A DNA stretch of 43,890 nucleotides, taken from the IMG/VR virus record IMGVR_UViG_3300024518_001786, positions 1 to 43,890 of that record; one strand, given 5' to 3'. Origin of the DNA: a virus. Numbering within the stretch: the stretch's first letter is position 1; every line of letters begins with the position of its first letter. Positions 1 through 43,890 of this stretch are shown here, one piece after another. The notes beneath the pieces were generated by a model. It did not search any database and had not been told where the DNA came from. It was given only the letters and a program-made list of their open reading frames with translations. The position numbers and the translations under genes are program-made.

Positions 1-349
1 TGGTGACGATCATCAATGCCACGTAGACACCACCACAGGGCGAGAGTTTGCAGGCAACGGTGTGGACTTTGGCGATCCGAGTGTCCCTCACATCTACGAG
101 TGTGTCTATGACGGCGTGACGGACACTGATCTGGAGTCGATTGTTGACGGGGTTTCTCAGGCAACCAACACTAGCGTAGGACCAATCGGCAACACCTACT
201 CAGAGCTGTCCATCGGCGCTGCTAACACCGACACCGTGTGGCCGCTGGAGGGCTGGATTGCGGCGTTCTGGCTTAGTGACGCCGAGGAGAGCAGTGGAGA
301 CCGGGACACGATTCGGGCGTGTCTCAATACCCGGTTTTCGATTTACTGA
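1..349 (+). CDS. Partial lectin/LamG-like tail fibre or appendage protein (C-terminal end)
   Basis: The reading frame is open from base 2, so the gene begins outside the window; about 115 C-terminal residues are visible. The pattern looks like the last strands of a concanavalin A-like (LamG) jelly roll: a segment ending SELSIGA, then EGWIAAFWLSD, then an acidic stretch and RACLNTRF. Such domains sit in phage fibres and appendages and bind carbohydrate, which would fit the glycosidase encoded 1.5 kb downstream. The stop overlaps the next start (TGATG). The fold assignment comes from pattern alone. A generic beta-sandwich virion protein is the alternative. Confidence 0.5.
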   Translation, partial: GDDHQCHVDTTTGREFAGNGVDFGDPSVPHIYECVYDGVTDTDLESIVDGVSQATNTSVGPIGNTYSELSIGAANTDTVWPLEGWIAAFWLSDAEESSGDRDTIRACLNTRFSIY

Positions 350-570
350 TGCCGCTAAAGACCACCGCAAAACTCACCCAAGCAGCGCTAGCCTGCGCCC
401 AGCGGACAGAGGCTGACATATCTGGACGCCACGACGGAGACGCGGCCAACAAGGGCGGCACCGCTGGCCTGGCTATCAACCGAGTGCAGTGGGGCTGGTG
501 GTGGTCTCTGCTCATCGCTGGATTCATCGAGGACATCTACCTGACATTTGAGCCAAGGAGGAACGAATGA
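349..570 (+). CDS. Small membrane-associated phage protein, unknown function
   Basis: A 73-residue protein starting at the ATG that overlaps the previous stop as TGATG. A GTG ten codons upstream (319) is open but would lie inside the fibre gene. The N-terminal half is polar; near the C-terminus a tryptophan-rich segment (VQWGWWWSLLIAGFIEDIYL) could form one membrane helix. The last bases overlap the next start (ATGA at 567), so translation is coupled through this small operon. I do not recognise the family. A role in lysis or attachment to the membrane is possible only by context. Confidence 0.6.
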   Translation: MPLKTTAKLTQAALACAQRTEADISGRHDGDAANKGGTAGLAINRVQWGWWWSLLIAGFIEDIYLTFEPRRNE

Positions 571-1355
571 GAACCACACTTTGCTTGCTGACCGCGTTGC
601 TGCTGTGCGCGTCAGCGCAGGCGCAGTACATACCGGGCGGGCCGATTTCGGTGCAGATCCCGGTCACCAACGCTGGCCCAGACGGGCCTGCCGACGCGAC
701 AGTGGCGGTGACGTTTCCGCCTGAGATGACCCTGGTCACCTGGACGTGTTCAGCACTGCCGCCAGCCGGGTGTACCGGTGGCAGCGGTGACATCCTCGAC
801 ATGGCAGTCATCCCCAACGGGGTCACCATCACCTACGACGTCGACGCGGTGATCGCCATCGGCGCGAGCGGCAACATTCTCATCGGCTACGACGTCACGC
901 TCACCACACCCGTCGCCATCGACCCCGATCTTGGCAACAACTCGACCACGACGTCGACCACGATCACGATCCCGCCAGTGATGGATCTCCAGATGGGCAC
1001 TCCGATCATCACCGCAGCAGCCAGTGCCTCGATGCACTACTTCGACCTGTGGACCAACGACAGTGTGAATGCTCAGCTCGGCATCTGCGACATCGACGCC
1101 TGCCCCGAGGACCAGCGGGCAAGTATCGTCCAGCGCGTCAACGAGTCGTGTAAGGCACCGGGCAATACCATCGGCGACACGGGCCTGGCCTCAAGCTGCA
1201 AGATCGCCCTCATGGCCGAGAGCTGTACCATGTGCGCGGGCGGCGGTCAGGGTGGTGCGTTCCCGTTCCAGTATAGTCGCATCAACGTCTGCGACCCGGT
1301 GTACGTCAACGGTGCGATCTGCCCCAACGGCGGATCACTGGAGTTCGGCACGTAG
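567..1355 (+). CDS. Secreted DUF11-like, cysteine-rich protein
   Basis: 262 residues. The start is fixed by an AGGAGG ten bases upstream and the ATGA overlap. The N-terminus is a textbook Sec signal peptide: Arg at position 2, a hydrophobic core LCLLTALLLCASA and a likely cleavage at AQA-Q. Residues about 25-125 resemble the DUF11 beta-sandwich repeat (NAGPDGPADATVAVTFPPEM, then a GNNSTT ending), usually found in exported surface proteins. The remaining part has about ten cysteines (CDIDAC, SSCKIA, SCTMC), suggesting disulfides outside the cytoplasm. A signal peptide is unusual for a virion gene, so the protein is probably exported from the infected host cell. The function is unknown. Confidence 0.7.
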   Translation: MRTTLCLLTALLLCASAQAQYIPGGPISVQIPVTNAGPDGPADATVAVTFPPEMTLVTWTCSALPPAGCTGGSGDILDMAVIPNGVTITYDVDAVIAIGASGNILIGYDVTLTTPVAIDPDLGNNSTTTSTTITIPPVMDLQMGTPIITAAASASMHYFDLWTNDSVNAQLGICDIDACPEDQRASIVQRVNESCKAPGNTIGDTGLASSCKIALMAESCTMCAGGGQGGAFPFQYSRINVCDPVYVNGAICPNGGSLEFGT

Positions 1356-1411
1356 GTTCTGACCAGTGTGTAAGCCACCAGACGGCGGGAGTCTGAACGA
1401 GGAGGTGAGGC

Positions 1412-1483
1412 ATGAGTGTGACGAGTGTGAGAACGGAGACGATCGCCGTCACAGCCCACGACCGACCACGGGGCTGGGCATGA
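1412..1483 (+). CDS. Possible 23-residue leader peptide coupled to the next gene
   Basis: An ATG with the strongest SD site in this stretch (GAGGAGGTGAGGC) opens a 23-codon frame starting MSVTSV and ending GWA. Its TGA overlaps the ATG at 1480 as ATGA. The downstream gene has no good SD of its own, so this mini-frame may bring ribosomes to it by re-initiation. It is too short to judge by composition. A longer downstream protein starting at GTG 1366 in the other frame is the competing model. Confidence 0.4.
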   Translation: MSVTSVRTETIAVTAHDRPRGWA

Positions 1484-1860
1484 ACGGCAGGGCGGTGGCT
1501 GTCCTGTCGTTCCTTCTTGGGGCTGGTTCGTTCTTTCTGATCTGGGTGTTCTCGCCTATCAGCGAGGTCAAGCAGAAGGCTGGCGAGCAGGGGGTGACGC
1601 TGGAGTTTCTAGCCAGGGGTCAGGCGACGTTGTTGGAGACCGAAAAGGCCCACGTCGAGCTGTTGAGTAGCATTGGCCTGGTCGACGCCGACCACAAGCT
1701 GCGGATCGAGATTCTGGAGAAGTTCGCAGCCGGACACGCGGCCGACAGTTGCGAGACGACCATGTGCAACGAGATGCGAGCCAACATCGCATTCTTGAAC
1801 GAGCGTGTGGCCGAGTTCCACGGTGCAGTCCGACGACCGGTGACGGAGCCCAGTGGATGA
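1480..1860 (+). CDS. Small single-pass membrane protein with coiled-coil ectodomain
   Basis: 126 residues from the ATG that overlaps the mini-frame's stop. The first 30 residues hold one strong membrane helix (VAVLSFLLGAGSFFLIWVF). A charged, Glu/Leu-rich segment that could form a coiled coil follows, then two cysteines (DSCETTMC). One N-terminal helix plus a helical soluble part is compatible with a spanin-like or holin-associated protein, but nothing identifies it. A GTG start at 1366 would add 38 charged residues lacking membrane or domain character, so I prefer 1480. The stop overlaps the next start (GGATGA). Confidence 0.6.
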   Translation: MNGRAVAVLSFLLGAGSFFLIWVFSPISEVKQKAGEQGVTLEFLARGQATLLETEKAHVELLSSIGLVDADHKLRIEILEKFAAGHAADSCETTMCNEMRANIAFLNERVAEFHGAVRRPVTEPSG

Positions 1861-2891
1861 TCCGCATTACCGATCTCACCAACAACGACTGGGGGCTAGC
1901 CCTTTACCGGTGCTACCTGACCGGCGATGTGACCGAGCTGCTGGAGATGAAGGCCGAAGTGGAGGGGCGCGGCTACCGGTTCTCGCAGCGCATCATCATC
2001 GACGCCAGCGAAGGTCTCGACCGGCCTATGTTCCTGTTCTGGGGCGGGCACCCGTGGCTGGACGCACCGATCGACCCGGGGTTTACACCGCGCTGGGCGA
2101 TGGACAAGTGCGTCGAGCTGGGCATCTACATACTGCCGGTCGTCTCTACCTTCCACCCGGCCAAGTCCGGCGAGTACAACGACGATCGACACGACGTCGC
2201 ACAGTCGGTGATCAATGCTCTCTGGACCGCCATCATCAGCGGGTGGGGTCTGTGGATCGTCGCCTGTCAGGTCGACAACGAACCCTACACTGGCGGCGAC
2301 GCGTACCCCAGAGATGAGTACGAGAGACGGGTGCGGCGTGAGGCCGCCCATATTCAGGCGCTTGGTCTCAAAGTCATTGCTACCAAGTTCAGCGGCGCTG
2401 GTGTCAGCCGTGACGAGCACATGGCGATCGGCGGCATCACGCATGAGTTCCCGCCGCTCTACGGCACCAAGACCATCACCGAGGCGTGGGAGCGGCCCGG
2501 TGTCAAGGACGGCTACGTCAGGTACACCGAGTGGGCGCTCGACCATGAGTCGCTGTGGCTGATCGGCTACAACTTCGGTTCCAAGTTCATCAAGCGTAAG
2601 CTCAGGTGGGGTGAAGGCTGGTACGAGACATTCCTGTGGGACGAGCGCGACCTGACGCCCAAGGGCGCAAAGGTGCTCGACATGCTAGGGGCAGTAGCAG
2701 ACCCGCCACCACCGCCACCACCCGACCCGGTCGACGCGGCGTATGTCCTGGTCAATGACGTGCTGGTCGAGTGTGACATCCACGACGACATGCACGTCCG
2801 AGGGTCAGAGCGCAAACAGTTCCGAGAGAAGATACGAGGTCCTCTAAAACAGGTGCGACAGCTCCTCAAGCACCCTACAGGTGGTAGCTAG
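1857..2891 (+). CDS. TIM-barrel glycoside hydrolase-like protein (clan GH-A type)
   Basis: 344 residues from the ATGA-coupled start. Alternating beta/alpha segments fill residues 1-275. CQVDNEPYTGG at about 138-147 matches the Asn-Glu-Pro motif carrying the acid/base Glu (E142) of clan GH-A glycosidases; E197 in ITHEFPPLYG is a candidate second carboxylate. A polyproline hinge (seven Pro, about 283-289) links to a charged 55-residue tail. There is no signal peptide. Likely roles are degradation of a host surface polysaccharide as part of the virion or cell-wall hydrolysis at lysis. The position between fibre genes and the portal favours a virion enzyme. The substrate cannot be told. Confidence 0.55.
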   Translation: MIRITDLTNNDWGLALYRCYLTGDVTELLEMKAEVEGRGYRFSQRIIIDASEGLDRPMFLFWGGHPWLDAPIDPGFTPRWAMDKCVELGIYILPVVSTFHPAKSGEYNDDRHDVAQSVINALWTAIISGWGLWIVACQVDNEPYTGGDAYPRDEYERRVRREAAHIQALGLKVIATKFSGAGVSRDEHMAIGGITHEFPPLYGTKTITEAWERPGVKDGYVRYTEWALDHESLWLIGYNFGSKFIKRKLRWGEGWYETFLWDERDLTPKGAKVLDMLGAVADPPPPPPPDPVDAAYVLVNDVLVECDIHDDMHVRGSERKQFREKIRGPLKQVRQLLKHPTGGS

Positions 2892-2910
2892 CTTGACAGT
2901 TAGATACCAC
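2881..2910. repeat. Imperfect inverted repeat around TTGACA before the portal
   Basis: GTGGTAGCTA (2881-2890) and TAGATACCAC (2901-2910) are complementary at nine of ten positions, with a ten-base centre containing TTGACA. It spans the end of the glycosidase gene and the 109-base gap before the portal. It may be an RNA hairpin or a protein site. I found no acceptable -10 element 16-18 bases downstream, so I do not call a promoter. Confidence 0.35.
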
Positions 2911-2941
2911 ATATGGTGGACTTGCCCACAGGAGAGCGCCA

Positions 2942-3001
2942 GTGGTCCTGGTGGCATCAAGGGCCTACGAGGCGGACCCGGAGCGCCGAGGTACTAGCTG
3001 A
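2942..3001 (+). CDS. Possible 19-residue leader frame upstream of portal
   Basis: GTG preceded by AGGAGAG opens a 19-codon frame beginning MVLVASRAYEADP. Its TGA overlaps the portal ATG as TGATG. The portal lacks its own clear SD, so coupled re-initiation is reasonable, as proposed for 1412-1483. An ATG frame from 2913 in another register runs into the portal gene and looks like noise. Very short, so low confidence. Confidence 0.25.
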   Translation: MVLVASRAYEADPERRGTS

Positions 3002-4506
3002 TGGCGCTACCCGTGACAACTCCCACCAACGGACGCGGCAGACTACGTCGCGGACTCCACGCGTTGTCACTAGCGCTCGACCGCTACAACATGCGGACCC
3101 AGGCAGGGCTCACGTACGGCACCGACCGGGACCTGTACGCCACCCTTGGCTACAAGACAAAACTAGAGCCCAAGGACTACCGAGAGAGATACGAGCGGGG
3201 GGGTATCACCGAGCGCATCGTCGAGGCGTACCCGGGCGGCACATGGTCGGGCGGCGCTACCATTGTCGAGGACCCCAAGCCGGACGTCGACACACCTTTT
3301 GAGCTGGCCGTCGTCGAGCTGTTCAAGCGACTAGATGTGTGGTCGATCGTTCAGCGAGCGGACATACTCGCCGGGTTAGGTAGATATTCAGTGCTGCTGA
3401 TCGGTGAGGCTGGAAAGCTCAACACCGAGCTGAAACGGGTCACGTCGGCCGACAAGGTACTGTACCTAACCCCGTACAGCGAGGAGTTTGCAAAAATCGA
3501 GAAGTCGGTCTCATCGACGTCAGATCCGAGGTTTGGTCTACCCGAGCTGTACACGCTGACGTTCGGCGATACCAAGCTCAACCGCAAGGTCCACCACAGC
3601 CGGGTCATTCATGTGGCCGAGGGGTTGCTTACTAACGATGTCATGGGCAAGCCGCGACTGCGGGCGGTGTGGAACTACCTGGACGACCTGGAGAAGATCG
3701 TAGGCGGTGGCAGTGAGGCCGCATGGAAGAGAGCCGACCCAGGTATCCAAGCCGACCTGGACCCGGACGTCGAGATGGACACCGACGACGAGGCCGCGCT
3801 AGAGGACGAGATCGACGAGTACATGCACGGTCTGCGCAGATTCATGCGGACTCGGGGTGTCAACCTCAACATGCTACAGACTCAGGTGGCAGCGTTCGGC
3901 GGCAACGCGACGGCCGTGTTGCAGCTTATCAGTGCTACCACCGGCATACCTCATCGTATACTCACCGGGTCGGAACGGGGCGAGCTGGCCAGTACCCAGG
4001 ACCGCAACAACTGGAACGACCGCATCACCGAGCGGCGACGTGACTTTGCGATACCGCTAGTGTCGGCGCTGATCGACAAGCTCATCGCCATAAATGCTCT
4101 ACCCGAGCCCAGCGAGTACGAGGTGACGTGGCCCGAGATCGAGGAGCTGGACGAGTCGGAGAAAGCGACCGTCACCGCTACCTTGGCCGGGGCCAACCAG
4201 AAACAGAAGGCCGCCGAGGGCGTGATCATCGTCACCGGCAACGAGATACGAGAGTCGGTGCTAGGACTAGAGCCGCTGGCCGAGGTGGTGGATGACGCCG
4301 ACGACGCGCTGCCCGAGGACGACGAGGACCCGGACGAGATAGATACTGACGATACTGACGACACCACCGACATGCGGGCTGACCGCGACCCGAGCGAGAT
4401 AGGCGCGGTTCAGCGAGTCGCCGACAAGCACCGACTCAAGGTAGCGCGTAGCTTCGTGTCTCACTGGGACGAGGTGGCTGAGGTCCTGGGCGAAAAAAAA
4501 AACTAG
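3001..4506 (+). CDS. Portal protein (DUF1073 / phage portal family)
   Basis: 501 residues. It is the expected dodecameric ring at the capsid vertex through which DNA enters and leaves. Family evidence includes the N-terminal region with a DYRERYERGGITERIVE stretch, the central KVHHSRVIHVAEG segment, and the conserved LTGSERGELASTQDRNNW motif (residues about 321-338). This is the DUF1073 family, which shares its name with anti-CBASS Acb1-like entries; the portal role is clear from context. The C-terminus is very acidic (many Asp/Glu and DTDD repeats) and ends E-K-K-N at an A10 run, where slippage could fuse it to the next protein. It is followed by MuF, protease and capsid, the usual head order. 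Confidence 0.92.
   Translation: MALPVTTPTNGRGRLRRGLHALSLALDRYNMRTQAGLTYGTDRDLYATLGYKTKLEPKDYRERYERGGITERIVEAYPGGTWSGGATIVEDPKPDVDTPFELAVVELFKRLDVWSIVQRADILAGLGRYSVLLIGEAGKLNTELKRVTSADKVLYLTPYSEEFAKIEKSVSSTSDPRFGLPELYTLTFGDTKLNRKVHHSRVIHVAEGLLTNDVMGKPRLRAVWNYLDDLEKIVGGGSEAAWKRADPGIQADLDPDVEMDTDDEAALEDEIDEYMHGLRRFMRTRGVNLNMLQTQVAAFGGNATAVLQLISATTGIPHRILTGSERGELASTQDRNNWNDRITERRRDFAIPLVSALIDKLIAINALPEPSEYEVTWPEIEELDESEKATVTATLAGANQKQKAAEGVIIVTGNEIRESVLGLEPLAEVVDDADDALPEDDEDPDEIDTDDTDDTTDMRADRDPSEIGAVQRVADKHRLKVARSFVSHWDEVAEVLGEKKN
4493..4502 (+). other. A10 homopolymer / candidate -1 slip site at portal end
   Basis: The portal frame reads GAA AAA AAA AAC TAG. This contains the heptamer A AAA AAA in the X XXY YYZ phase. 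A -1 shift continues AAA CTA GAG CTG ATA CGA ATG without a stop, directly into the MuF gene at 4518. MuF itself has no good SD. The result would be a portal-MuF fusion of about 1128 residues. Polymerase slippage or a miscounted base in the homopolymer would give the same outcome. Confidence 0.45.
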
Positions 4507-4517
4507 AGCTGATACGA

Positions 4518-6386
4518 ATGGTTGAGCACAACAACAGCATGGGAATTGCCCGGGTCGTGCTCGGTGCCGTAGAGGCTGCCGAGGTTGACTTCGACGGGCT
4601 AGTTGCCGACCAGTTGCTGTCGACACTGGACGACGGCGGCATCGCCTCGCTGGGTGTAGTGAGGGGCAGGGGCTCGTGGACTCCCGAGGGTGAGACGCTG
4701 AAAACAGCACGGCTGTCGGCACCGATCAGATCAGCTCAGTTTCACCCGACGTTCAACACCGTCAATCCCCGGTCCGTCGAGTGGGCTAGTCGCCGATCGG
4801 CGGCACTCATTCGTGAGGTATCGGCTGAGACCAGAGCCGGTGTACGCGCCATGATCGCTGCCGGTATGGTCGAGGGCATACCACCGCGTCGACTGATCAA
4901 CCTGATCGTACGTACAGTGGGACTACGGACTGACCAGGTGCGTGCGGCAGTCAACCTGTCAGCACGTCTAGCCGCAGCAAAGCCCGGGCAGATAGTCAAA
5001 GCAGGCGCACTCAAGCTCAAGGTCCCCAAGTCCGGCGCGAGCAAGTCGTGGATCAGCGCTCGACAACGCCAGTACATGGCGCGGCTACGTAGACAACGAG
5101 CCCTACTCATTGGCCGTACCGAGACGATGCACTCGGCCAACGAGGGCCAGCGACAGCTCTGGTTGCAGTCACGCGATAGGGGCGACCTGCCGTCGAGCGC
5201 CAAGCGTGAGTGGATCGTCACCCCCGACGAGAGACTGCGCGAGAAACACGCCGCGATGATCGGCCAGGTAGTCGGTATCGAGGAGTCATTTGTAGACCCC
5301 GAGGGCGGTGAGATCGAGCCTGGTGAGGAGCCCCACTGCCGCTGCGGTCAGGGCATCGCCAGCGACGCGTCGGTAGCTCGGTCGCAGTCCCAGCTACACG
5401 TAGGCCGCGAGACCAAGCGACTGGTCGGTGACGCGGCCATGACGGGTAAGCAGCTCGGACCGGCTGACATATTCAATTCGCTGCGCCGGTCGGAACAAAA
5501 GAAAATCAACGGGTACATAGAGCGTGCTGCTGCCAACGAGGCCGAGTACAAGACGATCATCGAGTCAGCAGCCAAGCGGCTGAAAATGACCACCGGAGAT
5601 TTTCTTGATCCGCAACCTGGCAAGTACTTTTTCGGTCCTCTCAAGCAGGCCGACCGCATCGCTGAGAAAGCCATCATTGACTACAAGGGAGCACTCAACG
5701 AGGTCAGCGACGTGCTGCGTATGACCTACATGGTACGTGATCCCGACGACGCGATGAGGCTGTACAGACTGCTCGACGACATCGACGACCCGGTCGGACT
5801 CAAGAATCGAATGCTGGAGCCCGGCATGGGCGGGTACCGGGATGTGATATTCAAGGTCACTCTCAAGGACGGCATGAGAGCCGAGGTACAGATCAACACT
5901 CGGTCGATGCTGGTTGCCAAGGAGGGGCCCGGTCACAAAATCTACGAGCGCATGAGAGTGTTGCGAGACGACAGCGCCGAGTGGGCCGCGCTCAACAAAG
6001 AGTCCGAGGAGCTGTACGGCAGGGCATGGGCCGAGGTGTGCCGAGAGTTTCCGCAGTTCGCTGGCTGCAAGGCGATTACGGTAGGCGGCGAGTCGTACCG
6101 ACATGCTGCCAGCGCACCCCTCTACTACCTCAAGGAGTCCGACATTCTCTATCGTCGCGAGGACGGCGACCCGGTGCGAATGCCCGACCAGGTGCTATGG
6201 CCGACCGGGTGGGCTCCGCTCATCGGGCAGTTGTCAATCTCACCATACGCTCACCCCACACCTACTACCCGAGGGTCAGCCGACGGCGGTGCTGACCCGC
6301 TACTACTCACCAAGCTGTCGCGCATCACAGTGGACGAAGCGGTCAGCATAGCTACTGGCAGAGGACTGCCTACCGACAAGTGGTAA
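4518..6386 (+). CDS. MuF head morphogenesis protein fused to RelA/SpoT-like domain
   Basis: 622 residues. Residues about 80-280 form the Mu F-like minor head domain: helical N-part, then LIGRTETMHSANEGQ, EWIVTPDERLREKH and the terminal EPHCRCGQG. Residues about 330-520 resemble a RelA/SpoT nucleotidyltransferase (pyrophosphokinase) domain: a basic KQADRIAEKA segment, NEVSDVLRMTYMV with D398 and R401, GGYRDVIFKV with Y440, EVQINT with E456, and GHKIYERMR at about 472. These match the Asp, Tyr and Glu of the synthetase fold. About 100 more residues follow. MuF proteins are packaged and can be ejected, so the domain may be a virion-delivered toxin or alarmone synthetase; that activity is inference. 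No strong SD is visible at ATG 4518. Confidence 0.8.
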   Translation: MVEHNNSMGIARVVLGAVEAAEVDFDGLVADQLLSTLDDGGIASLGVVRGRGSWTPEGETLKTARLSAPIRSAQFHPTFNTVNPRSVEWASRRSAALIREVSAETRAGVRAMIAAGMVEGIPPRRLINLIVRTVGLRTDQVRAAVNLSARLAAAKPGQIVKAGALKLKVPKSGASKSWISARQRQYMARLRRQRALLIGRTETMHSANEGQRQLWLQSRDRGDLPSSAKREWIVTPDERLREKHAAMIGQVVGIEESFVDPEGGEIEPGEEPHCRCGQGIASDASVARSQSQLHVGRETKRLVGDAAMTGKQLGPADIFNSLRRSEQKKINGYIERAAANEAEYKTIIESAAKRLKMTTGDFLDPQPGKYFFGPLKQADRIAEKAIIDYKGALNEVSDVLRMTYMVRDPDDAMRLYRLLDDIDDPVGLKNRMLEPGMGGYRDVIFKVTLKDGMRAEVQINTRSMLVAKEGPGHKIYERMRVLRDDSAEWAALNKESEELYGRAWAEVCREFPQFAGCKAITVGGESYRHAASAPLYYLKESDILYRREDGDPVRMPDQVLWPTGWAPLIGQLSISPYAHPTPTTRGSADGGADPLLLTKLSRITVDEAVSIATGRGLPTDKW

Positions 6387-6391
6387 AACAC

Positions 6392-7957
6392 ATGACCGAG
6401 AAACGATACCTCAGACTCACCGGGCTGGTAGACGTCGCGTCGATACGTACGGCCGAGTTCGACGACGAGACGCACGTGGTCGTGCCTGTCATCGCCTTGG
6501 TAGGCGACGCGGTGGTGCGACCGATGAACGCAAAGGGCTACGAGCTGGTGCCAGCCGAGCGACTAGCCGTAGCGCCCAAGGGCTGGAACGGTCGACCGGT
6601 AGTCCCCGACCATCCTGACGGCGGTACGTCGTCGGCGAACGAGCCCAGCATACTGGAGTCGTTCGCATTCGGTCAGATGTTCAATACGGTTTTCGAGGAC
6701 GGCAAGCTCAAGACAGAGGCGTGGCTGTCGCCGTCGAGAGCCGAGAAGGTAGGCCAGGAGGCTGTCGACGTCATCTCTCGGTGTGAGGCCGGTGAGCTGG
6801 TCGAGGTCAGCGTCGGTGCCTACGTCTCAGCGGAGAAACAGCCAGGCGTACACGACGGCAGACGCTACGAGTACGTGTGGCGAGATATAGTGCCTGACCA
6901 CCTGGCGATGCTGCCCGAGGGCGCAGAGGGGGCGTGCAGCGTCGAGATGGGGTGTGGGGGTCCGAGACTCAACCGAGCAGCCGAGCTACGCGCCGCGATC
7001 AAAGGAGACGACATGAGAGAGCCCACGATGTTTTCAAAGCTGCTCAGCGCCATGGGGTTTCGCCGAGCACAGGAAGGTACCAGCGACAGCGAGATCCACA
7101 GTGCGCTATGGGACGCACTACGCGCTGTCGAGCCGGGGTTCGACTACATCGCCGACGTGTTCCAAGACGATGGCACGGTCATCTACGTCACCATACCCGA
7201 GGACACCTTTCTGATGTTCCGTCGCTCGTTCTCGGTCAATGACGACGGCGAGGTCACCATCAGTGACGACGCCGAACAGGTCGAACCTGTGACAGAGTAC
7301 AAACCCGTAGCCGCCGAGTCGGGTGATGACGGGGCTACTGACGACCCGGGCAATGACCCGGTAACCGCCGCGCAAGGCGCTGGGGACGAAGATGACGCGT
7401 CCGACAGCGATTGTCCGTGCAATAACACAGGAGAAAAAAACATGACTGAGAAGATCAGGGAGCTGGTCGCACGGTTGATCTCCAACGAGGCGTCACCGTT
7501 CGACAGTGAGGACGAGGAGACCCTGGAGGGTTTCTGTGAGAAAAAGCTGGAGGCCATGGCTGCCAGCTTTGAGGAGGACGACGACGGCGATGACGAGGGT
7601 GTCGACGACGACGCTATCGACGTCGACGACGACACCGATCCGAAGCCCAAGACGGAGGACGAGTGGATGGCAGAGGCTCCCGAGCCGCTGCGGTCGATGG
7701 TCCTCGACTACAAAGCCGAGGAAGCGTCACGGCGGGAGGCTCTCATCGAGTCGCTCAGCAAGGCGCAGACCGTCATCAGCAAGGAAGCGCTGGAGACCAA
7801 GTCCACCGAGGATCTCCGCGCTCTCGCCGAGCTGACCGAGGTCGAGACCGATGCGTATATCGGTCGTGGCGTAGTCCCCGACGACGCTGCCAACGATCCG
7901 CCGAGGCCGTACTCGATCGCTCTCAACAAAGGCGACGACGCCGCCGTCGAGAACTAG
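6392..7957 (+). CDS. Prohead protease (DUF2213-like) fused to scaffolding domain
   Basis: 521 residues from ATG 6392 (GTG 6380 is possible; neither has a strong SD). Residues 1-190 match the DUF2213 phage protease family: VPVIALVGDAVVRPMNAKG, RPVVPDHPDGG with H74, ELVEVSVGAYVSAE with S140, and a C-terminal DHLAMLPEG segment. H74 and S140 are the likely catalytic pair. The protein then becomes acidic and low-complexity, and from residue 351 is a helical, Glu-rich scaffold-like region ending near VVPDDAANDPP. This is the classical protease-scaffold fusion: the scaffold shapes the procapsid and the protease removes it. A nested start at 7442 supports the layout. Confidence 0.85.
   Translation: MTEKRYLRLTGLVDVASIRTAEFDDETHVVVPVIALVGDAVVRPMNAKGYELVPAERLAVAPKGWNGRPVVPDHPDGGTSSANEPSILESFAFGQMFNTVFEDGKLKTEAWLSPSRAEKVGQEAVDVISRCEAGELVEVSVGAYVSAEKQPGVHDGRRYEYVWRDIVPDHLAMLPEGAEGACSVEMGCGGPRLNRAAELRAAIKGDDMREPTMFSKLLSAMGFRRAQEGTSDSEIHSALWDALRAVEPGFDYIADVFQDDGTVIYVTIPEDTFLMFRRSFSVNDDGEVTISDDAEQVEPVTEYKPVAAESGDDGATDDPGNDPVTAAQGAGDEDDASDSDCPCNNTGEKNMTEKIRELVARLISNEASPFDSEDEETLEGFCEKKLEAMAASFEEDDDGDDEGVDDDAIDVDDDTDPKPKTEDEWMAEAPEPLRSMVLDYKAEEASRREALIESLSKAQTVISKEALETKSTEDLRALAELTEVETDAYIGRGVVPDDAANDPPRPYSIALNKGDDAAVEN
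7442..7957 (+). CDS. Nested scaffolding protein from internal start
   Basis: An internal in-frame ATG is preceded by AGGAG and seven A, a strong initiation site inside the protease gene. It would yield a 171-residue acidic, helical protein starting MTEKIRELVARL, equal to the C-terminal part of the protease fusion. This parallels lambda C/Nu3, where the scaffold is made in excess from an internal start. The same sequence also forms A AAA AAC in the protease frame; a -1 slip there would add His-Asp and stop at 7447-7449, giving protease without scaffold. The internal start is well supported; the slip is speculative. Confidence 0.7.
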   Translation: MTEKIRELVARLISNEASPFDSEDEETLEGFCEKKLEAMAASFEEDDDGDDEGVDDDAIDVDDDTDPKPKTEDEWMAEAPEPLRSMVLDYKAEEASRREALIESLSKAQTVISKEALETKSTEDLRALAELTEVETDAYIGRGVVPDDAANDPPRPYSIALNKGDDAAVEN

Positions 7958-7971
7958 GACCCGCGAGGGTC
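7958..7971 (+). other. Short hairpin with GCGA tetraloop before the decoration gene
   Basis: GACCC-GCGA-GGGTC: a five-pair stem capped by a GNRA tetraloop, placed between the protease stop and the SD (AAGGAG) of the decoration gene. No U-tract follows, so it is not a terminator. It could stabilise or process the mRNA of the highly expressed capsid genes. Confidence 0.45.
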
Positions 7972-7985
7972 GATAAGGAGCTATC

Positions 7986-8447
7986 ATGGCAGTGACAAAG
8001 AACAACCCCAACACCATCCACTTGGGCGGCCCGATTACCCTGATCAACGAGTACGTTGCGCTCGGGGCGATCACGCCGGGAATGCTGGTCGAGTACCACA
8101 ACGATTCCGGCACCCTCAAGTGGGATGTCCACGACGCGGCTGCCGATGTGCAGATCCCGTACGTGGCACTCAATCAGGCCGAACTCAACAAGGAGGTCGA
8201 CGACGCGTATGCTGCCGGTGACCTCGTCGCCGTTGGCGCGTTGACAGTCGGCTCGCAGTTCTGGGGGATCATTCCTTCGGGGCAGAACATCAGCCCGGCC
8301 GCTTACCTACAGTCGAATGGCGACGGTAAGCTCAAGGCCGCAACCGCAGACACGGCCGCCGCCGCTGTCGCCAAGTTCCAGGCAGTCGAAACGTCTGGTG
8401 GCGCAGTGACCGCCGACACTCGTATTCGCGTCGAAGTGGTCCGCTAG
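7986..8447 (+). CDS. Head decoration protein
   Basis: 153 residues with a strong SD (AAGGAGCTATC). It sits directly between the protease/scaffold and the major capsid gene, where lambda-D-type or DUF2190-type decoration proteins are found. The sequence is small, Ala/Gly/Val-rich and predicted mainly beta, with a GDLVAVGAL segment and a C-terminal TRIRVEVVR ending typical of capsid cement proteins. It would bind the outer capsid lattice after expansion. The function rests on position and general character; no catalytic motif is present. Confidence 0.7.
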   Translation: MAVTKNNPNTIHLGGPITLINEYVALGAITPGMLVEYHNDSGTLKWDVHDAAADVQIPYVALNQAELNKEVDDAYAAGDLVAVGALTVGSQFWGIIPSGQNISPAAYLQSNGDGKLKAATADTAAAAVAKFQAVETSGGAVTADTRIRVEVVR

Positions 8448-8471
8448 GCCCCGACAGAGAGAGGAGAAAAA

Positions 8472-9485
8472 ATGAGTAACCATGCAACACGCTTCCTGTC
8501 GGGAGACGCCCGAGGCCGGGCCCCGATGCCTGGACTGGGCAACGCCCTACTCCGCTGCAACTCGATTGACGAGCTGCGCACCTTGGCACCTTTGCCGAAG
8601 GACGCGCAGGAACTCATCGACCGCGCAGTGGTCAGAGTCGGTCTCGATCGGCTCATCATCGTGCAGGACCTCATGGCCGAGGGCCTGACCTATTCGCTGC
8701 CGGACCCGCTGTCGGTGATGGAACTCTACTGGGAGCGTGCCGACGAGATCGGTGACGCCCGCCGTGTGATGCTTCCGCACGCACGCGGTGAGGACCAGCT
8801 CGCCGAGTTCGACGGTCAGCGCATTCCGATCTACGCAACCATTGACGACTTCACGCTCAACATTCGCACCCTGCGTGCGTCCGAGCGTGCCGGTGCGCCA
8901 CTCGACACTTTCCAGGTCGAGCAGGCAACCCGTCGCGTCAATGAGTCGATCGAGGATGCAGCGATCAACGGAGCAGGACTGGCGGTCGGCGGCAACAGCG
9001 CCCCGGGTCTGCTCGACGCTCCCAACAAGGGCACGTCCATCTACACGGGCGGCGAGGCTTGGGACGCGTCCGGTCACACTGGCGAGGAGATCCTCGGTGA
9101 TGTGCTGGCGATGGTCGACGTCGCGCAGGCGGCCAAGAAGTACGGCCCCTACAACCTGTACATTCCCACCGAGTACGGCAACAAGCTGAACGCCGATTTC
9201 AAGGCCAACAGCGCTCTGACCATCCGTCAGCGCCTGGAGGAGCTGGAGGTCGGTGGTCGCAACCTGCGCATCCGTGTGGCAGACCTGTTGCCGGACGACC
9301 GCACCGCCCTGGTGCAGATGACCTCTGACGTCATTGACGTCATCGTCGGCCAGGAGCCTACGGTCATCTCGTGGGAGAGCGGCGATGGGTTCGTGCGTTA
9401 CTTCATCGTGATGGCGTTCGTGGTCCCGCGTGTACGCGACGACTACGACGGCAACAGCGGCATCGTTATCGGCTACATCAGCTAA
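8472..9485 (+). CDS. Major capsid protein, encapsulin-like HK97 fold
   Basis: 337 residues with a strong SD (GAGAGAGGAGAAAAA). Position after protease, scaffold and decoration protein identifies the major capsid protein. The middle segment (ASERAGAPLDTFQVEQATRR, then ESIEDAAINGAG and a glycine-rich SAPGLLD) resembles encapsulins of the Linocin M18 type (A-R-R-x-E...ED..I..G....GI), which share the HK97 fold. In this phage it must be the virion shell because a portal and scaffold accompany it. No peroxidase or other cargo gene is present. Confidence 0.85.
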   Translation: MSNHATRFLSGDARGRAPMPGLGNALLRCNSIDELRTLAPLPKDAQELIDRAVVRVGLDRLIIVQDLMAEGLTYSLPDPLSVMELYWERADEIGDARRVMLPHARGEDQLAEFDGQRIPIYATIDDFTLNIRTLRASERAGAPLDTFQVEQATRRVNESIEDAAINGAGLAVGGNSAPGLLDAPNKGTSIYTGGEAWDASGHTGEEILGDVLAMVDVAQAAKKYGPYNLYIPTEYGNKLNADFKANSALTIRQRLEELEVGGRNLRIRVADLLPDDRTALVQMTSDVIDVIVGQEPTVISWESGDGFVRYFIVMAFVVPRVRDDYDGNSGIVIGYIS

Positions 9486-9534
9486 ATAGCGAGGCCCTGT
9501 CTCGATGAACAAACCGAGCACAAGGGAGGTAGGT

Positions 9535-9759
9535 ATGCTCGTCAGGCTGATCACCAAAGAAGGCAGTCACACGTACCAGTGTGAGCACGTAGAAGTTCTC
9601 GAAAGTGACGAAGGGGTCAGGGTGTCGGTACTCCCCAAGGGGCCGACACTCCGACTGCCAGAGGACGGAGAGAGAATCTACATGATGAACGATCGAGGAG
9701 ACACGGTGGACAGCTACCGCTGGCCGCCAAAGGTACCCAAGGAGGTAGCACATGAGTAG
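9535..9759 (+). CDS. Small hypothetical protein after capsid
   Basis: 74 residues from the ATG preceded by GGGAGGTAGGT; an earlier ATG at 9505 lacks an SD. Predicted mostly beta (MLVRLITKEGSHTYQCEHVE, then a DGERIYMMND segment). It lies between the capsid and the connector genes and overlaps the next start by eight bases. I do not recognise it. Its position suggests a head-associated or head-completion accessory role. Confidence 0.6.
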   Translation: MLVRLITKEGSHTYQCEHVEVLESDEGVRVSVLPKGPTLRLPEDGERIYMMNDRGDTVDSYRWPPKVPKEVAHE

Positions 9760-10105
9760 GAGCCCGTACAGGTTGATTTCCGGTCGTCACGGTAGGTTTG
9801 AGGATCTGCCAGGCGGCAAAAAGAACGTCGTCTATGGCCCCGGTGACATCATCGGACTGACACCCGCCGAGGCAAAGAACCTTGCCGGTCGTGTCGTTCC
9901 ACACACCGAGACGTCAGCGGCCGACGCCAAGGAGTGGGAGTCGGTAGTCAGCGGGTCGAACGCTCGCGAGCTGGTCGGTATCATCAAGGAGCTGGACGAC
10001 GCCGACGACATCGCTGCTCTGCGACAGGCAGAGGAGGCGAGAAGTAGACCGCGATCGAGCGTGCTGAAAGCAGCCGACACGAGGCTGGCCCAGCTCGCCG
10101 AGTAA
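9752..10105 (+). CDS. Hypothetical head-region protein
   Basis: 117 residues with SD AAGGAGGTAGCAC. The N-terminal 50 residues look like a small beta domain (a VVYGPGDIIGLTPAEAKNLA segment); the rest is helical, charged and ends in AADTRLAQLAE. Similar small proteins often sit between the capsid and the first connector. Translation is coupled to the preceding gene by an eight-base overlap. No catalytic or metal site is seen, and the exact role is not assigned. Confidence 0.65.
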   Translation: MSRSPYRLISGRHGRFEDLPGGKKNVVYGPGDIIGLTPAEAKNLAGRVVPHTETSAADAKEWESVVSGSNARELVGIIKELDDADDIAALRQAEEARSRPRSSVLKAADTRLAQLAE

Positions 10106-10117
10106 GGAGACATCGCG

Positions 10118-10462
10118 ATGACAGCTACGTACGAGCCGTCACTACCGACTGACAGGGACTGGCTGCGGCTGACTATCGGTGACACCGCGACGGCTAGTGC
10201 GTTACTACAGGACGAGGAGATCGACGCGGTACTGACTGAGGAGGCCAACAAGCACCTTGCCGCAGCCGAATCGCTGTCGATACTCCGCACGAGGTGGAAC
10301 TCTCAGGGCGCGGGCGTGCTGACCAAACAGGTGTCGAAGCTGCGTATCAGCTACGGCACCGACTCGTCAGCGGCAGAGGCACTCGACGCACGTATCAAGC
10401 AACTACGAGCCCGAGGCGCGTATCTGCTGTCGCCCACACCTGGAGTGCTCAAAGTGTTGTAG
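10118..10462 (+). CDS. Head-tail adaptor (connector) protein
   Basis: 114 residues, mainly helical. The start DRDWLRLTIGDT followed by LLQDEEIDAVL is the recurring pattern of phage head-tail adaptor proteins (HK97 gp6 / SPP1 gp15 type), which bind below the portal and extend the channel. The C-terminal half has long helices (AAEALDARIKQLRARG). SD is AAGGAGACATCGCG. Its place after the capsid gene agrees with this role. Confidence 0.75.
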   Translation: MTATYEPSLPTDRDWLRLTIGDTATASALLQDEEIDAVLTEEANKHLAAAESLSILRTRWNSQGAGVLTKQVSKLRISYGTDSSAAEALDARIKQLRARGAYLLSPTPGVLKVL

Positions 10463-10473
10463 GAGGTAGGTAA

Positions 10474-10680
10474 ATGTCGATGGTCGAAACATCGCGAGGA
10501 CTGGTCCGTACGGTAGTGACCCTCACCCTGGTCGGCACCATGTGCGGGTGCGTGATCCTGTTCGCAGTCACTGGTGCGAAGGAAGCGCTAGAGGCCGCAT
10601 CGTTCATCGGTGCCCCGGCCGGGTTTGTCATCAACGCGTGGTTTGAGGCGAGACGGCAGGAGCGGGCGAATGGGGGCTAA
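10474..10680 (+). CDS. Small two-helix membrane protein (holin candidate)
   Basis: 68 residues with SD TAGGAGGTAGGTAA. Two probable membrane helices are visible: TVVTLTLVGTMCGCVILFAV and a second, weaker one around FIGAPAGFVINAWF, followed by a basic tail. Size and topology suit a class II holin, but many phages have similar small membrane proteins of unknown use, and no endolysin is adjacent. It overlaps the next gene by 11 bases. Confidence 0.55.
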   Translation: MSMVETSRGLVRTVVTLTLVGTMCGCVILFAVTGAKEALEAASFIGAPAGFVINAWFEARRQERANGG

Positions 10681-11083
10681 GTGGGTAGGGTTGCCGCTCG
10701 GGTTGGAGTTGGTCGGAGGACTGAGGAAAGCGATCTGGCGTACAGCCAGGGGGCTGACGTTCCTTTCCAAACACGGCCTGTGTAACGTACCTGCCCGATG
10801 GGTGACGGACCTGACGTCGATCCCCTGGTGGCTGGTGTGGAAACGACGCGAGGGTGATCACACACCGGCATCGGTCATTCACGATTGGTGCTACGCCAAG
10901 GGGTATGTGATCGGTGGGTTTGACGACAAGGTGCCGATCACTCGTAAGCAGGCAGATCGTATCTACCTGGCCGCTATGCTGTCGCTGGGGGTGAGGCCGA
11001 GGGTAGCCAAGTTGATCTATCGAGGCGTGCGGCTGGGCGGGTTGCTCGTGTGGCGTAGATACCGGAGGCGAGATAGTGGCTGA
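10670..11083 (+). CDS. DUF1353-family phage protein
   Basis: 137 residues from ATG 10670, which lies in the preceding gene's end behind GCAGGAGCGGGCGA. The family pattern is clear: V-x-D-L-T-S-I-P (WVTDLTSIPWW), SVIHDWCYAKG, then ITRKQADRIYLAAMLSLGV. These Asp/His positions (D in VTDL, H and D in IHDW, D in QADR) are the conserved residues of DUF1353, whose biochemical role I cannot state. The C-terminus is very basic. Such genes are common in phage structural operons, often near lysis genes. Confidence 0.75.
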   Translation: MGAKWVGLPLGLELVGGLRKAIWRTARGLTFLSKHGLCNVPARWVTDLTSIPWWLVWKRREGDHTPASVIHDWCYAKGYVIGGFDDKVPITRKQADRIYLAAMLSLGVRPRVAKLIYRGVRLGGLLVWRRYRRRDSG

Positions 11084-11240
11084 CGCAACACTCGACATAG
11101 TCAAGGCGATGAGGCGCAAGACGATCACCGTGCAGCTCAAACGGGTGCCTGAGTTCAGGTTCCGAGTGAGAGTCGCCAAGCTGCTTATCCGGCTGGCGGG
11201 TCGAGTGCTGGGCGTCAACACTGAGGTAGTCGATGCCTAG
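11076..11240 (+). CDS. Small basic protein, unknown function
   Basis: 54 residues starting at GTG 11076 behind CCGGAGGCGAGATA and ending at 11240. It begins MADATLDIVKAMRRK and ends VLGVNTEVVDA. It overlaps its neighbours by eight bases on each side, the normal coupling in this operon, which supports it despite its size. The middle is basic and amphipathic (FRFRVRVAKLLIRLAGRVLG) and could lie on a membrane or bind nucleic acid. The family is not recognised. Confidence 0.6.
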   Translation: MADATLDIVKAMRRKTITVQLKRVPEFRFRVRVAKLLIRLAGRVLGVNTEVVDA

Positions 11241-11577
11241 CGAGATAGTCAGCGACCTGGCCGACCTGATGTCGGAGACGCTGATTGCCACGCCCGGCTA
11301 CACTACCGGGTTCGGGGCGTTCGTAGCGTCGGGCACGGTGCTGAATATCTCGTGTTTGATCGAGGGAGACATCAAGCAAGTACGCGACCACTCAGGCGAC
11401 GAGGCGGTGTCCAGCGTCCAGGCGCATCTCGATGGTGACTACAGTCTGACGACTACCAAGCACCGCTACACGCTGCCGTCCCGGTTCCCTGATCCGAGGA
11501 CCGACATCGAAGCCATCGCGATAGAGTACGCGTCGGACGAGAACGGAGCCCACCACGCGGTGGTAATGCTGCCATGA
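11233..11577 (+). CDS. Probable head closure / stopper protein
   Basis: 114 residues with a mixed helix and beta pattern. The N-terminus describes a helical segment (SDLADLMSETL), then beta strands ending in EAIAIEYASDENGAHHAVVM. This C-terminal pattern (S-D-E-x-G-x-H-H-A-V-V) recurs in small connector proteins next to head-tail adaptors. The likely role is closing the head channel or joining head to tail. Evidence is position plus general pattern, so a different neck protein is possible. The next gene overlaps by four bases. Confidence 0.55.
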   Translation: MPSEIVSDLADLMSETLIATPGYTTGFGAFVASGTVLNISCLIEGDIKQVRDHSGDEAVSSVQAHLDGDYSLTTTKHRYTLPSRFPDPRTDIEAIAIEYASDENGAHHAVVMLP

Positions 11578-11807
11578 GCGAGCCGTGGATAGAACCCGAC
11601 TGGGTGGTCCCTGACTGGATCGCCACTACCGTGCCCGCGTCGACGGCTCTGTTGGCCGGGGTAGGCGACCACACCTACGAGGCGTCGCACGTGGTGCCTG
11701 TGCATGACGAAGTAGTCAGCGCAGATACTCACTCGACCACAGGAGGGTTGTCGACTCACCAGCAGCTCGCCGGTCGAGCGTCCCACTCATACGGAGCCAG
11801 CCTATGA
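11574..11807 (+). CDS. Small virion-region protein with WIExDW motif
   Basis: 77 residues, ATGA-coupled to the previous gene. Residues 5-16 read WIEPDWVVPDWI, a tryptophan series with five-residue spacing. Almost the same series occurs in the tail-tip protein at 23353 (WIESDWIEEDWI). The rest is low in hydrophobics and rich in His/Ser/Thr. I do not recognise a family. The shared motif suggests a common binding partner or the same assembly contact. Confidence 0.55.
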   Translation: MSEPWIEPDWVVPDWIATTVPASTALLAGVGDHTYEASHVVPVHDEVVSADTHSTTGGLSTHQQLAGRASHSYGASL

Positions 11808-12124
11808 CCGTCAGCACCGACACCATCACGATCTACAAAGGTGAGGACCTAGACCTCGATTTCACCATGGACCCGGTCGAGGACATCACCGGCTGGGGCA
11901 TCGAGCTGAACGTCAAGGGAGCGTCCGGCGTGCTGATCACCAAGACGGGAGTCATCGTCAGCGGCGCGGCCGGTACGTTTCAGTTTCCGCTCGTGGACAC
12001 CGACAGCGACTCGCTCAGGATAGGTATCTATCTCTACGACGTGTGGCGCACCGACGCGGGTGCCGAGAGAGTACTGGCGGTTGGCGACTTCGCGGTAGAG
12101 GATGTAGCAAGGGTTGTGGTGTGA
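11804..12124 (+). CDS. Beta-sandwich protein, BppU/Ig-like N-terminal type
   Basis: 106 residues, ATGA-coupled. Repeated short strands (TITIYKGEDLDLDFTM, GWGIELNVKG, then IGIYLYDVWRTDAG) resemble the N-terminal BppU-type or Ig-like modules in phage baseplate, fibre and head-fibre proteins. It ends in AVEDVARVVV. It directly precedes the sugar-modification cassette with a GTGA overlap and could be an exposed virion target of it; that is inference. Confidence 0.5.
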   Translation: MTVSTDTITIYKGEDLDLDFTMDPVEDITGWGIELNVKGASGVLITKTGVIVSGAAGTFQFPLVDTDSDSLRIGIYLYDVWRTDAGAERVLAVGDFAVEDVARVVV

Positions 12125-12630
12125 GAGCGTTTCTGGTCCTCGGGCCAGAGTCTACCGGTACGCGGCTTGCGACTCGCATACTGATGGCTGGTGGCTGTCA
12201 CGGGTCAGACGGGCACTACCAGCCGGTAGGTAACGGGTTTGGGGATCTCGACCCGGTGGTGTGGCGGCGCAGCGTGCCGCACAATGACACGTGGCCGAAG
12301 TTGTCCCAGCTCGTAGCCAAGTGTGGTGGTCGTGAGGTCCACGTCGTCATTACTGTACGCGACTGGTGGTGTACTGCCATGTCGCAGGTCGCTGTCGGTC
12401 ACGCCGAGACGCTGGAGCGAGCGATCGTCAATACACGCCGCGCCTACGGTCGGATTTTCTGCCAGGTGGCAACGCTGGGTATCCCGTACACCGTGCTCAG
12501 CTACGAGTCGTTCGTTCTCAACCCGCGAGAGACACAGACCGCACTACTACGATCACTCGGCTTACAGGTCCCTAGCGAGCTGGTGGTCATACGCAACGAG
12601 AACGACAAGCACTGGAGGACAGGTAGGTGA
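12121..12630 (+). CDS. Sulfotransferase-like P-loop protein
   Basis: 169 residues from GTG 12121 (GTGA overlap). The N-terminus MRAFLVLGPESTGTRLATRI is the phosphosulfate-binding loop pattern of sulfotransferases (G-x-x-S-x-G-T). The segment VVITVRDWWCTAMSQ at about 80-95 fits the 3'-phosphate-binding R-D-x(5,8)-S motif. At 169 residues it is shorter than most sulfotransferases, with the usual core but little else. Likely reaction: transfer of sulfate from PAPS to a sugar or protein. A different P-loop transferase is the alternative. It begins a six-gene overlapping cassette containing two glycosyltransferases. Confidence 0.6.
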   Translation: MRAFLVLGPESTGTRLATRILMAGGCHGSDGHYQPVGNGFGDLDPVVWRRSVPHNDTWPKLSQLVAKCGGREVHVVITVRDWWCTAMSQVAVGHAETLERAIVNTRRAYGRIFCQVATLGIPYTVLSYESFVLNPRETQTALLRSLGLQVPSELVVIRNENDKHWRTGR

Positions 12631-13553
12631 GCTATCAGGACGTGGTTGTGGACGGTGTACTAGTCAGGGGGCAGCGGGAGTGCGCTAGTCGGTGGGCGGC
12701 GATCAGTAAGGTGCTGGCGAAGTACGACCGGCGATTTACGGTGCTCGACCTGGGTGCCAGTGAGGGGTACTTCTCGCTGCGTGCCGCGTCGGAGTTCGAC
12801 TGTGTGGCGGTGATGATCGAAGGCGGTAAGCAGCTACTATCACTGTGCAGTGAGAACGTAGGACTCGACACCATACTGCTCCAGCGCCGGGTGAGCATTC
12901 GCGATCTGGAGCAGCTCGCTACCTGTGAGCACTTCGACGTCGTACTGGCACTCAACGTCCTGCATCATTTCGTCGAGCCCGAGCGGGTCGTGCGTGCGGT
13001 CATGTCGCTCGGTGACCACACCATCATCGAGACGCCAGCACCTGACGACAGCGGTGCGTGCGGACAAGCTGTCATACCAGAGCTACACAAGCTACTAGCC
13101 GACCGAGGCGGGGACCTGATCGCTACTACTCGGTCACATGTCAGTGACACCTACCGTCCCATGTGGCTGTTCGACACTCCCAAGCGGACGATCACCCGAG
13201 CCTACATCGACGTCCCGCCACGCGCTCCACTCGGGCCTGTGCGTATCGAGTCCACCTACGACTACAAACAGATCACGTTCGACCGCAAGTCCGAGACTAG
13301 ACCCTGGCTCCACGGCATCAACCTGCGCACCTACCAGATGCTGGGTGGGGCCTACCCGTTACCTGGTGACGTAGCCGACCAACTGGAGGCTGTCACCCTC
13401 AACGCCGATATACCCCACGGCGACATCCAACCGTGGAACTTCATCATGGACGGCGGCGACCTGTGGCTGATAGACGGCGGTGACGATCGCGCCATCTACG
13501 ACGACGTCAAGGGGCTGGCGGCTACCGTACTGTCGGTCAGGAGCATGGAGTGA
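12627..13553 (+). CDS. SAM methyltransferase fused to kinase-like C-terminal lobe
   Basis: 308 residues, GTGA-coupled. Residues 35-190 are a class I methyltransferase: motif I VLDLGASEGYFS at about 39-50, an acidic IEGG after strand 2, and ALNVLHHFVEP at the motif IV-post region. Residues about 255-300 contain HGDIQPWNF (H264, D266, N271) followed by LWLIDGGDD. This is the catalytic loop and metal-binding Asp of the aminoglycoside/choline kinase fold. The kinase N-lobe is not evident, so the C-terminal part may be a truncated or minimal kinase. It probably modifies a glycan made by the neighbouring genes. Confidence 0.75.
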   Translation: MSYQDVVVDGVLVRGQRECASRWAAISKVLAKYDRRFTVLDLGASEGYFSLRAASEFDCVAVMIEGGKQLLSLCSENVGLDTILLQRRVSIRDLEQLATCEHFDVVLALNVLHHFVEPERVVRAVMSLGDHTIIETPAPDDSGACGQAVIPELHKLLADRGGDLIATTRSHVSDTYRPMWLFDTPKRTITRAYIDVPPRAPLGPVRIESTYDYKQITFDRKSETRPWLHGINLRTYQMLGGAYPLPGDVADQLEAVTLNADIPHGDIQPWNFIMDGGDLWLIDGGDDRAIYDDVKGLAATVLSVRSME

Positions 13554-14407
13554 GAGTTTACGTCCAGCCCGAGCCCGAGGACCTGTCACGCGCCATGTAC
13601 CGGGTGGCCAACGCACTGACGGTCCACGCACCGGCTCGCATCGAGATCGTGGACGACCTGGCCGACGCCGACCTCCAGGTACTCCACACCATCGGGCTGG
13701 GTGCCTGGCGGTGGATAGAGGCCCCCAGGTACGCGATGATTCAGTACTGCCTGACCAGCGCCCCGCCGACCCCAGATAGCCCGCGTACCTTTGACGGCTT
13801 GTGGGCCGACGCTGAGCTGGTGTGGAGCTACTACCCGATCGAGCACAGGCTCAACGGAACGCCGTTCTACCACGCGCCACTCGGGATTGATCACGAGTTC
13901 ACCAAGTCCGCACTACCCACAAACCGCACGGTGGACGTGGTGACGTCTGGGTACGTGTCGAGCGCTCACGGTGAAGCGATCGAGGAGGTAGCTATCGCGG
14001 CTGGTCAGCTTGACAAGACGGTCGTACACGTCGGTCCGCCGTCAGTCGTCTACCCCAGCCCGCCGGGGTGGAACTCGGTATCAGGCATCAAGGACCCGGT
14101 ATTGGCCGCGCTCTACCGACGCGCAAAGTGGGTGTCGGGTCTACGGCACACGGAGGGTTTCGAGCTACCGTGCGTCGAGGGGCTGGCGTGTGGGGCGAGA
14201 CCTATAGTGTTCGACCGGCCCGACATGCGGCAGTGGTACGACGGTCTCGCTGTGTTCGTGCCCGAGTGTCACGGCGACGCGCTGGTAGACGAGCTGGTCA
14301 AGGTGCTGTCGACTACCCCCGACCCGGTGACCGATAACGAAAGGTCTAGGGTGCTGGATGTATTCGACTGGTCGAAAATAGCGGCCGGGTTTTGGGAGTG
14401 TGTATGA
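13550..14407 (+). CDS. GT-B glycosyltransferase (GT4-like)
   Basis: 285 residues, GTGA overlap. It has the two-domain GT-B character: an N-terminal half with short strands and APLGIDHEF at the domain junction, and a C-terminal half with VVHVGPPSVV, then RHTEGFELPCVEGLACG, the E-x7-E signature of GT4 transferases, and RPIVFDRPDM. It should transfer a sugar from a nucleotide donor onto an acceptor. Given the position inside the late operon, a virion protein is the likely acceptor (inference). It is shorter than usual (350-400), mostly through a reduced N-domain. Confidence 0.75.
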   Translation: MRVYVQPEPEDLSRAMYRVANALTVHAPARIEIVDDLADADLQVLHTIGLGAWRWIEAPRYAMIQYCLTSAPPTPDSPRTFDGLWADAELVWSYYPIEHRLNGTPFYHAPLGIDHEFTKSALPTNRTVDVVTSGYVSSAHGEAIEEVAIAAGQLDKTVVHVGPPSVVYPSPPGWNSVSGIKDPVLAALYRRAKWVSGLRHTEGFELPCVEGLACGARPIVFDRPDMRQWYDGLAVFVPECHGDALVDELVKVLSTTPDPVTDNERSRVLDVFDWSKIAAGFWECV

Positions 14408-15258
14408 GCCTTGTCAAATACATGTCCCGCTACACCACCGACTACCTGGTGCTGGGGTCAGCCGAGGAGTTTGAGCGAGACATCAGGGGTCTGGTCGGTG
14501 TCGAGGACGCCGAGGTGGAAGGGTACGACGACACACTAGCCCAACGCGATCAGTCGGTGAAATTCTACTGGGGGCATAACCACGACTTCGGCACTTTCAA
14601 GATGGCGGGCATGATGGGTGACAGACATCTTACTATCGTCGGCGACTTCGTTGATCGCGGTGCTGAGTTCAAGGGCAAAAAGGTACTAGACGTCGGGTGC
14701 TGGACCGGTGGCACATCGCTGCTGTTAGCTGGCATGGGTGCCACGGTGATCGCCATCGAGGAGGTGCGCAAGTACGCCGATTGTATTCGGTTCTTGGTCG
14801 ACTCGTTCGGGGCCGGTGGCCGTATAGGGGTGCAGCATTGCTCTCTCTACGACGCAGGCTCTGGGTATGCAGTCACCCACGACGGTACCTACGACTGCGT
14901 GCTGCTGTCCGGTGTGCTCTACCACGTCAGCGACCCCGTGCTCGCTCTGCGCATCTGCTACAACCGGCTAGGTAGTGGCGGTCAGCTACTCGTCGAGAGC
15001 GCGGGCATGGTGGGCGACGAGTCGGTGTGTCGGTACTCAGGACCTACCCAGGCGTTCGGTGGCACCATCGAGGACCGCAGCCGCGCCGGGTGGAATTGGT
15101 TTACACCGACGGCAAAGGTGCTCAAGCAGATGCTGCACGATGTCGGGTTTGCTGAGGTCGGTATCGAGTGGCACCGACACCGGCTGTACGCTATAGCAAC
15201 CAAGCACGGTCACGTGGACATGCTGCGGGCCGGGCTGTCAAACAGGAAGGTAGGATGA
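14404..15258 (+). CDS. Class I SAM-dependent methyltransferase
   Basis: 284 residues from the ATGA-coupled start. Motif I is KVLDVGCWTGGTSLLLAGMG (about 96-115), followed by IAIEEV after strand 2 and DCVLLSGVLYHVSDP as motif IV. The lead region YWGHNHDFGTFKM resembles methyltransferases of the CmoB-like group that act on small hydroxyl or carboxyl groups, though here the partners are glycosyltransferases. O-methylation of a virion sugar is the likely role (inference). DNA methylation is unlikely: no N6/N4-adenine or cytosine motif is present. Confidence 0.8.
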   Translation: MSLVKYMSRYTTDYLVLGSAEEFERDIRGLVGVEDAEVEGYDDTLAQRDQSVKFYWGHNHDFGTFKMAGMMGDRHLTIVGDFVDRGAEFKGKKVLDVGCWTGGTSLLLAGMGATVIAIEEVRKYADCIRFLVDSFGAGGRIGVQHCSLYDAGSGYAVTHDGTYDCVLLSGVLYHVSDPVLALRICYNRLGSGGQLLVESAGMVGDESVCRYSGPTQAFGGTIEDRSRAGWNWFTPTAKVLKQMLHDVGFAEVGIEWHRHRLYAIATKHGHVDMLRAGLSNRKVG

Positions 15259-15259
15259 A

Positions 15260-15526
15260 ATGAGGATGACAGAGGTGGAGTGTAAGCAGAAAGTGATCAT
15301 CGTGAGCAACCCAGACGAAGCGATGGCACTGATCGTCGAGGACGGCAAAGTGGTCAAGGCAACGTGTGCTGACTACATTGGAATGGATGAGCTGAGCGCG
15401 AGGTGTGCTGCCACCTCGGTGATGCGGTATGTGATCGGGACCGAGCCGCACCCAGAGACAGGTCAATCGGACGGGTACCCGCAGTCTATCGGAGTCAGGC
15501 CGACCGGCCTGGGGGTGGTAGCGTGA
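15260..15526 (+). CDS. Small hypothetical protein in glycan cassette
   Basis: 88 residues starting one base after the previous stop, with GGAAGGTAGGATGAA upstream. The segment IIVSNPDEAMALIVEDGKVV resembles a small beta-hairpin fold; there is no transmembrane segment or catalytic motif. It overlaps the following glycosyltransferase by four bases. Its place between a methyltransferase and a glycosyltransferase implies a part in the same pathway, perhaps a binding or chaperone protein, but nothing shows this. Confidence 0.6.
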   Translation: MRMTEVECKQKVIIVSNPDEAMALIVEDGKVVKATCADYIGMDELSARCAATSVMRYVIGTEPHPETGQSDGYPQSIGVRPTGLGVVA

Positions 15527-16755
15527 GGATCCTTTTTGTCGGCGATGCTGTTTGCTCGTCGGGGTTCGCTCGCTGCACCCACGCAGCTTGTGACGAACTC
15601 CACGCGGCAGGTCACGAGGTCCACGTACTAGGCATCAACTACTACGGCGACCCACACACATACCCGTACCCGATCTGGCCGTGCTTCCAGCCGCTGGACA
15701 GCGGCCGTGACCCGTTCGGTAGTACCCGCCTGCCAACGATGGTGAGAAAGCTACAGCCCGACGTGGTGGTGTTGCTCAACGATCCGTGGAACGTACCCGC
15801 GTACATGAAGGCGCTAGACGCTGACGGCGAGGAGTTCGCGCTGACCGGCAAGGCAGGACAAGCGGACAGAAACATGCCACCGGTCATCGGCTGGCTGGCG
15901 GTCGACGCAAAAAACCAGCGCGGTGATGGTCTCAACGATCTAGCCCACGTCGTCGTGTGGACCCAGTTTGCCGCCGACGAGCTACAGGCAGGCGGCTACG
16001 AGGGCGGGTGCTCGGTAGTACATCTAGGTGTCGACCACACCGTCTATGCGCCCGCCGAGGACAAGGCCGAGTGCCGCAGACGCACGTGTCCGCCCGACAT
16101 GCCCGAGGACGCGTTTCTGGTCGGTGTCGTTGGTCGCAACCAACCGCGCAAACGACTCGACCTGACCCTGGAGTACTTCGCCGACTGGGTCAACCGGTTC
16201 GACGTCGACAATGCCCAGCTCTATCTCCACGTCGCGCCGACCGGCGACAAGGGCGTAGACATCGGCAGCCTGGTCAGGTACCACGGGCTCAAAAACAAAG
16301 TGATCGTGGCGACTCCCCACATCTCTGCTGGCGTATCGAACGAGCACATGGCAATGGCCTACAACGCGTTTGACGTCTACCTGTCGACGTCTCAGGGCGA
16401 GGGGTGGGGGCTACCTGCCCTGGAGGCGATGGCGTGCGGTGTGCCGTGCGTGGTGCCTGACTGGTCCGGTCTCGGTGACTGGGTAGGCGACGCGGCGGTC
16501 AAGGTATCCTGCACATCTACGGCTCTCAGTGCTCCTCTCAATGGTTTGGCGTATACTGTTGGCGGCGTTCCAGATCGTTCCGGTACGATGTGGGCACTTC
16601 AAAACCTGTACCGGAGCAGCGATATGCGAGCGACCTACCGCGAGCGCGGACTCAACCTAGCCTCACAGCACTCGTGGTCCCAGGCAGGCAAGCAGTTCAG
16701 ACAGGTAGTCGAGTCGGTCGTCACTGTCGACGCCGTAGGAGGAAAAACAGCGTGA
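15523..16755 (+). CDS. GT4-family glycosyltransferase
   Basis: 410 residues from GTG 15523 (GTGA overlap); full GT-B length. The N-domain starts MRILFVGDAVCSSGFAR (Gly-rich acceptor loop), with a repeated ACDELHAAGHEVHVLG helix-strand. The C-domain has VGVVGRNQPRKRLD (phosphate-binding Arg/Lys), then STSQGEGWGLPALEAMACG, the EGWGLP...E donor signature near residues 288-305, and VVPDWSG. A retaining transferase using a nucleotide sugar is expected. The segment LNDPWNVPAYMKALD resembles mycofactocin- and mannosyl-type GT4 enzymes only superficially. It ends the cassette, overlapping the neck gene. Confidence 0.85.
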   Translation: MRILFVGDAVCSSGFARCTHAACDELHAAGHEVHVLGINYYGDPHTYPYPIWPCFQPLDSGRDPFGSTRLPTMVRKLQPDVVVLLNDPWNVPAYMKALDADGEEFALTGKAGQADRNMPPVIGWLAVDAKNQRGDGLNDLAHVVVWTQFAADELQAGGYEGGCSVVHLGVDHTVYAPAEDKAECRRRTCPPDMPEDAFLVGVVGRNQPRKRLDLTLEYFADWVNRFDVDNAQLYLHVAPTGDKGVDIGSLVRYHGLKNKVIVATPHISAGVSNEHMAMAYNAFDVYLSTSQGEGWGLPALEAMACGVPCVVPDWSGLGDWVGDAAVKVSCTSTALSAPLNGLAYTVGGVPDRSGTMWALQNLYRSSDMRATYRERGLNLASQHSWSQAGKQFRQVVESVVTVDAVGGKTA

Positions 16756-17162
16756 CGTTTGTGCTGAAAGGGGTAGACGCGATGAGGCGCAGGATTCTGC
16801 AACTCGCCCGTCAATTCCCTGGTCAGGTCGACCGAGCACTGGGCAACGAGGGCGAGCTGGTAATGACCCGGTCGAAGCGAGACCACGTGCCCGTCGACCT
16901 CGCCGCGCTTATGAACTCCGGTCACGTCGACCCGCCCAAGCGACGCGGCAAGGACGTCGAGGTCAGGCTGTCGTACGGCGGACCAGCAGCCCCCTATGCC
17001 GAGGCGGTACATGAGCATCCGTCGTCGCACTCACCGCCGAGCTGGCAGGGTGTGGTCGTAGTGTTTCATCCTAGTGACCGAGGACCCAAGTATCTACAGC
17101 AGCCGCTGATGGACGCCGTCGCCGGTATGGACAATCGAATCGCCATGGAGCTGAGGTTGTAA
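16752..17162 (+). CDS. HK97 gp10-like neck / minor capsid protein
   Basis: 136 residues from GTG 16752 with SD GTAGGAGGAAAAACAGC, overlapping the glycosyltransferase stop (GTGA). Pattern of the HK97 gp10 family: helical N-terminus (MRRRILQLARQFPGQVDRAL), HVPVDLAALMNSGHV, LSYGGPAAPYAEAVHEHP and a C-terminal GPKYLQQPL. These proteins join the connector and the tail terminator. Its return after six non-structural genes shows that the glycan cassette was inserted into the head-tail gene order. Confidence 0.8.
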   Translation: MTFVLKGVDAMRRRILQLARQFPGQVDRALGNEGELVMTRSKRDHVPVDLAALMNSGHVDPPKRRGKDVEVRLSYGGPAAPYAEAVHEHPSSHSPPSWQGVVVVFHPSDRGPKYLQQPLMDAVAGMDNRIAMELRL

Positions 17163-17570
17163 ATGTCGACTCGCTACCTGGAGATACTCGCACTCCAGCG
17201 GCCGTTTCCATTCAACACGGACGCCAACAACAGGATCATGTTCTCGGTCAATTTCGAGGCGCTGGCCGCAGCTCCGTCCGACGACTGGGAGCAGGAGTTG
17301 GTCAAGCTACTGACCACGGCCGGACTTGCTACCTTCGGCACCGACACGTTCATCGGTCCAGGTAGCGACCCGCCGTCTGGAGCAGGCCCGTACATCACCA
17401 TCATAGACACTGGGGGACGAGCCCCCGACGAGACACACAACGGCTCGATCTATGAGCGACTCTCCGCTCAGATCGTCATCCGAGCCGTCGACTATCAAGT
17501 GGCCCGTACGCGAGCCCTCGCCGTGTGGAGAGAATTGCACGGCCAAAGGAATGTCACAGTGGCCGCATAA
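17163..17570 (+). CDS. Tail terminator / minor tail-joining protein
   Basis: 135 residues starting directly after the previous stop. C-terminal pattern GGRAPDETHNGSIYERL, IVIRAVDYQVARTRALAVWR with ELHGQRNVTV recurs in the small proteins between gp10-like and tube genes and fits the tail-terminator family (lambda U / SPP1 gp17 type). It would cap the tail tube end and attach it to the head. The assignment is by order and pattern. No other gene in the block fits the terminator role better. Confidence 0.7.
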   Translation: MSTRYLEILALQRPFPFNTDANNRIMFSVNFEALAAAPSDDWEQELVKLLTTAGLATFGTDTFIGPGSDPPSGAGPYITIIDTGGRAPDETHNGSIYERLSAQIVIRAVDYQVARTRALAVWRELHGQRNVTVAA

Positions 17571-17588
17571 CCGTCAGGAGGTAACACA

Positions 17589-18056
17589 ATGACACAAGCT
17601 GTAGCCGGTCATGGCGCAACGATCGCCATGGAGCAGGACCCCACCGGGTCGCCCGGCGTGTTCACGGTCATCGCGGAGCTGAATGGTGACATCACACCGC
17701 CAGCTCTCACTCGACCGGAAACTGAGGTAACCCCTCACCAGGACACGATCGACTCGTGGGTGCTGGGTGGGTTGACTAGAGGGCCCTTCTCGTTCTCGGT
17801 CAACTACATTTTCAACACCGCGACGCACGACCACTCGACTGGTCTGCACTACGCAATGATCAACAACGAGACCCGCGGTTTCCGTTTCCGTGGCCCTGCC
17901 GGGTCAGCCGACACGGACGAGTGGATCATGTCTGGTCAGGTGCAGAACATCGAGCAGGTCAACCCGGTCCGTGAAGGTGCGCGTAGTGCCGCCATCACGG
18001 TCAGGCTGTCCGGCGCAATGAAGGTCGACGGCACCGCCTTTGGTGTGTCGAGCTAA
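17589..18056 (+). CDS. Major tail tube protein
   Basis: 155 residues with SD TCAGGAGGTAACACA, a strong site for a highly expressed gene. Mostly beta, beginning MTQAVAGHGATIAMEQDP and containing TRGPFSFSVNYIFN and EWIMSGQVQNIEQVNPVREG, the typical features of siphovirus tube proteins. It precedes the G/GT chaperone and tape measure, the invariant order tube-chaperone-tape measure. Stacked hexamers would make the long tail. Confidence 0.88.
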   Translation: MTQAVAGHGATIAMEQDPTGSPGVFTVIAELNGDITPPALTRPETEVTPHQDTIDSWVLGGLTRGPFSFSVNYIFNTATHDHSTGLHYAMINNETRGFRFRGPAGSADTDEWIMSGQVQNIEQVNPVREGARSAAITVRLSGAMKVDGTAFGVSS

Positions 18057-18080
18057 CCATCAACCAACGAGGTAGACACA

Positions 18081-18443
18081 ATGACACCCGAAAAGAAGGT
18101 AGGCACCACGCAGGCACGTGTACTGACGGCAGCAGACATTTTCAAAGGACCAGAGAACAAGCCACTCCCACTCAAGGACATGGACGGCATCGTCTACATC
18201 AAGCCGCCCTCCGCTGGGTCGGTGCTGGCATTCACGGAACAGAAAGAAGGCAGGGCACGCAACGAGTCACTCCTCAAGCTGATCGCCGAGGGTGTCGTCG
18301 ACGAGAAGGGAGACCCGCTTTTTGACGACAGCGTGGCGGTCGAGGATCTCAAGAAGATGTCCATAAGCGTGTTCAACGAACTCGCTACCGCCGTCAGCTC
18401 ACTGGCAGAGGAAGGTGTAGAGGAGACAGAGGGAAACGGATAA
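18081..18443 (+). CDS. Tail assembly chaperone G
   Basis: 120 residues, acidic, with SD ACGAGGTAGACACA. It sits directly between tube and tape measure, the position of lambda G. It binds the tape measure during tail assembly. Near its 3' end lies the slip heptamer GGGAAAC (18431-18437) four codons before the stop, allowing a -1 shift into the T frame. The short protein ends EETEGNG. Most ribosomes finish here; a few make the G-T fusion. Confidence 0.88.
   Translation: MTPEKKVGTTQARVLTAADIFKGPENKPLPLKDMDGIVYIKPPSAGSVLAFTEQKEGRARNESLLKLIAEGVVDEKGDPLFDDSVAVEDLKKMSISVFNELATAVSSLAEEGVEETEGNG
18431..18437 (+). other. Programmed -1 frameshift site GGGAAAC
   Basis: The heptamer is in the right phase in the G frame (G GGA AAC GGA TAA). 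After a -1 shift, translation continues CGG ATA AAG CGG AGC GAC TGG and remains open to 18829. This is the canonical lambda-like G/GT signal (lambda uses GGGAAAG). A downstream stimulatory GC-rich hairpin is possible (GCGGAGCGAC...GGCTCCGC at 18445-18463). Confidence 0.88.
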
Positions 18444-18829
18444 AGCGGAGCGACTGGCTCCGCTTCGCATTCAAACTCGCCAAGGAGCTGGGAATATGGG
18501 ACGTTCGCGGGATGCTGTCAGCCATGACGTGGCAACAGCTTGTCGAGTGGTCGTGGTACGACCAGCTCGATCCGTTTGGCGAGATGCGAGCGGACCTACG
18601 CATGGGCTCGCTCGCGTCGACGATCGTCAATACAGCCGCCGCTCAGGCAGGCGGTCGTGGTGGGTCGGTACCGTCGGACTTCATGCCGAAGTTCGACAAG
18701 GTCGCTACTACAACCGGCGCACGTCAGCCCCTCACCGAGACGTCCGACTGGTCGGCGCTAACCGGTCGACTCAAGGACGAGTTCGCTGCGGTAGAAGTCA
18801 GCGACACCAAGGAGTCAGTAGATGGCTAG
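18437..18829 (+). CDS. T part of tail assembly chaperone fusion (GT), reached by -1 frameshift
   Basis: Open from the slip site; 130 residues (RIKRSDWLRFAFKLAKELG and onward), joined to the first 119 codons of G for a fusion of about 249 residues. The region starting DWLRFAFKL and then WQQLVEWSWYDQLDPFGE is the typical T-domain of Gram-positive and actinobacterial siphophages. An ATG at 18512 would give only 105 residues and lacks the upstream conserved helix, so I treat it as translated by frameshift. The fusion coats the tape measure before tube assembly. Confidence 0.85.
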   Translation, partial: RIKRSDWLRFAFKLAKELGIWDVRGMLSAMTWQQLVEWSWYDQLDPFGEMRADLRMGSLASTIVNTAAAQAGGRGGSVPSDFMPKFDKVATTTGARQPLTETSDWSALTGRLKDEFAAVEVSDTKESVDG

Positions 18830-21800
18830 CATAGGCACAATCGAGGGCCTGATCCGTCTACGTGACGAGTTCACTGGGGTACTGACTAGAGCATCCACCC
18901 AGCTCCAGCAGACCGGCGCGAAGGCCAAGCGCATAGGTCAGATGACGTCCGAGGCCGGTAGTCAACTGACCCGGGCAGTGACACTACCTCTGGCGGCAGT
19001 CGGCGGTCTAGCGGTCAAGGCGTTTGGTGATTTCGACGATGCGATGACCGGGTCACTAGCCATCATGGGCGACGTCAGCGAGACGATGCGTGACCGGATG
19101 GGTATGACCGCTCGCGAGGTAGCCAAGACGATCGACGTGAGCGCCAAGCAAGCAGCCGAGTCGTACTTTTTTCTGGCGTCTGCTGGACTGGATGCTGCGG
19201 CGTCGGTCGAGGCGCTACCTGTCGTCGCCAAGTTCGGACAGGCCGGTCTGTTCGACATGGCACGAGCCACCGACCTACTGACTGACGCACAGTCGGCACT
19301 GGGGCTGACTATCCGCGATGATGTAGTTGCCAACATGACCAACATGTCGCGGGTCAGCGACGTTCTGGTCAAGGCCAACACCGTCGCCAATGCCTCGGTC
19401 GAGCAGTTCGCTACCGCCCTCACATCCAAGGCCGGTACCGCGATGAAGCAGCTCAACATCGAGGTCGAGTCAGGCGTCGCGGTTCTCGCTGCTTGGGCTG
19501 ACCAAGGCGTCAAGGCCGAGCTAGCCGGTGAACGGTTCAACATCGTGACCCGCGATCTCCAGCGGTCGTACCTGGCCAACAGACAGGCATTCAAGCAGTA
19601 CAACATCGAGGTGTTCGACGCTGCTGGCCAGTTCCGCAACATGGCCGACATCATCGAGGACCTGGAGGGTGCGCTGGGCGGCATGAGTACCGAGCAGCAA
19701 AAGGTCGCTCTCGGTACTCTAGGCTTTCAGGAACGGTCGGTACAAGCCACCAAGTCACTCATCGGTCTCAGCGACCAGATCAAGGACTACGAGACCAAGC
19801 TACGCGCTGCTGGGGGTATCACCGAGGAAGTCGCCAACAAGCAAATGCAGTCGCTGTGGAAGCAGTTGAAATTGGTCAAGGACCGTCTCGTCGACGTCGG
19901 TATCACCCTCGGCCAGTCCCTCGGTCGGTCACTACAGGAGTTCGCCACTGGCACGCTGGTGCCGATGATCGACAAGCTGGCAGGACTGGCCAAGTGGTTT
20001 ACCGACCTGCCTCGACCGATACAAAATACGGTGTTCGCCATCGCCGCTATGGTTGCTATCGCGGGTCCGCTGCTGATCGTGCTGGGCGGACTGATCACCG
20101 CGTTCGGGTCGATCGCTCCCGCCATGGGGTCGGTGCTGGCGTTCATCAGCGGCCCGGCTGGGTGGATAGCTGCCGGGGTGGCACTGCTGGCTACCTGGAA
20201 ACCCATACGCGACTTCGTCATCAGCCTCGGGTCGCAAGCTATTTCTGGGCTGACGAAGTGGATCGGCGTGCTGGTGAGTAGGGTACGTGAGTGGTGGGCG
20301 TCGACCGCCGACGCTCGCAAGTTTCTGGCAGCTCTGGCCCGGGTCATCATGGCCGACGTGGTAGCAGCCGTCAGGGTCGTCGTCGGCTGGGTCAAGTCCC
20401 TGGTCACCTGGCAGATCAACCTCAACGTGGCTATCGTCAAAGCCGTGGTCCGGTTCCTTGAGTGGTCCCACATAATGGACGTCGTACGGTTCGTCGGCCG
20501 CGCTCTGGTCGACAACATAAAGCTGATCTGGGACTGGATCAAAAAGGCCACCAGCGCCATCGTCGGATGGGTCGGCGGGCTCGACGGTATCGTGCGGGTT
20601 CTGCGCATCGCCAACCCCGCTGCCGCTCTGATGATCGACAAGCTCAAGGAGTGGGCAGAGAAAGCCAAAGCCAACGCGGCCGCTACCGAGGAGACCAAGG
20701 AGAAGGTAGCCGAGCTGGGCGAGACCATTACCGACGTAGCCAATACGATCGACACAGCGACCGACCAGCTTGACGACTTCGGCGGGTCGATGACCGCGCT
20801 AGGAGCCGACGCCAAGGCTACTAAGGAGGCGCTAGAGAACGAGCTAGCACAGATACGTGTCCTGATGTCGGCGCACCGCATGGGCGGCAAAGCAGTCGAG
20901 GATCTGACCATTCATTTCGAGGCGCTCAACTCGGTGATCAGCGACACCGTGTCTGTCGAGGAGGCGATGTCGGGCGGCCTGGTCGAGCTGGCCGAGAAGG
21001 TGATCAGAGGACGCAAGGCTCTACAGGACATGTCGACTACCGCCGATCGGACCGTCCTCAACATGACTCGTCTCCAGGGCGCGTTCACCGACAACAGCCG
21101 AGCGATCGAACAGAACGCCGAGCGCTACGAGCTACTCAGTCGCACCAGCGCCGGGGTAGACAGGTCGCTATCGGATCTCGCTCTGCTGATCAACGAGCTG
21201 ACCCTGGCGATGGCTCGCGGGATCATTACCGAGAAACAGTTTGAGGAAGCCATGCAGCGCCTGGCTACCGGCGTCGACGACACCAAGTCGATTTTCGCCG
21301 ACATGGACCAGGCGTTTGCCCACGCCATCGCCAACATGATAGTCAACGCCCGGTCACTTGGCGACTCGCTGAAAGCGATGTTCGAGGGTCGAATCAAGCA
21401 GGCGTTTACCAGCCTCGTGTCCTCCATGATCAAGGGGTTTGGCAAGGCGATGGCGGCTGGCGACGGGTTCAAGAAGTCCATCGCTGCTGCCTTCGGCGCG
21501 GCCAAGAAAGCGGCCAAGGCAGCCACCGCTGGCGTCAAAGCGTACGCGGTCGTGTGGGCGGCCGTGATCGTCGCGGTGGTGGCGATCTGGAAGCGGCACA
21601 AAAAGGCCGCTATCGACACCGCCAAAGAACTAGCCAAGTCGTGGAAGGTCGAGATCAGCGACAAGCTCGCCAAGGACATCGACAATCTGGCCAAGCGTCT
21701 GGGCAACCTCGCCGCTGCTTTCCGCCAGCATCTGCCACGAGCCATCCGTGAGGCCAGCATCTCGTCAGCCAGCGACCTGCGCAAGTTCATCAATCTGGCC

Positions 21801-23339
21801 GCGTTCATACTGTCGGACTTCTCCCGTAGGCTGATCAGCGCTCGCGAGGCAGTGACGGCTTTGAGTGGGTCTATCGGTGGTCTGCTGGACGCGTTCAGTA
21901 GCGCGGGCGGTACCATACTTGAACTCAACGGCATCGCCAACCTGTTTCTCTACACGATCAAACGTGTCGAGATGGGTGTGCTGGATGCCTCACATGCTAC
22001 TAGCTTGTTGGATAAGTCGTTTGACCAGTTCGTCGAGACCGCCCTGACCATGGGTGACCTGGGGCTCAGAGCCATACAACGAATCACCGCCGCAGCCAAG
22101 GAAGCGGGCGTAGAGTCCGAGGCGATTACCAACCGTCTGATCGAGGCCCACAAAGAACTAGAGCGGCTACTGGAACAGCGCAGTCAGTTTCTCGTCGACC
22201 AGGCCCGGGACCTGTTGGCTGCTGTCGACGACATACTCGCCAACCTGGGCAAGCGCGTGTTTGACGTCGATTTCTCGCTGCCCAACATCAGCGGTATGCG
22301 AGACATCGAGTTTGCCGTCACCGCCATCACTCAAGCCTTCAACGCCATGATGCTGGCCGGGGCTCCGCTGTCGGAGATCGTCGCCACCATCAGCGCCGCG
22401 CTCGACAAGCTCCAGCAGCGGGCCACTGATCTTGGTCTCAAACTGCCCGAGCCCTTCCAGCGCCTCTCCGAGATGATGGACATTCTGTCGAAGGGTCCTA
22501 TCAAGCGAATGATCACCAACCTTGAGGGGCTGGCGGCTGCGGCACAGGCGGCAGGCAACATGGGTATGCTGACCGCTGAACAGTTTGATCTATTTGGCGA
22601 TCGGCTACGTAAGGCTTTTCGTCGTCTCAAGCGCGGTGGTTTGTCAGGGGCCGAGGCACTAGCCGCCCTGGCACCGCAGCTCCAACTGCTACGCGACCTC
22701 TCGCAACAGTACGGTTTCGAGCTGGACAAGAACACCCAGAAACTCATCGAGCAAGCCGACGCGGCAGGGCTACTTACCGACAAGCAGCTCTCGACCGAGG
22801 ACATACTGATGCGCGGGTTCGACCGGATGCTGGAGGCGCTGAATGCCCTTATCACGGCGCTCGGTGGCGTGCCCGTAGCGCTGGAGGACTGGGAGCGAAG
22901 GACAGACCGCCCGACCGAGGATGTCGAGAAAAAGTTTGACAGTCTGGGGGACACCGCCACCACTGCCGCCAAGGCCGCCGTTACCGCCTGGGAGTGGGCG
23001 TTCAACCAGATCGCCAAGGCCGCCGAGGGACTGGCGACCATCACCATCACGGTCAGCGGCAATGTCGCCGACGTCGTGACTGCCCAGCACGGCACCGGTA
23101 TGTCCGACTTCGGCAAGGGCACCGTCGCCGTCCTCCACGGCCGCGAGCAGGTAGTCACCCAATCTCAGGGTCAGGGCATCGCCGCCATGGTGGCTGCGGC
23201 TATCGGTGGTGGTGGTCGAGATCCGCAGCTACAGGAGATCGTCGACTCGATCGGGTTCTTGTCGTCGTCGCTGCACCGCCAGCAGGCAGTACTCGCCGTC
23301 ACGGCCAGGGACGCGATGATCAAGGGCACGACGGGGTAG
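18822..23339 (+). CDS. Tape measure protein (TP901 family)
   Basis: 1505 residues, the longest gene; helical throughout. The first 200 residues match the TP901 tape-measure core (a GLIRLRDEFTGVLTRAS start, then LTRAVTLPLAAVGGLAVKAF, then FFLASAGLDAAASVEALP). Hydrophobic segments near 400-450 and 900-920 (AYAVVWAAVIVAVVAIW) probably act at genome delivery. At roughly 0.15 nm per residue the tail would be about 225 nm, a long siphovirus tail. The C-terminus includes a DFGKGTVAVLHGREQVV segment common in tape measures. It overlaps the chaperone by eight bases. Confidence 0.95.
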   Translation: MASIGTIEGLIRLRDEFTGVLTRASTQLQQTGAKAKRIGQMTSEAGSQLTRAVTLPLAAVGGLAVKAFGDFDDAMTGSLAIMGDVSETMRDRMGMTAREVAKTIDVSAKQAAESYFFLASAGLDAAASVEALPVVAKFGQAGLFDMARATDLLTDAQSALGLTIRDDVVANMTNMSRVSDVLVKANTVANASVEQFATALTSKAGTAMKQLNIEVESGVAVLAAWADQGVKAELAGERFNIVTRDLQRSYLANRQAFKQYNIEVFDAAGQFRNMADIIEDLEGALGGMSTEQQKVALGTLGFQERSVQATKSLIGLSDQIKDYETKLRAAGGITEEVANKQMQSLWKQLKLVKDRLVDVGITLGQSLGRSLQEFATGTLVPMIDKLAGLAKWFTDLPRPIQNTVFAIAAMVAIAGPLLIVLGGLITAFGSIAPAMGSVLAFISGPAGWIAAGVALLATWKPIRDFVISLGSQAISGLTKWIGVLVSRVREWWASTADARKFLAALARVIMADVVAAVRVVVGWVKSLVTWQINLNVAIVKAVVRFLEWSHIMDVVRFVGRALVDNIKLIWDWIKKATSAIVGWVGGLDGIVRVLRIANPAAALMIDKLKEWAEKAKANAAATEETKEKVAELGETITDVANTIDTATDQLDDFGGSMTALGADAKATKEALENELAQIRVLMSAHRMGGKAVEDLTIHFEALNSVISDTVSVEEAMSGGLVELAEKVIRGRKALQDMSTTADRTVLNMTRLQGAFTDNSRAIEQNAERYELLSRTSAGVDRSLSDLALLINELTLAMARGIITEKQFEEAMQRLATGVDDTKSIFADMDQAFAHAIANMIVNARSLGDSLKAMFEGRIKQAFTSLVSSMIKGFGKAMAAGDGFKKSIAAAFGAAKKAAKAATAGVKAYAVVWAAVIVAVVAIWKRHKKAAIDTAKELAKSWKVEISDKLAKDIDNLAKRLGNLAAAFRQHLPRAIREASISSASDLRKFINLAAFILSDFSRRLISAREAVTALSGSIGGLLDAFSSAGGTILELNGIANLFLYTIKRVEMGVLDASHATSLLDKSFDQFVETALTMGDLGLRAIQRITAAAKEAGVESEAITNRLIEAHKELERLLEQRSQFLVDQARDLLAAVDDILANLGKRVFDVDFSLPNISGMRDIEFAVTAITQAFNAMMLAGAPLSEIVATISAALDKLQQRATDLGLKLPEPFQRLSEMMDILSKGPIKRMITNLEGLAAAAQAAGNMGMLTAEQFDLFGDRLRKAFRRLKRGGLSGAEALAALAPQLQLLRDLSQQYGFELDKNTQKLIEQADAAGLLTDKQLSTEDILMRGFDRMLEALNALITALGGVPVALEDWERRTDRPTEDVEKKFDSLGDTATTAAKAAVTAWEWAFNQIAKAAEGLATITITVSGNVADVVTAQHGTGMSDFGKGTVAVLHGREQVVTQSQGQGIAAMVAAAIGGGGRDPQLQEIVDSIGFLSSSLHRQQAVLAVTARDAMIKGTTG

Positions 23340-23352
23340 GTGAGGTAGTAGT

Positions 23353-25644
23353 GTGGCAAACAGGATCTACATTCGCATCGAGGTCGAGCTGGCGGGTAGA
23401 GGTAGCGGCTGGACAGACATCTCAGCCGACCTCCACGGGCCCAGCGGCATTGACGGTGCCCGAGGGCTGAGCGGCGACCCTATTGACAGAGTTGCGACTA
23501 CCGGAGTCCTGACCTTTACTCTCATCAACTCGACAGCGAACTCGGCCGGACTTCTTGGCTACTACTCGCCGGGACACGCCAACTTGCGGTCGGGGTTCGC
23601 TGTCGGAATTGGTGTGCGTGCGTCGGCCGTTCTCGCACAGCCGGGTATCGGGTGGATCGAGTCGGACTGGATAGAGGAGGACTGGATCGGCCAGGACCCC
23701 GACCCGGTCGTCACGCCACTGTGGACAGGACAGATCACACGCATCACCCCAGGTACTGGCCAATACCTCTCGCGCCTGGTTCTGATCGAATGCCGCGACT
23801 ACATCGAACAGCTCGCCAGTCGCCGACTATCCGGTCTAGCAGTGGCCCAAGGTATAGCCGAAAGCGACGCGTTCCAGGCGGTGATCGACGAGATGCCGAT
23901 CGCCCCTCGCGACACCCTGGTGACCAGTGGGCCCGACACGTTCAACTTCGCATTCGACCTCTCACGAGACGAGCGCACCGTACCTCTACAAGAACTCCAG
24001 CGCATCGCGGTGTCGACGCTGGCGGTGGTGTGGCTGACGGGTGAGGGCACCCTGGTATACGAGCCGAGAAACCAGATCCGTGCCGACCCGTCTAACCCAC
24101 TGACACCCGACATCGCGTTGACCGAGGCGGACTTGCGCAATGCGTTGCCACCAGAGGTAGACGACCTGTCCGTCGACATCATCAACAAAGTACAGACGAT
24201 CGTCACTCCCCGTAGCCTGGACATCGTCGGTGGCCTTGAGGTGCTGTATCGAGCGGTGCAGGCCATTCCGTTTGGGCTGGGCGTGACCGAGTTCAGAGGT
24301 CTGTTCACCGACCCGGACCAACGGGGGTTTCGGGCCGGTGGCATAGGAACGGTAGCGCCGGTAGCGTCGACTGACTACGTATTCAACACCGAGGAGGACG
24401 ACAGCGGCACCGACATCACCGCACAAGTCGCAGTCACGTCGGTCGCCAGCGGAAACTCGGTCCTGTTCACCGTCAACAACCAGTCCGGCCGCACCGCGTG
24501 GGCTACTACTCTCCAGTCGCGTGGCTACGTCATCACCGCCCAGGAACGCATCACCCTGAAAGCTACTGACGACGTGTCTATAGCTGCGATAGGCGAAAAC
24601 CCGCTGACTGTCGACATGGTCTATCAGTCAAACATCTCGACCGCCCAGGAACTCGCTTACTGGCTGCTACACGTCCTATCGCAAGCGGCCAGGCGTCCCA
24701 GGTCGATACCACTGTGGTTGGACCCTGACGACCTCACCAGGGCCCAGGAAGTACTAGATCGTGACATATCCGATGTGGTGTCGATGACCGAGACCATGAC
24801 GGCGCTCGACGGCGATGAGCGGTACTTCATCGACGCCATCGGGTTTCGGGTAATGCCCGACCAGACGGTGTGGATAGAGTGGATGCCCACGGTCGCCAAC
24901 GCTGAGCGGTTCTGGCATCTGGGCGTGGTCGGGTTTGGTGAGCTGGGGGTGAACACCCATCTAGGGTTTGACAGCAACATCGCATTTTCCACCGACCAAC
25001 ACCTGACCACAGGCGGCAGCCAAAAGGACACCGACGTCTACACCACCGGGGTAATCGCTCCGACGGCCGACGCGCTGATACTCGTGTGGGTGGCGTACGG
25101 GAGAAGTGACAGCACCGTGCCCAGCTCGCCTACCCTGTCCGGCAACGGTCTGACCTGGGTCGAGGTGGCGAGCGTGAACTACAAGGCGTCCGGTGATACA
25201 CCCGGTGCCCAGCGTCGACGGCTGACGTTGTTCCGGTCCATGGGCGCGGGGCCTGCGCCTGGTGCGGTCACGATCACGTTCTCAAACGATCAGACGGTGT
25301 GCTCGTGGTCTATCGCCGAGTACGTCGGGGTCGACACGGGCGGCGCACAGGGTAGCGCGGCCGTCGTCCAGTCAGCTAGTAATTCCGACAAGGACGTATC
25401 CTCTATCGCCGTCACCCTGGCAGCATTCGGCGACCCGCTCAACCGACCGGCTATGGGTGTTGGTCTGCGCGGGTCGGATACACTAGAGGAGGAGGGCGGG
25501 TGGACGCTGATAGGCCGACGTGCCACCAAGGAGTCGATCATGTCGGCGTGGAAATCCGACAGCACGGACACGAGCTGTACCGCCCTGATACCGGGTGCCA
25601 GTGGCCACGTCGGAGCAATAGCAGTAGAGATCAAGTACGCGTAA
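23353..25644 (+). CDS. Tail tip / baseplate hub protein with C-terminal jelly-roll-like domain
   Basis: 763 residues from GTG 23353. First large gene after the tape measure, where distal tail and hub proteins lie; no separate Dit gene is present, so this may combine roles. The N-terminal beta part (IYIRIEVELAGRGSGW, then TTGVLTFTLIN) resembles hub domains. W101-I112 read WIESDWIEEDWI, close to the motif in the 11574 protein. From about residue 520 a different beta domain follows (TGVIAPTADALILVWVAY, SGNGLTWVEVA and CSWSIAEYVGVD), a module common in phage appendages that probably contacts the host. Confidence 0.75.
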   Translation: MANRIYIRIEVELAGRGSGWTDISADLHGPSGIDGARGLSGDPIDRVATTGVLTFTLINSTANSAGLLGYYSPGHANLRSGFAVGIGVRASAVLAQPGIGWIESDWIEEDWIGQDPDPVVTPLWTGQITRITPGTGQYLSRLVLIECRDYIEQLASRRLSGLAVAQGIAESDAFQAVIDEMPIAPRDTLVTSGPDTFNFAFDLSRDERTVPLQELQRIAVSTLAVVWLTGEGTLVYEPRNQIRADPSNPLTPDIALTEADLRNALPPEVDDLSVDIINKVQTIVTPRSLDIVGGLEVLYRAVQAIPFGLGVTEFRGLFTDPDQRGFRAGGIGTVAPVASTDYVFNTEEDDSGTDITAQVAVTSVASGNSVLFTVNNQSGRTAWATTLQSRGYVITAQERITLKATDDVSIAAIGENPLTVDMVYQSNISTAQELAYWLLHVLSQAARRPRSIPLWLDPDDLTRAQEVLDRDISDVVSMTETMTALDGDERYFIDAIGFRVMPDQTVWIEWMPTVANAERFWHLGVVGFGELGVNTHLGFDSNIAFSTDQHLTTGGSQKDTDVYTTGVIAPTADALILVWVAYGRSDSTVPSSPTLSGNGLTWVEVASVNYKASGDTPGAQRRRLTLFRSMGAGPAPGAVTITFSNDQTVCSWSIAEYVGVDTGGAQGSAAVVQSASNSDKDVSSIAVTLAAFGDPLNRPAMGVGLRGSDTLEEEGGWTLIGRRATKESIMSAWKSDSTDTSCTALIPGASGHVGAIAVEIKYA

Positions 25645-25656
25645 AGGAGCACACCG

Positions 25657-26019
25657 ATGGCATGGGTAGACATGGTAACCAGAGCACTGAGCTACTTGGT
25701 GTCTCCGACCGACTGGAACACTGCGGTAGGAAATCTCGACCACTTGCGCGAGGGAGTAGTGGGCAAGGCGGCTGGCTTCACTATCGACCCGACCGAGGCG
25801 GTCATCTACATCGTCGACACGTCGGGAGGTGCCAGGCAGGCGACGATACCCGCCGCCACTATAGTCACCCAGGTCACCGTCAAGCGAGAGGGCGCGAGTA
25901 ACGTGACCTTCACCGGGGCCAACGTCGACGGCGGCGCACTGGCTACCTTGAGTGTTGACTACGACTGGGTGACGATCGCGTCAGACGGATCTGCCTGGTA
26001 CATGATCGGGCACTCGTAA
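25657..26019 (+). CDS. Small tail-tip / fibre protein
   Basis: 120 residues with SD AAAGGAGCACACCG. The N-terminal LSYLVSPTDWNTAVGNLDHL and the C-terminal VTIASDGSAWYMIG form a recurrent pattern in short appendage proteins: a helical attachment segment followed by a beta repeat with ATLSVDYDWVTI. It would extend from the tail tip and may bind the receptor. A second frame in the same region (25500-25901) lacks SD and composition and is a shadow. Confidence 0.65.
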   Translation: MAWVDMVTRALSYLVSPTDWNTAVGNLDHLREGVVGKAAGFTIDPTEAVIYIVDTSGGARQATIPAATIVTQVTVKREGASNVTFTGANVDGGALATLSVDYDWVTIASDGSAWYMIGHS

Positions 26020-26041
26020 CACAACCAGCAAGGAGAGCACC

Positions 26042-26233
26042 ATGGAAGTACCCAAGCACCCGGACCTCAGCGAGCACGAGTCCGCCATTTACTGGGGCGG
26101 GCTGGGCATCCTGCACACCCGCTACGTAGCGCCATCAACCGGGCTGGAGCGGCTCATCATTGAGGCGGCTTTCGAGGTAGTCAAGGAAGAAGGGCGCAAG
26201 TTCATCGACAAGCTCGACCCCACCGACGACTGA
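26042..26233 (+). CDS. Small hypothetical protein
   Basis: 63 residues with a strong SD (AAGGAGAGCACC). Predicted helical, acidic, with a tryptophan near the middle (SAIYWGGLGILHTRY) and an EVVKEEGRKFID helix. The last base of its stop is the first base of the next ATG (TGATG), so it is probably co-expressed with the membrane protein that follows. The family is not recognised. Confidence 0.6.
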   Translation: MEVPKHPDLSEHESAIYWGGLGILHTRYVAPSTGLERLIIEAAFEVVKEEGRKFIDKLDPTDD

Positions 26234-26853
26234 TGGCTAACGGCCGCATCAAGATCGGCCCACTGGACATGGCGCTGCCTCACTGGGGCATCGTCGGATT
26301 CACTCTGCTGGCTCTGGCAGCGAGTATCGGGTGGCTCGGGTTCAAGGCGTGGGAGCGTATCGACAAGCGCCCACGCGTGACCCAGGACTACCTCGTGCAA
26401 GCGGCCGAGATGCAGAAACACTACACCCGCGACCCGCCACCTACCGACGAGTTCAACCTGCTAGACGGCCAGCTCAACATCGAGTTCTATGGTGGGGCAC
26501 TAGGTGACAAATGTGTCGCTACCACACGCGGCGGTATTACCCGATTCAGTCTCGACCCGACCAGAAAGCTGGAGGTGATCACCGCAGCATACGCCCAGCG
26601 CGCCGAGATCCTGCTGGCCGGGTTCGTCGGGCGTATCGCGTGCCCGTGGGAGTACGGGTGTCCACGAGCTGGTGCGTGCTACCACCACGGCGAGGACCTG
26701 TACAGCGGTCAGTTCACCTGGTGCTACGGCGAGCAGCGCGGGTGTGAGGTCGACGTGTGGCGACGGTTTCCAGACGGGTGTACGCATGTCCAGATATGGA
26801 ATCGGTGCGCGTCAGGCTGGGGCGGTGTGACCTGGCGCTGCTGTCTGCACTGA
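26233..26853 (+). CDS. Membrane-anchored cysteine-rich protein
   Basis: 206 residues, TGATG-coupled. One membrane helix close to the N-terminus (WGIVGFTLLALAASIGWLGF) is followed by a long polar domain. The domain has about ten cysteines in its second half (KCVATT, ACPWEYGCPRAGACYHH, WCYGEQRGCEVD, RCASGW and the C-terminal RCCLH). This suggests a disulfide-stabilised domain outside the cytoplasm. Last gene of the late operon. Its function is unknown; a role in lysis or in modifying the host surface (for example superinfection exclusion) would suit its topology. Confidence 0.65.
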   Translation: MANGRIKIGPLDMALPHWGIVGFTLLALAASIGWLGFKAWERIDKRPRVTQDYLVQAAEMQKHYTRDPPPTDEFNLLDGQLNIEFYGGALGDKCVATTRGGITRFSLDPTRKLEVITAAYAQRAEILLAGFVGRIACPWEYGCPRAGACYHHGEDLYSGQFTWCYGEQRGCEVDVWRRFPDGCTHVQIWNRCASGWGGVTWRCCLH

Positions 26854-26857
26854 ACAC

Positions 26858-26893
26858 AAAAAGGGCGACGGCCGCCCACGGAGCCCGTCGCCC
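26858..26893 (-). terminator. Intrinsic terminator for leftward transcription
   Basis: On the - strand, GGGCGACGG (complement of 26885-26893) pairs with CCGTCGCCC (26863-26871): nine pairs, 13-base loop, followed at once by five U (26858-26862). This is a standard Rho-independent terminator ending the early operon just before it would run into the late genes. In the + direction there is no T-run, so it is weak for the late operon. Confidence 0.85.
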
Positions 26894-26921
26894 ACCTGGC
26901 TGGGGGTGTCTACCTACCAGC

Positions 26922-27239
26922 TCAGGCGTCTCTGTTCAGCGCCTTGTACCCTGGCCGCGCTTTGACGTAGTCGCGTGACTCTCTGAGGCCCCACCCGGTC
27001 ATCTGCATGACGATCTTGATCGCCTCGATCGAGCGCCCGCGACTGAGCTGGTTGTCCACTGCGATGTCCATGTCCAGTCGGCCGCCCAAGTCAGGGATCG
27101 GGATGTGGTGCTCGGTGATCGTCTCGATCAGCAGCTTGTGGTACGTCACACTGCGCTCGGCCTGAGCACGCATGGCTCTCACCTTAGCTCTCAAGAACCA
27201 CGGCCACCAGTACCGCCACCCTGTCAGCGGTGCGCTCAT
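26922..27239 (-). CDS. Small protein with L7/L12-like C-terminal helix pattern
   Basis: 105 residues, last gene of the leftward operon. The N-terminus is aromatic and basic (WRYWWPWFLRAKVRAMRA), perhaps membrane-associated. The C-terminal 45 residues contain SIEAIKIVMQMTGWGLRESR followed by DYVK, which recalls the ribosomal L7/L12 C-terminal pattern (K-I-x-x-I-K-x-V-R-x-x-T-G-L-G-L-K-E-A-K). In L7/L12 this surface binds translation factors. Whether the phage protein mimics that contact is a guess. It overlaps the next gene by four bases. Confidence 0.6.
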   Translation of the reverse strand: MSAPLTGWRYWWPWFLRAKVRAMRAQAERSVTYHKLLIETITEHHIPIPDLGGRLDMDIAVDNQLSRGRSIEAIKIVMQMTGWGLRESRDYVKARPGYKALNRDA

Positions 27240-27430
27240 CCGTCACCTCCTATGCGCCACCGCTCCAGCTCACGTAGCCGGTCGTCCAGCCGGTCGATTC
27301 GGTGAACGGTTATCGCGTGGGTTGAGTACAGCAGTGCGATCCTGCGCTCGGCACGCGCAAGCACGATAAAGACGACCATCAGCGCGAGCGCTAGCAGCGT
27401 CAGAAATGCAAACACGATTACGGTAGTCAT
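27236..27430 (-). CDS. Small single-pass membrane protein
   Basis: 64 residues. The first 27 residues are an uninterrupted membrane helix (MTTVIVFAFLTLLALALMVV), followed by a basic, helical tail with RIDRLDDRLRELERW, a likely short coiled coil. Overlaps both neighbours by four bases. The topology suits a small inner-membrane anchor. Function unknown; a holin is less likely because the gene lies in the early operon. Confidence 0.65.
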   Translation of the reverse strand: MTTVIVFAFLTLLALALMVVFIVLARAERRIALLYSTHAITVHRIDRLDDRLRELERWRIGGDG

Positions 27431-27774
27431 GCCTTGCCCTTCGACACTTTCCAGTACGGCGCTGACTCGGTGGTCACCGTCGCCTCCTCGATCACGTCCA
27501 TGCCCACGCCAGCGTCGAGTAGTTTCTCCTTGCTGATGGACGATCGCTTGGTGGTGGACTTGAGCATGTTCCAGCCCGGGCCCGTGATCTTGATCGCACG
27601 GATACGCGCCCGCCTGGTCAGGTCGGCCAGGTCGTCACGTAGTCCATCCTTGATGGTCTCCAGCGCGTTGAGCTGGGTCTGGGTCTCTCGGATCTCCTCG
27701 CATATCGAGGTGATCTGTCGCCGTACCTTGGCGTCCTTGATCTCGTCGATAGGCTTACCGGGGATTGTCGTCAT
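27427..27774 (-). CDS. Coiled-coil hypothetical protein
   Basis: 115 residues, mainly helical. The N-terminal 60 residues form a probable coiled coil (ITSICEEIRETQTQLNALET). The C-terminal half is a small domain with STTKRSSISKEKLLDAGV and ends YWKVSKGKA. No membrane helix, cysteine cluster or catalytic motif is seen. ATGA-coupled to the membrane protein downstream, with which it may form a complex. Family not identified. Confidence 0.6.
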   Translation of the reverse strand: MTTIPGKPIDEIKDAKVRRQITSICEEIRETQTQLNALETIKDGLRDDLADLTRRARIRAIKITGPGWNMLKSTTKRSSISKEKLLDAGVGMDVIEEATVTTESAPYWKVSKGKA

Positions 27775-27777
27775 TGC

Positions 27778-28050
27778 TCACTCCTTCGCTCGGCCCGTGA
27801 CCTTGAGCGTGTTCTGGTCGATGATCCGACCGCAGGCGGCGCAGACGTAGGACACACCGTCCCACGGACCATCTATGGTGGGCTCGATCTCGGCTCCGCT
27901 CTCGTCGCACGGATAGAACCCGGAGCTGTGCTCGGTGTTGCGGCAGACGCACACCCAGCCACCCGCCGTCTCGGTGATGGACTCGATTGGTGCGACGACG
28001 GGCGGGGCAGGCATCGCGCCACCGGTCGTCGGGTTTCTAACCCACGTCAT
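27778..28050 (-). CDS. Small zinc-ribbon-like protein
   Basis: 90 residues. Two cysteine pairs are visible: VCVCRNTEHSSGFYPC and YVCAACGRIID, spaced like a zinc ribbon. The N-terminal part is proline-rich. Binding one zinc ion is likely; RNA, DNA or protein contact would follow but cannot be told. It overlaps the gene upstream by four bases (ATGA). Small zinc-binding proteins are frequent in this early region. Confidence 0.6.
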   Translation of the reverse strand: MTWVRNPTTGGAMPAPPVVAPIESITETAGGWVCVCRNTEHSSGFYPCDESGAEIEPTIDGPWDGVSYVCAACGRIIDQNTLKVTGRAKE

Positions 28051-28226
28051 CGGAGTCCCGCCGCCCGCTTGACTGTCGCCACGATCCGCCCCTCGCGCCG
28101 CTTCCGCTCGCCCGGGGTCAGACCGACGATGGACAGCGCCGGGTTGGCCTGCTGTCTGATCATCTTGGGACCGTAGGTGTTGCGCGGTGCCCGGGATGTC
28201 CGGTTTTTGAGCTGGTTTCGCTTCAT
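28047..28226 (-). CDS. Small basic protein
   Basis: 59 residues: starts MKRNQLKNRTSRAPRN and ends VATVKRAAGLR. SD is GGAGGGACGAC immediately upstream, and both ends overlap neighbours by four bases. Rich in Arg/Lys and Asn/Gln, with a middle GLTPGERKRREGRIVAT that could be a nucleic-acid-binding helix. There is no known family. The strong SD and exact coupling support it as a real gene despite its small size. Confidence 0.65.
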   Translation of the reverse strand: MKRNQLKNRTSRAPRNTYGPKMIRQQANPALSIVGLTPGERKRREGRIVATVKRAAGLR

Positions 28227-28474
28227 GTCGTCCCTCCTTCTAGGGATGATGGTGTGTACGTAGGAACCAGAAATGCTTTCTGCTCCGGGTCGGCGTATCG
28301 TCTGATCTCTCTGACTCTAGGCCCGTCGGGCACCAGGCGAGAGATCCTCAACCCGCCTCGTGGGCCGTACTCTGCTTGCTCCCAGGTGTCCGGCGATCCA
28401 AGGATCATGAAACCGTCGTTCCCTTCCATCCACGACCAGTCGGCCGCCAGCTCGTGTAGTGTCGTCTCGCTCAT
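28223..28474 (-). CDS. First gene of leftward operon, hypothetical
   Basis: 83 residues from ATG 28474 (MSETTLHELAADWSWMEG). No SD precedes it, while a near-consensus promoter ends at 28484, so the expected transcript starts within a few bases of the ATG: probably leaderless or nearly so. A TTG upstream at 28513 would lie within the -35 element and is excluded. Composition is acidic with many aromatic residues; FMILGSPDTWEQAEYGPRG and a DGPRVREIRRYAD segment show no known fold. Its expression should be strongly controlled by the operator. Confidence 0.7.
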   Translation of the reverse strand: MSETTLHELAADWSWMEGNDGFMILGSPDTWEQAEYGPRGGLRISRLVPDGPRVREIRRYADPEQKAFLVPTYTPSSLEGGTT

Positions 28475-28483
28475 TACATACAG

Positions 28484-28513
28484 AGAATACACGACCGGGG
28501 GGGTGCCTGTCAA
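28484..28513 (-). promoter_or_regulatory. Sigma70-type promoter of leftward operon
   Basis: Read on the - strand: TTGACA (28513-28508), 18-base spacer, TATTCT (28489-28484). Expected start is about 28477, three bases before the ATG at 28474. The palindrome at 28501-28519 covers the -35 box, so a repressor bound there would block RNA polymerase. Confidence 0.8.
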
Positions 28514-28519
28514 GCACCC
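28501..28519. promoter_or_regulatory. Palindromic operator (copy 1)
   Basis: GGGTGC-CTGTCAA-GCACCC: six-base perfect arms with a seven-base centre. It overlaps the -35 box of the operon promoter. 18 of 19 bases match the copy at 40881-40899. The left half, GGTGCCTGTCAAG, differs by one base from the GGTGG(A/C)TGTCAAG repressor site of cluster A mycobacteriophages. Confidence 0.75.
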
Positions 28520-28528
28520 TATAGCTTG

Positions 28529-28783
28529 CTAATCCGGGCAATACCGATGGTCGACCTCCGGCAATGGTTCTAGCCGTCGGCAGTGGTCCGCTACCAACTC
28601 GCCCAACATCGACAGGCTAATCCCCCACTTCTCGCATAGCTGTGTGAAGGTCAGACCGCGAGAGTGGATCTCGTGGCACAGGATCTCACCGAAGCTACCA
28701 CCACAGCCGGTCGAATGGTCGAAGTACTGGCGCTCAATCTCCTCACGGAGCATGCACAGGTGGGATTGCTCTACTTCGGTCAC
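28529..28783 (-). CDS. Helix-turn-helix-like small protein
   Basis: 84 residues from GTG 28783; an internal ATG at 28753 is possible and neither has a clear SD. The C-terminal half contains GLTFTQLCEKWGISLSMLGE, which has the spacing of a helix-turn-helix (hydrophobic, A/C at position 5, G at 9, I/L later). Three cysteines and a histidine lie around FDHSTGCGG and CHEIHS. It is encoded immediately upstream of the operator/promoter, so it could be its regulator, although there is no direct evidence. The closest alternative is a host-factor-binding protein. Confidence 0.5.
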   Translation of the reverse strand: MTEVEQSHLCMLREEIERQYFDHSTGCGGSFGEILCHEIHSRGLTFTQLCEKWGISLSMLGELVADHCRRLEPLPEVDHRYCPD

Positions 28784-28802
28784 TTAGATCCAAACTGAGC
28801 CA

Positions 28803-29102
28803 CTACCGCAGCTTGTTTCTCACTCGCCTGAAATGACCCTTGTACGACGCCGCCCGCCGTTCTTGGTGGGCCGCCCGGTGCATTGCCGAGTAGTACCTGG
28901 ACTCGGCGCTCGACAGCTTGCCTTCCAGGGCCGCAACCTTTTTCTCCAGCTTCTGATTGTCGGTCGACGTGAACGCTTGCCGTGGCCACTTACACGAGGT
29001 GTTGGGGCACCTGAATGCTCGGCCGTCCTGCCTACACTGGCGGTAGAACTCGGCCGATACCCCAAACACCATGTGACAGCTACCGCACTCGATCGAGGTC
29101 AT
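28803..29102 (-). CDS. Zinc-finger and coiled-coil protein
   Basis: 99 residues. The N-terminal 45 residues have paired cysteines (IECGSCHMVF, RQCRQD, FRCPNTSCKW) that can hold one zinc ion. The remainder is a long charged helix (LEKKVAALEGKLSSAESRYY and more) ending in a basic tail. ATGA-coupled to its upstream neighbour, which also has paired cysteines. Likely a small nucleic-acid-binding or adaptor protein; a specific role cannot be given. Confidence 0.65.
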   Translation of the reverse strand: MTSIECGSCHMVFGVSAEFYRQCRQDGRAFRCPNTSCKWPRQAFTSTDNQKLEKKVAALEGKLSSAESRYYSAMHRAAHQERRAASYKGHFRRVRNKLR

Positions 29103-29497
29103 ACTGCCTCCTCAACGCCGACCTTGGTGCGCCAGTTGCAATCACTAAACGTCGAGTACTCACACGCCGGGCAGCGCTGAGCGTTGAGCGGTGCGCACAT
29201 CATCATCCTTTGCCAGCGCTCCCTCACCTCGTCGGCGTTCATCGGGTTGCTGTTGTTCAGCTCGGTGCCGCATGTCTTGCCCTCATGGATGTTGTCGCAC
29301 CGAATCACGAACCGGTACCGCTTGCTGTCCTCGACCTCTGCCCTGTCGGTGATCAGCAAGTCCGCTCCTGCCGGTACGGCCACGATCGTTCGCTGAGTCT
29401 TGTCATAGACCAGCTTCGTACGCCCGGGTCGGCGTTCGGCGACCGCCTGCATGGCTTCGCGGATCATCGTCTGTTGTTGTGGATCACGGTTGGTCAT
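29099..29497 (-). CDS. Cysteine-rich hypothetical protein
   Basis: 132 residues with SD GAGGAGCGCCTA. The N-terminus is helical; then a beta region (KRYRFVIRCDNIHEGKTCGT) and QRCPACEYSTFSDC near the C-terminus give four to five cysteines that could bind zinc in a treble-clef-like arrangement. Not recognised as an HNH enzyme: no H-N-H series is visible. It overlaps the next gene in the operon. Confidence 0.65.
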   Translation of the reverse strand: MTNRDPQQQTMIREAMQAVAERRPGRTKLVYDKTQRTIVAVPAGADLLITDRAEVEDSKRYRFVIRCDNIHEGKTCGTELNNSNPMNADEVRERWQRMMMCAPLNAQRCPACEYSTFSDCNWRTKVGVEEAV

Positions 29498-29513
29498 TAG
29501 GCGCTCCTCATAG

Positions 29514-29714
29514 TCACAGTGCCTCCTCCCACACCAGTTCCCAGATACCCGTGACCTGGTAGGGCGTGCTGACGGCCAAGGGGCCTACGGCCTCTACTCG
29601 ATGCTCGACCACGACATGGGCCAGCCGCCACTCGTTGTTTGGGTCTGGTGGTATCGGCTGCTCGTGAATAGGCCAGCTAGTGGCCGTGTACTCGTATTGT
29701 GTTTTCGTCGTCAT
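29514..29714 (-). CDS. Small hypothetical protein downstream of the polymerase
   Basis: 66 residues from ATG 29714, which overlaps the polymerase stop (ATGA). An upstream in-frame start (29729) would lie inside the polymerase gene. The protein is rich in Trp, Pro and Glu (TSWPIHEQPIPPDPNNEW and a GIWELVWEEAL end) with a probable beta core. No known domain. Its translational coupling to the polymerase may indicate a replication accessory. Confidence 0.55.
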   Translation of the reverse strand: MTTKTQYEYTATSWPIHEQPIPPDPNNEWRLAHVVVEHRVEAVGPLAVSTPYQVTGIWELVWEEAL

Positions 29715-32317
29715 TTCAAACCTCCCCAAGTTTTTGCCATATGTCCCTCAGCTTCAACCGGCACCCTCAGCTCGATACCACTGTGCTCAGTCAACGCCTC
29801 CAGCACCAACCCGTTCATCACCGGCCACAGGTCCTCGTCGAATTTCAGTATCACCTCGTCATGTACCTGTAGACACCACTGGACGTTTTCACCCGCCCGC
29901 TGTAGGTCTCGTACGTGTCGATCGAGCCACACCATGGACCGCTGAATCATCCCCTGAGCGCCGCCCTGTATCTTGTGGTTGGTGGCGATCCGCTCAGCTT
30001 CTGCCCTGACCGAGTTGTCGTCCGACCAGATACCCGGCAAGTACCTGACCATCCCCCAGCAGTCGGTCACCAGCCCCTCGCGCCTTGCTTGCGCGGTGTT
30101 CTCGCTGACGTACTCGGCAACGCCGCTGTAGGTCGTAAACCACTTCTCGATACCGTCCTTGCATCTCGCATCGGTCCAGCCCGTCAGCCCCTGTTTCTGG
30201 AGGAGTATCATGTAGGTGTGCGGGCTCATTCCGTAGAGGATGCCAAACGTGCCAGTCTTGGCCGCCACCCTCTGGTCCTTGGTCACGTCTGCCGCGTCGA
30301 CCTCAAACATCCTGGTTGCCGTCTCGGTGTGGATGTCGACACCGTCACGCAGCATCCGACACAGCAGCTTGTCTCGCGACTCGTGGGCAGCCACCCTGAC
30401 CTCGATCTGGCTTAGGTCCCACGCGCCAAACACCTCGCCGTCAGGGCACACGTACCCCTCGCGCACCTTGAGCCCCAGCTCGGACCTGGCCGGTATGTTG
30501 AGTAGGTTCGGGTCGGCAGCCGCCAGTCGCCTGGTAGCGGTGCGAGTCATTTTGATCTGACACCTGACCGGGTGGATGTCCTCGCCGACGGGTATGCGTG
30601 TCAGCACCGGCTTACAGAACGAGTCCCGTATGTGCTGATGCTCGCGCCACTCAAACACGTCACTGATAGCCGGGTCGGTATAGCGTAGGTGCTCGATTGA
30701 ATCCTTGCCCGTCGACATCGAGCCGGTAGCCGTCCGCTTGGCGGGCTGTAGACCTCGACGTCTCAGTAGCGACGCCACCTGTAGGGGCGACTTGGGGTTG
30801 AACGGCTTACTGCTGTAGTAGCGGTGAGAGATCCGCGACCCGATCCGCCACATGGCGTCCTGCATGGTGTCGGCCAACTGCTCAAAGTAGGCCCGGCTAG
30901 CAGGCATTCCGTTGTGCTGCATCTCCTCGAAAATCGGCAACACCTCCGACCCGTTCGACATCAGGTCGTCAAATCCTCTCGCCTCCAGCTCGGGTAGTAG
31001 CCGCTCGTACACTCTCAATGCTGCGTCGGCATCACGACTCGCATACCTGACTGCTACGTCCCGTGGTATGTCCGCCAGTGATCCCTCGGGCATCGGGCCT
31101 AGCTTTTCCTCGACCATGTCACGCAGCGCCGGGTGTACTTTCTTCCAGCGGTCAAGCGGGTCGGTGCGGTTGCCGTCCTTGTCGAGCTTCTCCGAGTAGT
31201 AGTCGACCAGTATCGACTCAGCACGTCGCTCTACCGGCTGTACCGTTTTCAGCCTCGCCGTGCCGTCGTTGCTGTACTCGATGTAGGGGTCGGCTTTGGG
31301 CCATGGCTCTAGTTCCAACAGGTCACCGAGGTAGTCCATCTGTAAGTCGATACCCACGTCACCGACCACCTCGCTGTAGCTCTGCATCACCATGCCGGTC
31401 CAGCGGTAGGCCAGGGGCTTGAGTCCTTGGGGCTCCAGCCGCAGCAAGTACGCCGCATACATCGAATCCCAGCACTTGGCGTCGCGCAACTCCAGCCCCA
31501 TGACTCGGCACATCTCGATGTCGAACATGGCGTTGTGCATCACCGCCACAGCACCGCCGTCGACTAGCTGCTGGATGGCGTCGATACCCTCGGCGAAGTC
31601 GTCGCGCTCGTACCTGAGTGTGTAGCCGCTACCGGCCGCGATCGACACCTGTACAGACCACGGGTCGGACGTACTGCCCTCGGTGTCGATACCCACGACC
31701 TCAGCCTGTGTCACGCTCAGGTAGTCAGCCAACCACCCACCGCCCACGTCGGCATAGTGACCCTCGTGCTCGTCGCGTGCCGGGAACTCCAGCGCCTGTC
31801 TGTCTTGCGCGTCGATGGTCAACGCTATCTGTTCGTAGTCCCAGTCGATCAGCGCCTTGACGTCGTTATCGTAGAACCCGGCCGCCGGGTGGTAGACAGG
31901 TAGTACGACCGCGCCCATAGCTCGGTCCTTGCGACTAGGATCAAACGCGCCCGCGTGGTGAGGTAGGCCGTGTACTGTCTCCATATCGACCGAGTCACCC
32001 AAAAACCAGCGAGTCGCAAACCGCCCGACCGCGACGATAAGTAGGGGCTGGACCTTCCTCACCTCGTTGATCAGCACGGGTGTCCAGTGCTTGACCTGTG
32101 CCGGTGTCGGGTCGGGGTTGCCATCGCGGTACTCCTTGACGACGTTGGTGCGATACCACAGCACCGCCGTCAACCCTCTACGCTGTAAGTACCACTCCTG
32201 TTCCTGGCCGGACTTGCCCACAAACGGCTTACCTCTGGCTGCTTCCTCGCGCCCTGGTGCCTCGCCGACCAGCATGACCGAGTTAGGAGTACGGCCGCAG
32301 CCGTTGACAGTGATCAT
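29711..32317 (-). CDS. Fusion of family-4-like uracil-DNA glycosylase, 3'-5' exonuclease and family A DNA polymerase
   Basis: 868 residues. Residues 12-165 resemble UDG family 4: VGEAPGREEAARGKPFVGKS (17-36), TNVVKEYRDGNPDPT and the VYHPAAG loop at 141-147. The four Fe-S cysteines of that family are missing. Residues 205-440 are a DEDDy exonuclease: IDTEGS (D211, E213), HNAMFDIEM (D266), YASRDADAA (Y425, D429). Residues 460-868 are family A polymerase: motif A AWDLSQIEVRVAAHES (633-646), motif B RVAAKTGTFGILYG (683-696) with F691, motif C LQVHDEV (816-822). It replicates the phage genome. The UDG part may recognise uracil in template DNA. Confidence 0.9.
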   Translation of the reverse strand: MITVNGCGRTPNSVMLVGEAPGREEAARGKPFVGKSGQEQEWYLQRRGLTAVLWYRTNVVKEYRDGNPDPTPAQVKHWTPVLINEVRKVQPLLIVAVGRFATRWFLGDSVDMETVHGLPHHAGAFDPSRKDRAMGAVVLPVYHPAAGFYDNDVKALIDWDYEQIALTIDAQDRQALEFPARDEHEGHYADVGGGWLADYLSVTQAEVVGIDTEGSTSDPWSVQVSIAAGSGYTLRYERDDFAEGIDAIQQLVDGGAVAVMHNAMFDIEMCRVMGLELRDAKCWDSMYAAYLLRLEPQGLKPLAYRWTGMVMQSYSEVVGDVGIDLQMDYLGDLLELEPWPKADPYIEYSNDGTARLKTVQPVERRAESILVDYYSEKLDKDGNRTDPLDRWKKVHPALRDMVEEKLGPMPEGSLADIPRDVAVRYASRDADAALRVYERLLPELEARGFDDLMSNGSEVLPIFEEMQHNGMPASRAYFEQLADTMQDAMWRIGSRISHRYYSSKPFNPKSPLQVASLLRRRGLQPAKRTATGSMSTGKDSIEHLRYTDPAISDVFEWREHQHIRDSFCKPVLTRIPVGEDIHPVRCQIKMTRTATRRLAAADPNLLNIPARSELGLKVREGYVCPDGEVFGAWDLSQIEVRVAAHESRDKLLCRMLRDGVDIHTETATRMFEVDAADVTKDQRVAAKTGTFGILYGMSPHTYMILLQKQGLTGWTDARCKDGIEKWFTTYSGVAEYVSENTAQARREGLVTDCWGMVRYLPGIWSDDNSVRAEAERIATNHKIQGGAQGMIQRSMVWLDRHVRDLQRAGENVQWCLQVHDEVILKFDEDLWPVMNGLVLEALTEHSGIELRVPVEAEGHMAKTWGGLK

Positions 32318-32658
32318 GCGCTCGCCATCTGTTCTCGTAGCTTAGCCACTGCCGGGCCAGTTATCTCACCCACGGACATCCACCCAAACTCAAACTTGGC
32401 GTCGGCGGTATTGCACCGCGACCGCAGCCTGCACGGGCCCGCGTACCCCGGCACCCAGTCGCTAATCTCGACGGCGGTGGCGCTGAGGAACGAAGCGTTT
32501 AGCTCGCCTGCAACTCCCTGCTTGACAGTGAACTCACCCTCTACGCGGATCAGGCCCCACATCGGGGGACCGTCGGCATCGACAGGGCCGATGATGTCCA
32601 CCGACGCGATGGTGTAGCCGTCCTGTACCGATAGCCGCCTCATGTAGCGCTCAGTCAC
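32314..32658 (-). CDS. Hypothetical protein upstream of polymerase
   Basis: 114 residues from GTG 32658 (GTGA overlap with the upstream gene; an internal ATG at 32643 is possible). Mainly beta with GYTIASVDIIGPVDADGPPM and two cysteines (GPCRLRSRCN). C-terminal helix EITGPAVAKLREQM. It is coupled to the polymerase start by ATGA, so it is likely translated with it. It has no recognised domain; the fold could be a small beta barrel. Confidence 0.6.
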   Translation of the reverse strand: MTERYMRRLSVQDGYTIASVDIIGPVDADGPPMWGLIRVEGEFTVKQGVAGELNASFLSATAVEISDWVPGYAGPCRLRSRCNTADAKFEFGWMSVGEITGPAVAKLREQMASA

Positions 32659-32900
32659 GTCGCCAGGCCTACCTCATCAGGACCGGCGATCGGGAAATCG
32701 ACCAGCATGTCGCGCAAGACGACCACCGAAAACTCCGTCATCGGCAGGTAGGTAACGCTCTCTCGTCCCCCGCGCTTCGTCGACACAACCAGCATCCAGT
32801 TGTCGCCTGCCTGCTCCGACAGCGTGATTACCGTCTCGCCGTCTGGGTAGTTGATACGTCTGCTAGCCGTCTCTGCGGCATTGAATGTCACGTTTCTCAT
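32655..32900 (-). CDS. Small hypothetical protein
   Basis: 81 residues from ATG 32900, chosen because AGAGGAGATACGAG precedes it and it overlaps the neighbour's stop (ATGA). The frame is open 30 codons further upstream, but those codons lie inside other genes. Beta-rich (ETVITLSEQAGDNWMLVVST and a VTYLPMTEFSVVVLRDML segment). It may form a small beta domain. Function unknown. Confidence 0.6.
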   Translation of the reverse strand: MRNVTFNAAETASRRINYPDGETVITLSEQAGDNWMLVVSTKRGGRESVTYLPMTEFSVVVLRDMLVDFPIAGPDEVGLAT

Positions 32901-33022
32901 CTCTCGTATCTCCTCTCTGCCAGCCACCGCCACCTGTCCCACCGTCGCCTCGCCGAGTACAGCCTGTGCGCTCTCCACTGGCACATACACGACACCGCGA
33001 GCCAGAACAGTTGCTTGATCAT
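32897..33022 (-). CDS. Very small basic, tryptophan-rich protein
   Basis: 41 residues from ATG 33022: MIKQLFWLAVSCMCQWRAHR, then a tail with many Arg and Trp. ATGA overlaps at both ends support it even at this length. The N-terminal hydrophobic stretch with C-M-C could sit in a membrane; the tail would bind nucleic acid or phosphate. The family is unknown. Confidence 0.45.
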   Translation of the reverse strand: MIKQLFWLAVSCMCQWRAHRLYSARRRWDRWRWLAERRYER

Positions 33023-33210
33023 CCGGCCTTCTCGGTAAATATCTCTTCCAGCTTGTCGTGCTGGTTGCCGGTCAGACCTCGTCCGCCAGCAACCACCCGC
33101 CACCGCATGTCCTCGACGAAGTCCATCTCCCAGGCGGTAAACCCGCTGTCACTCTGCTCCAGCCGCTCGCTGAGCTGGTCTATCATCTCTCGGTCTGTCA
33201 GTTCCCTCAC
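33019..33210 (-). CDS. Small acidic helical protein
   Basis: 63 residues from GTG 33210 with SD AGGAGGGTGAACA. Helical and charged (LTDREMIDQLSERLEQSDSG, then GLTGNQHDKLEEIFTEKAG). This pattern of two short helices with a conserved WE/D turn is common among uncharacterised early phage proteins. It overlaps the zinc-ribbon gene upstream by 62 bases and the next gene by four. Confidence 0.6.
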   Translation of the reverse strand: MRELTDREMIDQLSERLEQSDSGFTAWEMDFVEDMRWRVVAGGRGLTGNQHDKLEEIFTEKAG

Positions 33211-33358
33211 TGTTCACCCTCCTGTTCAGCCATGTGATAATCGGCCACGTCGCCACCGAGCAGCACGACGGGCACTGACGCGTAAAGGACGTCAGCCTCT
33301 GGCCGGTGTCGAATACCTCGTCACAGTCAATACACAGCCACGCTGCTACGAGTTTCAT
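33149..33358 (-). CDS. Small zinc-ribbon protein
   Basis: 69 residues from ATG 33358, which overlaps the nuclease stop (ATGA). MKLVAAWLCIDCDEVFDTGQ and FTRQCPSCCS give the C-x2-C...C-x2-C spacing of a zinc ribbon. The last 20 residues are encoded in the 62-base overlap with the next gene and are basic and disordered. Its partner nuclease upstream suggests recombination or replication, but its role is not known. Confidence 0.6.
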   Translation of the reverse strand: MKLVAAWLCIDCDEVFDTGQRLTSFTRQCPSCCSVATWPIITWLNRRVNSEGTDRPRDDRPAQRAAGAE

Positions 33359-34083
33359 CTCACTGCCTCCCCTACCGTTTTCGCGATCACCTTACCTATC
33401 CCGTCAACCTTCGCCCACTCGTCAGGTCCCGCGTTGATCATCTGTTGGATGCTTCCAAAGTGCTTGGCCACAGCCACCGCCCGCGTGTACCCGACCCCGG
33501 GTAGCTGCGCCGCTACCTTGGCTCGCAAACACACGTCCTCGCTCATCCCCGGCATCAGGCTGACGGCTCGTGACCGGTCAAAGGTTTTCATTCCCTTGTG
33601 CTGGTGCCATTCCTTCGACCACCACCTGTACAGCACCCCAATCCACATGGCTGCTTCCTTCATGGTGTCGACCCGCTTGATACGCATCCCGGCCGCCGTC
33701 AGCGTCAACAGCAACGACTCAACGTACCCGTACGGCACCCACCGCTCGCCGAGCTTGAACGATCGCCACGACTTGCCGCGACGGATCTGTAGCCGACCCT
33801 CTCTCACACTCGGCCTGTAGATCCCGTAGTACAGCAGCCAGCTCACGTCGTACTCGGCCAGCATGTCGGGTATTTGCTTCGCCTGTAGCCGTCCTCTGTC
33901 GGCGCTGGAGATCATCTCTGGCAGTGACTTGACCTCTACCCCTACCAGCACGGGCCCGTCGGGACCATTGCCAGCAAACGCCGCGTCGGCACTGTCGAGT
34001 GTGCATATCTCGCCGATGGTGTCGAGCGGCTTGAACCTGACTAGCTCCTTAGACCCGGCGCGATAGTCGATCATCACAGTCAC
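33355..34083 (-). CDS. ERCC4-type (XPF/Mus81-like) nuclease with HhH motifs
   Basis: 242 residues from GTG 34083 (GTGA overlap); an ATG three codons later is also possible. N-terminal ERCC4 nuclease core: VMIDYRAGSKEL, VLVGVEVKSLPEMISS with the Glu-x-Lys pair, then GRLQAKQIPDML. A C-terminal helix-hairpin-helix pair follows (VAAQLPGVGYTRAVAVAKHF and VDGIGKVIAKTV), which binds DNA. Such enzymes cut branched or flapped DNA. Together with Sak4-like ATPase, helicase and PD-(D/E)XK nuclease it forms the recombination/repair set of this phage. Confidence 0.85.
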   Translation of the reverse strand: MTVMIDYRAGSKELVRFKPLDTIGEICTLDSADAAFAGNGPDGPVLVGVEVKSLPEMISSADRGRLQAKQIPDMLAEYDVSWLLYYGIYRPSVREGRLQIRRGKSWRSFKLGERWVPYGYVESLLLTLTAAGMRIKRVDTMKEAAMWIGVLYRWWSKEWHQHKGMKTFDRSRAVSLMPGMSEDVCLRAKVAAQLPGVGYTRAVAVAKHFGSIQQMINAGPDEWAKVDGIGKVIAKTVGEAVR

Positions 34084-34580
34084 TGGTCGAACCCCATTAG
34101 CTCGTTGTAGTCGAACTTGGTTTTGAGCGCCCCGTGGATGTCGACCGTGGTGTCGCTGATCTCCTCGACCGTGTCCTTGTAGGTGACGTAGTACGAAGGT
34201 ACCAGCAGATCGCCGAGTGCGAACCGCTCACCTTTATGGGTCAGCATGTAGGTGCCGGGTGCCGCTCTGTTTTCCTTGGGGGCTCGTTCCAGTATTCCCC
34301 AGAACCGCAGCTTGGCGGCGTCACCCGGTCGTGCCGCCTTGGGGTATTTCATCAGAAAGCGCCGAGTCATCTTCTCCATGTTGAACCACCGACGGCTGCC
34401 GTGGACACGGTACACGTAGGTGGCAAACGCTGCCATCGTGTGGTGCATTTTTCGTGTGTATCGCTTGGCGAGTCTGAGACAGCACGGGCATACCACACCC
34501 TGGTCCATCAGCTCGTTGACCACCGTCCGCGCCTCGGCCAGCGACAACCCGTCAGACCAGCTCGTGTCCTTTAGAATCAT
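34080..34580 (-). CDS. Conserved early phage protein, winged-helix-like
   Basis: 166 residues with SD AAGGATGGGGCG. Middle segment CPCCLRLAKRYTRKMHHTMA, with three cysteines and two His, resembles a zinc-binding helix; a later WGILERAPKENRAAPGTYML region could be a winged helix. I have seen this pattern in uncharacterised early proteins next to Sak4-like genes, but I cannot name the family. It may bind DNA. It overlaps the gene upstream by 29 bases and the nuclease by four. Confidence 0.6.
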   Translation of the reverse strand: MILKDTSWSDGLSLAEARTVVNELMDQGVVCPCCLRLAKRYTRKMHHTMAAFATYVYRVHGSRRWFNMEKMTRRFLMKYPKAARPGDAAKLRFWGILERAPKENRAAPGTYMLTHKGERFALGDLLVPSYYVTYKDTVEEISDTTVDIHGALKTKFDYNELMGFDQ

Positions 34581-34887
34581 CGCCCCATCCTTGGTGACCG
34601 GCCCGTATCTGGGCGAACGCTTTACCGTTGACTAGCCGCTCCATGCCGCCAGCCATCAGGTTGGCTACTTGCTTGTCCTCTGCCCGCGACGAGATCCTGA
34701 CCCCGGCAGCTATCCGCATGGCGGTACTACCTATCAAGTCACACACCCGCTCGCGCTCTCTGACAGCCTCAGCCTCGGCGAACTTGACCAACGCGTCGAC
34801 CGCCTCCAGCTCAGTGAGGCCCTCGTGCGTGAGCTTGTTGTACACGTGGATAGCTGCACGCTCCAGCATCTCAGGGTTAGCGGTCAT
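34552..34887 (-). CDS. Hypothetical helical protein
   Basis: 111 residues from ATG 34887 (SD GAGGAGGAGTGGCTGAC; ATGA overlap). A GTG at 34896 is possible but sits too close to the SD. Fully helical: LERAAIHVYNKLTHEGLTEL, then a charged AEAEAVRERERVCDLIGSTA. The segment GMERLVNGKAFAQIRAGHQGW may form a C-terminal domain. No known motif. Translation is coupled to the Sak4-like gene. Confidence 0.55.
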   Translation of the reverse strand: MTANPEMLERAAIHVYNKLTHEGLTELEAVDALVKFAEAEAVRERERVCDLIGSTAMRIAAGVRISSRAEDKQVANLMAGGMERLVNGKAFAQIRAGHQGWGDDSKGHELV

Positions 34888-35681
34888 GTCAGCCACTCCT
34901 CCTCGTCAGACTCAGCGACGATCGCCATCACGTACCCAAATCGTGAGTCCTCGTTGTCGAACTCCAGCCCCTCGCTAAACGCGTTCCACCACCCCTTTTC
35001 TACCTTCGATGTAAACGTGTTGGCGATGATGTCTCGCTCGGTTCTGACAATCACGTCAGCCAGATAGTGGACGTCCTTTTGCCCGGCTCGTATCGTTTTA
35101 CCGGTCCGCTGACCCATGCCCGATTTCGACTCGCGGTACTCGTCCTTGGTCTGACCTACCGCGATCAGGTTGGTGCCGTCCTGGTGGCGGAAGTGCTTGA
35201 ACAGCGACCGCCACTCGGCGTTGACCGGGCCATAGTTGGCGTCGATGCGACCGCCTGACGGCTTGAGGTCGCCGAACCTGGCCAGGCGTATCAGCTCCCA
35301 GGCCTCGGTGTGGGTGTCGATGATGATGGTCCTGGCCCACTCGTAGGCATCGTAGATCGCATCGGACATCGCGCCCCACACCTTGTCAGCTTCATCTGCT
35401 ACCGCTTCGTGTCCTCTAGCCCCCGACAGGTCGACGCCGAAGTCGAACAGACGTATCTCCTTGTCGCGTGCGAACGGCTGGATGATGCCCTCGATTTTCT
35501 CGCTGGCGTGGATGAGTGCGATCGGCCCGGGTGCCGTCAGCGCTAGCGTGGTACGCCCGGTGCCGGTGTCGCCGTAGATCTCCATGAAAACACACCGCCT
35601 AGTTAGTTGCGTCGGTGCGTCTTCCCACGCTACAGACTCGGTTGACTTGGCTGCCGCTGACGTTTTTCTTTTTATTCCCAT
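34884..35681 (-). CDS. Sak4-like RecA-fold ATPase (single-strand annealing type)
   Basis: 265 residues with SD GGGAGAGACG. RecA-like core without the extended filament domains: Walker A IYGDTGTGRTTLALTAPG at 35-52, Walker B ARTIIIDTHTEAWEL at about 115-130, and GTNLIAVGQTKDEYRES. The Walker A Lys is replaced by Arg (GTGRTT), unusual for an ATPase. This Sak4/AAA_24 pattern is found in phage recombination modules beside ssDNA-binding proteins and promotes annealing. The basic N-terminal 20 residues are an extension. Confidence 0.8.
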   Translation of the reverse strand: MGIKRKTSAAAKSTESVAWEDAPTQLTRRCVFMEIYGDTGTGRTTLALTAPGPIALIHASEKIEGIIQPFARDKEIRLFDFGVDLSGARGHEAVADEADKVWGAMSDAIYDAYEWARTIIIDTHTEAWELIRLARFGDLKPSGGRIDANYGPVNAEWRSLFKHFRHQDGTNLIAVGQTKDEYRESKSGMGQRTGKTIRAGQKDVHYLADVIVRTERDIIANTFTSKVEKGWWNAFSEGLEFDNEDSRFGYVMAIVAESDEEEWLT

Positions 35682-35710
35682 CGTCTCTCCCTGTCAAAAA
35701 GCGACCGGGG

Positions 35711-35765
35711 GGCGGGGTAGGCCGGAGTTGAACCGTATCGGCATTCGTTTGTATGCCACCCCGCC
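35711..35765 (-). other. Branched stem-loop element with T-arm-like sequence
   Basis: In the 123-base gap between the Sak4-like gene and its upstream neighbour. On the - strand GGCGGGGT/ACCCCGCC close a 55-base element with an inner hairpin GGCAT-N8-ATGCC and a GGTTCAACTCC segment matching the tRNA B-box. It lacks D and anticodon arms, so it is not a normal tRNA. T5 follows ten bases later. Possible 5'-UTR structure or tRNA remnant. Confidence 0.4.
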
Positions 35766-35804
35766 AGCCATCATTAAGCCTCGCCTCTGTCTCGTTCTCA
35801 TCTT

Positions 35805-35945
35805 CTATTCCCCTATTCCCTCGATCAGCGCACGGCAGAGGGTGTAGTTGTCTCTTTCATCAATCATTCTCTTTTGGGTGCCATGATCCATAATGAGTGG
35901 CGCTTTCTCCACCCGCGCCAGCACCGCCTCTAGTGGGTTAGTCAT
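35805..35945 (-). CDS. Small hypothetical protein
   Basis: 46 residues from ATG 35945 behind AAGGAGAAACCCATCCC; ATGA overlap with the gene upstream. Helical: MTNPLEAVLARVEKAPLIMD and DERDNYTLCRALIEGIGE. The longer in-frame extension would run through the neighbour, so the internal start is preferred. First of a group of small genes with lower GC than the rest. Function unknown. Confidence 0.5.
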   Translation of the reverse strand: MTNPLEAVLARVEKAPLIMDHGTQKRMIDERDNYTLCRALIEGIGE

Positions 35946-36181
35946 GGGATGGGTTTCTCCTTGTTCAGTGATTTGACACAGACACCACAGAACATTGGAC
36001 TCCTCCCACATCGACACTTGCGCCCCTGCGCCTCCTCCAGCGCGTCTAGGACGGTGCGTACATCACTCCAGAGTGACGGCGCTTCTCGGCATAGTTTCTC
36101 TAACGCTTCCACCGCAGCCCCAATGTCACGATCTGTCGGTACTTGTTGAGATGTACCTGCGTTTCGTTCCTTGTCAGTCAT
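35942..36181 (-). CDS. Small cysteine-rich hypothetical protein
   Basis: 79 residues from ATG 36181 with SD GGAGGGACAGACG; overlaps at both ends. N-terminal part helical (DIGAAVEALEKLCREAPSLW); C-terminus GRKCRCGRSPMFCGVCVK contains a four-cysteine cluster that could bind zinc. The same arrangement recurs in its neighbour. Function unknown. Confidence 0.55.
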   Translation of the reverse strand: MTDKERNAGTSQQVPTDRDIGAAVEALEKLCREAPSLWSDVRTVLDALEEAQGRKCRCGRSPMFCGVCVKSLNKEKPIP

Positions 36182-36459
36182 CGTCTGTCCCTCCAATGTG
36201 TTTTCTCGGGCATCAAAATCGTTGTGCCAATCACCCCGACGAACTGAACTTTTAAGAGCACGTCTCCGGATGTGCCTCCGTGCGAGACAATCAGGTGATC
36301 GAAGCAGGGCAGACACAAAACACCAAGGCGCAAGTGTTTTGGAACAACCGTTTCCCAGGCGTCGTCAGTAACCGTATAGTCGAATGCAACTCTCCGGTGA
36401 CAGATGCCACAAGGCAACACAAGTCCATCAGAGATACCTTCGGGCAGACCGGCGTTCAT
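36178..36459 (-). CDS. Zinc-binding hypothetical protein
   Basis: 93 residues from ATG 36459 with SD GGAGGGTTTCG. VLPCGICHRRVAFDY and LGVLCLPCFDHLIV form a C-x2-C...C-x2-C zinc site; FDHLIVSHGG supplies His residues. The C-terminal part is beta-like. The extension upstream to 36570 is inside the next gene. Part of the small-gene group; no known family. Confidence 0.55.
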   Translation of the reverse strand: MNAGLPEGISDGLVLPCGICHRRVAFDYTVTDDAWETVVPKHLRLGVLCLPCFDHLIVSHGGTSGDVLLKVQFVGVIGTTILMPEKTHWRDRR

Positions 36460-36950
36460 CGAAACCCTCCGCCTGTTTTTGACACGGCCCCACATCGGGA
36501 GCATTCGTAGTACGTTTGGCCCGTGTGAGGGTCCGCCACCCTCTTCCACGCATGATCTAGAAGGTGACACACCTTATGCAAGAACCACTCTCTTCTTCTA
36601 CTCATTTCTCCCCCTTCCAATTCTAGAATCGCGTCACAGACTGCGGCCTTCCATTCGTCCCAAGTCAGCACATCGGGATCAGGAAAAAAGAATGCGCCGG
36701 AACCAGTCTCATCCCACCACCGCATCACATTCCCAAAGTCCGAGTCGTTGGTGTAGGGGTCGGGCCAATCTGGCAAAAGACAAGAATTATCAAGACTGGG
36801 ATTGTGTGGCCCGTAGTCTTTTGGTGCAGCCCAATTTCCACACAACCACCACCCCATCAACCGCGCCAGCCGTTCGCGCTTGGCGAGGGCCGGCAAGTCT
36901 CCCTCTTCCAATCGTGCTACATAGCCCACCATTGTCGAATCGTCACTCAT
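36456..36950 (-). CDS. Hypothetical protein with C-terminal zinc motif
   Basis: 164 residues from ATG 36950 (MSDDSTMVGYVARLEEGD); it overlaps the preceding stop by eight bases and the next start by four. Tryptophan-rich (MGWWLCGNWAAPKDYG, VMRWWDETGSGAFFFPDP) with many Asp/Asn. The extreme C-terminus YYECSRCGAVSKTGGG is a half zinc finger following HKVCHLLDH. It may bind nucleic acid or protein. Not recognised. Confidence 0.55.
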   Translation of the reverse strand: MSDDSTMVGYVARLEEGDLPALAKRERLARLMGWWLCGNWAAPKDYGPHNPSLDNSCLLPDWPDPYTNDSDFGNVMRWWDETGSGAFFFPDPDVLTWDEWKAAVCDAILELEGGEMSRRREWFLHKVCHLLDHAWKRVADPHTGQTYYECSRCGAVSKTGGGFR

Positions 36951-37239
36951 TCCCACCCCCACAGTGCTCGCGGACGATGGCGAGAATCGTTTCTCGGTTC
37001 ATAATGATTACAGCAGCAGGCGATCCTTTCACCGCCGCTTCCAACTCCTCCCCAACCTTGCGGCGCTCGTCGGCACGATAGAAATTCTCTGTCTTGATTG
37101 ACACTTCTGACTGATCCATCCCCTCTTCCCGCGCTGCGTCGAGGGCGGCTTCGAGAATGTCTATCTGCCAAACAGCGGCTATTCCGCCTCCTGTCAATTC
37201 GGAAAACAACTCCCGCGCCCGTTCCTTGCTAGTCGTCAT
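36943..37239 (-). CDS. Hypothetical helical protein
   Basis: 98 residues from ATG 37239. The N-terminal part is a helical charged region (TTSKERARELFSELTGGGI); the second half includes SIKTENFYRADERRKVG and VIIMNRETILAIVREH. It overlaps both neighbours by 8-11 bases. There are no cysteine clusters and no membrane helix. Not recognised. Confidence 0.5.
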   Translation of the reverse strand: MTTSKERARELFSELTGGGIAAVWQIDILEAALDAAREEGMDQSEVSIKTENFYRADERRKVGEELEAAVKGSPAAVIIMNRETILAIVREHCGGGNE

Positions 37240-37429
37240 CGCTGTCCTCGGCCGCTATCGGGATGAACACGCATAGACCGATGCTCTGTACACCAAGGTG
37301 ATAGGTCCTACCTCTCACCTCAAACGAGGCCATGTGGTCAAGGACCGCTCGCGTGATAGTCCGCATTCCCGGCACCCGTTTGCCGAGGTTGTCCATCTTT
37401 ACTTCAATGGTGATCGTGACTGGTTTCAT
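37229..37429 (-). CDS. Small beta-rich hypothetical protein
   Basis: 66 residues from ATG 37429 behind GGCAGGGACGAG; overlaps the nuclease stop (ATGA) and the next gene by 11 bases. MKPVTITIEVKMDNL, a central amphipathic helix, then FEVRGRTYHLGVQSIGLCVF suggest a small alpha/beta fold with an acidic C-terminal tail. Function unknown. Confidence 0.55.
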   Translation of the reverse strand: MKPVTITIEVKMDNLGKRVPGMRTITRAVLDHMASFEVRGRTYHLGVQSIGLCVFIPIAAEDSDDD

Positions 37430-37995
37430 CTCGTCCCTGCCTCTCTAGTCATCAGCTCGCTATGCGTCGTCAGCTTGGCCCAGTTCTCGGCCAGCTCGTA
37501 GTCGTCAAATGTCCTCTCCCAGCACCGGTAGATAGGCTCCGGTGCTCCTCTGTAATCGCCCATCACGTGACACACATGCAACCGCCCGGTACGAACACCA
37601 AACATGTGGCAGTACGCCATCAGTTGCACCCAGTACCGCCAGAATTTCTCACTGTCGGGCCCGTGTTTGGTGGACATCCAGGTCAGTTTGATCTCGTGGA
37701 GTACCATCTCTACGACATCCAACAAATCCGGTGTCCCGTACTTGCCGTCTAGCTCCAGCTCGCCTGGTTGCACGTACCTGTCCGGCTGGTCGAGCTGGTA
37801 CCGTGCGATGATCGCGTGCTCTAGCGCGTTGCCTAGTTCCCACATGGTCTGCGGGTCATCGCCCTCTCGCTTGGCGTAGTGACCCAGCCGCAGACACAAG
37901 TCGTTGATCACCTCGCTGACGTGTACGCCCTTCGACCGATTCAGCATCGGTAGCAAGTCCGGCATGCCCTCGAAAATCAGCACGGCCTCGCTCAC
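37426..37995 (-). CDS. PD-(D/E)XK nuclease (Cas4/RecB-like)
   Basis: 189 residues from GTG 37995 with SD GAGGTGACGAC. Motifs: YGTPDLLDVV (D90), LHEIKLTW with E101-x-K103, and YWVQLMAYCHM with Q124 in the RecB-type motif. These form the metal site of RecB/Cas4-type nucleases. It lacks the four-cysteine Fe-S arrangement of Cas4. It would degrade or trim DNA ends in the recombination set. The first third is helical and probably a lid or binding domain. Confidence 0.8.
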   Translation of the reverse strand: MSEAVLIFEGMPDLLPMLNRSKGVHVSEVINDLCLRLGHYAKREGDDPQTMWELGNALEHAIIARYQLDQPDRYVQPGELELDGKYGTPDLLDVVEMVLHEIKLTWMSTKHGPDSEKFWRYWVQLMAYCHMFGVRTGRLHVCHVMGDYRGAPEPIYRCWERTFDDYELAENWAKLTTHSELMTREAGTR

Positions 37996-38035
37996 GTCGT
38001 CACCTCAAAAAGTAATGTTCTGGATCTCGACAAGC

Positions 38036-38120
38036 AAAAAAGTGTACCGGGGCAGACAGCGAAGGAGGGTCTCACGCCAGCCCACAGACCAACGCGAGGG
38101 GTAACCACCCACCCCGGTAC
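38036..38120 (-). ncRNA. Structured RNA element ending in U-tract (terminator or small RNA)
   Basis: In the 161-base gap between the nuclease and the 38157 gene. On the - strand GTACCGGGG and CCCCGGTAC (38120-38112 and 38052-38044) close a 77-base element containing GGGT-GGTT-ACCC and a GGTCT...AGACC hairpin, followed by AC and six U. It is too branched for a simple terminator and lacks tRNA features. It could be a stable small RNA or attenuating terminator. Confidence 0.5.
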
Positions 38121-38156
38121 AACAGTCATCTACGTCACTCCCTCAGTAGCCGACAG

Positions 38157-38993
38157 CTACGCGAGCGTCAGCACGCCCTCGTCCTCGTCGAACTCCCACG
38201 CCTCGCGTGAGTTGAGGTACTCGACGCTTGCCGCACGCTTGACCGCTTTGGCCTTCTCCGCACCGGCAAACACCTTGATGACCAGACCCGGCAGCTTGGC
38301 TTTCGGCAACTCTTCCGCCTCAACCAGTGCCTCAAGTATGACCTCCTCGATCCGATCGTCCAGGTCGCTGTCGACCTTGGGCGTGGATTTGGTGGTCGAC
38401 TTCGACGACTTCTTGCTCGTCCGCTTCTTGCGCGTCTTGGGCTTCGCCTCGCTGATCTCGGTGACGACCAGAATGGTTTTCTGGCGAGTGTCACCGTCAC
38501 CACTGGGGCGAACGATACCCGACCGCTTCTGTTGCGGCACTCGGTTGAAATGCCCGGCCAGCCCCTCGACAAAGCGCACGTCGGCGTCCATGTCATCGGG
38601 TGGGAACTCGGCATCTCGCAGCTTGAACAGAAAATCTGCCCAGTTGCTGTTGTTGTTGAGCTGCTCACGAGCGCCGGTCGGGAACGCGTACACGCCCTCC
38701 ATGTCGGCTTTGTCGTCGGCGTCGAGATCGACTGGCGACTTGCCGTCCATGGACGGCACGAAGTACTCCAGGTCCCCGGCCGAGTAGTGCTGCGTGAACT
38801 CCTCAAACCCGCTATCCTCGTCAGGCTCGATAGTCAGCCTGACCGCGAGAATATCGTGGTCGAGCTTGCCGTCGTAGTCCCACGGCACAACTCGGGCCTC
38901 GGTGATCTGACCGTCGAAATCGTCGGCTAGACCTGCCGAGACCATGTTGTCCGGGTTCATGCTGGCTACCCGGACGGGTTGCTGCTTTGGCAT
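38157..38993 (-). CDS. Probable ssDNA-binding / replication accessory protein
   Basis: 278 residues with SD AGGAGGTAAGCAG. N-terminal 140 residues are beta-rich with acidic loops (ARVVPWDYDGKLDHDILAVR, then HYSAGDLEYFVPS and YAFPTGAREQLNNNSNWADF), a pattern widely seen in phages between helicase and Sak4/polymerase genes and thought to be an OB-like binding domain. Then a Lys/Ser/Thr-rich linker (KTRKKRTSKKSSKSTTKST) and a C-terminal winged-helix-like domain. Function is inferred from context. The branched RNA element lies directly downstream of it. Confidence 0.55.
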   Translation of the reverse strand: MPKQQPVRVASMNPDNMVSAGLADDFDGQITEARVVPWDYDGKLDHDILAVRLTIEPDEDSGFEEFTQHYSAGDLEYFVPSMDGKSPVDLDADDKADMEGVYAFPTGAREQLNNNSNWADFLFKLRDAEFPPDDMDADVRFVEGLAGHFNRVPQQKRSGIVRPSGDGDTRQKTILVVTEISEAKPKTRKKRTSKKSSKSTTKSTPKVDSDLDDRIEEVILEALVEAEELPKAKLPGLVIKVFAGAEKAKAVKRAASVEYLNSREAWEFDEDEGVLTLA

Positions 38994-39006
38994 CTGCTTA
39001 CCTCCT

Positions 39007-39046
39007 GTGCTGTGTCAGCACGGCTGTTGTAGAGGGTGTATCCCTC
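39007..39046. other. Two tandem short hairpins in gap upstream of 38993 gene
   Basis: GTGCTG-TGT-CAGCAC (39007-39021) and GAGGG-TGTAT-CCCTC (39032-39046) lie between the helicase stop and the next SD. There is no U-tract, so termination is unlikely. They may protect or process the mRNA. Confidence 0.4.
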
Positions 39047-39049
39047 CGT

Positions 39050-40618
39050 TTAGCTATCGAGTGGCAACGGCTCAGGGGCTCGTCCCTTCACCGTCCGCCA
39101 CGCGTGTTTGAACCAGCCGGGAAACACCCCGGCTTTTTGAAACCAACGCCAGTGGTCGTCGATCATGAACGTCTCGCACATGTCATCAGCCGACCTCATA
39201 CCTCGGCCGTACTGCTGGACGATGGTCTGTGCCGCGAGGTGCTTGACGTATCCCTTGTCGTCGGCCGACCTCGCTTTGATCAGTGGTGACCGACCATCGA
39301 CAAACGGCACCTTGGCGAGTATCTGGTATCTGCACTCATCGTACGGAAAATCGAACCCCTCCTCTATCGACGGGCTGACCAGCACACACGGTGGGTCGGC
39401 TGCCTTGAACGCTTCGACCACCGCCCTGGTCGAGCGTGTGTCGTGAGTCAGCATCATGTCGCTGTGTTTGCTACGGGCCATTACTTGCTTGGCGCGGGCG
39501 TACGACCTGGTGTGGATGATGCCCTTGCGATCTAGTCGCTCGCCCACTATCGCGTCGATGCGATTGATCCACATGCGGACCTGTCCCTCGACCATGCGCC
39601 GGTCTACTCGCGTCGTAGGCACATAGGTAAACGGTCGGCGGGCTGCTTTGAATCCGCCTCTGACCTCGTGGTAGGTGTGGGAGTTGTCACCGATACCTAA
39701 GTACTTGGCTATGCTTGGTGACAGCGTCGCCGAGCACAACACGACGTTGGGAATACTACGAAACAGGTACCGCTCAGCAAACCGCTGCGGCCACAGTGGC
39801 GTGATGTTGGCACCGCGCCGGGTGTCCTCGACCACCCACTGACCGTCAGGTGACGCGCCGAGTTCTTTCAAGTCCCGCCCTAGCCTCGACAGGTAGTTGA
39901 CGTCCTCGCGTGCTGCCCGGCTGGGGTTGGGGTCGCCCTTCAATTCAGCGCGTAACTCGGTAGCCCGATTGCTAGCGTGTATCGCTACCTCAGCCGCCCA
40001 CTCCGACCACCGCAGCGGGGTGTCAGATACTTTCGGTGTCTTGATCCGTAGTAGGGTCCTGATCTTTCCTTCGTCTATCTTGATCGTACAAAACCCCGAC
40101 AGCCAGTCCGGTGCCCCGTGCGCCTCGTCGAGCACTATGAGGTCGAACACACCTAGCGTCGTCGGGTCGCTGTACTTGTTGATCGACATCCAATAGGCGT
40201 AGTTGGTCACCACGATGTCGGCGTCACAGGCTGCCTGTCGAGCGAGTATGTAGGGACATTCAACCGGCCCGTGCTCCTCGTGGCGCAGACGACAGTACGA
40301 GAAGTCCCACAGCTCACAACTCGTGCGTAGCTCCCGACAGTGGTAGTTCGACTGACCGCGCATGTCCACCATGCCGGTCACCGCGAAGTCGGCCATGAGC
40401 TGCTTCTGTAGCCCCTTGGTGCCGACCAGTACTAGAGTCCTACCGCTCGTCATCTGCGACACCGCCATGTAGACCAGGGACTTACCAACTCCAGTAGGTG
40501 CCGACAATAGCGAGAACCTGCGCTCGTCACTGGCGATGTCCAGTGACGACCTAAGCTGGCTGGGTCGGAACTCGACAAACTTGGCAGGCAGCCCGAGGTC
40601 AGTAGGTATCAACGACAC
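39050..40618 (-). CDS. DinG/XPD-type superfamily 2 helicase with Fe-S cysteines
   Basis: 522 residues from GTG 40618; an alternative TTG two codons later would have better SD spacing (GGAGGTGTCG). Walker A SAPTGVGKSLVY (39-50), four cysteines C94, C101, C109 and C121 between motifs I and II, as in Fe-S helicases, then DEAH at 164-167. C-terminal motifs: VVLCSATLSPSI (III), SPSIEEGFDFP (V) and IVQQYGRGMRS (VI). It is expected to unwind DNA 5'-3' with ATP. In phages it works with the replication/recombination genes that surround it. Confidence 0.9.
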   Translation of the reverse strand: MSLIPTDLGLPAKFVEFRPSQLRSSLDIASDERRFSLLSAPTGVGKSLVYMAVSQMTSGRTLVLVGTKGLQKQLMADFAVTGMVDMRGQSNYHCRELRTSCELWDFSYCRLRHEEHGPVECPYILARQAACDADIVVTNYAYWMSINKYSDPTTLGVFDLIVLDEAHGAPDWLSGFCTIKIDEGKIRTLLRIKTPKVSDTPLRWSEWAAEVAIHASNRATELRAELKGDPNPSRAAREDVNYLSRLGRDLKELGASPDGQWVVEDTRRGANITPLWPQRFAERYLFRSIPNVVLCSATLSPSIAKYLGIGDNSHTYHEVRGGFKAARRPFTYVPTTRVDRRMVEGQVRMWINRIDAIVGERLDRKGIIHTRSYARAKQVMARSKHSDMMLTHDTRSTRAVVEAFKAADPPCVLVSPSIEEGFDFPYDECRYQILAKVPFVDGRSPLIKARSADDKGYVKHLAAQTIVQQYGRGMRSADDMCETFMIDDHWRWFQKAGVFPGWFKHAWRTVKGRAPEPLPLDS

Positions 40619-40839
40619 CTCCGTCGTCTCTGTTCTGTCCTCTCCTCGCGCCTGAGTCTCGGTATCTCGCTGTGCAGGCTGATCGCTAGTCCGCCGCTGA
40701 GAAACGCCGCACCCGGGGACGTCCTGGTGACCTCCTGTGTCGAGCCACCTATCTTGACCAGGTCGTCAGACCTCAGTGGTGCCTCGGTGTCGATGTGCCA
40801 CCCTCGCGGCCGTACCTTTCTACCTACCAGTATCCTCAC
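40609..40839 (-). CDS. Small basic protein, first gene after promoter
   Basis: 76 residues from GTG 40839, 18 bases after the predicted transcript start, with CAGGGGTAGAGAA as SD. The N-terminus is MRILVGRKVRPRGWHIDTEA, then a KIGGSTQEVTRTSPGAAFLS segment, and a very Arg-rich tail (REERTEQRRRRCR). It overlaps the helicase start by ten bases. It could bind DNA or the helicase. It is the first product of the long operon, a place where phages often put regulators. Confidence 0.6.
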   Translation of the reverse strand: MRILVGRKVRPRGWHIDTEAPLRSDDLVKIGGSTQEVTRTSPGAAFLSGGLAISLHSEIPRLRREERTEQRRRRCR

Positions 40840-40863
40840 TTCTCTACCCCTGTCAGGGCCTCG

Positions 40864-40893
40864 ATTAGATCATTGATACGGGGTGCCCGTCAA
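40864..40893 (-). promoter_or_regulatory. Sigma70-type promoter of the replication operon
   Basis: On the - strand TTGACG (40893-40888), 18-base spacer, TCTAAT (40869-40864). Expected start near 40857, giving an 18-base leader. The palindrome at 40880-40900 covers the -35 box exactly as at 28501-28519, so both promoters should respond to the same regulator. Confidence 0.75.
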
Positions 40894-40900
40894 GCACCCC
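40880..40900. promoter_or_regulatory. Palindromic operator (copy 2)
   Basis: GGGGTGC-CCGTCAA-GCACCCC: seven-base perfect arms, seven-base centre. It differs from copy 1 at one of 19 core positions and has the same position over the -35 box. Two copies 12.4 kb apart at two promoters indicate a shared repressor. Confidence 0.75.
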
Positions 40901-40945
40901 TACATGCAGTGGTAGGAGCCCGCAAGTACCACTACATGCTGTGGT
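40900..40945. repeat. 14-bp direct repeats and inverted repeat next to promoter
   Basis: CTACATGCAGTGGT (40900-40913) and CTACATGCTGTGGT (40932-40945) are direct repeats with one mismatch, 32 bases apart (three helical turns). ATGCAGTGGTA/TACCACTACAT (40904-40914 and 40927-40937) also pair as a hairpin with a 12-base loop. There is no U-tract. Possible second regulatory site, or an origin iteron. Confidence 0.5.
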
Positions 40946-40953
40946 TGTCGTCG

Positions 40954-41558
40954 TCACCATCCCCAGCGCGACCTCTGTTCTTGGGCGCGGTCGTAGCGCA
41001 GGTAGTCGACCTCCCACGACGACATGAATGACTCGCGCTCGCGCTTCCAATATTTACCGCGCTGGTGCAGCTTGGCGATTCCCGGCAGGTTGCTGGTACA
41101 GCTCGTCGGCCAGATGTCGAACCAGATAGAGTCGAACTTTTGACCATCCGTAGGCACCCAGGTGAACACGTCACCCTCGACCACCGTCAGCCGCTTGTCG
41201 GTAAAGTGCGGTGCCACCAGAGCGATAACACGCGGGTCGCTCTCTACCACCGTGATGCTGTTGATCTTCGACGGCTTGTCGCTGTACCTCGGCGGTTTGA
41301 GTCGGTGTCTCGACAGCAGCGCCCTGACCACCATGCCGATACCCAGCCCACCGACGAGCACGTCACCTCGGGCCGCGTGGACGAACCGGGATTGGTGGTC
41401 TGCTCGTACGTGGTGTCGCTCATCATCACCCCGTTGCCGTCGAGACTCAGCCGACAGTACCGCCCCGGCTCGATTCTCTGCCTGCCCCCGCCTGGTGACA
41501 TGTAAGCACGGAGATTGAACGAGCGGGCGTCTTGCTTGCTGATGGTGAAGTGGACCAC
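40954..41558 (-). pseudogene. SAM methyltransferase (spermidine-synthase-like) split by -1 frameshift
   Basis: Two frames cover one protein. From GTG 41558 (SD GAGGCGCTGAG) the frame runs MVHFTISKQDARSF... to MMSDTTYEQ. The family then expects a DH...GDVLVGGLGIGM segment, which is present one base out of frame: DHQSRFVHAARGDVLVGG, then SITVVESDPRV and LTVVEGDVFTW to 40954. The shift lies near 41400. The complete protein would be about 200 residues with a Rossmann core. No slip heptamer is seen, so a true mutation or a single-base sequencing error is more likely than programmed shifting. Confidence 0.7.
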
Positions 41559-41621
41559 CTCAGCGCCTCGCCCTCTGGTACGACCTCGACCATCGGCCTG
41601 AACGGGTACGTGTGCGACCGC

Positions 41622-41936
41622 CTACAGGACATCGGTAGGCTCCAACCAGACAAACCTTTTGATCACGTCCCACTCGGCGCTCGTCAGCTCGTGCATCTCG
41701 TCCCACCCGAGCACGGCGAACGCGTCCCGTAGCACAGCAGCGTCCTGGTGCCACACCAGCCTGTCGCCGCCAGGCACCGTCCCGTAGCTCCAGCACACCT
41801 TGACCAGCGCATCCTCCAGCTCGGCCACCCGCCCTCGTAGCTGGTGACTACTAGCCATCGACGCGATCACCTGTCGCATGTACTGCCGTATGCCACCTAT
41901 CATCGACAGCGGTCTGCGGTCCTTGAACAGTCCCAT
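41622..41936 (-). CDS. Hypothetical protein
   Basis: 104 residues from ATG 41936 with SD GTAGGAGGTAGGT. Helical, with LRGRVAELEDALVKVCWSYG and AAVLRDAFAVLGWDEMHELT, and several tryptophans. The C-terminus SAEWDVIKRFVWLEPTDVL is typical of small alpha proteins in early phage operons. No catalytic or zinc motif. Not identified. Confidence 0.6.
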   Translation of the reverse strand: MGLFKDRRPLSMIGGIRQYMRQVIASMASSHQLRGRVAELEDALVKVCWSYGTVPGGDRLVWHQDAAVLRDAFAVLGWDEMHELTSAEWDVIKRFVWLEPTDVL

Positions 41937-41952
41937 ACCTACCTCCTACCTG

Positions 41953-42252
41953 TTAGCGACGTCTACCCCTTTTTATCCGGCACTCAGTCGTGTGCCTGAC
42001 CACTATCTCGCCGTGGTCTCTCTGCAACATCTCCGACGAGTACGTCAGCTCTAGCTGCCCGGGCTCGTACCCGGTGCGTCTGATCGCTGCTACCATTGTG
42101 TTGATCTCTCGCGTCAGATCGTCGCTGATGCGGTTGCTGAACACCCACACCCGAGACCCCGCCAATCCACTCATGCACGACGTGCAGATGACGCCTTGGG
42201 TGAGTTCGTTGACTGGTACCTCTCGCGCACACGTCCCGCAGTGCTTGGTCAT
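41953..42252 (-). CDS. Small zinc-finger-like protein
   Basis: 99 residues from ATG 42252 (SD GGAGGCAGGACT; ATGA overlap with the TOPRIM gene). N-terminal MTKHCGTCAREVPVN and VICTSCMSG form a C-x2-C...C-x2-C zinc site. Then a beta-rich region with RVWVFSNRISDDLTREINTM and ELTYSSEMLQRDHGEIVVR. The C-terminus is basic. Probably binds nucleic acid; family not identified. Confidence 0.6.
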   Translation of the reverse strand: MTKHCGTCAREVPVNELTQGVICTSCMSGLAGSRVWVFSNRISDDLTREINTMVAAIRRTGYEPGQLELTYSSEMLQRDHGEIVVRHTTECRIKRGRRR

Positions 42253-43226
42253 AGTCCTGCCTCCTCGATCCACGTCAGCAGCTTGTCCCTCTCGACTCTC
42301 TCATCCTCGACCACCTCGCCTCTATGTGCCGAGTCCATCTCGTCCTGTATGGCGTCGTCGATCTCGTCTGCCAACTGGTCCGGGCTCATGGCCTCGACCT
42401 GGACGGTACCGCCTACCCACCCCTTGCTGCGTGAGTCGGTAGCCTTTGGTGGTGCTTCCTCCAGTCGGTAGTCAGCCATCTGGTCGGTGGTCACGGCGAT
42501 GCGCCGCCACTGGGAAATATGTGCGTACATCTTTGCCAGCAACTCACGAGTCGAGATGCCACCGTTAGCAGCGGCGTTGCGTATGGCGTCGCCGTGCTCT
42601 CTGCCGACTATCCCGATCACCATGGCAGGTATGTCGTCTCGCAAGTTGTCGTAGATCGCCACCCCCGACGGGTCGTGGTCACCCACATGCAGCACCTTGG
42701 TTGGCTGTCCGGTCTCGTAGTACCGATCGACAATCCGCCGCGCCGCTTCGTACTTCATCGTGGTGCTATTGAATCCACCGCTGCTGTACACCTCGACGCC
42801 GTACGGCCACGACACGTTGAATGCCTGTGGCACCATGCCCGCCGCCTCGACCCACAGCTCCAGTACTGTCTCCTGCCCGTGCTGGCGGTCCTGTCGATAG
42901 CTCCTCTCCACGTACCCGGGCAGCCACCTAGCAAAGTCTCTCGCACTGTCCCAGGTCAGGCCGTACTTGTGGGTCACACCGTCGTCGCGTATGTGCTCAA
43001 ACGGAACTAGCCCCGCACGCCTGGCCCGGTTCAGCTTATCGAGCAGCCGCTTGTAGGCTCGCTCGGTTTTCTCGTACCCGTAGGCACCGACCAGGCGGTA
43101 GAAAATCTGCCTGCCGGTCAGCGGCAGGTAGTCAGCGTACTCGTCGAGTATGAGGGCGACTTGACCGATGAGGACCACCGACTCGGTGCTCGGGTTCCAC
43201 GTGGCTAGACCTACTGGCTGGGTCAC
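42249..43226 (-). CDS. TOPRIM-domain protein resembling Spo11/TopoVI-A
   Basis: 325 residues from GTG 43226 (GTGA overlap). N-terminal winged-helix-like region LPLTGRQIFYRLVGAYGYEK (34-53) and LDKLNRARRAGLVPFEHIRD. Residues 120-200 fit a TOPRIM fold: VLELWVEAAG (E124/E128) and VLHVGDHDPSGVAIYD with D183 and D185, the G-D-x-D-P-x-G motif of Spo11/TopoVI subunit A. The catalytic Tyr equivalent is not obvious. The C-terminal third is helical and acidic. A DNA-strand-processing role is likely; it could also be an OLD-like or primase TOPRIM. Confidence 0.7.
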   Translation of the reverse strand: MTQPVGLATWNPSTESVVLIGQVALILDEYADYLPLTGRQIFYRLVGAYGYEKTERAYKRLLDKLNRARRAGLVPFEHIRDDGVTHKYGLTWDSARDFARWLPGYVERSYRQDRQHGQETVLELWVEAAGMVPQAFNVSWPYGVEVYSSGGFNSTTMKYEAARRIVDRYYETGQPTKVLHVGDHDPSGVAIYDNLRDDIPAMVIGIVGREHGDAIRNAAANGGISTRELLAKMYAHISQWRRIAVTTDQMADYRLEEAPPKATDSRSKGWVGGTVQVEAMSPDQLADEIDDAIQDEMDSAHRGEVVEDERVERDKLLTWIEEAGL

Positions 43227-43534
43227 GACTGCGCCTCGACCCAGTCCTGTACTAACTGCCCCGGGTGGTCGTTGCCGAGTATCGCGGTGAGCTGAGCCAT
43301 CGTCAGCTCGTGCGCGTGCTCGACCCACTTGACGACGGCGTCGAGGTAGTCACGCGGCGGTAGCACCGGCTCGTTCGTCTCACTTACCGTCGCCACCATC
43401 GCTTGTGCAAACGGCAGCGGCTGACCGGCGCAGAACTCCAACCCACCAGTCGGCTCCATGCCCTCGGTGATCATCCTCTCGACGCCATGCTCCAGGTCCT
43501 GGGTGGTGAGTGCTTTGACAATCTCGTACTGCAT
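43223..43534 (-). CDS. DUF1737-containing small protein
   Basis: 103 residues from ATG 43534 with SD GAGGAGATAGGT. N-terminal 45 residues match DUF1737: YEIVKALTTQDLEHGVERMI, then EGMEPTGGLEF and FAQAMV, a short alpha/beta module of unknown function found in phages and bacteria. The remainder is helical and acidic (YLDAVVKWVEHAHEL). The stop overlaps the TOPRIM gene's start, so they are probably translated together. Confidence 0.7.
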   Translation of the reverse strand: MQYEIVKALTTQDLEHGVERMITEGMEPTGGLEFCAGQPLPFAQAMVATVSETNEPVLPPRDYLDAVVKWVEHAHELTMAQLTAILGNDHPGQLVQDWVEAQS

Positions 43535-43544
43535 ACCTATCTCC

Positions 43545-43772
43545 TCAGCACGCCACTATGTAGTGCGTCCGGCCCTCGTAGATGTCGCACGGTACGGGGC
43601 TGTGGTTCGGGTTGCCGCTGACGCGCTTCACCAACGACCAGCCGCCAGTCACGCCGCTCGGGTTGGTCAGGTTGCAGTGGGCAAGGATCTCGGCGTCGGT
43701 GGCATCGCCGACTGCACACACTTGCATGTAGCACAGCCCGAGAACCGGCTTGGTCACCTCTACTCGCTTCAT
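43545..43772 (-). CDS. Conserved small phage protein
   Basis: 75 residues from ATG 43772 with SD GGCAGGAG. Pattern PVLGLCYMQVCAVGDATDAE, then NPSGVTGGWSLVKR and a YEGRTHYIVAC end recurs as a small protein in early phage operons. Four cysteines are present, but not in a zinc arrangement. It may form a compact alpha/beta domain. Function unknown. Confidence 0.65.
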   Translation of the reverse strand: MKRVEVTKPVLGLCYMQVCAVGDATDAEILAHCNLTNPSGVTGGWSLVKRVSGNPNHSPVPCDIYEGRTHYIVAC

Positions 43773-43890
43773 CTCCTGCCGTCCTTTCTCAACTCGTCCT
43801 CCAGTGCCAGCCGCAGCGACACGGGGTTTAGCAGTATCCCCATCTCTCTGGCCTTATGCACCACCTCGGACCAGGTCACTCGATACTCAG
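43769..43890 (-). CDS. Partial gene at right edge (C-terminal end)
   Basis: The frame is open to the end of the window; 40 C-terminal residues are visible, including EYRVTWSEVVHKAREMGILL, then NPVSLRLALEDELRKDGRR. The stop overlaps the next start as ATGA. A helical, charged C-terminus. The start and most of the protein are beyond 43890, so it cannot be assigned. Confidence 0.5.
   Translation of the reverse strand, partial: EYRVTWSEVVHKAREMGILLNPVSLRLALEDELRKDGRR

Follow-up and report, generated by a model that had tools for sequence, protein, structure and literature searches.

A portal-adjacent MuF head protein with a C-terminal RelA/SpoT-type synthetase domain in an IMG/VR viral contig

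Introduction

RelA/SpoT domains fused to MuF proteins are already in print (PMC3482391, Zhang 2012; PMC5512222, Iyer 2017; PMC5576092, Jamet 2017; PMC12226406). Jamet 2017 (PMC5576092) describes RelA-like domains as frequent among MuF toxins and reports that a small ORF follows 89.4% of 191 MuF toxin genes. Biochemistry is available in PMC12226406 and in the Bxa paper (PMC11699363), and according to PMC12226406 the Apk2 subgroup of these fusions is proven to make (p)ppApp and Apk2 domains are toxic when expressed in E. coli. Toxicity in E. coli is also described for exported synthetases expressed without their signal peptide (PMC12691689), in a study where MuF was present in 39 of 1,369 sequences. 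With regard to delivery, Iyer et al. propose that polyvalent-type proteins are packaged and injected (PMC5512222).

Here we analysed a stretch of viral DNA of 43,890 nucleotides (the window; IMG/VR record IMGVR_UViG_3300024518_001786, positions 1 to 43,890) that encodes a protein of this kind. Like Apk2, which is found in prophages of S. pneumoniae, M. haemolytica, P. multocida and B. caccae, it combines MuF with a C-terminal RelSpo synthetase domain in a gene of the head module. It differs from Apk2 in that the immunity genes iapK and aph1, which follow apk2 according to PMC12226406, are not seen in the window, in that its syn motifs read RMT, GYRDVI and IN instead of RYT, GxN and YH (only the motifs published in PMC12226406 were compared), and in that a tail of about 104 aa extends beyond the domain. 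We regard the locus as a known kind that is partly new, the new elements being its deviating syn3 motif, the absence of a visible immunity gene, the tail, for which no relatives were detected, and a RelSpo lineage shuffled between MuF subfamilies. A first-pass annotation of the same DNA had suggested a MuF-linked toxin; the RelSpo fold, the catalytic residues and the MuF carrier that it named are supported, although the idea is less new than it was rated at the time since MuF-RelA/SpoT fusions are published.

Results

A MuF head protein encoded directly downstream of the portal gene

The gene lies at 4518-6386 on the plus strand (622 aa, stop codon included in the coordinates), directly downstream of a portal protein gene at 3001-4506 on the same strand (PF06381 Phage_portal_3, E 3.4e-33). 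The core of its MuF domain was located at 5034-5345, plus strand (residues 173-276; Pfam PF04233, E 4.3e-9), and a match to PHROG 3517 spans residues 69-277 with an E-value of 3.2e-32. The downstream neighbour at 6392-7957, also on the plus strand, is a DUF2213 or head-maturation-protease-like gene, which matched PF09979 (E 2.8e-8) and the 'head maturation protease' families PHROG 12864, 530 and 2229 (best E 1.1e-7). Only 5 bases separate the stop codon of the MuF gene from the ATG of this neighbour at 6392, with no small gene between them, and the longest frame of the neighbour, starting from GTG 6380, would overlap the MuF gene. Codon scoring in 150-base steps over 4518-6317 placed the MuF frame best of six throughout, weakly so in the tail, with the last step crossing the gene boundary.

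The 622-aa protein is a portal-adjacent MuF head protein with a RelA/SpoT-type synthetase (SYNTH) domain. A MuF domain encoded directly 3' of the portal gene and carrying a C-terminal toxin-type domain is one of the marks of MuF polymorphic toxins, and it was found here. The first-pass description of a RelA/SpoT-like domain behind a normal MuF domain was thereby confirmed by PF04233, by PHROG 3517 and by the window-free profile described below.

The RelSpo domain and its catalytic motifs

The RelSpo domain was assigned to 5469-6071 on the plus strand (residues ~318-518, limits taken from the alignment with the closest relative, L110) by the window-free profile, an AlphaFold2 model, Foldseek and VIA matches, and 55-57% identity to the two copies in that relative. 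An extent of 5568-6080 had been proposed before; the domain is indeed there, but it is somewhat longer. The Pfam model PF04607 RelA_SpoT matched residues 375-475 at E 2.6e-4, but its 21.7 bits fall short of the gathering score of 27, and with Pfam alone the domain would be missed. A profile of 12 relatives from which the window was left out, searched against 631 six-frame window frames of at least 40 aa, retrieved the ORF at 124 bits (E 2.4e-37; next best E 1.3), and residues 330-515 scored 126.2 bits while the best of 5000 shuffles reached 9.2. Against PDB sequences, a 15-row profile that included the window matched Tas1 (6ox6, E 6.4e-22), YwaC (7.8e-11) and then other GTP pyrophosphokinases, and none of the 24 sequences matched at E<=1 was named FaRel or CapRel. 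The A6 profile matched Tas1 at E 4.7e-20, and the window protein searched alone reached Tas1 only at E 0.023.

In the syn2 context EVSDVLRMT, D398 (5709-5711, plus strand) is the predicted Mg-binding Asp, a role which we take over from the RSH family, and it is identical in all 15 aligned sequences, as is E456 (5883-5885, plus strand) of the syn4 motif EVQIN. The syn3 motif GYRDVI (residues 439-444; 5832-5849, plus strand) includes Y440 (codon 5835-5837). Nine columns are invariant across 14 relatives, K376, D398, G439, Y440, D442, A455, E456, Q458 and H473, and the window keeps all nine, while R380, K384, R401, K429, R431, G452, K468 and Y476 are kept in at least 90% of the aligned rows. D398, Y440 and E456 had already been pointed out as the catalytic residues; their positions were correct, and as all three belong to the nine invariant columns kept by the window they are the right residues. 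By its fold and by its syn motifs with the catalytic Asp and Glu, the domain is a member of the RelA/SpoT (RelSpo, SYNTH) superfamily. The domain is real and probably active.

One position of syn3 departs from Tas1, since I444 aligns by sequence with the Asn of GYSGVN. According to PMC12691689 (mBio), this Asn, N370 of Tas1 or N169 of SaEAS in the numbering of the paper, binds ATP; equating I444 with N370 assumes a 21-residue offset between the Tas1 chain and that numbering. With this Asn missing, the predicted activity could be reduced. RelV/EAS-like proteins mostly read GYRDLN here, PHB04-type proteins mostly GYRDLM, and polyvalent rows have L, K, S or other residues; the variation among phage relatives (M, L, S) means that the loss of the Asn is not unique to the window. 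The replacement at I444 would also suit a catalytically dead RelSpo fold that serves the head structurally or by binding nucleotides, the more so as not every C-terminal extension of a MuF protein has to be a toxin. We consider this improbable, however, because every column invariant in the 14 relatives is kept and because, of the differences from a near-identical contig, the two inside the catalytic motif lie at third codon positions and are synonymous.

That near-identical contig, IMGVR_UViG_3300024520_000613 (20 kb; L004, L111), shows 3 differences across the 19,995 window bases it covers, all of them within 415 bases (5840-6254) in the 3' half of the MuF-RelSpo gene. Two are the synonymous changes, which affect the codons for R441 and D442 in GYRD; the third is a single-base length change in a C-run that alters the last ~42 residues of the tail. 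These differences are either local variation or an assembly effect.

Structure model and predicted product

AlphaFold2 was run on 5469-6383 with 13 alignment rows (2 of the 15 earlier rows dropped, L078/L110 not in the alignment), and the first 200 residues were modelled with block-mean pLDDT of 71-95. Foldseek of the model against the PDB returned Tas1 first (E 5e-9), followed by small alarmone synthetases including SaEAS, with CapRel at 6.4e-5. In VIA, Tas1 gave Z 13.9 (rmsd 3.1, 169 aligned residues, 28% identity), followed by SasB/YjbM (5ded, 13.7), YwaC (13.3), RelP (13.0), CapRel (11.8), SaEAS (11.7) and FaRel2 (7.8); rows within 1 Z were counted as tied, so Tas1 and the SasB-type enzymes are tied. 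Among viral models, the three best matches came from uncultured Caudovirales phages and were RelA/SpoT or polyvalent-type proteins (E 7e-13 to 5e-11). A structure search had been suggested in the first pass as the check on the domain, and the synthetase fold was found by the model, Foldseek and VIA alike.

Tas1 (Apk1), a T6SS effector making (p)ppApp, is the nearest solved structure by sequence, and its motifs K..R...K, D..R.T, GY, E.Q.N and GHK.YE are common to the window protein. It differs in its delivery domain, in having GYSGVN in place of GYRDVI, and in that it was solved in complex with its immunity protein. The toxSAS toxins FaRel2, CapRel and PhRel have the same fold, with the lower Z values of CapRel and FaRel2 given above, and an adjacent antitoxin of their kind was not seen in the window. 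A tRNA 3'-CCA pyrophosphokinase, that is a translation toxin like FaRel2 or CapRel, would share this fold; yet it is outscored by Tas1 and the SAS enzymes and no antitoxin-type partner was seen in the window, which makes it, in our estimation, very improbable. Both an alarmone synthetase and a tRNA-pyrophosphorylating toxin had been put forward before, and with Tas1 nearest by sequence and CapRel and FaRel2 at lower Z, the first is favoured over the second. On sequence and model, we therefore lean to a predicted nucleotide alarmone synthetase rather than a tRNA pyrophosphokinase.

As to the product itself, the window protein has E-x-Q-x-N in common with Tas1 (ppApp) and GYRD in common with RelV/EAS-like rows (ppGpp). 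A slight lean to (p)ppApp as the putative product comes from Tas1, which among solved relatives is nearest in sequence and has the same Asn in E-x-Q-x-N. Alternatively, the protein could be a (p)ppGpp synthetase of the exported RelV/VpEAS type, carried by the virion instead of being exported by a signal peptide. The exported synthetases (RelV/VpEAS, SaEAS) share the SYNTH fold and, in RelV-like rows, the GYRD of syn3, and PMC12691689 describes them without an immunity gene and VpEAS/RelV as making (p)ppGpp; they have a Sec signal peptide where the window protein has MuF. GYRD is common to RelV/EAS-like proteins of ~256-269 aa from Vibrionaceae and other Pseudomonadota (L029, L005, L051-L062, L065), although by organism, length and leader they are putative RelV orthologues. 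These rows, however, read GYRDLN, GYRDMN or GYRDLK against GYRDVI in the window, the three aligned ones have EVQLH or EVQIH where the window has EVQIN with its Asn as in Tas1, and in the tree the window does not group with the EAS clade. We consider a (p)ppGpp synthetase of this type unlikely.

Relatives and movement between MuF subfamilies

The closest relative is L078/L110, an IMG/VR contig of 64.7 kb with two RelSpo copies that are 55% (220 columns) and 56.7% (210 columns) identical to the window domain. L110 has a giant ORF of at least 4547 aa (2-13642, minus strand), preceded by a terminase-like and then a portal-like gene, both recognised by eye. A profile built from nine MuF proteins of the phrog_7625 type matched its N-terminus at E 1.4e-56, while the window MuF reached 2.1 bits and E 0.0087, both E-values coming from a search of two sequences. 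Among Pfam models the L110 N-terminus had no MuF match at E 0.001, and BLASTP between the MuF parts of the window protein and L110 gave nothing better than E 1.2. Further along, the giant ORF has two stretches of zeta toxin and matches GNAT weakly (E 9.4e-5), and with a head-morphogenesis N-terminus, zeta toxin and GNAT it belongs to the MuF/polyvalent virion proteins described in PMC3482391 and PMC5512222. The window protein, by comparison, is short, its MuF is of another subfamily, and it has a single recognised effector domain, followed by the tail without detected relatives. A separate observation on L110 is that ~400 aa around each RelSpo copy are duplicated at 49.5% identity.

The occurrence of one RelSpo lineage, at 55-57% identity, on two MuF subfamilies indicates that the domain moves between head proteins. 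Shuffling of C-terminal domains between MuF types is another mark of MuF polymorphic toxins, and it was found both in L110 and in the halovirus Hardycor1, whose MuF protein has a different C-terminus. In this Hardycor1 protein (L032 5412-7382), an HExxH-like stretch, YHEFGHAAHH, was seen by eye in the C-terminal half, and Pfam returned nothing beyond MuF at E 0.05.

Frames of at least 1000 aa made up 28 of the 36 relative ORFs scanned, which came from 38 loci, several of them near-duplicates; frames of this length are of the polyvalent type for which Iyer et al. propose packaging and injection (PMC5512222), and most of them extend past the locus. The scan left out L013 and L025 as duplicates of L012 and L024, and L077 is the twin of the window. 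In the phage collection only Bordetella phage PHB04 matched the RelSpo domain (2 records), and among plasmids one record did. The first profile scan of genome contigs found no relative, and a second with the A4 profile found two, L029 and L030. At E<=1e-12, matches occurred in 3 of the 369 genomes searched in one class and in 15 of the 398 searched in the phylum around G001 (Acidovorax); of the 18 places in the phylum search, 13 hold frames of 256-269 aa resembling the exported RelV/EAS type, a label again based on organism, length and leader. A MuF fusion was evident in none of L030, L049, L050 (in part), L063, L066 and L067, and the search with phrog_7625 MuF matched 9 of 398 genomes, with RelSpo in none of those nine loci. 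The tree of 28 RelSpo domains, from which L078/L110 were absent, did not place the window, its nearest member being L012 (33%).

The C-terminal tail and the region downstream

The cassette of Bordetella phage vB_BbrM_PHB04 has a related RelSpo domain (31% identity) that adjoins the portal gene. In PHB04-type phages the RelSpo gene is accompanied by a ~70-aa gene and by one for an HD hydrolase (PF13328, E 3.3e-21 in L003 and 6.7e-18 in L008), and similar HD ORFs were recognised by eye in L015, L018, L019 and L020/L021 and in none of the ORFs read in L007 and L010. Their layout is that of apk2-iapK-aph1 as given in PMC12226406, but here RelSpo and MuF are not fused; in L008 and L010 the RelSpo gene is followed by a distinct MuF-like gene that has a cysteine motif (by eye; Pfam did not call that of L008). 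In PHB04 itself this apk2-iapK-aph1-like cassette, next to the portal gene, spans 4092-6357 of L003. It includes an immunity-like pair, whereas none was seen in the window.

The statement in the first-pass annotation that no obvious small antitoxin gene follows was upheld by the 5-base gap to the DUF2213-like gene, which comes next in place of a small immunity ORF, and by codon scoring up to 6317, which gave no other coding frame. A profile of HD hydrolases searched against the window frames gave a best E of only 1.2, and a profile of the PHB04-type small proteins gave as its best match a 118-aa frame at E 0.0095, which is weak and unrelated by alignment; no published IapK served as a probe. 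PADLOC found nothing on the window. An antitoxin-dependent toxin, which had been suggested, gained no supporting evidence, as no antitoxin was seen, and neither did a block on competing phages.

The C-terminal tail of ~104 aa (residues 519-622; 6072-6383, plus strand) has no detected relatives, with no match in Pfam at E 5 and only one at E 6 in the phage collection. It sits where PHB04-type phages have the separate ~70-aa gene after a related toxin, it resembles that protein by eye, and a RelSpo ORF was also present in all 14 loci with the small protein, some of which share contigs. These points would fit a fused IapK-like inhibitor, which would make the protein a toxin with built-in immunity. 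Against this, an HMM of 11 small proteins gave the tail -1.6 bits (rank 1886 of the 3330 reported among the tail and 5000 shuffles), hhalign gave E 0.083 over 9 unrelated columns, and pLDDT of the tail was mostly under 50 in the AlphaFold2 model of domain and tail and averaged 34 when the tail was modelled alone. On these results, a fused-immunity tail was rejected as unsupported and appears to us highly improbable. We give equally faint credence to a scenario in which the phage, perhaps virulent, has a virion-packaged alarmone synthetase that works without a separate immunity protein and whose tail would keep the enzyme off in the producer cell until the neighbouring head protease trims it at capsid maturation, the enzyme then being fired into the next host with the DNA.

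Host and completeness of the contig

The best portal match by coverage x identity was that of halovirus Hardycor1 (38.9%), with Brevundimonas phages at 39% over less of the protein, and the best capsid matches were to Brevundimonas phages (37-38%), with Hardycor1 at 29%. The Hardycor1 portal match might suggest an archaeal host, whereas the capsid matches favour Brevundimonas phages. MuF polymorphic toxins are associated with temperate phages; no integrase, repressor or terminase was named among the best 25 of 44 PHROG families for 57 ORFs, or among 10 families for 33 of these ORFs, the other 24 ORFs being covered by the first set. Since no terminase was named, the contig is probably incomplete. 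The twin contig begins only 19 bases before the left end of the window, so this end may be either a natural terminus or a break that both assemblies have in common. Elsewhere in the window, the minus-strand frame at 29711-32317 joins an N-terminal domain of the uracil-DNA-glycosylase superfamily (UDG E 4e-17) to a DNA polymerase A (Pol A E 1.3e-79) in a single protein.

Discussion

The reading that we prefer, and think reasonably probable, is that the protein is a purine-nucleotide 3'-pyrophosphokinase packaged in the virion and co-injected with the DNA, a MuF-borne RelSpo effector of a tailed phage. Points that count against it are Ile444 in place of an ATP-binding Asn, the Pfam score below its gathering cut-off, the unresolved placement in the tree and the absence of the small ORF that follows most MuF toxin genes in the survey of PMC5576092. 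From its family and gene order, the MuF half would place the protein in the procapsid beside the portal, and a few copies would be packaged and delivered along with the DNA into the next host cell. There, as is expected from the family, the SYNTH domain would transfer the beta,gamma-pyrophosphate from ATP to the 3'-OH of a purine nucleotide to yield (p)ppApp or (p)ppGpp. Purine nucleotides would be drained, or a stringent-like arrest of the host forced, at entry and before phage gene expression. A dedicated immunity gene may be dispensable in the producer cell, as the protein would be produced late and kept enclosed in capsids.

With 55-57% identity, the copies on another MuF subfamily show directly that effectors are shuffled between phage heads. 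Should the protein be active and injected, a head component would determine the alarmone levels of the host at the moment when infection begins, and it would separate a virion weapon acting on the infected cell from a toxin-immunity pair for bacterial competition. Because a visible immunity gene is lacking at this locus, that distinction between weapon and toxin-immunity pair is testable here.

Follow-up and report, generated by a model that had tools for sequence, protein, structure and literature searches.

The virus record IMGVR_UViG_3300024518_001786, analyzed here over its full length of 43,890 bases (the window), has a G+C content of 61%. Its plus strand carries a virion module of the siphovirus type, and the replication genes are located on the minus strand. 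Within the virion module lie six genes (g1 to g6) that the preliminary description interpreted as a sugar-modification cassette.

Layout and surroundings of the cassette

The placement of six genes at 12121-16755, between connector and neck genes, is confirmed by the open frames and by the annotation of the flanks (Table 1). The start codons of g1 to g6 are GTG or ATG. An uninterrupted chain of nine genes runs from the head-tail stopper to the neck gene, and the 4-base overlap described earlier for the cassette holds at every junction along this chain except that of g4 and g5, which are separated by a 1-base gap. Promoter- and terminator-like sites within the chain were not above chance. Given the coupled junctions and the absence of such signals above chance, expression together with the structural genes is a reasonable inference, and the late expression that had been proposed is the best reading of this unbroken coupling.

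Table 1. Features of the virion module and the inserted cassette (window coordinates)
Feature	Position	Strand	Basis
Portal	3001-4506	+	PHROG-based annotation
Mu-F-like head protein	4518-6386	+	PHROG-based annotation
Protease-like	6380-7957	+	PHROG-based annotation
Decoration protein	7986-8447	+	PHROG-based annotation
Major capsid	8472-9485	+	PHROG-based annotation
Head-tail connector/stopper-like, left flank	11233-11577	+	phrog_3881, E = 0.007
Small gene between stopper and g1	11574-11807	+	Coupled
Second small gene between stopper and g1	11804-12124	+	phrog_1084; coupled
g1, sulfotransferase-fold protein, 169 aa	12121-12630	+	Fold and weak Pfam match
g2, WbdD-like methyltransferase and short kinase-like domain, 308 aa	12627-13553	+	Profile match
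g3, GT4-like glycosyltransferase, 285 aa	13550-14407	+	phrog_4356, EX7E
g4, SAM methyltransferase (CmoB/DUF1698-like), 284 aa	14404-15258	+	PF08003
g5, 88 aa, no family match	15260-15526	+	Open frame
g6, GT4 glycosyltransferase, 410 aa	15523-16755	+	phrog_2170, PF13692
Neck/tail completion, right flank	16752-17162	+	phrog_5, E = 1e-4
Tail terminator-like	17163-17570	+	phrog_2595/10344
Major tail protein	17589-18056	+	phrog_158
Tape-measure-like, 1505 aa	from 18822	+	PHROG-based annotation

Contigs from two other IMG sample identifiers carry the same DNA, which makes an assembly artifact unlikely. The arrangement also recurs in other uncultured phages. Locus L107 contains g2, g3, g4, and g6 followed by the neck gene, in the order of the record and with only g5 absent; g1 lies directly 3' of the stopper gene in L096 and precedes a g3-g4 fusion in L101. 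These repeated placements argue that the arrangement is not due to chance. Homologs of the stopper-like protein were found in L096, L017, L112, L116, and L121. Recent acquisition of the cassette was considered and set aside, as the codon-position G+C of the cassette genes is in line with that of the structural genes.

As for the host, the portal protein is closest to those of Halorubrum and Brevundimonas phages, and the actinobacterial association of the preliminary description is not supported, since the match to Mycobacterium cluster J phages involves a single cassette gene. A haloarchaeal host, suggested by the similarity of the portal to that of Halorubrum phage Hardycor1, was set aside in view of the basic character of several proteins (the neck protein has a pI of 9.5). 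DNA polymerase matches gave no information on the host, and scans of genome contigs found no cellular relative, so that no prophage or host can be named. Searching phage records at the DNA level with the cassette gave no match, tblastn of g1 and g3 against isolated phages likewise gave none, and single-sequence scans recovered near-identical copies only.

Predicted enzymes of the cassette

The g2 protein consists of a methyltransferase domain (residues 1 to 183) followed by a short kinase-like domain (residues 184 to 308), the same domain order as in WbdD of Escherichia coli O9a (PDB 4AZS and 4UW0), the kinase/methyltransferase that terminates O-antigen chains. WbdD phosphorylates the terminal sugar, a mannose, and then methylates that phosphate, and its coiled-coil domain recruits the polymerase; g2 instead sits in a phage virion operon. 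In a phmmer search of solved structures with g2 alone, WbdD was the best match (E = 2.9e-5). A profile of four phage homologs, comprising the record and uncultured phages L107, L143, and L144 at 45 to 52% identity, matched WbdD in the PDB with an E value of 2e-13, compared with 7e-4 for the next methyltransferase, and the profile alignment was collinear over both domains with the kinase catalytic loop in the correct order.

The similarity extends to individual catalytic residues (WbdD numbering from 4uw0). WbdD mutated at Y16, H132, H133, or R203 still phosphorylates but no longer methylates the phosphate; the pocket nearby includes R31, C33, R36, and H197, and the kinase active site contains D351, N356, and D369, with W355 stacking on Y230 (PMC3482155). 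The equivalent residues of g2 are Y3, H113, H114, and R177 for the first set, R17, C19, R22, and H171 for the pocket, and D266, W270, N271, and D283 for kinase residues D351, W355, N356, and D369. None of these residues varies among the four phage proteins, and K214 and E223 are likewise invariant.

Unlike WbdD, g2 has only 308 residues, its kinase-like domain is shortened to approximately 125 residues from approximately 250, and N34 and Q35 of the pocket are not retained. The protein ends approximately 25 residues past the DFG-like Asp, and the C-terminal coiled coil is absent. A Pfam scan of the kinase-like domain gave no kinase match above threshold, and the AlphaFold model of g2 was poor (pLDDT 48.7). 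Because of the missing coiled-coil tail and the short kinase domain, g2 is named WbdD-like: on its sequence it is a miniature relative of WbdD, WbdD-like in its predicted catalysis, and not a WbdD. The methyltransferase-kinase assignment made earlier is thereby upheld and sharpened, and a methyl-phosphate cap is the product predicted from it.

The evidence for g1 comes mainly from its predicted fold. A Pfam scan gave a weak match to Sulfotransfer_3 (E = 0.006), the L096 homolog matched Stf0 sulphotransferase (E = 0.002), and a profile search against PDB sequences yielded nothing useful, leaving fold comparison as the informative approach. An AlphaFold model built from three homologs (pLDDT 83.1, pTM 0.82) was compared with the PDB using Foldseek, and ranks 1 to 14 were all 3'-phosphoadenosine-5'-phosphosulfate (PAPS) sulfotransferases, among them SULT1A3, Teg12, Stf0, and TPST2, with a best E value of 2.7e-4, although the superpositions were loose (TM-score 0.5 to 0.6). 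Several of the viral fold matches, from phages and giant viruses, are annotated as sulfotransferases. R80 and S88 are invariant in the three phages, and their spacing of eight residues is that of the Arg/Ser pair that binds the 3'-phosphate in sulfotransferases. All three homologs also share a loop, G-[P/A]-E-S-[T/S]-G-T-R-L (GPESTGTRL in the record), in which the Gly-Thr is kept; we take this to occupy the position of the 5'-phosphosulfate loop (PxSGTT type), here without the usual Lys/Arg of the family. In its model g1 has a sulfotransferase fold, and the protein is a putative sulfotransferase, the activity being called putative because of this missing basic residue.

Two predicted glycosyltransferases make up the sugar-transferring part of the cassette. 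g3 matches phrog_4356 (E = 2.7e-5) and, at profile level, D-inositol-3-phosphate glycosyltransferase (E = 9e-8), and the Glu residues of its EX7E motif (E202 and E210) are invariant. g6 matches phrog_2170 (E = 1.8e-37) and PF13692 (E = 1.5e-14), has a GT4 C-domain by Pfam and an invariant EX7E motif (E293/E301), and is closest in the PDB to chlorovirus B736L (E = 8e-9), an enzyme that bound GDP-mannose best (PMC9614988). g4 matches PF08003 (E = 3.5e-11) and tRNA mo5U34-methyltransferase (E = 6e-10); homologs of it occur in L107 and, as a fusion with g3, in L101. No match to g5 was found in Pfam, in PHROG, or by tblastn of isolated phages, and no homolog of it was present among the g3-type loci. 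The sulfotransferase-type, methyltransferase-kinase, GT4, and methyltransferase identities given in the preliminary description are supported as predicted functions.

A fixed slot with variable content

A scan with g3 identified 44 loci in uncultured phages, many of which are fragments. Loci were chosen by similarity to g3 or g6, genes were called by simple heuristics, and gene families were recognized with iterative profiles built from the proteins of the record. A neck or terminator gene was recognized in 30 loci (26 nonredundant at 90% identity), and a g6-type GT4 gene lies directly upstream in all 30; in the type represented by L017, L116, and L127, one small gene is placed between the two. 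The g6-type gene is usually preceded by a g3-type GT4, and the two are fused in L017, L018, and L116. A second phage group (L129 and L135) carries the g3-g6 pair between the major capsid gene and the adaptor-neck-terminator/tail genes.

Upstream of this pair, or between its two members, the content of the slot varies. It includes a 230-residue CAP59-like transferase in 21 loci, a hexapeptide acyltransferase in 19, and a DegT sugar aminotransferase in 13, as well as Methyltransf_24, B12-radical SAM, GT2, FkbM methyltransferase, and GT11 enzymes, with family names at the variable positions checked in representatives only. Three phages carry g1 in the slot and three carry g4 there, and each of the four distinct loci with the g2 fusion has it at this place as well. 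The best explanation of these sequences is that the g3/g6 pair forms a conserved core and that g1, g2, g4, and g5 are exchangeable, presumptive finishing enzymes whose place is taken in other phages by aminotransferase, acyltransferase, radical-SAM, FkbM, or GT11 enzymes, a pattern to be expected if the glycan varies and is destined for the particle. The sequences themselves establish the gene order, the coupling, the identity of the domains, the residues specific to WbdD, and the slot with its fixed position and variable content.

Related systems share parts of this organization. In mycobacteriophages Che8, Corndog, and Myrna, phage-encoded glycosyltransferases reportedly act on capsid and tail-tube proteins (PMC12363180, citing Freeman 2023); that account names no sulfotransferase or WbdD-like enzyme. 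In cluster J mycobacteriophage Thibault (Omegavirus), genes gp12 to gp19 lie between the major capsid and head-tail adaptor genes and include glycosyltransferases. Methyltransferase gp13 shares 33% identity with the methyltransferase of g2, and its neighbor gp12 is a small APH-type kinase whose match to the g2 C terminus falls on the catalytic loop (by hhalign, E = 1.2e-4 and probability 55%; unrelated control profile, 0.25). Together gp12 and gp13 look like g2 divided over two genes at a comparable location; Thibault differs in that the order of kinase and methyltransferase is reversed, g1 and g4 are absent, and the glycosyltransferases are not g3/g6-like. In chlorovirus PBCV-1, A064R places a methyl group at the end of a capsid glycan, on its terminal sugar (PMC7826918). 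The cassette resembles this system in combining virus-encoded glycosyltransferases with a methyltransferase, and B736L, the solved structure closest to g6, is from chlorovirus NY-2A, but the chlorovirus system belongs to a eukaryotic virus, builds an N-glycan, and has no kinase cap. Mycobacteriophages are already known to glycosylate capsid and tail with enzymes of their own; what appears to be new here is g2 as a predicted WbdD relative.

Candidate targets of the cassette

The cassette is reasonably likely to be a virion glycosylation operon that is translated late, together with the head-tail genes. Enzyme activities, a virion-protein acceptor, and an order of steps can be inferred as follows. 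g3 and g6 would glycosylate a virion protein, drawing on the nucleotide-sugars of the host; candidate acceptors are the decoration, capsid, neck, and major tail proteins. g2 would end the chain as WbdD does, with phosphorylation of the terminal sugar by the kinase-like domain and methylation of that phosphate by the methyltransferase domain, while g4 may O-methylate a sugar and g1 may add sulfate from host PAPS. Nucleotide sugars, PAPS, SAM, and ATP would be supplied by the host; no nucleotide-sugar genes were seen among the annotated genes of the record, so these donors must be the host's. Nothing in the analysis supports the antibody shield or receptor mimicry suggested earlier.

The main rival holds that the enzymes modify a host surface polysaccharide (lipopolysaccharide, capsule, or teichoic acid), changing a receptor and thereby blocking superinfection or lysis from without, with the late position being incidental. 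Phage serotype-conversion cassettes are established, and lipopolysaccharide is the substrate of WbdD and of many other enzymes of the GT4 and methyltransferase types. However, genes for a flippase, a polymerase, or a membrane-bound transferase are missing from the cassette, g1 to g6 show no hydrophobic membrane segment, two phage groups keep the slot at a fixed place within the virion module, and late expression is ill suited to excluding other phages. The fixed slot and the lack of membrane proteins leave this reading disfavored and unlikely. Modification of phage DNA (glycosylated hypermodified bases) or a role in antidefense is highly improbable: g6 does match the Pfam GT4-conflict family, but general GT4 models fit it better, and g2 and g4 match PADLOC mad2 over the shared methyltransferase fold only, for which reason that identity was rejected. 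No hydroxymethylase or thymidylate synthase-like base-modifying gene was recognized among the record genes scanned, the more specific matches are to sugar enzymes, and the location is the virion module.

A third alternative accepts glycosylation of the virion by g3 and g6 but regards g1 and the g2 kinase-like domain as inactive or acting otherwise, so that neither sulfate nor phosphate is added. The g1 loop without a basic residue and the short g2 kinase domain are compatible with this; g2 might be a plain O-methyltransferase with a sugar-binding remnant, and the O8 WbdD is a simple methyltransferase without a kinase (PMC3482155). The invariance of g2 D266, N271, D283, and K214/E223 at 45 to 52% identity, and of g1 R80/S88 at the spacing found in sulfotransferases, argues against it, and we regard it as quite unlikely. 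Returning to virion glycosylation with active finishing enzymes, its most detailed form, in which a constant GT4 pair in the fixed slot would build a particle glycan and exchangeable enzymes would cap it, here with a WbdD-type methyl-phosphate and sulfate, is put forward tentatively. More generally, as judged from the genes, the particles are probably coated with sugars that bear a chemical cap, the enzymes that finish this coat being exchanged among phages.

A literature search of partial coverage returned nothing relevant on phage sulfotransferases or methyl-phosphate glycans. To our knowledge, neither a methyl-phosphate cap nor sulfate has been described on a phage particle, and virion glycosylation by phage enzymes has been proven in only a few mycobacteriophages. 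The presence of the slot in at least 26 nonredundant uncultured phages, with its constant glycosyltransferase pair and its changing finishing enzymes, suggests variable particle "serotypes," similar to those of bacterial O-antigen, and the WbdD-like capping enzyme provides a specific chemical prediction, namely, methyl-phosphate. If this is true, the logic of O-antigen chain termination would extend to virus particles.

Two further proteins of the window

In the Mu-F-like head protein, residues 375-475 of the C-terminal half weakly match the RelA/SpoT domain (E=2.6e-4), which suggests a capsid-borne protein fused to a (p)ppGpp-synthetase-type effector domain. The first of the two small genes between the head-tail stopper and the sugar-modification cassette is coupled to the cassette and encodes a 77-aa protein with very little Lys/Arg (1.3%) and 22% Ser/Thr, which may be a small protein of the virion or an acceptor for glycan.

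Gene order in related phages

In one related uncultured phage locus (L101), a fusion of g3 (GT4 glycosyltransferase) and g4 (methyltransferase) is separated from g6, the second GT4 gene, by ~7.5 kb that include a GH108 lysozyme-like gene. In some other relatives, a major-tail-protein-like gene lies apart from the tail module, between the protease and decoration genes.

Positions of features in the window and in related loci (L-numbers)
Locus	Positions	Feature
Window	4518-6386	Mu-F-like head protein
Window	11574-11807	77-aa protein
L101	5090-12657	region between g3-g4 fusion and g6
L142	2177-2593	major-tail-protein-like
L143	800-1216	major-tail-protein-like
L115	4452-4853	major-tail-protein-like
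L015	3-998	DegT/hexapeptide enzymes
L105	6624-7700	DegT/hexapeptide enzymes
L108	1294-2382	DegT/hexapeptide enzymes
L017	3911-5509	radical-SAM, B12-binding
L116	4710-6308	radical-SAM, B12-binding
L103	6775-7566	radical-SAM

Predicted sugar chemistry in the slots of relatives

Many slots, including others besides those tabulated, share a DegT aminotransferase and a hexapeptide acyltransferase, and the recurrence of these enzymes predicts a phage-made N-acylated amino sugar. Radical-SAM enzymes also occur within the sugar slot of related phages, a chemistry that is uncommon for a phage glycan locus.
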